The notes beneath the pieces are model-generated. The model saw only the letters and a program-made list of their open reading frames with translations, was not told where the DNA came from and searched no databases. Made by a program: the position numbers and the translations under genes. 35,260 nt of DNA from a virus. Location of the stretch: positions 1-35,260 of IMG/VR virus record IMGVR_UViG_3300034374_004226; one strand, written 5' to 3'. Shown here piece after piece: positions 1 to 35,260 of the stretch. Position 1 is the first letter of the stretch. Every line of letters starts with the position of its first letter.

Positions 1-281
1 ATAAGCACTAAATCTGTGTTACATGCAATGTCTACCATTGTGTACACAGGATCTTGTTGATCAGGCATCTTGTTATAACTCTTTTCCCACTCAACAACAG
101 ACTGAAATATCTCATCCACATTCGTGTTTACAAACACTCTACGCCCATTATATCTAGACATGTAGCAATATGTATCCACACAGCCTCCAAAACACCCATA
201 GATGAGGTTTGGTGCAATGCAATTAGCACTATTGTTATTGTCTTTTGTAATGAGCGTACGTGTTTTCTGTGTCTTAATCAT
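1..281 (-). CDS. Spore photoproduct lyase-like radical SAM protein (3' part outside window)
   Basis: An uninterrupted minus-strand frame reads from an ATG at 281 to the left edge of the window (93 codons), so the C-terminal part is missing. Residues about 21-60 contain the cysteine cluster GCFGGCVDTYCYM followed by VFVNTNVDEIF. This closely resembles the cluster of spore photoproduct lyase-type radical SAM enzymes (GC-x3-C-x2-CYL, then a Y/F-V-N-x-DEI strand), which bind a 4Fe-4S cluster and cleave S-adenosylmethionine. Here the second and third cysteines are four residues apart rather than two. The start at 281 overlaps the stop of the upstream 48-residue gene as ATGA, which suggests translational coupling. 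An in-frame ATG at 302 is an alternative start. A role in repair of UV lesions or in another radical reaction is inference. Confidence 0.7.
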   Translation of the reverse strand, partial: MIKTQKTRTLITKDNNNSANCIAPNLIYGCFGGCVDTYCYMSRYNGRRVFVNTNVDEIFQSVVEWEKSYNKMPDQQDPVYTMVDIACNTDLVL

Positions 282-424
282 TTTCCAAAGTATTTTATGC
301 ATTGATGCTCCCACCAAGATAAGTGTTCATACTCTTTCTCTGTGTAAACATGTACACGTCCTTTCTTATCAATAAGACAATGTAAACCTGTTGGAAGTAC
401 TCTGTGTTCAACATGTGTAATCAT
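278..424 (-). CDS. Small hypothetical protein, 48 residues
   Basis: A short minus-strand frame from ATG (424-422) to TGA (280-278). It begins MITHVEHRVLPTGLH and ends WWEHQCIKYFGK. It is rich in His, Tyr and Trp, with no membrane segment and no motif I recognise. Support for a real gene is contextual: its 5' end overlaps the 3' end of the 84-residue gene by 17 nt, and its stop overlaps the start of the radical-SAM gene as ATGA. It therefore fills exactly the gap between two credible genes in a leftward operon. The function is unknown. Confidence 0.55.
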   Translation of the reverse strand: MITHVEHRVLPTGLHCLIDKKGRVHVYTEKEYEHLSWWEHQCIKYFGK

Positions 425-662
425 GATCGTAATATGAATTAAGGATTTCTATTTCTATTTCTTTCACTTGATCTGAGCTAAGGAGTTCTATAATATCCTG
501 GTCTCCACATTTAATCTCATAAATGTCAAACTCTGCAGGTGAACCAGGATAACCTGATCCATCTGGATAGTGTAACACTTGTTTCTCTTCTGGTGAATAA
601 ATACCATGGACATAGAGCACCACATCTCTGTACTCTATGTCATATACTTTCACTTTAGCCAT
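408..662 (-). CDS. Small conserved phage protein, 84 residues
   Basis: A minus-strand gene starting at ATG 662 and ending TGA at 410-408. The middle reads YPDGSGYPGSPAEFDIYEI, followed by a Gly-Asp-x-Asp-Ile step and a leucine/glutamate-rich helix (IELLSSDQVKEIEIEIL). That order (a beta hairpin, an acidic Pro-Gly-Ser-Pro segment before a beta strand, then a terminal helix) resembles small conserved hypothetical proteins seen in many tailed phages; the resemblance is from memory and the function is unknown. It lies 2 nt downstream of the 48-residue gene at 665-811 and overlaps the next gene by 17 nt, so it sits inside a compact leftward operon. Confidence 0.7.
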   Translation of the reverse strand: MAKVKVYDIEYRDVVLYVHGIYSPEEKQVLHYPDGSGYPGSPAEFDIYEIKCGDQDIIELLSSDQVKEIEIEILNSYYDHDYTC

Positions 663-664
663 GG

Positions 665-811
665 TTAATATCCTATTTGCTCTAATGCACTATCTTTTGC
701 TTCTATTGTATACATACTGTTTGTTATACTGCACATAAATAGAATGTGATAGGCCAATGCTATTCTTCTAAATTTATAAAACTCTGTTGGTGTTAATTTA
801 ATTGTTCTCAT
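665..811 (-). CDS. Small hypothetical protein, 48 residues
   Basis: A minus-strand frame from ATG (811-809) to TAA (667-665). It starts MRTIKLTPTEFYKFRR, contains a moderately hydrophobic stretch (IALAYHILFMCSI, about residues 17-29) and ends EQIGY. Its stop lies 2 nt before the ATG of the 84-residue gene, and its start lies about 18 nt after the stop of the small membrane protein upstream, which is tight operon spacing. It has no recognised family. The N-terminal half may form an amphipathic helix. Confidence rests on spacing and uninterrupted frame only. Confidence 0.5.
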   Translation of the reverse strand: MRTIKLTPTEFYKFRRIALAYHILFMCSITNSMYTIEAKDSALEQIGY

Positions 812-829
812 GCCTTTAATGTGTATTTA

Positions 830-949
830 TTAGTTAACTATTAGATTAAATAGAGCATGTGCTAAAAGAAATGCTATGCCTGCTATAACTGTCCAGACAA
901 TTATCTTAAAACTATGCTCATAACTTTTGTTTCTTCTATTATCATCCAT
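830..949 (-). CDS. Small single-span membrane protein, 39 residues
   Basis: Starting at ATG 949 the product has a charged N-terminus (MDDNRRNKSYEHS) and one clear hydrophobic segment (IIVWTVIAGIAFLLAHALF, about residues 16-34) ending in a short tail, so it is a predicted single-span membrane protein with the N-terminus in the cytoplasm. The frame is open upstream to 1033, giving a 67-residue version with a second hydrophobic stretch. I prefer 949 because the longer form would overlap the 33-residue gene by about 50 nt. Small membrane proteins like this are common in phage early regions. Its role is unknown. Confidence 0.45.
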   Translation of the reverse strand: MDDNRRNKSYEHSFKIIVWTVIAGIAFLLAHALFNLIVN

Positions 950-984
950 AATGTATTTATTTATATAATAACCAAACCATGCTA

Positions 985-1086
985 TTATCCAAGTGCACAA
1001 ACACTCCATCCTGCTATATACATAACTATACATAATACAATAAGTATAAGTATGGCAGTGTTACATTGTTGCTGTGTACGTTTCAT
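985..1086 (-). CDS. Small membrane protein, 33 residues
   Basis: A minus-strand frame from ATG (1086-1084) to TAA (987-985). It has a short basic, glutamine-rich start (MKRTQQQCNT) followed by a long hydrophobic segment (AILILIVLCIVMYIAGW, about residues 11-27), which is the layout of a single-pass membrane peptide. It is the first identifiable gene of the leftward small-gene operon and lies about 35 nt upstream of the next membrane peptide. A holin-like, superinfection-exclusion or host-modifying role is possible, but nothing in the sequence decides between them. Confidence 0.45.
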   Translation of the reverse strand: MKRTQQQCNTAILILIVLCIVMYIAGWSVCALG

Positions 1087-1140
1087 TGTTTTTTGGTGTT
1101 AATGCTATATGTATTGTCTTGTTAAACTTATTTTAATAGG

Positions 1141-1175
1141 TGGTAAAAGGTGGTAGAAAGTGGGGATTGTACATA
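1141..1175. repeat. Short G-rich tandem repeat in intergenic DNA
   Basis: The plus strand shows GGTGGTAAAA, GGTGGTAGAA and a degenerate third unit GTGGGGA in succession. This repeat of about ten nucleotides lies in the gap (1087-1322) between the 155-residue gene and the small-gene operon, both leftward. It may be a regulatory site for the operon, whose first start is at 1086. No Bacteroidota-type promoter was found on the minus strand here. Confidence 0.35.
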
Positions 1176-1253
1176 CACCCACTCTCTTTCATGCATAAAA
1201 CACACAACAAATTATGAAAACAAACTAATCTACATTGTTTTGTGTGTAATAAG

Positions 1254-1277
1254 CCCACCCTATGCTTTTGCCCACCC
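1254..1277 (-). other. Paired GGGTGGG motif (G-quadruplex candidate on minus strand)
   Basis: CCCACCC occurs at 1254-1260 and again at 1271-1277, so the minus strand carries four runs of three guanines with loops of 1, 10 and 1 nt. It lies just downstream of the 3' end of the 155-residue gene. The same GGGTGGG heptamer recurs upstream of that gene on the plus strand (1876-1882 and 1947-1957). Confidence 0.35.
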
Positions 1278-1285
1278 ATATATAT

Positions 1286-1315
1286 AAGAGGAGAGCTGTT
1301 ACACTCTCCCCTTTT
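1286..1315 (-). terminator. Hairpin terminator after the 155-residue gene
   Basis: AAGAGGAGAG (1286-1295) pairs with CTCTCCCCTT (1304-1313), counting one G-U wobble, across an 8-nt loop. It lies 8 nt beyond the stop of the minus-strand gene at 1323. The T tract is better on the plus strand (TTTT at 1312-1315) than on the minus strand, so it may work in both directions or mainly stabilise the 3' end of the message. Confidence 0.45.
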
Positions 1316-1322
1316 AGCATTA

Positions 1323-1790
1323 TTACAATGCTATTAGTTCAGATGGATTGAACGTTGGAGCAAATGATGCTTCCGCTTTGTCGTTAATACCAACTGTTGG
1401 AGCATTACCCTCCTCAATGCTTGTTGGTAGTGCAACAAGATTGTACACCAAACCTGCGTTAGCATACTCTTCACCAACAGTGTGCTCAATCATTGGAAAG
1501 TCCAATATTTGTTTCAAACCAACTTCTTTGTTACGCAATAACTCTCCAACTGAAGCACTACACACAAAGTTAGTCCACTCAAGTGGATTGCTCTCATCAA
1601 ATGCTTTAAGAGTGAACTTTGCATTTGATGACCTAACACTACTCTTGGCAGGAGTAAGTCTTGCATTCTCGCCATAAAGCGCTTTCATAACCTCTCTCAC
1701 TGTACCAATTACTTTGCGGTCTACTGATTGATAAACCGTCTTTTGAAAATTACTTAAATCCATTTTGTTCTGTTTTTTAGGATTAGACAT
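1323..1790 (-). CDS. Hypothetical protein, 155 residues
   Basis: A minus-strand gene from ATG at 1790 to TAA. The product starts MSNPKKQNKMDLSNFQKTV, has a basic, Ser/Ala-rich segment near residues 45-62 (ARLTPAKSSVRSSNAKFTL), a mixed alpha/beta middle and a Pro-rich acidic C-terminus. I see no catalytic motif, signal peptide or membrane segment, and I do not recognise the family. It is the gene nearest the divergent regulatory region, is transcribed away from the structural genes, and has its own hairpin at the 3' end, so it looks like a single-gene unit. The GC-rich hairpin leader at 1802-1836 lies directly upstream of its start. A DNA- or RNA-binding role would fit the basic patch, but this is a guess. 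Confidence 0.75.
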   Translation of the reverse strand: MSNPKKQNKMDLSNFQKTVYQSVDRKVIGTVREVMKALYGENARLTPAKSSVRSSNAKFTLKAFDESNPLEWTNFVCSASVGELLRNKEVGLKQILDFPMIEHTVGEEYANAGLVYNLVALPTSIEEGNAPTVGINDKAEASFAPTFNPSELIAL

Positions 1791-1801
1791 TAATTAACAG
1801 G

Positions 1802-1836
1802 GGGGACTATCCCCATCCTGCAGTCTGACAGTGGGG
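1802..1836 (-). promoter_or_regulatory. Two mutually exclusive hairpins in the leader of the 155-residue gene
   Basis: GGGGA (1802-1806) can pair with TCCCC (1810-1814) over a 3-nt loop. Alternatively CCCCA and CTG (1811-1815, 1818-1820) can pair with CAG and TGGGG (1829-1836). Both structures use the same CCCC at 1811-1814, so only one can form. On the minus-strand transcript the small hairpin lies about 11 nt before the start codon, where it could affect ribosome access. Confidence 0.4.
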
Positions 1837-1864
1837 TCTTTGTTGGAAGGGGTCTCTTGTCCCA
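1833..1864. repeat. 16-nt imperfect tandem repeat
   Basis: GGGGTCTTTGTTGGAA (1833-1848) is followed directly by GGGGTCTCTTGTCCCA (1849-1864), and a third AAGGGG block follows at 1873-1878. The units are direct repeats within the divergent region and could be binding sites for a regulator. Confidence 0.4.
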
Positions 1865-1911
1865 TACACACAAAGGGGTGGGCCCTTTTAGAAAAAAAAG
1901 TTTGCACAAAA

Positions 1912-1944
1912 TTTGGAATGGTTTTAAAAAATGTTATACCTTTG
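1912..1944 (+). promoter_or_regulatory. Bacteroidota-type promoter P1
   Basis: The -33 element TTTG (1912-1915) and the -7 element TACCTTTG (1937-1944) are separated by 21 nt and match the Bacteroidota consensus TTTG / TAnnTTTG. It points toward the structural genes. The last G of the -7 box is the first G of a G-quadruplex motif at 1944-1957. Confidence 0.6.
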
Positions 1945-1957
1945 GCGGGTGGGTGGG
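1944..1957 (+). promoter_or_regulatory. G-quadruplex motif at the P1 start site
   Basis: GGCGGGTGGGTGGG contains four G runs (GG, GGG, GGG, GGG) with single-base loops, which favour very stable quadruplexes. It overlaps the expected transcription start of P1, so it could form in the non-template strand or at the 5' end of the RNA. Confidence 0.45.
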
Positions 1958-1963
1958 TAGTTA

Positions 1964-2012
1964 GTACCACTTTATATTCTGTTTTTGACAGGTGAAAAAG
2001 AATATGTGGTAC
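1964..2012. promoter_or_regulatory. Bulged 13-bp inverted repeat between P1 and P2
   Basis: GTACCAC (1964-1970) plus ATATTC (1974-1979) pair with GAATAT (2000-2005) plus GTGGTAC (2006-2012), leaving a 3-nt TTT bulge and a 20-nt loop. It lies downstream of P1 and upstream of P2, so only P1 transcripts would carry it. It could be an operator, an RNA leader structure or an attenuator. Confidence 0.5.
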
Positions 2013-2038
2013 ATAATATAGCATTGAGAATATATGTA

Positions 2039-2071
2039 TTTGTATATGTATTAATATTTATTGTATATTTG
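2039..2071 (+). promoter_or_regulatory. Bacteroidota-type promoter P2
   Basis: TTTG (2039-2042), 21 nt, then TATATTTG (2064-2071), a full match to TTTG / TAnnTTTG with the same spacing as P1. The expected start site near 2078 would leave a leader of about 20 nt before the ATG at 2098. This is the likely main promoter of the structural operon. Confidence 0.65.
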
Positions 2072-2097
2072 TACAATTGAGTATATAAAACTAAATT

Positions 2098-2565
2098 ATG
2101 GAAGAAAGAAAGATAGTAGTTCAGAGTCTTAAGATAGGCTTAGATGATGAGTATGCTATTGCAGAAAAGTACTATTCTATTCTATCTGCTTTGAATAACT
2201 TAGGATTGACTAAGAGAGAGATTGAGTTAGTAGCTTATACAGCTATTAAGGGAACCATCTCTTATGCTAATACAAGAACAGAGTTTTGTCAGAAGTATAA
2301 TACAACACCACAAACTATTAATAACACTGTTTGTAGGTTGAAGAAGATAAAGCTTCTAGTTAAGAAGTCTGGCAAGGTGAAGGTGAATCCCCTTATTGTT
2401 ATTGATTTTAAAAAGGATTTAAACCTAGTAGTAAAACTAACGCATAGCAATAGTGATGAAGAAACCAAGAGAAATGCAACTCAGAGACTGGATAATAAAG
2501 AAAATGTCAACAAAGTTGATACTACCAGAAGTGGTCATCTCTCAAGTAGTGAAGCATCAGTTTGA
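2098..2565 (+). CDS. Winged-helix DNA-binding protein
   Basis: A 155-residue protein. Residues about 39-105 have the look of a winged helix-turn-helix: LTKREIELVAYTAIKG, then FCQKYNTTPQTINNTVCRLK as the recognition-helix segment, then a basic LLVKKSGKVKVNP wing. The last 30 residues are low-complexity and polar, and they are encoded in the region that overlaps the next gene. It is the first gene after promoters P1 and P2, at the head of the structural operon, which suggests a transcription regulator of late genes or a DNA-packaging accessory protein acting in the host cytoplasm. Similar small wHTH proteins occur beside the terminase in phages of Bacteroidota (from memory). The DNA target is unknown. 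The divergent repeats just upstream are natural candidates for autoregulation. Confidence 0.7.
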   Translation: MEERKIVVQSLKIGLDDEYAIAEKYYSILSALNNLGLTKREIELVAYTAIKGTISYANTRTEFCQKYNTTPQTINNTVCRLKKIKLLVKKSGKVKVNPLIVIDFKKDLNLVVKLTHSNSDEETKRNATQRLDNKENVNKVDTTRSGHLSSSEASV

Positions 2566-2818
2566 TAGTGCACATGACGCTACAAAGACAAATGATAGTA
2601 TAGAGATTTCTGGATTTGGGAAGTTCTTGTTTAATCAGAAGAAAGCTCAGCAGAGATTAGAGAGTTTGGAAAAAATAAAAAAGGCATACGAAAGAATGCT
2701 AAAAGACGAGGATATTTCTTTAAAAAGATCTAACTTTATAAAAAGTAAGTTGAGTAATATGAACATCTCAATGAACTCTCTAAAATCAAAAATAGAAAAA
2801 GCCAATGAAGATAGCTGA
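2504..2818 (+). CDS. IHF/HU-like DNA-binding protein (first copy)
   Basis: The frame is open from 2453 (121 residues), but I place the start at ATG 2504 (104 residues), where homology to the fold begins. The helical part LPEVVISQVVKHQFDSAHDA precedes the signature IEISGFGKFLFNQKKAQ (about residues 35-51), which corresponds to the V-x-I-x-GFG-x-F core of bacterial HU/IHF proteins. The usual long beta arm is replaced by a coiled-coil-like Lys/Glu-rich tail. CrAss-like phages carry two IHF-like genes flanking the structural block, and this is the one near the terminase. A role in DNA bending during packaging or transcription is inference. The gene overlaps the wHTH gene by 62 nt and the zinc-ribbon gene by 14 nt. 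Confidence 0.7.
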   Translation: MSTKLILPEVVISQVVKHQFDSAHDATKTNDSIEISGFGKFLFNQKKAQQRLESLEKIKKAYERMLKDEDISLKRSNFIKSKLSNMNISMNSLKSKIEKANEDS

Positions 2819-3116
2819 GATTTACGAAGGATGGAGAAACAATATTCTTCCTCCTGAGAAGTTAAAGGATAAGATAGTAGAGGTGAGTGTTGAACGACTG
2901 AGCATATGTGAGCAGTGTCAACACCACTCGAAGAATCACAAGACAGTGAGACCAGACGCACATTGTGTAAGTTGTGGATGTACATTGTCAGCAAAAACAA
3001 AATGCTTGTCATGCTCGTGTCCAATAAGTAAATGGACTGCAGTGTTATCTGACGAACAAGAAACCCAATATAAGCAATATGAGCAAGCCTCTCAAACTAA
3101 TCAAAGTGCCAGTTAG
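2805..3116 (+). CDS. Zinc-ribbon protein
   Basis: A 103-residue protein with eight cysteines in its middle: CEQCQ near residue 35, then CVSCGC, then CLSCSC and a conserved-looking PISKW. Four CxxC knuckles suggest two zinc-binding ribbons. The N-terminal 30 residues (MKIAEIYEGWRNNILPPE) form a helix typical of small phage proteins with C-terminal zinc ribbons. The C-terminus is polar and Gln/Ser-rich. It sits between the IHF-like gene and small acidic proteins upstream of the terminase, so nucleic-acid binding during packaging or late transcription is a fair guess. It is one of only two genes here that end in TAG; the next in-frame stop is TGA 11 codons later. It overlaps the following gene by 38 nt. 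Confidence 0.7.
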   Translation: MKIAEIYEGWRNNILPPEKLKDKIVEVSVERLSICEQCQHHSKNHKTVRPDAHCVSCGCTLSAKTKCLSCSCPISKWTAVLSDEQETQYKQYEQASQTNQSAS

Positions 3117-3378
3117 CCAACTTATGCAGATTCTTCACCAACTGTATGAGGATGGTGCAGATTTTATTGATATAGAAGGACAACACAGACCAAACGCATC
3201 TAACGATGTTATTAAGGTGACTGTACGTCCTGAGTATTATGAGAGTGCAGATGGTGGTGATGATGATGATTCACAAGAAAAAACAGACTCAGAATTCTTA
3301 TTCACTGAAGTGCCCTATGAGCCACCAAGTGATGAAATAAATCCACTGTCTGAAGAAGACATAAATGATTTAATATGA
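3079..3378 (+). CDS. Small acidic protein, 99 residues
   Basis: The N-terminal half is basic and mixed alpha/beta (MSKPLKLIKVPVSQLMQILH, then DGADFIDIEG). The second half is strongly acidic with an Asp run (GGDDDDSQEKTDSE) and a C-terminal EEDINDLI. I see no enzymatic motif. It overlaps the zinc-ribbon gene by 38 nt and ends in an ATGA overlap with the next gene, so it is translationally coupled within the pre-terminase cluster. Acidic small proteins at this position could be terminase partners or DNA mimics, but nothing in the sequence proves it. The family is not recognised. Confidence 0.65.
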   Translation: MSKPLKLIKVPVSQLMQILHQLYEDGADFIDIEGQHRPNASNDVIKVTVRPEYYESADGGDDDDSQEKTDSEFLFTEVPYEPPSDEINPLSEEDINDLI

Positions 3379-3650
3379 ATGGAGTCTATTACAAGAAAAT
3401 ACTAACAACGTTGGCTGAGCTGAAAAAGTCTCACCCAACTTATAACTTAGGTAAGCATCTAGCCACTATATTAGATGACTATCAAGCAAAAGATTTATGG
3501 GGAATGGATGATGATAGATTATACAGGATTGTAAAGAAATATCAAGATGCATTACAACTAGATGTGCCCCATGATGATTCTGAGATTGATAAGATCATCA
3601 AAGATGGCATGAAATTACATGATATACTGGATGAAGAAGACGAATATTAA
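3375..3650 (+). CDS. Small hypothetical protein, 91 residues
   Basis: The start overlaps the stop of the previous gene (ATGA). The N-terminal part (YYKKILTTLAELKKSHPTYN, LGKHLATILDDY) is helical and basic. The middle DLWGMDDDRLYRIVKKY is followed by an acidic tail (DEEDEY). It looks like a small all-helical protein. The position directly upstream of the terminase cluster, plus the helical content, would suit a small terminase subunit or packaging cofactor, but there is no HTH I can defend. I do not recognise the family. Confidence 0.65.
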   Translation: MNGVYYKKILTTLAELKKSHPTYNLGKHLATILDDYQAKDLWGMDDDRLYRIVKKYQDALQLDVPHDDSEIDKIIKDGMKLHDILDEEDEY

Positions 3651-3706
3651 CAACCTAGTCTTTATATTTTGGGGGGACGAATGGAACACAGAAACAGCTG
3701 AACATA

Positions 3707-4039
3707 ATGACAGTAAAGAAAACTACATACATAAACGCTGAGCTTGACTGGGCAGAACAACAGCTTAATTCTTGGAAGGAATATGTTGATTCTAATCCCC
3801 TTCATCAATTAGAAGACAGAGTGAAGTATAAAGAAACTAAGGCTGGTGGTGTTATACCTATGGTGGTAGCATCTATTGAAAGTCAGGGTAAGTTTATACA
3901 GGACACTATGAAGAACTATCTAGCGCTCTTGGAACAAGTGGACAAACTTCGTGAGCAAGAAGCTAAAAAGAAGGTGGAAACAAGAGGTGGTGCACAACTT
4001 GGAGCTATGGCAGAAGATTTCTACAAGAATAGAAAGTAA
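3707..4039 (+). CDS. Coiled-coil protein immediately upstream of terminase (candidate small terminase subunit)
   Basis: A 110-residue, almost entirely helical protein. It begins MTVKKTTYINAELDWAEQQL and contains a long heptad-like stretch (about residues 50-90, including YLALLEQVDKLREQEAKKKV), ending in a Gly/Arg-containing tail. It follows a 56-nt gap, and its TAA overlaps the TerL ATG (TAATG), so its translation is coupled to TerL. Small helical proteins encoded directly before TerL are often small terminase subunits; here this is inference from position and coiled coil only. No DNA-binding motif is evident. Confidence 0.65.
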   Translation: MTVKKTTYINAELDWAEQQLNSWKEYVDSNPLHQLEDRVKYKETKAGGVIPMVVASIESQGKFIQDTMKNYLALLEQVDKLREQEAKKKVETRGGAQLGAMAEDFYKNRK

Positions 4040-6060
4040 TGAAGCTACATAAGGTAGATTATAAGGACTGGTTTATCAATCAGAAGCGTATTCCAGACCC
4101 AGAGTCTGAAGAGTACAAAGCATTCTTTGAGTTTCATAAAGAAATCTGCATGAATGGATGTATGATTGATGATGTGTACATAAATCCTTTTCTCTACTGG
4201 CATTTAAATGTGTGGCACACAGAGGTGGATATTATTGATGATTATGGACGTATTAATCAGAAATATGCCAACCCACTACTTAGAGATAATGAGTGGCTTG
4301 TAACAAACGAGATAGATAGAGCACATAAAGAAAGAAAAGGCCTAGTTATACTAGGTATTAGACGTTTTGCTAAGTCTGTTATAGAGGCAAGCTATATAGC
4401 ACATGGTGCTACATTTGATGAGAACTCACAGAACATCATTGCTGGACTGAATGCTCCTGATATCAAGCTTATTACAGACAAGATAGATAAAGGACTAAAC
4501 TTCCTACCACAAGCTTGGAGATGGCAAAGAGTGGAAGATAACTGGAAGAACCAGGTGACACTTGGAATCAAAACAAGAGGTGGCGAACGTATACCCTTCT
4601 CACAGATTCTCATCCGTAACTTAGATGAGGGTAATAATGAAGAAGCTATTGCAGGTACAAAACCTCGTAGACTTATTATTGATGAGATTGGTAAAGGAAA
4701 CTTCTTAAGAGGTTTTCAAGCTGCTGTTCCTGGATTCACAACACCATTTGGTTGGGGATGTTCTCCAATTCTTACAGGAACAGGTGGTGATATGAAGAAG
4801 TTCATGGATGCAAAGTCTTTGATGTTTGACGTAGAGAATTTTAACTTCCTTACGTATAACAATGAGAAAGATGAGAATCGTATACATGGATTGTTTATTT
4901 CTCATAAGTATAGAATGGAAGCTAAAGAGGAAACCACTCTTGGCAAGTTCTTAGGAAAAACTAAGAAATCTTCATTGAATGAAATACCAATGATGGTATC
5001 TAATGAAGATAAGGCTACTGAGATAACAAATAAGACATTAGAGCGTCTAAAGAAAGCAGGAGATAGGTTGGCCTATCTAAAAGAAAAGATGTACTATCCT
5101 CAAGAGGTGGATGACATATTCCTAAACGAGGATACAAACATCTTTGATATTGAAGCTGCTAAAAGACAGAAAGCTAGATTGATGGATAGTGAGAAAACAG
5201 GAACACCTGTTATATTGTATGATGATGGTGATGGTGTAAAACATGAGTTCACTGACAAACTGCCAATATCAAACTTCCCACTAAAACATACAGATTTAAA
5301 GGATGCTCCTGTGGTGATTTATGAATTTCCTATGGAAAATCCACCATATGGTCTATATGTTGCAGGGATTGACCCTTATAGACAAGGAAAATCAGCATAT
5401 AGTTCTTCATTAGGATCTGTATACATCTATAAGCGCATGCACGCTATATCTGGTGAGAAATACCAAGATATGTTTGTAGCAAGTTATTGTGCACGTCCAG
5501 ATAAGAAAGAAACATGGGAAGATCAAGCTCGCTACCTCATCAAATACTACAATGCAAGAGCACTGTGTGAGAATGATGAGATTTCTTTTATAGATCATAT
5601 GATTAGTAAAGGAGATGCACACTATCTAGAGAAACAACCAAACTGGTTAAAAGAAATAGTACCAAATACTACCGTTAGACGTGATTACGGTATACATAGA
5701 TCTTCAGAAAAGATTAGAGACTTCTTGCATGGATGTTTGAAGAAATATACAGAAGAAGTGATTCAGTCTGAAAAGAATGAAGAAGGAGAAATTATCTCTC
5801 AAACAAAAGGAATAGTGAAGATATTAGATCCTGTCCTACTAGAAGAGATGATTCAGTATAATGAGTCAGGTAACTTTGACCGGATTATTGCAGCAGAGTT
5901 AGCAATTGCTCTAGCTATGAAATTAGACCCAGTGATTGGTAGGGTGGGTGATAATGAAGATGGGAGAATGAAAGCTCTCCACAAACGTAAAAAAGGAAAT
6001 AGACTATTCACAGAGTCAAGAGGACTCTTTGGTGGCTCAAAACATAAACTGTTTTTATAA
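4039..6060 (+). CDS. terL: Terminase large subunit
   Basis: A 673-residue packaging motor of the TerL family. The ATPase domain shows a Walker A-like loop GIRRFAKSV (about residues 103-111), of the phage form with arginines and a final KS, and a Walker B strand RLIIDE (about 211-216). The C-terminal RNase H-like nuclease shows acidic positions in LYVAGIDPY (near 444), ALCENDEISFID (near 509) and FDRIIAAELAIA (near 613). These would translocate genome DNA into the procapsid through the portal and cut it to length. Size and gene order (directly before portal, with a TAATG overlap on both sides) match crAss-like phages. It ends in a basic Gly/Lys-rich tail. Confidence 0.93.
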   Translation: MKLHKVDYKDWFINQKRIPDPESEEYKAFFEFHKEICMNGCMIDDVYINPFLYWHLNVWHTEVDIIDDYGRINQKYANPLLRDNEWLVTNEIDRAHKERKGLVILGIRRFAKSVIEASYIAHGATFDENSQNIIAGLNAPDIKLITDKIDKGLNFLPQAWRWQRVEDNWKNQVTLGIKTRGGERIPFSQILIRNLDEGNNEEAIAGTKPRRLIIDEIGKGNFLRGFQAAVPGFTTPFGWGCSPILTGTGGDMKKFMDAKSLMFDVENFNFLTYNNEKDENRIHGLFISHKYRMEAKEETTLGKFLGKTKKSSLNEIPMMVSNEDKATEITNKTLERLKKAGDRLAYLKEKMYYPQEVDDIFLNEDTNIFDIEAAKRQKARLMDSEKTGTPVILYDDGDGVKHEFTDKLPISNFPLKHTDLKDAPVVIYEFPMENPPYGLYVAGIDPYRQGKSAYSSSLGSVYIYKRMHAISGEKYQDMFVASYCARPDKKETWEDQARYLIKYYNARALCENDEISFIDHMISKGDAHYLEKQPNWLKEIVPNTTVRRDYGIHRSSEKIRDFLHGCLKKYTEEVIQSEKNEEGEIISQTKGIVKILDPVLLEEMIQYNESGNFDRIIAAELAIALAMKLDPVIGRVGDNEDGRMKALHKRKKGNRLFTESRGLFGGSKHKLFL

Positions 6061-8645
6061 TGGCAATTATTAGATATACAAAAGAAGATAATATCAGGTA
6101 TGCCTACCTGAACATCTTTCCTGATCAGTTCAAAACTGAGAAACAAAAGAGAGATGACAGTTGGGTGAAAAATACCATGGATTACTTCTCAAATAGAGCG
6201 TATGCTGAGTATGTAAAGAACAGAGACACATTTGTAAAGAATTATGATCTCATGAAGGGGATTCTAAGAAGAGAAGACTTCTTAATCGATGAACCTGAGG
6301 TGAAAAGCTTTACAGATATGCTTGTTCAAGATGTAGAACTCCCAGCATATGTAAAACACTACTCCATCATAACCACACCTGTTAATGAACTTGTTGGAGA
6401 AATATCAAAAAGACCAGACACCTTTAGAGTGAAAGCTTTTGATGATGACAGTCAAGCTCAAGAACTACAATTTAAGACAGACACACTAAAGGCTTATGTA
6501 ATCAATCAAGTGAAACAGCAAGTTATGGCTAAAGCAGCTATATCTGGCCAAGAGGTTTCTATGGAGGACATTGAGAAGATTACATTAGAACAAGTTAAAG
6601 ATCAGCTAGATAGCTATACATCTGTAGCTGAGAAGTGGGCAAACCACACACTAACAGCTCAAAAAGCAGACTTCAATCTAAAAGAAAAGAGTGAAGATGC
6701 ATTTAGAGACCTACTCATCTCTGCACGTGAGTTCTATCATATCTACGAAGATAACTCAAAGCTTGGGTTTAACATAGAAGTGGCAAACCCAAAGAACACT
6801 TGGTTCCTTACAACACCAGACAGAAAGTATATCTCAGACCCAACAGGAAGAGCTCAAGGAGCGTATGCTGCTGGTACTGTGGAAGTTATGGAATTGTCAC
6901 AGATTATTGAGGCATTCCCAGACTTAACAAAAGATGAAATTGACCACTTAAGAAGTTCATTACAAGACTACGGACTAATCAATGTAAGAGAATCAAACCT
7001 TGGTAACCCAGAAGCTGTACCTGGTCAAGACTCAATCATCTATGATACATATGATCCATTAGTGTTACAGACACGTATGATTATTGAATCAGAGATGAAA
7101 GAGAACAATGATGGACTAAAAGACTTCTTAGGACTTACATCTAACGTGTCTTCATTTGGATACAAATATGTTGTTGTACGTTCCTATTGGATCTCTAAAA
7201 AGAAAATAGGTAAGCTCATCTACACAGATGAATTAGGGAATGAGCAGTCTGTACTTGTTGATGAATCATACAAGTCAGGTGATATGCCTACAGAGATATC
7301 TCTAGAATGGGGATGGATTAACCAGTGGTATCAAGGAACCAAGATTGGTCCAGACATTTACCACGTTAAACCATTCAAACTTCTAAACTACTGCCCAATC
7401 ATAGGCACAACATACGAAGTGAAGAACACAGAGGCACGATCTCTTGTAGACCTAATGAAACCCTTCCAGGTGATTTATAACGTGTGTATGAACCAGTTAT
7501 ACAAGCTCCTAGAGAAAGAGGTTGGTAAGGTGCAACTAATGTCCCTACGACATATTCCTATTCCTAAAGATGGTGATGCACAAGATGCATTAGATGTTTG
7601 GGAAATGGAAGCACGAAACAGAGGTGTAGTGTTTGTTGATGATAGCCCAGAGAACCTAAAATCTCCAAGCTCATTCAATCAGTTTACATCTTTAGACCTA
7701 ACTAGAACACAAGAGATACAAGCTCGATATACACTCGCTCAACAAATGAAGGTGGAATGTTGGGAACTTATTGGTATGTCTAAACAGCGTATGGGCTCCA
7801 TAGCTGCATCAGAAACAGCCACAGGTACCCAAACAGCACTATCACAAAGTTACTCTCAGACAGAGCCTCTATTTGTGGCTCATGAGTATGTAATGGGTCA
7901 ATTGTATCAAGCTATCATTGATTCAGCATTGTATATTGAGAGCTCTAAACCAGAATCTACCCTGTCATATATAACAAACGAAGGTGAGTCTGCATTTGTT
8001 CAAGTGAACGGATCAGACTTAAAACTTCGTGATTTAAAAGTGTTCTTGACCAACAGACCTGAAGACACTCAAATGTTCAACGAACTTAGACAACTTTCTC
8101 AGGCTCTTATTCAGAACGGTGGCACACTTTATGATGTGATTGAGCTCTACAGCACTAAGTCTATGAGAGAAATGAAGAAAACCTTCAAAGATCTTAGAGA
8201 TAGACAAGTGGAGCAACAACAGCAACAAATGCAATTGCAACAACAACAGCAACAGCAACAAGCTCAAATTGCACAAGCTCAAATACAAGAAGCTGCTAGA
8301 ATGGCTCAAGAGAAACAAGCTAACGAAAACTATCAAAACGAACTAGACCGCATCAACAAGAAAGAGATTGCTATGATAAATGCAATGTCTAAAGAAGGTG
8401 GAGCAAGTGCTGACCTTGATATGTCAGGTACACCAGATGCACTAGAGATAGAAAAGCTAGCATCTCAGCAAACCAAAGCTCAAAAGGATTATGATAGCAA
8501 GATGGCTGATATTAATTCCAAAAACAGTATAGCTCAGCAAAAGCTACAGATTGAGAGAGAAAAGATTAAACTAGCTCGTGACAATCAAGCAAATGACCTT
8601 GCTGTAGCAAAAGAGAATGCAAAAGGTCGAAACAACAAAAAGTAA
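6060..8645 (+). CDS. Portal protein
   Basis: An 861-residue protein coupled to TerL through a TAATG overlap. Position, length and overall character match the crAss-like portal, the dodecameric ring at one capsid vertex through which DNA enters and leaves. The N-terminal 650 residues are a mixed alpha/beta body (for example YHIYEDNSKLGFNIEVANP, about residues 226-244, and the later LNYCPIIGTTYEVKN). The C-terminal 200 residues are long helices with a glutamine-rich coiled-coil section (near residues 717-745, mainly CAA/CAG codons) and end in basic residues. That tail fits a portal barrel or internal crown. The Gln-rich tract is not pure CAG repetition, so it is unlikely to be an assembly fault. 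Confidence 0.88.
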   Translation: MAIIRYTKEDNIRYAYLNIFPDQFKTEKQKRDDSWVKNTMDYFSNRAYAEYVKNRDTFVKNYDLMKGILRREDFLIDEPEVKSFTDMLVQDVELPAYVKHYSIITTPVNELVGEISKRPDTFRVKAFDDDSQAQELQFKTDTLKAYVINQVKQQVMAKAAISGQEVSMEDIEKITLEQVKDQLDSYTSVAEKWANHTLTAQKADFNLKEKSEDAFRDLLISAREFYHIYEDNSKLGFNIEVANPKNTWFLTTPDRKYISDPTGRAQGAYAAGTVEVMELSQIIEAFPDLTKDEIDHLRSSLQDYGLINVRESNLGNPEAVPGQDSIIYDTYDPLVLQTRMIIESEMKENNDGLKDFLGLTSNVSSFGYKYVVVRSYWISKKKIGKLIYTDELGNEQSVLVDESYKSGDMPTEISLEWGWINQWYQGTKIGPDIYHVKPFKLLNYCPIIGTTYEVKNTEARSLVDLMKPFQVIYNVCMNQLYKLLEKEVGKVQLMSLRHIPIPKDGDAQDALDVWEMEARNRGVVFVDDSPENLKSPSSFNQFTSLDLTRTQEIQARYTLAQQMKVECWELIGMSKQRMGSIAASETATGTQTALSQSYSQTEPLFVAHEYVMGQLYQAIIDSALYIESSKPESTLSYITNEGESAFVQVNGSDLKLRDLKVFLTNRPEDTQMFNELRQLSQALIQNGGTLYDVIELYSTKSMREMKKTFKDLRDRQVEQQQQQMQLQQQQQQQQAQIAQAQIQEAARMAQEKQANENYQNELDRINKKEIAMINAMSKEGGASADLDMSGTPDALEIEKLASQQTKAQKDYDSKMADINSKNSIAQQKLQIEREKIKLARDNQANDLAVAKENAKGRNNKK

Positions 8646-8659
8646 TTAATTAAATTACA

Positions 8660-8689
8660 GGATAATAAAATGTTAATGCTATATTATCC
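8660..8689. promoter_or_regulatory. AT-rich inverted repeat after portal
   Basis: GGATAATA (8660-8667) pairs with TATTATCC (8682-8689) over a 14-nt loop in the 143-nt gap between portal and scaffold genes. There is no T run after it, so it is more likely an RNA stability or processing element, or an operator, than an intrinsic terminator. Confidence 0.4.
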
Positions 8690-8719
8690 AGAAAAGTTGG
8701 TGTAAAGCGGTAATAATGC

Positions 8720-8750
8720 TTTGAAAATTAATATTCTTACCATAGTTTTA
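8720..8750 (+). promoter_or_regulatory. Possible promoter before the scaffold and capsid genes
   Basis: TTTG (8720-8723), 19 nt, then TAGTTTTA (8743-8750), one base off TAnnTTTG. The start site would fall near 8757, about 30 nt before the scaffold ATG. It would allow separate, stronger expression of scaffold and major capsid protein. Confidence 0.4.
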
Positions 8751-8788
8751 CATATACAAAACCAAGAAGTAACAAAAAATAACTACAT

Positions 8789-10051
8789 ATGTCTGATAAT
8801 TTAGATAAGCTCGGTAATTTTGGTATCCAAGATACTATGGAAATGGGGGCAGGAGATACACAATTGTTAAACGATTTGTTTGCTCCAGAAACAGCATCTG
8901 GCAACCCTGAAGATATAACACCTATTGTAAAAGAGGTGGATGCACCAGAAGAAGAAGTGAATGATGGTCCTAGAAAAGGAAAAGATATCACCCCTCCTAA
9001 AAGTGTTGATGGGAAAACAGATGAAGAAAAGCAATCAGGTGAATCTCTCATCGCTGACTTCTTAAGTGATGTAGAAGATGAAGATGATGATGTTGAAGAA
9101 GCTCCAGTGGCAAAACAAGATACCAATGATGCGTTAGAAGAATCTGATGAAGAACCAGAAGAAGAGGTAACACAATTCTCTGCTCTTGCTAACGATTTGT
9201 TCAATCTAGGAGTTTTCACAAAAAACAGTGAAGATGAGGAAGTTGAGATAAACACTCCTGAACAGTTCCTAGAAAGGTTTAACGCTGAAAAGAAAAAAGG
9301 AGCATCTGAATTAGTTCAAAACTTCATTGGCCAGTTTGGTGAAGATTACCAAAACGCATTTGAATCCATATTTGTAAGAGGTGTAGATCCTAAAGAATAC
9401 TTCTCAACCTACAACCAGATTGTGAGTTTCTCTGAAATGGACCTATCCCAAGAGAAGAATCAAATTGCAGTGATGAAACAAGCACTTGCTGATCAAGGAT
9501 TTGAACCAGAAGACATAAGCACAGAAATTGAAAGACTGCAGAACTATGGTGATTTAGACACAGTGGCTGCAAGACATCATAAAGTGTTAGTAAAGAAAGA
9601 AGCTAGAAAGCTTCAACAATTAGATCAAGAAGCTGAACAAATCCAACAACAAAAAGCTGCTATTAGAAATCAGTATATAACGAATGTTCAGACTATTCTT
9701 ACAGACAAGTTAAAACAAAAGGAGTTTGATGGTATACCAATCAATCCTAATTTAGCAAACGAACTACAAGACTTCCTATTAGTAGATAAGTGGAAAACTC
9801 CAGCTGGGGAAAACCTCACTGATTTTGATCGTGCTATCTTGGATTTGAAAAGACCTGAGAACCATGAGCTAAAAGTGAAGGTTGGACTTTTACTGAAGAT
9901 ATTAGAAAAAGATCCTACCCTGTCTACTATACAAAGAACAGGTGTGACTAAGAAGTCTAACCAATTGTTTGGGGAAGTAGCTAGACAGGTTACTAAATCT
10001 AAAACTAATATCCAAAACAAAAAGACCAAACCTAATTCATGGTTTTTATAA
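8789..10051 (+). CDS. Probable capsid scaffolding/assembly protein
   Basis: A 420-residue protein lying between portal and major capsid protein, the usual place of scaffold genes. Residues 1-140 are highly acidic with runs of Asp and Glu (for example DVEDEDDDVEEAP). The middle is helical, with a coiled-coil, Gln-rich stretch (EARKLQQLDQEAEQIQQQ, about residues 270-290). The C-terminus is basic (KSKTNIQNKKTKPNSWF). An acidic N-terminus, coiled-coil centre and basic capsid-binding tail are typical scaffold properties, and I infer the role from these. No protease motif is seen. It has its own possible promoter upstream and lies 27 nt before the MCP gene. Confidence 0.6.
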   Translation: MSDNLDKLGNFGIQDTMEMGAGDTQLLNDLFAPETASGNPEDITPIVKEVDAPEEEVNDGPRKGKDITPPKSVDGKTDEEKQSGESLIADFLSDVEDEDDDVEEAPVAKQDTNDALEESDEEPEEEVTQFSALANDLFNLGVFTKNSEDEEVEINTPEQFLERFNAEKKKGASELVQNFIGQFGEDYQNAFESIFVRGVDPKEYFSTYNQIVSFSEMDLSQEKNQIAVMKQALADQGFEPEDISTEIERLQNYGDLDTVAARHHKVLVKKEARKLQQLDQEAEQIQQQKAAIRNQYITNVQTILTDKLKQKEFDGIPINPNLANELQDFLLVDKWKTPAGENLTDFDRAILDLKRPENHELKVKVGLLLKILEKDPTLSTIQRTGVTKKSNQLFGEVARQVTKSKTNIQNKKTKPNSWFL

Positions 10052-10078
10052 TAATTTAATAATTTAAAACGAATAAAA

Positions 10079-11632
10079 ATGGCAATTCAAACAATCCCAG
10101 GTCTAACTGGTTTTACCTATGCTCGTGTTGCATCGATGGACAAGCGTGCTGTAGGGAAACTAACAGACGCAAATCACTTAGAGTCTTTCCACTCTACTGA
10201 GCCTGCGGACTATGATAAAAAGATTATCAGTCTGTATACTCAATCTTCATTGTATAGCAATGATTTCCTTGACATGATCAACAAGAGCACTCCGTATTAT
10301 ATTGATACGAACAGTGATGCTTGGAAATGGCAAGTTGCTGTACCTTACAAATTCCCAAAAATCATCGATATTCCTGATTCAACTGCTGCTATGGCTAAAC
10401 CAGGTATTGATGGACAAGAATTCACCTTGGTTATTGACACTAATGAGTTCTCTAAAAACGCTATCGTTTCTGTAGGTACTCGTCAGTATGGACCACGTTT
10501 CTATGTAATCAAAGATCCTCAGCCTTGGAATGCTGGATTCTTGTACACTTTCACATTAGTAAGTGACAATCCAACTGTAGACTTTGTAAGCTCTACCTTC
10601 TTGAAACAAGGTATCGAGTTAGAACTTGTTGATGCTGCCATTGGTGAGTTTGATCAAGACTTATTAGGTCTTCCACGATTGGGTGAGCAAATCACTATGT
10701 TCGAATCTTTAGGTTCTGCATATGGATATGAGCACAAAATCACTGAGTGGGCTGATGACAAAATGATGCGTGATGCTTCTGGTAAGCCTCTAGACATTTT
10801 AGTTTATGCTCCACAAAGACGCAACCAACTTCCTTTAACTCGTAATGATGTTAAATGGGAGCCTTTTGTAGAGTTCTGGATGCGTAAGTCTATGCTTGAG
10901 TTGAAAGTTAAGCGTATGATTTGGGCTAAGCCTGGAACAGTTAAGACTAACGGTTCTAAACAAGAATTGAAACGTACATCTGCTGGTGTATACCACCGTA
11001 TGCGTAACAATGGTAACTTGGTACAATACAACCGTGGAGAATTCTCTGCTAACTTGATTCGTTCAGTATTTGGAGATTTATTCTACAGACGAGTGGACGT
11101 TAAAGATAGACGAGTTAAAATGTATACTAATGAGGCTGGATTCGATGTATTCCAACAAGCTCTTAAAGATGATGCACTTAACTCTGGTCTTACTTTCATG
11201 GCTGATTCTGGAAATCGATACATGCAAGGAGAAGGACAGTCTATCACTTATAACTTTGCTTTCGATGCAATGGTTACTCGTGAGACTGGACGTGTAGAAC
11301 TTGTTCACTTGAAAGAGTTAGATTTACCACAAACTAACTTGGAATTCGGACAAAACAAGAAGTCTACTCCTGTATTCATGGTATTTGATGTTTCTCCTCA
11401 GTCTGATGGATCAATGATTAACAACATCCGTGAAGTACGTATGAAGGGTGCACCTTCTATGACTTGGGGTTATATTGATGGAACTCGTCACCACTTAGGT
11501 TTTGCTAAGTCTCAAGGTATGAGCTCTGCTAACAAATTCCCAGGATACGAAATCTGGATGAAAGATCGTTGTGATGTATTCATTGAGGATTTATCTAGAA
11601 CTGTGTTGATTGAAGAAATCCCACAATTCTAA
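10079..11632 (+). CDS. Major capsid protein (HK97 fold, crAss type)
   Basis: A 517-residue protein whose position after portal and scaffold, size and N-terminus (MAIQTIPGLTGFTYARVASM) match crAss-like major capsid proteins, which form the icosahedral shell with the HK97 fold. The leader is A-rich without a clear Shine-Dalgarno sequence, as expected in Bacteroidota. Codon use differs from neighbours: Arg is often CGT, and GCT/ACT/TCT codons are frequent, where surrounding genes mostly use AGA and more A-ending codons. This fits very high expression. The gene is followed by three consecutive hairpins (11647-11775), so its message probably has a defined 3' end. Confidence 0.9.
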   Translation: MAIQTIPGLTGFTYARVASMDKRAVGKLTDANHLESFHSTEPADYDKKIISLYTQSSLYSNDFLDMINKSTPYYIDTNSDAWKWQVAVPYKFPKIIDIPDSTAAMAKPGIDGQEFTLVIDTNEFSKNAIVSVGTRQYGPRFYVIKDPQPWNAGFLYTFTLVSDNPTVDFVSSTFLKQGIELELVDAAIGEFDQDLLGLPRLGEQITMFESLGSAYGYEHKITEWADDKMMRDASGKPLDILVYAPQRRNQLPLTRNDVKWEPFVEFWMRKSMLELKVKRMIWAKPGTVKTNGSKQELKRTSAGVYHRMRNNGNLVQYNRGEFSANLIRSVFGDLFYRRVDVKDRRVKMYTNEAGFDVFQQALKDDALNSGLTFMADSGNRYMQGEGQSITYNFAFDAMVTRETGRVELVHLKELDLPQTNLEFGQNKKSTPVFMVFDVSPQSDGSMINNIREVRMKGAPSMTWGYIDGTRHHLGFAKSQGMSSANKFPGYEIWMKDRCDVFIEDLSRTVLIEEIPQF

Positions 11633-11646
11633 TAACGAGATCTATG

Positions 11647-11670
11647 GTTGACTCTCTAGTCAACTTTTCT
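11647..11670 (+). terminator. Small hairpin with T tract after MCP
   Basis: GTTGACT (11647-11653), loop CTCT, AGTCAAC (11658-11664), then TTTTCT. A perfect 7-bp stem, 4-nt loop and short T run 14 nt after the MCP stop fit a modest intrinsic terminator. Confidence 0.5.
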
Positions 11671-11672
11671 CT

Positions 11673-11726
11673 GAGAAGTGTCCCCTCATCCCACACTGTC
11701 CCTCCTCACGAGGGGACATGCTTCTC
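11673..11726 (+). terminator. Large GC-rich hairpin after MCP
   Basis: GAGAAGTGTCCCCTC (11673-11687) pairs with GAGGGGACA (11710-11718) and, after a 2-nt bulge, CTTCTC (11721-11726). This gives a 15-bp stem with a 22-nt C-rich loop. It is among the most stable structures in the window. There is no long T run, so protection of the MCP message or RNA processing is at least as likely as termination. Confidence 0.6.
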
Positions 11727-11732
11727 AAAATA

Positions 11733-11775
11733 AGAGTGATGAATTAAGTTTCTACCCATTCGATTGGATCACTCT
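11733..11775 (+). promoter_or_regulatory. Third hairpin after MCP
   Basis: AGAGTGAT (11733-11740) pairs with ATCACTCT (11768-11775); an inner GAAT/ATTC pair can extend it. It lies 44 nt before the next start codon and completes a three-hairpin block. Confidence 0.5.
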
Positions 11776-11818
11776 ACAAATTAAAATAAACCAATAACAT
11801 TTTTAATTAAACTACATT

Positions 11819-12787
11819 ATGGGTAAATTAGGAAAGATTTCTACTATAAAGAAACAATACAACAGTTCTCAGCTGCAAACAATGGATAGCAATCTAGCAA
11901 ACATGGGTATGACCAGAATTCCTGGTACAGGGGTTTTTAAATATCCTTACAAAGAGTTAGATGGTAAGTATCGAACAGGGTTAGATCCTGACGCTGGTTA
12001 TATTAGACGTATTCAAGATGCTACAGAAAAAGAACTTGAAATTGAGCGTGTTACAGAACTTCGTGATAAGCTTCAGGCTTCTTTAGGTGATATTGATTTA
12101 GGACCACGTGCTAAGTTTTGGAACTACGCACTATCTACAGGAGTGAATGATGATTTACATGTACAACCTGTAAAGCTTTTAGATGGAGATAATTACTTCG
12201 ATCTAAGCTTACCACTTCAACAACTTGCATTTGCATGGTTGAGAGTTCATCCAACTATCGCATCTTCATACCAAGCTTGGGAAAGAGGTGAGTTTCCAGC
12301 AGACACACAGTTCTATGTTGTTAATGATGATATAGAAAATGCAATTGTCTACAAGAAAAAGCAACAAATTAACAAAGCTATCATCAAGTTTGATAGTATG
12401 TCTCCTGAAAAGAAGAAGAAAGTTGCAAGACTTTTAGGACTTCCTGTAACAGATGAGACAAAAGAAGAAGTTGTATACAATCAAGTAGATAGCTTGTTAA
12501 AGCAATCTGAAGTGAAATCTGGTAACTTCAAAGGACTAAATCCTGTAGAAGTGTTTAACAGGTTTGCAGACATGAAAGAAAATTTACTCCATATTAAAGA
12601 TTTAGTTAAACAAGCTATACAACATTCCATCTATAGAGTGAAAGCTAACGGTAGAATCTATGAAGGTGAGTTTGAAATAGCAAAAGAAGAAGAAGAGTTA
12701 ATTAAATTCTTAGCTGATGAAGACAATCAAGATGAGTTGTTGACATTAGAAGGAAAATTGAAAACTAAGAAACTAGCTTCTGTATAA
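11819..12787 (+). CDS. Conserved head-module structural protein, 322 residues
   Basis: This follows MCP after the hairpin block. The N-terminus is basic (MGKLGKISTIKKQYNSSQ). A central part (YFDLSLPLQQLAFAWLRVHP, about residues 127-146) is followed by helical, Lys/Glu-rich segments, and the end is acidic then basic (FLADEDNQDEL, KTKKLASV). No enzymatic motif, signal peptide or membrane segment is visible. From memory, crAss-like phages keep an unassigned gene of similar size directly after MCP. A virion role such as capsid auxiliary or head completion is inferred from position. A terminator-like hairpin overlaps its 3' end. Confidence 0.7.
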   Translation: MGKLGKISTIKKQYNSSQLQTMDSNLANMGMTRIPGTGVFKYPYKELDGKYRTGLDPDAGYIRRIQDATEKELEIERVTELRDKLQASLGDIDLGPRAKFWNYALSTGVNDDLHVQPVKLLDGDNYFDLSLPLQQLAFAWLRVHPTIASSYQAWERGEFPADTQFYVVNDDIENAIVYKKKQQINKAIIKFDSMSPEKKKKVARLLGLPVTDETKEEVVYNQVDSLLKQSEVKSGNFKGLNPVEVFNRFADMKENLLHIKDLVKQAIQHSIYRVKANGRIYEGEFEIAKEEEELIKFLADEDNQDELLTLEGKLKTKKLASV

Positions 12788-12799
12788 GGGGCTAGTTTT
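12770..12799 (+). terminator. Terminator-like hairpin overlapping the gene end
   Basis: AAACTAGC (12770-12777) pairs with GCTAGTTT (12791-12798), with the stop codon inside the loop, followed by TTTT. The U run is short, so termination is probably partial. Confidence 0.4.
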
Positions 12800-12815
12800 A
12801 AAACATAGTTAAAAT

Positions 12816-13547
12816 ATGATACCAGTAGATAGTTTATTGTACAAAATAGACCAAAAACTAAATAAACTATCAACTAACGAGCATCAACAAATTCAATTAG
12901 AGGACAAAATCTTAGCTTTGAATGAGGCTCAGATTAAGTTGATAAAACAGAAAGTTGATGGTTTTAGTGTCGTAAGTAGGTTAGGGATGGATGCCTTTAA
13001 AAAAAGGTATGAAGATTTACAGAATCTTGTTATAGATTATATACACCAACCTCTAACACTGACACTCTCAAATCGACAACTAAATCAATGGGATGCTGAT
13101 ATAACAGTGCTATCACCAAAATACATGTTTTATGTAGATAGTTATGTTACAGCAGATAAGGGTAGATGTAAGAATCGTAAGATTTGGATAAACAAAGACT
13201 TAGCTAAGCATGGTGACTTAGCACTTCTTCTAAATAACGATCATTACAAACCAAGCTTTGAGTATCAAGAAACTATAATTACACTTAGTGCGGATAAGAT
13301 GAGCATCTATACAGATGGAACATTTACCCCTAAACATCTCAACTTGATGTACATGAGATATCCTTTGTATATTAACAAAACAGGTTATATCATGATGGAT
13401 GGATCACCATCCTATAACCAAGATTGTGAGCTTGAAACATATCTAGAAGACGAACTACTAGATTTGACAGTTCAAAATCTTGCAATGTATACAGAAAATA
13501 GTGCAGCTGTACAAAGTGCACAATTTAGAATACAAACAAACGAATAA
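12816..13547 (+). CDS. Structural protein with N-terminal coiled coil, 243 residues
   Basis: Residues 1-60 are a predicted coiled coil (for example LSTNEHQQIQLEDKILALNE). The remainder is beta-rich and includes PLTLTLSNRQLNQWDADITV and a YMRYPLYINKTGYIMMDGS segment, ending with an acidic helix (LEDELLDLTVQNLAMYT). The helix-then-beta-sandwich layout with a C-terminal helix resembles connector or head-tail joining proteins, and it lies in the head module between two structural genes. The exact virion position cannot be read from sequence. There is no catalytic motif. Confidence 0.65.
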   Translation: MIPVDSLLYKIDQKLNKLSTNEHQQIQLEDKILALNEAQIKLIKQKVDGFSVVSRLGMDAFKKRYEDLQNLVIDYIHQPLTLTLSNRQLNQWDADITVLSPKYMFYVDSYVTADKGRCKNRKIWINKDLAKHGDLALLLNNDHYKPSFEYQETIITLSADKMSIYTDGTFTPKHLNLMYMRYPLYINKTGYIMMDGSPSYNQDCELETYLEDELLDLTVQNLAMYTENSAAVQSAQFRIQTNE

Positions 13548-13577
13548 AATTAATTTTAACCCTTAAATCATAACAAA

Positions 13578-14708
13578 ATGGCTGATTTTTCATTAACCAC
13601 GTTATTCGTGGTGCCAGTGGGGCAGACTGCTCTCCCTAGCTCTGGTTCGACTCAGGATCTTACTGCAGGTACTGTAGGATTATTCAGAAATGATTACACT
13701 CTTGCAACTGCTGCAAACATTGCTGCTGCTCCTTACTTTTATGTAGCTCAAGGACGCACAAACACTTATTTGCAAGGATCAAAACGATCTGACAAGATCA
13801 AAGGATGTCCTACAGGATCTGGATGTAATTCAAATGTAACTGAATGGTACAAAGTAACAGGATGTCCTACAGCTTCTAATCAAATTACAGATGTAGATAA
13901 CTTCACTGTACAATGTGGTGAGATTGTAACCTTGACACTACGTGCTCACTCTTCTTACATTGACACTCTTTATTTCAACGGATTTACTCGTTCAGTAACT
14001 GTTCAAGCTCCATGCTGTCAGTGTGGTGGTGATGTATGTACTGATGTTGATACCAATGCATTGATTAACTCTATAATTGTTAAGTTAGAGCAATCTGCTC
14101 CTGGTGACAACCCAGACAACATTTCTTTCAACACTTTCTTTACATTTGAGAACGTAGGTGGAACTATTCTACGTATCCACGGTAAACCATTAACTAAATA
14201 TGGTCAACCATGTGATATCGCTGCATTCCCATTTGAGTATGACAGAATGTACTTTAGCACATTCGTATACCAAGGACCTGCTACCACTGCTGACTTTATT
14301 GTTGCTGATGCTTGTGATCCTGTTGCTGATACTGCAGTGATTCAAACAGCTTCTTACGCTTCTGGAACTTCTGACGAGATCAAACAACTTGAAAAGAACT
14401 TCTATAGCTACCAAGCTGGATATCTAAAATCCTTGTATCGTATGAATGGATACAATGAGAACTTTGAATCTTGGGTTTCTGATGGTACTACCTATGACAC
14501 TTATTACATCAAATTTAACCAATATGATAAGTCTGCTTATCAGTGGGGAGATTATGTAATGCAAGACTCAACTGTAATCATTGCTGCTCCTAATGCTACT
14601 GTAAGTGGTATTGCTGCTGCTATCGAAGAGTTACTAGAAGATGGTTTAGGTGATGTTGTTTCTGACAACACTTGTATTACAACCACAACTACTACAACTG
14701 CTGCTTAA
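13578..14708 (+). CDS. Highly expressed virion structural protein ending in a poly-Thr tail
   Basis: A 376-residue beta-rich protein starting MADFSLTTLFVVPVGQTALP. It is cysteine-rich in the middle (KGCPTGSGCNS, CCQCGGDVCTD near residues 152-162). Codon use resembles MCP, with CGT for Arg and frequent GCT/ACT, and a very strong intrinsic terminator follows, both consistent with an abundant virion protein. It ends CITTTTTTTAA, with the last seven Thr codons at 14679-14699. That is the same type of poly-Thr tract that elsewhere in the window links domains, but here nothing follows. It could be a head fibre, a capsid decoration protein or a tail component. The family is not identified with certainty. 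Confidence 0.72.
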   Translation: MADFSLTTLFVVPVGQTALPSSGSTQDLTAGTVGLFRNDYTLATAANIAAAPYFYVAQGRTNTYLQGSKRSDKIKGCPTGSGCNSNVTEWYKVTGCPTASNQITDVDNFTVQCGEIVTLTLRAHSSYIDTLYFNGFTRSVTVQAPCCQCGGDVCTDVDTNALINSIIVKLEQSAPGDNPDNISFNTFFTFENVGGTILRIHGKPLTKYGQPCDIAAFPFEYDRMYFSTFVYQGPATTADFIVADACDPVADTAVIQTASYASGTSDEIKQLEKNFYSYQAGYLKSLYRMNGYNENFESWVSDGTTYDTYYIKFNQYDKSAYQWGDYVMQDSTVIIAAPNATVSGIAAAIEELLEDGLGDVVSDNTCITTTTTTTAA

Positions 14709-14743
14709 TTATAAGAAGTAGGATAGAATATTAACATAAACCT

Positions 14744-14791
14744 ATGCCAGAGGTGAGAGGATTAAAACTCAGATCCTCTGGCATTTTTTTT
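14744..14791 (+). terminator. Strong intrinsic terminator
   Basis: ATGCCAGAGG (14744-14753) pairs perfectly with CCTCTGGCAT (14775-14784), followed by eight T. A second internal pairing (GAGGAT with ATCCTC) is possible as an alternative. It ends the head-module transcript 36 nt after the preceding stop. Because it occupies 14744-14791, the in-frame ATG at 14744 is not the start of the next gene. Confidence 0.85.
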
Positions 14792-14803
14792 AAAACAAGA
14801 ATA

Positions 14804-15370
14804 ATGGCAGCCACTTTACAATTAGATATCATAGTTCCTCCTAGTTATAGTGTTCTTTTGCTTGCTGTTACAGATGCATCTATCTATCCTGATAGTCCAC
14901 CAGTTGTATCAGCACCAACAATTGAAATAGAGGCACCCAACTTTGGTAAAAAGATATTACCGTTTGTTCCTTTGGAAACAAATATATTTGGTTCAGATAC
15001 TCTGGGAATTACAGAAGCTGGTTGTAAACAGCCACTTCCTGATGGGATATATAAGTTAAAATATTCAATAGCTCCTGCATATGCAAACTATGTAGAGAGA
15101 ACAATAATGCGTGTTGACAGACTACAGGAGAAGTTTGACAATGCGTTTTTGCAGCTTGATATGATGCAATGTGATAGTGCTTTAAGAACACAAGCTAGTG
15201 TAAACTTAAACACAATCAACTTTTTTATACAAGGTGCAGTAGCTTCTGCAAACAACTGTGCAGAGAATGATGCTTTGAAACTGTATAACCAAGCAGATAA
15301 TATGCTTGACCAATTTTTAAAATCCAACTGTGGTTGTTCTGGAAACAACTATGTAATAAACTTTAGATAA
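14804..15370 (+). CDS. Conserved phage structural protein, 188 residues
   Basis: The start is set at ATG 14804 (MAATLQLDIIVPPSYSVLLL), because the longer frame from 14744 would translate the terminator. The N-terminal half (residues 1-100) is a beta sandwich-like domain. The C-terminal half is helical (RVDRLQEKFDNAFLQLDMM; then ALKLYNQADNMLDQFLKSNC) and ends CGCSGNNYVINFR. With the following 32-residue Cys-rich gene and the Cys-rich N-terminal domain of the next gene it forms a compact three-gene block that I associate with phages of Bacteroidota. A structural role in the virion is likely from context. The function is unknown. Confidence 0.7.
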   Translation: MAATLQLDIIVPPSYSVLLLAVTDASIYPDSPPVVSAPTIEIEAPNFGKKILPFVPLETNIFGSDTLGITEAGCKQPLPDGIYKLKYSIAPAYANYVERTIMRVDRLQEKFDNAFLQLDMMQCDSALRTQASVNLNTINFFIQGAVASANNCAENDALKLYNQADNMLDQFLKSNCGCSGNNYVINFR

Positions 15371-15371
15371 C

Positions 15372-15470
15372 ATGGCTCAGTGTGCAAATTGTGGTGCAAA
15401 GGTGGGATGTGGATGTCAGTTAACCAACGGTCTATGTGCTCATTGCAACAGTAATAAAAAAGGAGTATAA
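15372..15470 (+). CDS. Tiny cysteine-rich (zinc-ribbon-like) protein, 32 residues
   Basis: ATG at 15372, one base after the previous stop codon, to TAA 15468-15470. The product begins MAQCANCGAKVGCGCQL and continues TNGLCAHCNSNKKGV. It has six cysteines arranged as CxxC, CxC and CxxC, enough to bind one zinc with spare thiols. The near-contiguous spacing with the gene before it and the purposeful cysteine pattern argue for a real gene despite its size. The role could be structural, such as a small clamp in the virion, or regulatory. Confidence 0.7.
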   Translation: MAQCANCGAKVGCGCQLTNGLCAHCNSNKKGV

Positions 15471-15483
15471 ACATCACAAAGAT

Positions 15484-16704
15484 ATGTTAACACCCAGATT
15501 AACAAATTGTCAGGATTGCGATAAGATACCTGATCTACTTAAGAGTATAGATTGTAAGCTAGCAGAGTTTGGTAGCAATATGTACAATAATATTGTGTAT
15601 ATGTTGAACCAACCTGTACCAGCTACTACTATGCTCCAATTGTTAGCATACAAACGTATCCTAACATATAAGTATTGCAATCCTCATTATGCAGGTCAAT
15701 GTTCTGTTAACGATATTGCTGGTAAGGTGATTCGTTTAACAGCTGGATGTGTTAGCAGATGTAATGAACCAACAGTATGTGAAATCACTACATGTTGTGT
15801 TGATGTTGTACCAAACCCAACTACTACCACTACAAGTACTTCTAGTACTACCACTACGACAACTAGTACATCATCAACAACTACAACCACAACTACCATC
15901 TATCCAGATTGTAGAGTGGAGGGATGTTTTGAATTTATATCTACCTATGAATTAAGCTGTGTTATGTACTCTACTCCTGGTCAAGATTTTATATACGATG
16001 TTTCTAACGATACTACCACTGCAGTTTTATTTCTTAATAATCAGTATGGAACCTTCTTTGCAAACGCCCACACTAACACAAGGTTCTGGAAGGGTAACAG
16101 TCATACAGAAATTGTAGAATGGATTCCCTCAGACACACTAAATGTGCTTACTAGAAATAGAACCATATCAGTTACAGATGGTGCACTTGGCGTTACAATG
16201 AACAATGCTGGTCGCTTTGTATATCTAGCTCCAGTAACAAATAATCTTTTGTTAACTACTGTTCAGCGTAGCTCACAATCTAGTGATCTAGTTTCTCTAG
16301 ATATAAGTGATGATGTTATAGTTGATACTGATGTTACAACATTATTTGCACTTGATGTATATAGTAAATGTATAATGTATACATTAGATAGTAAATTAAT
16401 AACTGTAATTAATTCAGATGGCTCTTCTACTGGAACTATAATATTAAAACAATACTCATATCCAGATGGTGCACTAGAAGTTAGTCAAGTGTTACCAGGA
16501 ATAAATGCAAACGGTCAAGTAAATTTATTTCAAGACGGAGGTAAGTTATACTTATCACAAGAAGGATTTGGAATAGATAAAGTGTATGAAGTTAATTTAA
16601 CTACATATACATTAAGTTTAGTATGGGACAATAGTTCACAGCTAACAATACAACCATTCCATTCTTCATTACAGTGTAATGTTAACTCTTTAAGTACTCC
16701 TTAG
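15484..16704 (+). CDS. Cys-rich phage domain fused by poly-Thr linker to a propeller-like adhesin domain
   Basis: The start is set at ATG 15484 (MLTPRLTNCQDCDKIP). The frame is open back to a GTG at 15436, but that would overlap the tiny Cys-rich gene. Three parts are visible: a helical Cys-rich domain (residues 1-110, with LLAYKRILTYKYCNP); a linker of 26 Thr/Ser residues (113-138); and a beta-rich domain (about 141-400) with repeated strands and the motif IVEWIPSDTLNVLTRNRTIS, which looks like a beta propeller. The linker's exit, TIYPDC, resembles other linker exits in this window. The gene ends in TAG, and the frame then continues as TTTTTIP to TAA at 16728, so either the stop is recent or it is read through. 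A receptor-binding or fibre role is inferred. Confidence 0.72.
   Translation: MLTPRLTNCQDCDKIPDLLKSIDCKLAEFGSNMYNNIVYMLNQPVPATTMLQLLAYKRILTYKYCNPHYAGQCSVNDIAGKVIRLTAGCVSRCNEPTVCEITTCCVDVVPNPTTTTTSTSSTTTTTTSTSSTTTTTTTIYPDCRVEGCFEFISTYELSCVMYSTPGQDFIYDVSNDTTTAVLFLNNQYGTFFANAHTNTRFWKGNSHTEIVEWIPSDTLNVLTRNRTISVTDGALGVTMNNAGRFVYLAPVTNNLLLTTVQRSSQSSDLVSLDISDDVIVDTDVTTLFALDVYSKCIMYTLDSKLITVINSDGSSTGTIILKQYSYPDGALEVSQVLPGINANGQVNLFQDGGKLYLSQEGFGIDKVYEVNLTTYTLSLVWDNSSQLTIQPFHSSLQCNVNSLSTP
15820..15897 (+). repeat. Poly-Thr/Ser linker, 26 codons
   Basis: The encoded pattern is T5-STSS-T6-STSS-T7. The same 26 residues occur at 23289-23366 but are written with many different codons, including TCN for Ser here against AGT there. 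Confidence 0.9.
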
Positions 16705-16728
16705 ACTACAACTACAACAATACCGTAA
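16705..16728 (+). other. Open frame after the TAG stop: TTTTTIP then TAA
   Basis: Directly after TAG (16702-16704) the same frame encodes five Thr, Ile, Pro and then TAA. This is the linker-exit pattern seen elsewhere, for example TTTTTTTTIPEG near 19440. It is the remnant of a longer C-terminus or a readthrough extension. Confidence 0.6.
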
Positions 16729-16733
16729 GTAAC

Positions 16734-19520
16734 ATGACAATATTTATAACATTAAGTTTAGCAGGTACAGAAACAGGTCCATTTGATCTGTATTCTAATA
16801 TTAATGGGTTCACTACACCATTTGACACTGGTGTTAGTAGATCAGCTCTATTGGCTGGATATCAGACCACTGCGCCCGATGGTACTGTTATTGTTAGACT
16901 AGATAACTTAAATCCGTTATGTGCCCCATCTACAACAGATATTTACACTTGTGCTAGACCAAACTGTGACTTCTCTGGAGAGATTATTTGTGATGTTACA
17001 ACAACTACAACCACTTCATCATCATCTACCACTACAACAAGTACTCTTTATCCAGGTGTAGCACCATGTACTTGGTCAACTTACGGAGGTAATCCTGGAG
17101 AAATAGCTGTATATGACTTTGACACTAACTCATCAACTGCTGTGCTAGTACCTAATGACTTTACAACCACTCAAGGAATCAACAGACCTATCTGCTCTAC
17201 AGGAGATAAGTTATGGTTGGCTAGTGTTACAACTGATAATACAGTGGCATATATTAGAGAATGGGATATAAACACATCTGGCCCATCACCAACTTTGTCT
17301 TATGTTAGACAAATAACTATTTCAGTGTCAACTCTTAGTTCTGGAAACATTTGGGGAAGAACTATATCTGCAATAGCTGTCACTGCTGATAATAATACAT
17401 TAATTGTAGGATTTGGTGATAAAATTGACGGTAATAATAGTAGTATGGGTGTTTACTCATGGGATATATCTACAGCTGGTAATATTACATTAAATGAGTC
17501 TAACAGAATAACAAAACAACATGTTGCATTTGTAAACACTTATGGAGTTTTAACAGAACTTACAGGAATGTTTATCACTAACAACAATAATGTAATTGTC
17601 TCTGCAAGATACTATGAAGACGCATCTTCAATAAATGCTGCAAATTATATAAAAGAGTTTGTAGGATTACCACCTGTAGGAGGAACAACAGTCGATTGGC
17701 TTTCTGCATCATCTGGTAAACCTACTATTAATCTACAGACTGTTGGTGTTCCTGAATTTACCAGTGTATGGACTAATCCAAGTAAAGCTATGCCTGTATG
17801 GGGCGTAAATGGATTATTACAAGTGATTCAACCAGAAACACTTGAGGTGTACAATATTAGTCAAACACCAAACTATGCTGCTACACTAGCAACTACAGTG
17901 GCCGATAATACTGTTTGGATACATACATCAACTGGTTGTGCAAATGTTGAAATCTTAAGTCAAGATGAAATCGATGATTGTACACCAACTGCACTACCGG
18001 TACTAGTAGCATCTAATGGTAGTAACTATATAGGACCTATTACATTTACTTATTCTGGAATGAGTGTGATAGCTTCTAGTAATATTATAGGAGGCTTATT
18101 AGCAAGTCCTGGTGGAGGATACACAACTGATTGTGGAATTACAATACCAGCATCATGTCAAGTGATGCATGGAAACACTTCTGGTGCAACATTAAACGCT
18201 CCAGCATTTAGTTATACATTAGAGTTTCCTGTTCCAGTTAACAACATTGCATTAAGAACAGCTATTCTTAATCCTCTTGATGATTTTAGATTCACTACAA
18301 ATGCAGCATCAACTACAATAACAATGGTTGCAGGATGTAGAGCAGCTGTTCAGAATGGTAATGAGCTTATTACAGGTTTTGATGCAAGTAGTCCTAATGA
18401 TGGTAGTGCAGAAGTTGTAGTGACAGGTTCTGAAGACTTCACAATACTAACATTTGTAGGAACAAATAGAGGAAATGGTGGCCCTTGGGCTTTAGGTTGT
18501 ACTGTACCACCTCTAGATTGTAGATTAGTTTATTCTACAGAATCAGCTGGTAGTAACAGTTGTTCTGCTCCAAGTAATGCAGGAAGATGTTTACCTGGAC
18601 AAAATTCATTTAAAAAATACTTTGCTTGGGATGTAAATACAAACACTCAACAAGAAGTATTATTACCACCAGGCACCGCAACAAATTCACCTAACTTTGC
18701 ATTAAGTGAAAACTACATTATTGTAGATGTTACATCACTTGTTACAGGTGTTAAAAGTTTAGCAAGATATGGATATACAGATGTAAATGGAATTCCTTCA
18801 AACACTACATTTGATGGACAATTTATTGATTATCCAGCAGGTGATGTAAGAAATTTTGGTAGCATCATGGAAGCAGTGAGTGACACCAAATTTTTAGGAA
18901 CTTGGCAATATGGTGCTGGTCTGCCTTTCCCAACTGCTGTAAGTCAAATATTGGAGTGGGATCTTTCAGCAACAACATTATCTTACAGTGTTAAAATAGA
19001 TGTAGGAGTAAATCACGGATATTTCGTTGCAGGAGATTTGTTATTGACATTTAAAACAGATGGCACTCCAAACAAGATAATAGCTATAGGTTTTGTTCCA
19101 CCATTACAGCCAGACAATAGTAATCCAGGATACTTATTACAATTTGATTATACAACAAATGCACTAGATGGAACTGTAAACTTACCAGCAGGTGTAAGAG
19201 GAAGCGCATCAATAGGTATATATGATGGAGGCATTTATATAGCTCCTGCTGATTGGAATACAGTTGCGCCAGAGTTTGCAGGAGTTTGGAGATGCGATTT
19301 AGAAACTTTACAGTGGACACAACTAGATCCAGTAGATGTGCCTGTAGAAATGGGTCTGCCATCTAGTGGACCTGGTGACTTTGCTGCCACTCCTGTATGT
19401 AGAGTTAGTGATGGTTTTACATCATTTGATCCAATACCAACCACAACAACAACCACTACCACAATACCTGAGGGTATAAATACAATATGGATGTGGTTTG
19501 AAACAGAAACACCAGCATAA
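16734..19520 (+). CDS. Large multidomain adhesin/fibre protein with two propeller-like domains
   Basis: A 928-residue protein. Residues 1-72 are a small beta domain whose core, GPFDLYSNINGFTTPF, recurs in five other genes here. Residues 89-104 are a Thr/Ser linker (T6-S4-T4-ST) exiting as LYPG. Residues about 107-420 are a beta-rich propeller-like domain with YIREWDINTSG. Residues about 425-600 are a beta-sandwich-like domain with Cys pairs, perhaps sugar-binding. Residues about 600-895 are a second propeller-like domain with QILEWDLSATTLSYSV. Eight Thr (903-910) then lead into a 17-residue tail. There is no signal peptide, as expected for a virion protein. It probably binds the host surface as part of the tail fibres. 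The short tail looks like the first strand of a lost domain. Confidence 0.72.
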   Translation: MTIFITLSLAGTETGPFDLYSNINGFTTPFDTGVSRSALLAGYQTTAPDGTVIVRLDNLNPLCAPSTTDIYTCARPNCDFSGEIICDVTTTTTTSSSSTTTTSTLYPGVAPCTWSTYGGNPGEIAVYDFDTNSSTAVLVPNDFTTTQGINRPICSTGDKLWLASVTTDNTVAYIREWDINTSGPSPTLSYVRQITISVSTLSSGNIWGRTISAIAVTADNNTLIVGFGDKIDGNNSSMGVYSWDISTAGNITLNESNRITKQHVAFVNTYGVLTELTGMFITNNNNVIVSARYYEDASSINAANYIKEFVGLPPVGGTTVDWLSASSGKPTINLQTVGVPEFTSVWTNPSKAMPVWGVNGLLQVIQPETLEVYNISQTPNYAATLATTVADNTVWIHTSTGCANVEILSQDEIDDCTPTALPVLVASNGSNYIGPITFTYSGMSVIASSNIIGGLLASPGGGYTTDCGITIPASCQVMHGNTSGATLNAPAFSYTLEFPVPVNNIALRTAILNPLDDFRFTTNAASTTITMVAGCRAAVQNGNELITGFDASSPNDGSAEVVVTGSEDFTILTFVGTNRGNGGPWALGCTVPPLDCRLVYSTESAGSNSCSAPSNAGRCLPGQNSFKKYFAWDVNTNTQQEVLLPPGTATNSPNFALSENYIIVDVTSLVTGVKSLARYGYTDVNGIPSNTTFDGQFIDYPAGDVRNFGSIMEAVSDTKFLGTWQYGAGLPFPTAVSQILEWDLSATTLSYSVKIDVGVNHGYFVAGDLLLTFKTDGTPNKIIAIGFVPPLQPDNSNPGYLLQFDYTTNALDGTVNLPAGVRGSASIGIYDGGIYIAPADWNTVAPEFAGVWRCDLETLQWTQLDPVDVPVEMGLPSSGPGDFAATPVCRVSDGFTSFDPIPTTTTTTTTIPEGINTIWMWFETETPA
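16998..17045 (+). repeat. Poly-Thr/Ser linker, 16 codons
   Basis: The pattern T6-S4-T4-S-T is followed by LYPG. It joins the small N-terminal beta domain to the first propeller-like domain. Confidence 0.85.
19440..19463 (+). repeat. Poly-Thr linker near the adhesin C-terminus, 8 codons
   Basis: Eight Thr codons are followed by IPEG and a short 13-residue end, so this linker has almost no domain behind it. Confidence 0.8.
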
Positions 19521-19531
19521 ACTAATATAAT

Positions 19532-20878
19532 ATGTCATTACAATTAACACAAGAAATAAAAGACAAGATTAGGGAGCAAGTGCTTCAGAATCCTCATGTT
19601 ACATCTGTTGGATATGGTTATAAAATATCTGGTGGTGTAAACACAGGAGAACCTGCTATTGTATTTGGTGTTGAGGCTAAAAAACCTCTATCAGAAATAC
19701 CAGAAGGAGAACTACTTCCATCTAGTGTAGATATAAGTGGTGTAGCAGTTAAAACAGATGTTAAAGAGATTGGAAGAATAGAGTTGCTTACATGTAATGG
19801 AGGATGTGGTGAAAATGCAGTACCTTCAACAATAGCAAATAGATCATTTGAAAGACCTATAAAAGGAGGCCTATCTATAACCAGTTTAAACAACTCTAAC
19901 AGTGTAGGTACATTTGGACTTGTTGTTAAAGATGTAGCAACAGGAGCTCTCGTAGGACTTACTAATAATCACGTAACAATACAAGATGCTTTCTACACAA
20001 GTCAGAGAAACTTGGCAGGTGTATTACAAAATGAATATAGTCCAGTAGATAACATATATCAGGATGCTGAGTATGCAGGAGTTCCACCAGCTATTAATAT
20101 TATAGGAAGAAGCTTGAGATATGTTCCCATATATCCAGTAACTTCTGGACTGACCAACAGTGTTGATGCTGCAATGTTCTCACTAGATTCGACAGTAATT
20201 GACACTACAGAATCTTGGAAACAAGTGGGACTTGATAGTGTTGTTATAGATTATCTCCCCTTTGCCACAACAGGAGAAATAGATACATTACTTGCTGTAA
20301 ATCCTCAACTATATAGTTCAGGTAGAACAACTGGTCCAAAAGGTGGTGCTACTTGTCCATTAAAGTTATTTGAATTAGGTAGTACTTTTTCAATTAGTTA
20401 TAAAATGCAAGGTCCGTGTGAACCAGGGAATACAAGTGGATGTACCACTATTATAATGGAAAATGCAATAGGATTTTTCAAACCACCATTAGAACATCCT
20501 GAATCACAAGATCCTACGGAATATGGAGCTTGTTGTAATCCAGTGAGAGGGGGAGATTCAGGATCTGCACTAATTGCTGATATAGGAGGAACTATAAAGG
20601 TGATTGGATTAGTTTTTGCTGCAGGTAATGATCCTGGAATAGCTAGTTGTGATGGTGGAATTAACTCATATAAATATGGATATGCTTGTAGAATAGATGA
20701 AGTGGCTAGTCAGCTAGGTATTACTAGTTGGGATAAAGATGATCCTATAGTTGTAGTGAAAACTAGCACAATAGACTATAGAACAGAACCTGGAGGAAGT
20801 AGTGACAAGACTAAATCTTGTGATGGAAAAACTTTCTGGCAGGTTGGATTAACCAATACATTAGATAACCCTTGTTAA
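19532..20878 (+). CDS. Trypsin-like serine protease
   Basis: A 448-residue protein. The N-terminal region (residues 1-85) has a GYGYKISGGVNTGEPAIVF strand pair and KKPLSEIPEGELLP, then a VKTDVKEIG step. This is the layout of the N-terminal domain of bacterial Nal1-like S1 peptidases. The protease domain shows a plausible complete triad: His147 in GLTNNHV, Asp212 in NSVDAAMF, and Ser343 in RGGDSGSALI. There is no signal peptide or transmembrane segment, so it acts in the host cytoplasm or is carried in the virion. It lies between an adhesin and a collar-type fibre tip, all on the same strand with short gaps. It may process fibre proteins during assembly or cut host surface proteins during entry. 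Both roles are inference. Confidence 0.85.
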   Translation: MSLQLTQEIKDKIREQVLQNPHVTSVGYGYKISGGVNTGEPAIVFGVEAKKPLSEIPEGELLPSSVDISGVAVKTDVKEIGRIELLTCNGGCGENAVPSTIANRSFERPIKGGLSITSLNNSNSVGTFGLVVKDVATGALVGLTNNHVTIQDAFYTSQRNLAGVLQNEYSPVDNIYQDAEYAGVPPAINIIGRSLRYVPIYPVTSGLTNSVDAAMFSLDSTVIDTTESWKQVGLDSVVIDYLPFATTGEIDTLLAVNPQLYSSGRTTGPKGGATCPLKLFELGSTFSISYKMQGPCEPGNTSGCTTIIMENAIGFFKPPLEHPESQDPTEYGACCNPVRGGDSGSALIADIGGTIKVIGLVFAAGNDPGIASCDGGINSYKYGYACRIDEVASQLGITSWDKDDPIVVVKTSTIDYRTEPGGSSDKTKSCDGKTFWQVGLTNTLDNPC

Positions 20879-20891
20879 AATATAAATTACC

Positions 20892-22028
20892 ATGTCAAAT
20901 AATTGCTCAAATTGCTATAACGGATGTACTGAGATCACCTCAGATAAGTGCGTTAAATATACAGGGGTAGATGTCCCTGTTCTAGGAATAAAAAATGGAG
21001 ACTCTCTATCATATGTAGAACAGGCTCTAATAACTTTTTTAAGTTCTACATTAGATGGAACAGGAATCATTCCTGTAATCCAACCTTCTGATGTATGTTC
21101 AAGTGTGGATGAAAACTTACCAAACTGCGATCCTATATCATTAAATAACTGGCTCACAGCTCTTCTAAAATCGTTGTGTGCTCTAGAAGATACAGTGGCT
21201 AATATTCCTTCAGGTAATCCAACTGTAGCTTATGATGTAGATTGTCTTTCAGTGAGTGATGCTACAAGTACAGTAGATGTATTACAAGCTATAATATATA
21301 AAGTGTGTAATGTAGCTGAGCAACTTACAAGCTTTGTAACATATGTAGATACTACGTACGTAAAGATTTCAGATATTAATACGTACATTCAGAACTATCT
21401 AGATACAGCACCAAGTGCGCAACTAGTAGCAAACAGAATGGTTCCATTCTCAATTGTTGCTGCTGCAGGTGGTTCTGCATTTTTAGCTAATTTTAATGCT
21501 TCTGGAGCAGGTATTGGTAACTGGGACCGCATCTACTTGTGTAATGGTCAAAATGGAACTCCTGATTTAAGAGGTAGAGTGTTAGTTGGTGTTACTAATG
21601 GAATGGGTAGCACTGCACTTGACCCTGCTGTAGATCCTGGTATATCAGGAAACCCAAGCTATGGATTAGGAAGTACACATGGTAACAATAATGTAGTGTT
21701 AAGTACAGGTCAACTTCCTGCACATAGTCACGCTAATACTGCAGTCTCTACAATTACTCCAGAAAATCACTCACACTTGTCCGTTGGTGCTGAAAGTGGA
21801 GGAACTAATTTAAATGCAAATGATCCAATAGAACCTAGTTATTCTACTGGTGGAAACTTTGGATATGGTTTAAGAAGTTCTACAAATGGAGAAGGGGTCA
21901 CTGGTAAGACTAATGATGTTACCTTATCTGTAGACACAACAATTACAAATGTTGAAACTGGAGGTGGACAGGGACATCTTAACTACCAACCTGGACGTGG
22001 AGTATATTATATAACTTACATACCTTAA
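20892..22028 (+). CDS. Tail-collar-domain fibre tip protein
   Basis: A 378-residue protein. The N-terminus is Cys-rich (MSNNCSNCYNGCTEITSDKC), followed by a helical shaft-like region with several cysteines (to about residue 180). The C-terminal part resembles phage tail-collar and microcystin-dependent-protein domains: WDRIYLCNGQNGTPDLRGRV (about 214-233), then GLGSTHGNNNVVLSTGQLPA and HSH, and the final HLNYQPGRGVYYITYIP. In that family the His-rich loop region binds metal in trimeric fibre tips, and the tip contacts host receptors. It follows the protease gene by 13 nt and precedes a smaller Cys-rich protein with a similar central segment. It is likely the distal tip of a short fibre. Confidence 0.82.
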   Translation: MSNNCSNCYNGCTEITSDKCVKYTGVDVPVLGIKNGDSLSYVEQALITFLSSTLDGTGIIPVIQPSDVCSSVDENLPNCDPISLNNWLTALLKSLCALEDTVANIPSGNPTVAYDVDCLSVSDATSTVDVLQAIIYKVCNVAEQLTSFVTYVDTTYVKISDINTYIQNYLDTAPSAQLVANRMVPFSIVAAAGGSAFLANFNASGAGIGNWDRIYLCNGQNGTPDLRGRVLVGVTNGMGSTALDPAVDPGISGNPSYGLGSTHGNNNVVLSTGQLPAHSHANTAVSTITPENHSHLSVGAESGGTNLNANDPIEPSYSTGGNFGYGLRSSTNGEGVTGKTNDVTLSVDTTITNVETGGGQGHLNYQPGRGVYYITYIP

Positions 22029-22041
22029 AACATAAAATAAA

Positions 22042-22377
22042 ATGGCATACCTACCTGTAAATCCTTGCTGCACTGGTGTAGTTTTAAATAGTCCTTGTGG
22101 ATGTAGTAGCACTTGTAATTGCAACTCTACTACAAACTCTTGTGGCACCAGTGGTGCACTTTCGAGCACAATTGTATACAATGGTCCTACACTTCCTGGT
22201 TCAGGAGTAGAGGCTTGTGATACACTCAATGTTGCGTTATCAAAAATAGATGAGGTTCTTGTACAACTTAAGAATCAAGTAGCAAATAACACTGCTGCTA
22301 TTTCTTCTATTACAGAACAAATTATTGACATAAACGCACAGATAGTAACAATTAATAACAACTGCTGCCCATCATAA
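22042..22377 (+). CDS. Cys-rich protein with C-terminal coiled coil, 111 residues
   Basis: The N-terminus is very rich in Cys, Ser, Thr and Asn (NPCCTG, CGCSSTCNCNSTTNSCG). The middle, VYNGPTLPGSGVEACDTLNV, precedes a coiled coil (ALSKIDEVLVQLKNQVANNT, then repeated Ile/Asn heptads), and the protein ends NNCCPS. The segment around the last Cys before the coiled coil resembles the corresponding part of the collar-type fibre protein upstream, so this may be a short trimeric fibre stalk without a tip, or its partner. The family is not recognised. Confidence 0.68.
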   Translation: MAYLPVNPCCTGVVLNSPCGCSSTCNCNSTTNSCGTSGALSSTIVYNGPTLPGSGVEACDTLNVALSKIDEVLVQLKNQVANNTAAISSITEQIIDINAQIVTINNNCCPS

Positions 22378-22379
22378 TC

Positions 22380-22634
22380 ATGACAGTATTACTAACACTA
22401 ACTACAGCAGGAACTGATGCTACGGTGTTTGATTTATATTCAAACCTCGATAGTTTTACCACTGCTTTTGAAACAGGCGTAAGTAGAGCATCTCTAATTG
22501 CTGGATATTCTAGTGCACTGGTTCCAGATTTTACAACCATTGTAAGAATACAAGCTACAGAAAAGTGTGTAAACTTCATAGACATAGTGTTAGAAAACAC
22601 AACCACAACAACAACCACAACAACACCACCGTAA
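22380..22634 (+). CDS. Single small beta domain ending in a poly-Thr linker, 84 residues
   Basis: It starts 2 nt after the preceding stop. Residues 1-71 are one copy of the recurring small domain (FDLYSNLDSFTTAFETGVSR, then a GY turn, then TIVRIQATEKC). Nine Thr follow (codons 22599-22625), then PP and the stop, so the gene ends exactly where other proteins here continue into another domain. It could be a truncated adhesin, a product of module loss, or a deliberately short tail component. It has no membrane segment and no enzymatic motif. Confidence 0.7.
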   Translation: MTVLLTLTTAGTDATVFDLYSNLDSFTTAFETGVSRASLIAGYSSALVPDFTTIVRIQATEKCVNFIDIVLENTTTTTTTTTPP

Positions 22635-22637
22635 GAT

Positions 22638-23678
22638 ATGTTGATACAAATAAACATAACAATCCCTCCTGGAGGTTCTGCTGGACCATTTGATTTATAT
22701 TCAGATGCAAATGGGTACACTGCTCCTTTTCAAACGCAAGTTCCTGCTGCAAGTTTAACTGCTGGATATATTGTTGAACTTCCTGTGGGAGCAACTATTA
22801 TACGAGTGTGTTCTGTTGGTACATGTGAAAATTGTATTGACATACCAACTAATTGCCCAACAACAACCACTACATCTACTAGTACAACTACTAGCACATC
22901 TAGTACCACTACAACAACAACCACTGAGGCTCCTCCATATGAGTTTACATGGGAACTTATTACAGGAACCCCTTTAAATATAGGAAATGTAAAACTTCAA
23001 ATATTTGTAGACACTATAGAGGTGGTCACTTCGATAATTAGTGTTGGCAATACATATCAATCAGGAACATTATTCCTAACCGCTGGTCAAGTTGTAACAG
23101 CAACAATGGGTAATGTTAAAACTGGTACATATAACTTTGGTAACAAGATACTTAAGGATGGACTTTTATATCAACCACAAGACAACTGTACGCCTTGTGT
23201 AAATGAGTTAATTACACCACTGTTCTCTCCATATACAATGGGAAGTGCTGATACTATATGGATATTCCAAGGTGATGTGAATTCTCCTACAACAACCACT
23301 ACTAGTACAAGTAGTACAACAACAACAACCACTAGTACAAGTAGTACAACAACCACCACCACCACATTGGCACCACTTGATTGTGCGTTGAATGGGGGAT
23401 CAGCTGTAATTGAACCCGTGCCATCTAATATATCAGCGGATGGTCAAGAAGGTGTGGATTGCAATATAGATACACCAAACATTGTATACATTGATCAACA
23501 AAATCTTACTACACTAACTGCAGGAGATATTGTATATACTAATGTGGGGCAGACAAATGTATTTTTAGGTGGAAGTTTGTGGTGGAAAATTGCTCCAACT
23601 GGTACAAGTGATACATTTAGTGCAAGAATTACTGATGCAGGTGTTGTTCTAGCAACTATAACAATCTGTACTCCCTAA
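22638..23678 (+). CDS. Three-domain adhesin with two poly-Thr linkers
   Basis: A 346-residue protein. Residues 1-73 are the recurring small domain (GPFDLYSDANGYTAPF). Residues 75-96 are a linker (T5-STS-T3-STSS-T7) exiting EAPP. Residues about 98-216 are a beta domain beginning YEFTWELITGTPLN and ending SADTIWIFQGD. Residues 218-243 are a second linker (T5-STSS-T6-STSS-T7) exiting LAPLDC. Residues 244-346 are another beta domain ending in a Cys (ITICTP). The last domain shares a GxxVY/IY-turn layout and terminal Cys with part of the muzzle protein extension (near 32750-33070). It is probably a virion surface or fibre protein that binds host glycans. Confidence 0.72.
   Translation: MLIQINITIPPGGSAGPFDLYSDANGYTAPFQTQVPAASLTAGYIVELPVGATIIRVCSVGTCENCIDIPTNCPTTTTTSTSTTTSTSSTTTTTTTEAPPYEFTWELITGTPLNIGNVKLQIFVDTIEVVTSIISVGNTYQSGTLFLTAGQVVTATMGNVKTGTYNFGNKILKDGLLYQPQDNCTPCVNELITPLFSPYTMGSADTIWIFQGDVNSPTTTTTSTSSTTTTTTSTSSTTTTTTTLAPLDCALNGGSAVIEPVPSNISADGQEGVDCNIDTPNIVYIDQQNLTTLTAGDIVYTNVGQTNVFLGGSLWWKIAPTGTSDTFSARITDAGVVLATITICTP
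22860..22925 (+). repeat. Poly-Thr/Ser linker, 22 codons
   Basis: The pattern T5-STS-T3-STSS-T7 is followed by EAPP. It joins the small N-terminal domain to the next beta domain. Confidence 0.85.
23289..23366 (+). repeat. Poly-Thr/Ser linker, 26 codons, same residues as at 15820-15897
   Basis: The pattern T5-STSS-T6-STSS-T7 matches the linker of the gene at 15484 residue for residue. The DNA here has an internal 30-nt near repeat beginning ACTAGTACAAGTAGT, twice. Confidence 0.9.
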
Positions 23679-23689
23679 AACAATAAACT

Positions 23690-23920
23690 ATGGCAGCAAC
23701 AATGACAATAAGACTAACCTCAGCAGGTGTTGATACAGGTAATGTCAATATTTACACAAATGCAGATGGATATACTGCAGTACTAGAATCTACAACAACA
23801 GCAGTGCTCACTGGTCCATTTGGGCTTACAAATGTGGCTTTACCTTCTGGTGCAACCATTGTGAGGATACAAAATGTAGGTGTATGTACTAACTATGAAG
23901 ATATAACAATTACCTTCTAA
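23690..23920 (+). CDS. Stand-alone small beta-domain protein, 76 residues
   Basis: This is a single copy of the recurring domain with no linker: a TSAGVDTGNVNIYTNADGYT core, then a Gly-rich turn and ATIVRIQNVGVC near the end. It is more divergent than its neighbours (NVNIYT replaces PFDLYS). An alternative start at ATG 23702 would align better with the N-termini of the other copies. It lies 11 nt after the three-domain adhesin and 2 nt before the next copy. Products of this size could be assembly partners or subunits of a multimeric fibre base. The function is unknown. Confidence 0.65.
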   Translation: MAATMTIRLTSAGVDTGNVNIYTNADGYTAVLESTTTAVLTGPFGLTNVALPSGATIVRIQNVGVCTNYEDITITF

Positions 23921-23922
23921 TC

Positions 23923-24150
23923 ATGACAGGAGCAGTACAAATACATACAATAGGCACAGCCCTTCAGACGTTCTATCTTTATTCAGATATCAACGGATTC
24001 ACTGCACCTTTTGCATCAGGTGTAACAAGAGATGAACTACTAATAGGATATGCAACAGATCAAATACCAAACTCAACAGCAGTCATTAGAGTGATGTCAG
24101 TTGATGTTCCTGGTAAATATTTAGATATTAGCACATCACCTGTAGCGTAA
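23923..24150 (+). CDS. Stand-alone small beta-domain protein, 75 residues
   Basis: Another linker-free copy of the recurring domain: FYLYSDINGFTAPFASGVTR, then LLIGYATDQIP and AVIRVMSVDVPGKYLDIS. The start is 2 nt after the previous stop. It is the last gene before an intrinsic terminator and closes the fibre/adhesin operon. The core motif is closer to the copies at 16734 and 22638 than to its immediate neighbour, so the array is not a simple recent tandem duplication. Confidence 0.68.
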   Translation: MTGAVQIHTIGTALQTFYLYSDINGFTAPFASGVTRDELLIGYATDQIPNSTAVIRVMSVDVPGKYLDISTSPVA

Positions 24151-24188
24151 TGCATAAAAAGTCTTGTTTTGTTGGTTTTACAAGGCTT

Positions 24189-24221
24189 CTCCTAGGGTTA
24201 TTAGTAGCCCTAGGAGTTTTT
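24189..24221 (+). terminator. Intrinsic terminator closing the adhesin operon
   Basis: CTCCTAGGG (24189-24197) pairs perfectly with CCCTAGGAG (24208-24216) over a 10-nt loop, followed by TTTTT. It lies 38 nt after the last small beta-domain gene. Confidence 0.85.
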
Positions 24222-24269
24222 ATTTATAACTAAACTCATTATAAATAATAACCTTCCTTAGTAAATTTA

Positions 24270-24302
24270 TTTGTGATATACAAAATAAATTCCCTACCTT
24301 TA
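24270..24302 (+). promoter_or_regulatory. Promoter for the tail module
   Basis: TTTG (24270-24273), 21 nt, then TACCTTTA (24295-24302), one base from TAnnTTTG and with the same spacing as P1 and P2. It lies just after the terminator and about 30 nt before the metallophosphoesterase start. Confidence 0.55.
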
Positions 24303-24331
24303 CAATATTTTTTAACTAAATACAACTGTAC

Positions 24332-25567
24332 ATGTCATACAATGAATCATTGCTTACCCAGTTGGAGGGACTACTACACTGGAAAAAGAGCAAAAAGTTC
24401 TACGCTGAAAAACTGAACATAACTGAAGATGAAGTTGATGAATTAATTAAAGAGCTAAAGAAGAGAGACAAAGATGATGGAGATGAGTTCTTAAAAAATG
24501 TATCAAGTGATTTTGAAATTGTTAAGAAAGTAAGCAATGAGAAAGGAACAATCGAAAGTACAATAACATTAGATTACGAACCTAAAGATGATATAGAGCT
24601 AGCACAGCTCCACAAAATAGACCTAGAGAGGTATGTGATTACCAACTACTGGTCAAAGGTGCTTCCAAGTGGAAAGTTTACATCATCAGTGTTTTCAAAG
24701 AGAAAAACACCAACAGACTACACAGCTGAAGACTTTAGTAAGTTCTTAGAGAACTACAAATCAAACTACATTCCAATCCCCTCACCAGATAGAAATAACA
24801 ATAGAAACATCATAGATGTTGAGTTATCTCTATCTGATTATCATTTAGCAAAGCGCTATGTTGATGGAGATAATGATCCTGCAGTGAGAGCAAGACGTTT
24901 CTTTAATGTGGCTCAAAACTTGATAGAAAAAGTTAGAGCTATCTACGATATAAACAAAGTGGTATTTCCAATATCAAATGACTTCTTTCACACAGATAAT
25001 TATCAAAACTCAACTACAAATGGTACACCACAAGATATTATATTAGACTATGCTTCTGAATATGAGCTTGGTTTTGCAATTCTTGTAGATACAATAAAGA
25101 TGTTGAAGACTAATTCTAACCATGTAGAGGTTATATTAGTACAGGGTAATCATGATAGAACTAAGTCTTTCTATCTAGCTCATGCTCTAGACATCTTCTT
25201 TACTAATGAGAATAGTGTATCATTTACAAGAGAACATAGTGTTGTAAAGGGTACAATGGTTGGTGAAACGTTTATAGGTTACCATCACGGAAACTGTAAA
25301 ATAGATGAGTTACCACTTTTATTTGCCACACATCCTACATACTCACAGATGTTTGGTAGAGCTAGATACAGAGAGGTGCACACAGGTGATAAACATCACT
25401 ACATGGCTAAAGAGATAAAAGGGGTTAGAATACAACAAATGCCTAGCTTGTCTGGAACAGATAGGTGGCATAAGGATAATAACTTTGTACACAGTGTACG
25501 AGCTGCCCTAGCTTTAGTTTATGACTTTAAGCTTGGAAAGGTGGCTGAATTTGAAGAAAGAATATAA
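24332..25567 (+). CDS. Calcineurin-like metallophosphoesterase with N-terminal helical domain
   Basis: A 411-residue protein. Residues 1-50 look like a small helix-turn-helix (KKFYAEKLNITEDEVDELIK) followed by a charged region. The metallophosphoesterase domain (about 160-405) shows the family motifs in order: SDYHLAKR (D-x-H), SNDFFHTDN in place of the usual GD, VQGNHDRT (GNHD, near residue 272), YHHGN for the single-His site, and TGDKHHY (GDxHH). These would bind two metal ions and hydrolyse a phosphoester. It opens the tail module behind its own promoter. The substrate could be nucleic acid or a nucleotide signal, or the protein could be a virion component that acts on ejection. The Gly to Ser change in the second motif is uncommon. 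Confidence 0.82.
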   Translation: MSYNESLLTQLEGLLHWKKSKKFYAEKLNITEDEVDELIKELKKRDKDDGDEFLKNVSSDFEIVKKVSNEKGTIESTITLDYEPKDDIELAQLHKIDLERYVITNYWSKVLPSGKFTSSVFSKRKTPTDYTAEDFSKFLENYKSNYIPIPSPDRNNNRNIIDVELSLSDYHLAKRYVDGDNDPAVRARRFFNVAQNLIEKVRAIYDINKVVFPISNDFFHTDNYQNSTTNGTPQDIILDYASEYELGFAILVDTIKMLKTNSNHVEVILVQGNHDRTKSFYLAHALDIFFTNENSVSFTREHSVVKGTMVGETFIGYHHGNCKIDELPLLFATHPTYSQMFGRARYREVHTGDKHHYMAKEIKGVRIQQMPSLSGTDRWHKDNNFVHSVRAALALVYDFKLGKVAEFEERI

Positions 25568-25569
25568 TT

Positions 25570-26298
25570 ATGGCAACATTAAGAAAATTGGTTTCAGATG
25601 TGCGTTCTACGCACAAAATCTTATCTACTGATGCACTCATCACTGATAGAGCTATTGCATCTGAGGTGAAGAACAATGCCCTAATGTTAATCAAAAGAGA
25701 AACCAATTTAAGAAAACTATGGGCTAGCGATACGCTATTCACCACCATTCCTTGTTTAGAGATGGTGGAAGTGCCTATTTCTGAATGTTGTGATTATGCT
25801 GATCCCTGTAGTGTAGCAAGAACTAAATACAAACTTCCTAGAGTGTCTGAAGGAAACTATCAGTATGTAATTCAAGGAGTGTATTCTATAAATGCTATGG
25901 GTGGTAAAGGCACCAAACTAAAAGAAATAACAGTAAATCGATATTTAAATCTATTAAAGTTACCCATCATCAAGAAAGAAAGCTACTTCTGGATATCAAA
26001 TGGATATCTATATGTAAGCAATCCTCTCTTAAAAGGAATCAGACTAGTTGCTTTCTTTGAAGAAGATGTTCCAAACGAACTCATGTATCCAGAGGATTGT
26101 GATTGTGGAATATCATACAGCTTAGATGATTTGTGTAAAAACCCATTAGATAAGGAATATGCACTTCCTGGTTATTTAGAGCAGCAAGTTCTTGCTATGA
26201 CCTCTACAAAACTTCTATCTACATACTTCCAAGTGAAGTCAGATATGAGTAATGAAGGAATAGATGGACAAGCATCCAATGCTCAACCTACGAACTAA
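25570..26298 (+). CDS. Probable tail connector/ring protein, 242 residues
   Basis: It starts 2 nt after the phosphoesterase. The N-terminal helix (LRKLVSDVRSTHKILSTDAL) is followed by a beta-rich body with EMVEVPISECCDY and LPRVSEGNYQYVIQGVYSI, and a helical C-terminus (GYLEQQVLAMTSTKLLSTYF). Proteins of this size and layout lie next to the second IHF-like gene in crAss-like phages, where ring or connector proteins build the tail barrel below the portal. I infer that role from context and fold class; there is no single diagnostic motif. The C-terminus is polar and Asn/Gln-rich. Confidence 0.68.
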   Translation: MATLRKLVSDVRSTHKILSTDALITDRAIASEVKNNALMLIKRETNLRKLWASDTLFTTIPCLEMVEVPISECCDYADPCSVARTKYKLPRVSEGNYQYVIQGVYSINAMGGKGTKLKEITVNRYLNLLKLPIIKKESYFWISNGYLYVSNPLLKGIRLVAFFEEDVPNELMYPEDCDCGISYSLDDLCKNPLDKEYALPGYLEQQVLAMTSTKLLSTYFQVKSDMSNEGIDGQASNAQPTN

Positions 26299-26309
26299 AT
26301 AAGTAATTA

Positions 26310-26789
26310 ATGGCTAGAGTTCCTGTTGATTGGAGAAGCGCAAGCAAGGATAATTATCATGACTTCTGCAAAAAACATCCACTTATAAAACTAACGTTTG
26401 ATGAGTGGAGAAATATATTGTATGAGTTCAATGAATACTTCAAGCACTACATCCTAGAAACAGGAGAGAAAGAAAAACTTCCTTGTGGCTTTGGAGAATT
26501 CTCTATCAATAAAAAGAAGAGAAGAAAAATGAAGGGAGTTGATGGAAAGGAGTTTGTAAACTTACCTATTGATTGGCAAAAGACTAAACAAAAGGGTAAG
26601 GTGATATACAACTTCAACTATCACACAGAAGGATATTTCTTTGGCTGGTATTGGTTCAAGAACACTGCTAGATTCAGAAACTCTGATATGTGGTATTTTA
26701 AACCCTCTAGAACCACATCAAGACTACTATCACATTACTTAAAAACCGACAATAAATATCAGTACACCTACCATGAATGGAAAAAATAA
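26310..26789 (+). CDS. IHF/HU-like DNA-binding protein (second copy)
   Basis: A 159-residue basic protein. The region KLPCGFGEFSINKKKRRKMK (about residues 52-71) carries the GFG-x-F core of the HU/IHF fold, after two helices (LTFDEWRNILYEFNEYFKHY). The remaining part is aromatic- and Lys-rich (NFNYHTEGYFFGWYWFKN) and replaces the usual arm. It lies between ring proteins, the position of the second IHF-like gene in crAss-like genomes. Together with the copy at 2504 it brackets the structural module. It may be a minor DNA-binding virion protein or help compact the genome; this is inference. Confidence 0.72.
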   Translation: MARVPVDWRSASKDNYHDFCKKHPLIKLTFDEWRNILYEFNEYFKHYILETGEKEKLPCGFGEFSINKKKRRKMKGVDGKEFVNLPIDWQKTKQKGKVIYNFNYHTEGYFFGWYWFKNTARFRNSDMWYFKPSRTTSRLLSHYLKTDNKYQYTYHEWKK

Positions 26790-26792
26790 GCT

Positions 26793-27761
26793 ATGGCATA
26801 CTACTATAAATATAATTTCATTTCCCCAGAACCCATTTACGCCACTGTAAAGGAGGAGCTAAAAAGCTATTTTGATACAGGAGCTGTCGATGATTTGTTG
26901 TTCCCTACCTACTTAGACAAATGTCTTAAGAAGCTAGGAAGAGCTACTTATGTAATCAGTGAGCAAGTTTTGTTCATAGAGGACTTTGAAGCAAGACTTC
27001 CTGATAATTTCTATGCAGTGAGAGAAGCATGGATGTGTGCAGAACTCCCAGGCAACCCCTATCCTTCAGCTACATCATTTTACTCTCAAGCAGCAAATGC
27101 TACAACTATTCAGATATCTCCACTCACTATAGGAGGAACACCTTGTAATAATCCAAGTTGTCAAAACTCTCGTTGTGATGGAACATGTATGCCTGAGTTG
27201 GTACAAGCTGTGTATAAAACAAACAATGCGATAGCAAGATCATACAGATATGAGTATCTACTAAGACCAGGTAATATATCTGCAAGACAGAACTGTGATG
27301 TATCATATAGAAATGACTGGAACAACTATGCACCTCCTGTACGTGAATTCACACCAGGTTCTGCAAGCTATGACTCATTTGATATTAGAGATAATAAGTT
27401 TGTAACCAACTTCAGAAATGGTGTTGTGCATCTAATATTCTATGCTACAGAATATGATGATATAGGTAATCAACTAGTTCCAGATAACTATCGTGTATCA
27501 GAATTTGTTGAGGCGTATATAAAATACAAAGTGTTTGAAACTCTTACAAACCAAACTAATGATGAGACATTCAACCAACTTCAGCAGAAACTAGCATACT
27601 ACAAACAGCTTCATGATGAGGCCTTTATAATGGCTAGCATTGAGATTAAGAAACAAACTCCATGGGAAAAACAACGTAGAGTTAAGAAAGATCTCAATAG
27701 ATTTAATATGTATGAGCTTCCCAACCGTACAAATAGATACGGTAGAAGACGTAACAATTAA
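26793..27761 (+). CDS. Probable tail ring/tubular protein, 322 residues
   Basis: It begins MAYYYKYNFISPEPIYATVK. The N-terminal helical part (VDDLLFPTYLDKCLKKLGRA) and FEARLPDNFYAVREAWMC are reminiscent of T7-type tail tubular A/adaptor proteins, in which a helical bundle carries a beta sandwich with a L-P-x-D/N-F step. A Cys-rich insertion lies near residues 117-135 (CNNPSCQNSRCDGTCMPE). The C-terminal helix (QLQQKLAYYKQLHDEAFIMA) and basic end follow. The gene sits directly before the muzzle gene (5 nt), as expected for a ring protein contacting the muzzle. Confidence 0.72.
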   Translation: MAYYYKYNFISPEPIYATVKEELKSYFDTGAVDDLLFPTYLDKCLKKLGRATYVISEQVLFIEDFEARLPDNFYAVREAWMCAELPGNPYPSATSFYSQAANATTIQISPLTIGGTPCNNPSCQNSRCDGTCMPELVQAVYKTNNAIARSYRYEYLLRPGNISARQNCDVSYRNDWNNYAPPVREFTPGSASYDSFDIRDNKFVTNFRNGVVHLIFYATEYDDIGNQLVPDNYRVSEFVEAYIKYKVFETLTNQTNDETFNQLQQKLAYYKQLHDEAFIMASIEIKKQTPWEKQRRVKKDLNRFNMYELPNRTNRYGRRRNN

Positions 27762-27766
27762 GAAGA

Positions 27767-30700
27767 ATGGCTACACAGGAAAACAAAAAAAGCACTGAGC
27801 AGAGTAACATACGCTTAGAAATGGGTGTTGCTAGAACAGGACTAAACTTGGACAGCTCTATTGATCAAGTAGGTCCTGGAAGACTCACTTATGCTTTAAA
27901 TGCAGCAGTGGAGAACTTTGATGCAAGCACTATCAATTACCAGAATGAACCTGGTAATGAGTTATGCTTAGATTTTCCCACTGGCTACAAGTTGATTGGT
28001 AGCCACTTTATTCCAGAAAAGAAGAAGAACATATTCTTCTTAGCTAACCCAAATACAGGAGATAGTGAGATTGGGTATATGTACAACAATGATTGTCAAT
28101 ACCAAACACTTGTAAATGCTCCCTGCCTTAACTTCAATATAAATAACCCCATCCCTAAAGTTATACATAGAATCACAAACTGTACAACAGAAATCTACTG
28201 GACAGATGGAGTTAACCCCAGAAGATATTTAGACATAGAAAACATTCCATATAAACTTATAGCAGGAACTCCTAGCTGTAGTCCTGTATATGGTGATGAA
28301 TTAGATTGTAACCAACTTAAGTTACAACCTGACTTCTCAATACCTTTTTTAGAGATTTCTGAAGTTGTAAATGTAGGCGCTTTAGTTGCGGGTACCTATC
28401 AGTTTGCAGTGCAATATGCAGATGCTTCAGGTAATGAGCTTACCTCCTACTACTCAATAACTAACCCACTTCCAATTGCTGATGAGATTATTACAACAGT
28501 AAATTTTAATTATAACGTTGGGAAGTCTATTGTTGTGGGTGTGTCCAATCTTGATTTAACAGGACAGTTTCAATACTTCAACTTAGCTGTAATAAAAACA
28601 ATCAATAATGTACGCTCTGCTGAACTTGTAGGTACGTACAATATTGAGGAGCCTACAAAAGAAATAACCTACACAGGAGCAGATCAAACAGCTATCCAAC
28701 TATCTATTTATGATATTCTTGAGAAGTTCCCATATTATGATATAGCTCAAGATGTTACAGCTGTACAGGATGTTATTGTATGGGATAACCTAACATCTAT
28801 TGATAGAATCAACTATCAGCCTATAGCAAGTCAAATAACACTTAACTGGGAAACACATAGAATACCAGCAACAGAAAACTATGCAAATGAATTAAACGCT
28901 GTAGATCTTCGTGGATACATGCGTGATGAAGTGTATGCATTTGAAATCGTATTCTTATTAAAGAATGGTAAGCAGACAGATGGCTTTCATATCCCAGGAA
29001 GAGAGCGAGGAGCTAATGAATCTTTCCCAGATATTCCTGACACAAATGATGATTTTATTGGAGAACCTGATTACTATATTGGTGATGTAGGTTATAAGTC
29101 TTATTGGAAGGTGTATAACACAGGATCTGTAATAGCACCTTCTCCTGGCCAATCTAACAATACAAACTACAAAGGACCATGGGAATATGGTGAATTTGCA
29201 TACTGGGAATCAACAGAAGAATATCCATGTAACGATGATGTATGGGGAGACTTAGCTGGACAGCCTATTAGACATCATAAATTTCCAGATGTTCTAGTAA
29301 GTCCTATCATTCAGAATGGTGACATTACATACAGTAATGATCAGATTATTCCTGTAATGCAGAATGATGCTGTGTTCCCAATGGGTGTAAGAGTGGATAA
29401 TTCACAGATACAATCATTGATACAAACCTCTAGCCTAACTGATGAACAGAAAGATGATATTATTGGTTACAAGATTGTAAGAGGAGACAGAGGAACAAAC
29501 AAGTCTGTAATAGCAAAAGGTATACTTAGAAACGTAAATAAGTATACTAGAGATGAAGAAGACTACTACTATCCAAACTATCCATACAATGATTTAGGAG
29601 GAGACCCATTTGTATTAGCAAATAATAATGCATGGGCTCAGCAAGCAGAACCTTGGTTAATTACTTATCAAGCAAGTTCAAATTATCAGTACAACTTTTC
29701 TTCAGGGACATGGGCTGTAAATATAGTCTACCAACAAGGGGATGGAGTGTATCAATACACAAGCCCTTTAAATGGTAAAGTGACACAAGCAAAAATTAAA
29801 CCAGGACAAACTATTGAAATATGTTCTCTTACCAGACCAATAGGTCTAGTAGGTAGAATGACAATAGGTCCTGGTAATTATGATGTTTGGGGATTATCAG
29901 CACCAAACTGTGGAGGGTGGGGAGCTGAGTGGATAGATCCTTTTACAAATGATAACTCTCCTGATGTTTATGCTAGTGAATGGTTAGAAGGATGGAGTTG
30001 CTTGTGTGCTGAGGCAAATGAAGAAGTATTTGCAAGAGTAGAAGTTGGAGCATCCACAGGTACATATGATGGAGGTAGCACATGTTGGGCATGTCCTTGT
30101 CAATCTAATAAAAATAGAGTTTTAAAAGAAGCTTTGGATATGCCTCCTGGTGAAATTACTCGTTCAGATAGGGGAAGAAGATCTACATTAGGTTGTAATG
30201 AAGAAATACCACAACCTACACTTGAGGAGCAAGAAGATGGAACAGTAGTGTATCGACAGATATTTAATTCTCCTGATACATCTTTTGGACAACCATTCTT
30301 AGGAAGTGTTCTAAAGCTTGAGAGTGTAATGTTTGGGGGTGGTAAAGCTCACTTTGTTCAAGTTGAGGACAATGCTAAGTACAAACTTCTCTCTAAAGAA
30401 GCACAAATAGATGCATTAAATAGTGCAAGATCTGTTGCTGGACTAAGTGGCGTATTCAATGCTAGTATTATGTTTACTGTTTACCAGTCCTACCTAACTA
30501 TCTATGTAAATGGAATTACAAGAAAGAATTACGCAATGTCTTTCAATTCCAGAGCTAACTATGACTACTCATACCCAATTGATAATGGTCTTGGACTAAA
30601 ACAAAGAGACATTGATTTTACCAGATACTTAATTCCTGGTGTACAATCTCTTCGTGGTGATGAGTTATCAATTAACAACTGGAACAGAGAGACATCTGTT

Positions 30701-33700
30701 TTTATAAAAACAATAGAGACTAGAGAAGATGGTGCGTCAGTTTCTGCCCTACCGTTTCCGAGTAACACCCCAAGTTTACTTACACCCTCAGGAACTCCTT
30801 CCATTGTTGATGATTCTAGATTTACAATAGGTGATAAAGGAGTGTGTGATAAACCTGGAGAAGAACAAGATATATCTGTAGTTTCATATTACGGATCAAT
30901 GAAAAACATTGTCCTTAATCAATGGGGTCAGATATACTCATATCAAACAATTGACACAGGGTATCAGAAACTTACAGGAACTTCAGGAACTTCTACTGTA
31001 TTTGGTGGAGATGTATTCATTTCTAGATTTGCATTTAAAACAAAACTTCCACTCTTTATTGATAACAGAGTGAGTGCTCCTGATGATAGTGATGTGTTCT
31101 ATGATGAGATTGGAAACATTGGTTATCCCAAGTACTGGCACTCTTCAAGATCAATACTAGAAGACTATCCTGGAACAGTTGCTACCCCTTTTGGAGGTAG
31201 TGTGAGCGGTATAGAGTTTACAAATATCATATCGTACAAAGCTCATAATTTTGATTGCCCCAGTGACCCTGCTACTATTCCTCCAGGGCGTGGTGCAGCA
31301 AGAACATTCTATGATGGGTACTTCTACTTATTTGCATACGGTATTCCTAATTTCTATTGTGAGACTGTTTATAACACAGACTTACGTCAGGCATTTAATA
31401 ATAAAGAAGGAGACTTCTGGCCTCATGTAAGTTCTGGTATTCCTGATGATTGGTTACAAGAAGTAAATGTACCTATCGCACAGGACAACACATACTATTA
31501 CAATGTAACCTACTCTAAGCAAAACAAAGAGAATGTATTTACACACCTTCCTCCTGATTGGGAAGAAGATTTGTGTTTTACCTATTTCCCATTTAGAGCT
31601 ATTTACTCTGATGCAGCTACAGATAGTGCTGATGTTAGAGTTAATAACTGGTTGGTTTACAGAGCTTTATCTTTCCATGATTTCCCTCAGAACTATGGTG
31701 CTCTTACATCATTAGACGGTATTCAGAATAAAGCTATACTTGCTCGATTTGAGAACAAGTCGTTGTTATACAATAACCTTCTTACAATTGACACAAGTAA
31801 TCCTCAAGCTGCGTACATTGGTAATCCTAAATTATTTAGTGGAGCTCCTCCAATTGACTTTGCTGAAACAGATTTAGGATATGTAGGAAGTCAGAATAAG
31901 TTCTTATTAAAGATTCCTCAAGGTCAAATCACTTTAGATGCTAAGAGAGGTCAAGTGTTTTTGGTTGCAGGTACACAAGTAACAGACCTTACAGGATTTG
32001 GCTCAGGTGTTAGTCGATTCTTTATAGATCACCTTCCATTTGAAATACTACAATATTTCCCAAATGTGCCAACAGATAATCACTTTAATGGTATTGGGGT
32101 TCATGGAGTTTGGGACAGTAGAATGGAGAGAGTGATTATTACAAAGCTTGATTATATTCCTATTGATGATAGAGTTCAATATGACGAGACTACAGGAGAG
32201 TTTTACATAGAAAGAGGTGGAGCTGCAATTGTTGTACCTCCTCCTTTCCCTGAACCAGTAATGCCAGAACCTGAGCCAGTAATGCCAGAACCTATAGACA
32301 CCATTAGTAGAACAACAACAACCACTACTACTAATAAACCAGTAAGGCAACAAGTATATCTAGAAGACCATACTTATTTCTGTAATAGATCGTGGACTAT
32401 CTCCTTCTCATTCAATACAAAGAGTTGGATTTCTTTCCATTCATATATTCCTAATTTCTACATAGGAGAAAACAACTTCTTCTATTCAGGAACAAATGGA
32501 TGTTGTTCAACTGATGGAGTTCCTAATTTACAAGTGTTGGCTGGCACCTTATTACCAGTTAGTACAATAACTACAACTACAGCTGTTCCACCACCAGTCA
32601 CTCCAACAACTACCACTACCAGTACTACAATAGATGATACACTAGAAGATGGGGTATTTATTCCTACAGATTGTGATCTTGTTGGAATAGGATTGATTAC
32701 AGTTCCTCCAACAACCACCACTACAATTTGTCAAAGACCACCGTCTGCTGTATTTGTTCTTTTTGAAGGCTATCAAATTATAGGAGAACCCTCCCCAGTA
32801 ATCTCATCTGGAAGTGCTCAAGAAGCTTGTGATGCTAGTAAATTTATACCGTTAGCATCTAATCCAGAAGATCCTTCTAATACAGTTCTTGCAATTACAT
32901 TTGCTGCTCAAGCTCAGTCATTAAATGTAGGTCAAACTATATACTTTGGAGAAGGAACTAATTGTACACTAGTTTCTGATGGATGGTACTTTACTTCGCA
33001 AACTGGATCTGAGAATTATGTATTCTATGTAGGTGGTGGAGTTATTCAAGATTTATACGATTGTAATTGTGTACAAACTACAACAACAACAACTACTGTG
33101 ACACCTTATATAACTGAGTGTTGTTCTGTTATAGTTGATTTAGGAAATGACGTGTTAACTGCAATTAATATTGATAATGATATTGTTAACTTAACTATAC
33201 CTGGATTTACAACAACTACAGCAATTGCTCTTACATCTAATAAGCTATGGTCACTTTCTTCTAATATTGAAGAATGGGATATTATATTGAATCCATTTGA
33301 AGCAACAGCTAGCAGAACAATTACATCTCCTGTAGGGTTTGGAACTGCTTCTGGAATAGCAGCAAAGGACAACTTGACATTAATTGCTGCAGACAACACT
33401 GTTTCTCCAGAAGAGATTGTAGAGATAGATATTACTACAACCACATCTACAATGTCTACAGTAATTATACTTCAGGCAAACAGGAATGCTTTTAGTAATC
33501 CTTTATATACTACTGATGGAAAATTATTAATTGTAAATCAAGATAGTGTATCATCTGATTACTATCTATCTCAATATGACTACTCATCAGGAACATTAGA
33601 CGTTGAAACAAATATGGGATCTGTGGACGCAAATGTACTATTTGAGTGTAATTGTGTAATTTGGCTAATGACAGCTTCAGGTGACACCTATTTTGTTTCT

Positions 33701-34021
33701 CCTGATTCTTCATATTCTTTGATTCCAGGAAGTAATATAGGTTTTGGTTCTAATATAACTTCAGCCTCTCAGATACTATCTTGTGTAGGTCAGGCTTTAA
33801 CTAATCAAACCACAACAACAACAACTAGTTCATCAACTACAACCACTACCACTACACTATCACCAACTTGTAATGAGTATGAAGTGACTGGACCAACAGC
33901 ATTGTATTATACAGATTGCTATGGACAACAGAGAGCTCTAAGTGTGTCTTCTGGACAGACTCAGAATGTGTGTGCAAGTGTAGCAATTCCTGGAGCAACA
34001 TTAATCGGAACTTGTACATAA
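27767..34021 (+). CDS. Tail stabilisation (muzzle) protein, N-terminal and central part, with a C-terminal adhesin extension
   Basis: A 2084-residue protein, the largest in the window. The N-terminus (LSSIDQVGPGRLTYALNA-like segment, then INYQNEPGNELCLDFPTGYK, about residues 57-76) is characteristic of the tail stabilisation proteins of crAss-like phages, which form the mouth of the tail. Core sequence continues to about residue 1578, with a Pro/Glu repeat (1496-1509), a seven-Thr insert (near 1516-1522) and the conserved-looking CNRSWTISFSF and WISFHSYIPNFY (about 1538-1564). After GTNGCC the protein changes character: poly-Thr linkers, beta domains, a propeller-like domain (about 1780-2012, motif SNIEEWDI), another T6-S3-T7 linker (about 2014-2029) and a 50-residue Cys-containing end. 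The expected remainder of the muzzle is encoded by the next gene. Confidence 0.82.
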   Translation: MATQENKKSTEQSNIRLEMGVARTGLNLDSSIDQVGPGRLTYALNAAVENFDASTINYQNEPGNELCLDFPTGYKLIGSHFIPEKKKNIFFLANPNTGDSEIGYMYNNDCQYQTLVNAPCLNFNINNPIPKVIHRITNCTTEIYWTDGVNPRRYLDIENIPYKLIAGTPSCSPVYGDELDCNQLKLQPDFSIPFLEISEVVNVGALVAGTYQFAVQYADASGNELTSYYSITNPLPIADEIITTVNFNYNVGKSIVVGVSNLDLTGQFQYFNLAVIKTINNVRSAELVGTYNIEEPTKEITYTGADQTAIQLSIYDILEKFPYYDIAQDVTAVQDVIVWDNLTSIDRINYQPIASQITLNWETHRIPATENYANELNAVDLRGYMRDEVYAFEIVFLLKNGKQTDGFHIPGRERGANESFPDIPDTNDDFIGEPDYYIGDVGYKSYWKVYNTGSVIAPSPGQSNNTNYKGPWEYGEFAYWESTEEYPCNDDVWGDLAGQPIRHHKFPDVLVSPIIQNGDITYSNDQIIPVMQNDAVFPMGVRVDNSQIQSLIQTSSLTDEQKDDIIGYKIVRGDRGTNKSVIAKGILRNVNKYTRDEEDYYYPNYPYNDLGGDPFVLANNNAWAQQAEPWLITYQASSNYQYNFSSGTWAVNIVYQQGDGVYQYTSPLNGKVTQAKIKPGQTIEICSLTRPIGLVGRMTIGPGNYDVWGLSAPNCGGWGAEWIDPFTNDNSPDVYASEWLEGWSCLCAEANEEVFARVEVGASTGTYDGGSTCWACPCQSNKNRVLKEALDMPPGEITRSDRGRRSTLGCNEEIPQPTLEEQEDGTVVYRQIFNSPDTSFGQPFLGSVLKLESVMFGGGKAHFVQVEDNAKYKLLSKEAQIDALNSARSVAGLSGVFNASIMFTVYQSYLTIYVNGITRKNYAMSFNSRANYDYSYPIDNGLGLKQRDIDFTRYLIPGVQSLRGDELSINNWNRETSVFIKTIETREDGASVSALPFPSNTPSLLTPSGTPSIVDDSRFTIGDKGVCDKPGEEQDISVVSYYGSMKNIVLNQWGQIYSYQTIDTGYQKLTGTSGTSTVFGGDVFISRFAFKTKLPLFIDNRVSAPDDSDVFYDEIGNIGYPKYWHSSRSILEDYPGTVATPFGGSVSGIEFTNIISYKAHNFDCPSDPATIPPGRGAARTFYDGYFYLFAYGIPNFYCETVYNTDLRQAFNNKEGDFWPHVSSGIPDDWLQEVNVPIAQDNTYYYNVTYSKQNKENVFTHLPPDWEEDLCFTYFPFRAIYSDAATDSADVRVNNWLVYRALSFHDFPQNYGALTSLDGIQNKAILARFENKSLLYNNLLTIDTSNPQAAYIGNPKLFSGAPPIDFAETDLGYVGSQNKFLLKIPQGQITLDAKRGQVFLVAGTQVTDLTGFGSGVSRFFIDHLPFEILQYFPNVPTDNHFNGIGVHGVWDSRMERVIITKLDYIPIDDRVQYDETTGEFYIERGGAAIVVPPPFPEPVMPEPEPVMPEPIDTISRTTTTTTTNKPVRQQVYLEDHTYFCNRSWTISFSFNTKSWISFHSYIPNFYIGENNFFYSGTNGCCSTDGVPNLQVLAGTLLPVSTITTTTAVPPPVTPTTTTTSTTIDDTLEDGVFIPTDCDLVGIGLITVPPTTTTTICQRPPSAVFVLFEGYQIIGEPSPVISSGSAQEACDASKFIPLASNPEDPSNTVLAITFAAQAQSLNVGQTIYFGEGTNCTLVSDGWYFTSQTGSENYVFYVGGGVIQDLYDCNCVQTTTTTTTVTPYITECCSVIVDLGNDVLTAINIDNDIVNLTIPGFTTTTAIALTSNKLWSLSSNIEEWDIILNPFEATASRTITSPVGFGTASGIAAKDNLTLIAADNTVSPEEIVEIDITTTTSTMSTVIILQANRNAFSNPLYTTDGKLLIVNQDSVSSDYYLSQYDYSSGTLDVETNMGSVDANVLFECNCVIWLMTASGDTYFVSPDSSYSLIPGSNIGFGSNITSASQILSCVGQALTNQTTTTTTSSSTTTTTTTLSPTCNEYEVTGPTALYYTDCYGQQRALSVSSGQTQNVCASVAIPGATLIGTCT
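32252..32293 (+). repeat. 21-nt tandem repeat encoding EPVMPEP
   Basis: GAACCAGTAATGCCAGAACC and its continuation T are followed by a second copy differing in one base (GAG for GAA). It encodes a Pro/Glu spacer just before a seven-Thr tract inside the muzzle core. Confidence 0.75.
32569..32640 (+). repeat. Poly-Thr/Pro linker region in the muzzle extension
   Basis: The segment encodes TITTTTAVPPPVTP and then T5-S-TT. It lies a few residues past the end of recognisable muzzle core sequence and marks the beginning of the adhesin extension. Confidence 0.75.
33808..33859 (+). repeat. Poly-Thr/Ser linker near the muzzle C-terminus
   Basis: The pattern T6-S3-T7 is followed by LSPTC. It joins the propeller-like domain to a 50-residue terminal domain (with YYTDCYGQQRALSVSSG). 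Confidence 0.8.
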
Positions 34022-34031
34022 TAAATTAACT

Positions 34032-34898
34032 ATGAGTAAGCCTATTGTAATAAAATTAACCTTTTCAGGACCTAACGCAGGACCCTTTGATATATTAACT
34101 GTATCAGAAGAGGTTTTGCGTGCAGACGTTTCTAGAGAAGAGCTTATTAATGGAATAGTAGTTAACATAGATCCAGTAGAAACTTTAATAGTTATTAGAT
34201 CAAAAGGAGAGTGTCAGTTTGATCAAACAGTTGTTCTAGAAAATATTACAATGCAAGAGTATGAAAATGCTACGTACACTCAAGACACTACAGGATGTTT
34301 GTGGACACATTTAACAAATACAAGTATATACAATTACTATTATGGAAATATAGAACCATTTGTTCTAGAATACCCATTTGCATATAACTATCAAGATGAG
34401 ATATTGCAGAATGTAAAAGACTATACTAAGGTGTACAAATACTTACCATCTATACCAGGAACATTTGATACTAATAGAAAGATACAAACTAATAAAGAAT
34501 GGTATAACAAAGCTATCCTATATAACGGACAGCAGTGTTCAGGCGTATTGAATCTTGTACCCAAGCCTGAAAACAACCTAGCAGCATATCTACAATACCC
34601 AATACTAAATACAGACAGTAAGACAATCACATTTACTAAGAGTGATAGCTTCTATCAGTATAATACATTCTGGGCATTACAAATTGATGATGAGGTTCCA
34701 ATGTTCAAAACCTCTTGTAAGTCCTTGTCTGTAGACAAGGTGATCAACCAAGATAATATGGACTATGGAAGTAGATCATTCAAGAAAGCAACACTAAGAG
34801 CTAAGAACTTAAAGGTGAGACACATTCTTGATAACTCCTCAACAACACATATTATTAGTCAGTTTATTGTAACACCAGCACAGATATCATATAAGTAA
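34032..34898 (+). CDS. Detached C-terminal part of the muzzle protein fused to a small beta domain
   Basis: A 288-residue protein. Residues 1-72 are a sixth copy of the recurring small domain (LTFSGPNAGPFDILT, VSREELINGIVV, LIVIRSKGEC). Residues about 85-288 read like the C-terminal section of crAss-like tail stabilisation proteins: GCLWTHLTN, YYYGNIEPFVLEYP, KAILYNGQQCSGVLNLVPKP, SDSFYQYNTFWALQID, NMDYGSRSFKKATLRAKNLK, and a final SQFIVTPAQISYK. In related phages, as I recall them, these segments follow the SWTISF/WISFHSY region of the same polypeptide. Here that region ends in the preceding gene. So the muzzle appears to be made from two proteins. The start is 10 nt after the previous stop. 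Confidence 0.72.
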   Translation: MSKPIVIKLTFSGPNAGPFDILTVSEEVLRADVSREELINGIVVNIDPVETLIVIRSKGECQFDQTVVLENITMQEYENATYTQDTTGCLWTHLTNTSIYNYYYGNIEPFVLEYPFAYNYQDEILQNVKDYTKVYKYLPSIPGTFDTNRKIQTNKEWYNKAILYNGQQCSGVLNLVPKPENNLAAYLQYPILNTDSKTITFTKSDSFYQYNTFWALQIDDEVPMFKTSCKSLSVDKVINQDNMDYGSRSFKKATLRAKNLKVRHILDNSSTTHIISQFIVTPAQISYK

Positions 34899-34900
34899 CA

Positions 34901-35260
34901 ATGGCACTAACCGCAGCTAAAGCAAAAGAGATATTGGAGGATGGTTTCATCCGTGGTAAAGCTCTTACAGAGAAACAGAAGAAGTTCTTTGGGGCTATTG
35001 CTGGTGGTGCTACGCCTTTAAAAAAGCTGAATGGTGGTTGGTTAGACAAGTTTCAAAATGGTGGAGATGTTAGCTTTGACAGTATTGAAAAAGCTATCAG
35101 AAATGTAGAAAGCTTAGGTGGTCTGTTGATGTGGAACCCTGAGTCTACTGCCACTGGTTTCTACGGACAACGTTTTAGTGAAATTAGAAATGAATATCCA
35201 GGAACAAGAAAAGAGTTCGCACAAGACACAATAGCTCAAAAGGAATTCTTTAAGAATAGA
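34901..35260 (+). CDS. Virion lysozyme/lytic transglycosylase-like protein (N-terminal part, continues beyond window)
   Basis: The frame is open from ATG 34901 (2 nt after the preceding stop) to the right edge, 120 codons, with no stop. Residues 1-58 contain AKEILEDGFIRGKALTEKQK and KKLNGGWLDKFQNGG, a leader common on large internal or tail proteins of phages of Bacteroidota. Residues about 60-120 resemble a lysozyme/SLT-type fold: IRNVESLGG with Glu70 as the probable catalytic acid, then NPESTATGFYGQRFSEI. Such proteins cut peptidoglycan during genome entry. Its place after the muzzle genes fits. The rest of the domain is outside the window. Confidence 0.65.
   Translation, partial: MALTAAKAKEILEDGFIRGKALTEKQKKFFGAIAGGATPLKKLNGGWLDKFQNGGDVSFDSIEKAIRNVESLGGLLMWNPESTATGFYGQRFSEIRNEYPGTRKEFAQDTIAQKEFFKNR

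Follow-up and report, generated by a model that had tools for sequence, protein, structure and literature searches.

A probable split muzzle bearing adhesin-type modules in the crassvirus record IMGVR_UViG_3300034374_004226

Introduction

The muzzle is a gate of about 1 MDa that is highly conserved among crassviruses. In phi-crAss001 it is formed by gp44 (Pfam family PF25731; PDB 7QOK, 7QOL and 8CKB), a single chain of 1371 residues with IG2 at residues 318-1021 and a crass domain composed of residues 453-904 and 940-1012; both the family and its length variation through insertions in the crass and IG2 regions are already known from the structure paper (PMC10172136). Annotated muzzles of csAssE-Sib, Cellulophaga phage phi17:2, Leptolyngbya phage Lbo-JY46 and Flavobacterium phage Fpv1 are the nearest annotated homologues found for the locus described here. 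All annotated and solved members that were examined consist of one polypeptide, which is the usual state and not formally part of the definition of PF25731.

Among known cases in which two proteins have taken the place of one host-binding protein, the closest is the LtfA/LtfB pair in the branched lateral tail fibres of the T5-like phages DT57C and DT571/2. The single Ltf of relatives is replaced there by two proteins that both have receptor-recognition domains; LtfB attaches through LtfA and has an N-terminus like the fibre protein of an unrelated phage (PMC4728585). LtfA/LtfB is a tail fibre; in the present case the split runs through the fold of the gatekeeper muzzle itself, which presumably needs both halves to be complete. 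In Vibrio phage OWB, tail tubular proteins A and B are reported to bind the host receptor Vp0980, a precedent for a role of a tail tube/nozzle-class protein in adsorption; the abstract describes no insertion or gene splitting (PMC7241545). A literature search that covered few subscription papers or preprints found no account of a crass-like phage whose muzzle (tail stabilisation protein) is split, nor of one encoded in two or three chains that carry exchangeable modules where they break.

Here we present an analysis of such a locus in a window of 35,260 nucleotides, by which we mean the whole stretch of DNA studied (positions 1 to 35,260 of the IMG/VR record). We consider it highly probable that the window encodes a split, functional muzzle that bears adhesin-type modules.

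Features of the muzzle locus

The window is marked as crassviral by the genes for ring protein 1 (PF24228, CrAss_Ring_1, 26793-27761) directly upstream of the muzzle, Ring_2 (PF25702, 25570-26298), the major capsid protein (PF23898, Crass_capsid, at 10079) and a P22-type portal. In place of one muzzle chain there are two open reading frames, P1 and P2 (Table 1), which lie exactly where the preliminary description had put them, separated by a TAA stop and ten bases. P1 matches the Pfam profile crAss_MUZ (PF25731) with an E-value of 1.7e-35 and 123 bits against a curated cut-off of 27, as well as phrog_37948 (E 1e-115) and phrog_15100 (E 2e-29). Residues 88-286 of P2 match positions 1588-1781 of the 1783 positions of phrog_15100, that is its C-terminal end (E 2.8e-11), and the profile search thus places P2 in the same family as P1 and not in an unrelated one. 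The muzzle C-terminal segment equivalent to gp44 residues ~1236-1371 is present in the window, but it is encoded in P2, as judged from structure comparison with VIA-align and from the C-terminal end of phrog_15100. The locus resembles gp44 in family, in the upstream ring protein genes and in the order of segments from N- to C-terminus; gp44, however, is one chain without an insert, whereas here there are two polypeptides, divided at a point near gp44 residue 1235 and with adhesin-type modules on the ends so created.

Table 1. Features of the muzzle locus and related genes, in window positions
Feature	Position	Strand	Basis or remark
P1, 2084 aa	27767..34021	+	N-terminal and middle crassvirus muzzle, plus C-terminal adhesin-type insert; PF25731, phrog_37948
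P2, 288 aa	34032..34898	+	Ig-like N-terminal module, then muzzle C-terminus
P1 TAA stop and ten-base spacer ahead of P2 start	34019..34031	+	
Long variable YPYNDL loop (P1 ~604-829)	29576..30253	+	Maps to crass-domain region
Pro/Thr-rich linker (P1 1484-1526)	32216..32344	+	Second-break site in three-chain relatives
Muzzle strands SWTISFSF...WISFHSYIPNFYIGENNFFYSG (P1 1527-1577)	32345..32497	+	Last muzzle-homologous part of P1; alignments to single-chain homologues
Insert without counterpart in single-chain homologues (P1 1578 to P2 84), 1786 nt	32498..34283	+	Homologue alignments
Module a (P1 1660-1767), Thr-linked beta domain	32744..33067	+	AlphaFold2 model, pLDDT ~76-94; exchanged between near-identical relatives
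Module b (P1 1787-2001), beta-propeller fold	33125..33769	+	pLDDT mostly >90; propeller matches, E to 2e-7; paralogue iE 1.9e-9
Module c (P1 2034-2084), small beta domain containing Cys, preceded by a Thr linker	33866..34018	+	pLDDT ~92
Ig-like 'GPFxI' N-terminal module (P2 1-84)	34032..34283	+	Family shared with N-termini of the phage's own fibre/adhesin-type genes
Muzzle C-terminal segment (P2 85-288)	34284..34895	+	Fold match to gp44 1242-1371, Z 5.6; phrog_15100 C-terminal end
Thr-linker protein gene, C-terminal half a b-type module	15436..16704	+	HMM; module b paralogue
P2-type N-terminal module of 928-aa Thr-linker protein	16734..16900	+	HMM
Four consecutive genes, each opening with a P2-type module (22380, 22638, 23690, 23923)	22380..24150	+	HMM

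Single-chain homologues carry both parts in one polypeptide: Lbo-JY46 (1654 aa), csAssE-Sib (2257 aa, annotated as muzzle), phi17:2 (2289 aa), Fpv1 (1783 aa), FpV4 (1961 aa) and ten further loci, among them the MT837925 scaffold and environmental contigs. The muzzles of csAssE-Sib, phi17:2 and Lbo-JY46 share 27-34% identity with P1 over ~60% of its length and that of Fpv1 25% over 23%, and P2 is 16-24% identical to single-chain C-termini. These four annotated muzzles have the same junction sequence as the window, but they are unsplit and without an insert at the hairpin. The motifs LWTHL, YYGNIEPF, LNLVPKP, YNTFW and ISYK, placed by the preliminary description directly after the WISFHSY region, do follow it directly in single-chain muzzles, so that the region from LWTHL to ISYK is part of the unsplit protein. 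Pairwise alignments join P1 1575-1578 to P2 ~85-90 with at most about ten residues between them; in Lbo-JY46 the local match to P2 begins earlier, at residue 63, and overlaps the P1 match that ends at 1575. Since single-chain homologues connect P1 ~1577 to P2 ~85, the insert measures 1786 nt, close to the cassette of about 1.75 kb with its own stop and start codons that had been proposed, and it consists of three Thr-linked modules (a, b and c), the stop, ten bases, the start and the Ig-like module. In csAssE-Sib a gene annotated as TnpB, an RNA-guided endonuclease, lies directly upstream of the muzzle gene (L163:1374-2597).

Position of the break in the muzzle fold

Searches of P1 and P2 against PDB sequences with phmmer and profiles matched no muzzle, and the link to the solved protein came only from structure comparison and from profile alignment to gp44. 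The latter places the junction near gp44 residue 1235, between EFYAFKDG and KMWEQF. The AlphaFold2 model of P2 (mean pLDDT 73) aligns over residues 94-284 with the last 130 residues of gp44 (1242-1371) in VIA-align, a moderate match (Z 5.6, 3.8 A, 9% identity), and muzzle chains were the sole long structural match to this part. The P1 model had pLDDT mostly below 50 in its muzzle part, too low a quality for a structure search there. The break is at a turn, a hairpin judging by the sequence pattern, close to where the propeller region ends. In chain order it comes after IG2 and the crass insertions, and the last ~130 residues begin there.

The suggestion that receptor-binding domains stand at the tail mouth found no support. 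The distal part of the muzzle is the crass domain, and the chain continues for another ~220-330 residues before it reaches the insertion, at about gp44 1235 at the end of the propeller region, which does not fit such a placement. The part of the window muzzle that may really be at the tail mouth is the YPYNDL loop. It measures 172-458 aa in 55 split muzzles and is itself unsplit, against ~30 aa in Lbo-JY46, csAssE-Sib and phi17:2, and it also diverges between near-identical relatives. A c-type module as the content of this loop was considered and rejected, since the HMMs for modules a, b, c and the P2-type module gave no matches there.

A second break occurs in relatives between P1 ~1484 and ~1526, in the loop after TKLDYIP. 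Most two-chain phages have a linker of 36-45 aa at this site and L012 a 144-aa in-frame insertion, whereas three-chain phages are split there, either with a tail of 10 aa (L028) or with tails of 250-315 aa, in which Pfam detected Fib_succ_major in all four cases tested. The middle chain of three-chain muzzles contains only about 50 muzzle residues, followed by adhesin modules.

Modules of the insert

Modules a, b and c matched no Pfam family, and the structure matches of module b are dominated by propeller structures. HMMs built from relatives and applied to the window found the Ig-like module of P2 (hereafter P2-type) at the start of the genes at 16734, 22380, 22638, 23690 and, after one more iteration, 23923, whereas shuffled window proteins gave no matches to the module HMMs. 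The fibre/adhesin-type genes of the window with modules related to b and to the Ig-like module lie at 15.4-24.1 kb. One of them (15436-16704) ends in module b and the next opens with a P2-type module, so that the order module, stop, start, module is the same as in the muzzle insert. A P2-type module is present in P2 of all 105 relatives; outside muzzles it is N-terminal in 164 of 169 cases in relatives, and some of the proteins that it opens end in module a (L106 5866-6441). A c-type followed by a P2-type module across a gene boundary was also found in L029, L031 and L071. The best fold matches of P2 1-75 include type IX secretion C-terminal domains (T9SS CTDs; 8gl8_D, Z 5.9), with other Ig-like folds scoring equally well; in P2 the module is at the N-terminus.

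The stretch 16734-24150 of the window is an array of Thr-linker proteins that open with a common Ig-like module of ~75 aa. Within the fibre/adhesin array a 448-aa protein (19532-20878) has the trypsin-like motifs GLTNNHVT and GDSGSAL and matches phrog_20754 (protease, E 4e-17); it is a possible virion or fibre-processing protease.

Distribution of the split among relatives

Two IMG/VR scans yielded 106 complete non-redundant loci, the window included. The muzzle is split in every one of them, into two chains in 79, three in 25, and with a further break in the N-terminal part in 2 (L048:7173-7372, 803+875 aa; L126:13759-14000, 1263+516 aa), which could be a frameshift, an intron or a true further split. 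In a FastTree tree of the muzzle core one branch with full support (100) separates the split loci from 15 single-chain muzzles, and the three-chain state requires at least six changes inside the split clade; the branching order among the single-chain rows is unsure because these sit on long branches. As the second scan used N-terminal peptides only, a bias from searching with P2 does not explain why no unsplit close relatives turned up. The proposed insert with its own stop and start is supported, but the split did not arise in this phage: it is an old state of the whole clade of uncultured crass-like phages.

The P2 core is under purifying selection, with dN/dS values of 0.05-0.19 where measurable; the Ig-like P2-type module gives 0.24-1.7, the extremes resting on few changes.

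A scan of viral contigs with the C-terminus of Lbo-JY46 found no relatives, and a scan of genome contigs found one locus, on a short contig in a MAG labelled Tissierellales. This contig is probably misbinned phage DNA and so gives no evidence on the host. In L179, a contig that is probably phage contamination in a Tissierellales MAG, the gene right after P2 (2301-3080) resembles a GIY-YIG homing endonuclease by eye.

Exchange of modules

Near-identical relatives differ sharply in their inserts. Core proteins are 94% identical between L017 and L018 and 91% both between L021 and L022 and between L106 and L113; in the same pairs module a is 35-39% and module b 43-44% identical. L017 and L022 have a b allele in common (96%), L018 and L021 an a allele (95%). 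At the DNA level the drop at the insert site is confined to the a+b segment, with edges in or beside Thr-codon tracts, and the YPYNDL loop is the sole other site with a comparable drop. The window itself is closest to L001 and L004 in its core (up to 77%) and in module c (86-89%), whereas its modules a and b are nearest to those of the more distant L016. Strong diversifying selection could produce a mosaic of a and b, but the sharp edges argue for exchange of these modules between relatives.

Insert sizes range from 410 to 5347 nt. The locus L125 has three whole genes between the muzzle halves, one of them with Fib_succ_major, and in L179 the chain upstream of P2 contains a ConA-like lectin domain (PF13385). 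L125 also has, between its muzzle halves and beside the Fib_succ_major adhesin, a small ORF (15542-15862) in which a motif resembling those of nucleotidyltransferases (FGSYLHGFWDEFSDYDV) was noted by eye. Domains of the Fib_succ_major type have been listed among the targets of diversity-generating retroelements (PMC4159848); no reverse transcriptase was matched among the 22 window proteins scanned with Pfam.

Proposed origin and alternative explanations

In the explanation that we propose, P1 would supply the N-terminal part of the muzzle, the Ig domains, the crass domain and most of the propeller, and P2 85-288 the end of the propeller region and the segment equal to gp44 ~1236-1371, with the two chains presumably completing one subunit non-covalently in the virion hexamer. 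We infer that the ancestral muzzle was a single chain into which, at a beta-hairpin turn, a stretch of a fibre/adhesin gene array like that of the phage itself was inserted. This stretch would have brought the distal modules and stop of one adhesin gene, followed by the start of the next gene with its N-terminal Ig-like module. A piece of an array that spans a gene junction is the simplest origin, because the order module, stop, start, module recurs in adhesin arrays, and insertion of one such cassette is rather probable. The Thr-linked modules would be displayed on the flank of the muzzle near the propeller/ring junction as auxiliary host-recognition domains, and would be replaced by recombination in or next to the Thr-codon linkers.

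It is also quite possible that fission at the exposed hairpin came before any module, and that the C-terminus and the N-terminus so formed later each acquired modules by a fusion of their own, with no single cassette involved. The second break displays all the stages of such a course, namely the short linker, the in-frame insertion of L012, the nearly module-free split of L028 and the split with Fib_succ_major; the main site, however, is never split without a P2-type module (105 of 105), and adhesin arrays also contain the arrangement in which a b- or c-type module, a stop and a start precede a P2-type module. P2 might instead be a separate tail protein, an adaptor or decoration that resembles the muzzle C-terminus, with the muzzle working without that segment. 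This is very unlikely: P2 is indeed a gene of its own with the low identity to single-chain C-termini given above, but it supplies exactly the segment that P1 lacks and keeps the gene order, purifying selection acts on its core, and among the loci examined no relative has a P2 gene beside a full-length muzzle.

Introns, inteins and stop recoding are all known from Crassvirales (PMC7886860), and the break could in principle reflect one of these, a frameshift or an assembly error. That the loci are 106, non-redundant and from many metagenomes, and that the insert modules have adhesin-type paralogues, makes an artefact of any kind exceedingly improbable. In all relatives a stop closes the chain that precedes P2; it is TAA in 100 of 105 cases, and the frame of P2 relative to P1 can be any of the three. 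Read-through and sequencing error are thereby excluded as general causes, and stop recoding and frameshift were rejected. An intron was rejected as no Rfam family matched in the window, and an intein as no intein Pfam family matched in the P1 insert.

That the muzzle is encoded as two chains with adhesin-type modules on both, as the preliminary description had held, agrees with the profile matches, homologue alignments, module paralogues, clade and fold match. Because the modules are exchangeable, fast-changing, have lectin-type relatives and are attached to a tail-tip protein, they are probably best read as host-recognition domains. It is unlikely that they are structural or stabilising decorations of the muzzle such as gate guards: Ig-like and propeller folds are generic and host recognition is deduced from sequence, but modules a and b are swapped between near-identical genomes, amino-acid change is raised in the Ig-like module, and lectin-type domains stand at the same sites in relatives.

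Implications

For annotation, P2 is a protein that would normally be entered as hypothetical, and searches of environmental crass-like phages by their muzzle would meet proteins that look truncated. With a muzzle cut at hairpins of the propeller region, exchangeable adhesin-type modules on the cut ends and a detached C-terminus under purifying selection, the clade shows at which points the muzzle fold can be broken and which of its surfaces is free. Tentatively, the muzzle may be viewed as a multi-chain scaffold whose break points are open docking sites, at which adhesin modules or even whole adhesin genes (L125 has three genes between the halves) could be inserted and swapped with the gatekeeper fold undisturbed, and which might couple host recognition directly to the gate rather than only through separate fibres. 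Such an arrangement suggests a direct physical route from receptor binding to movement of the gate.
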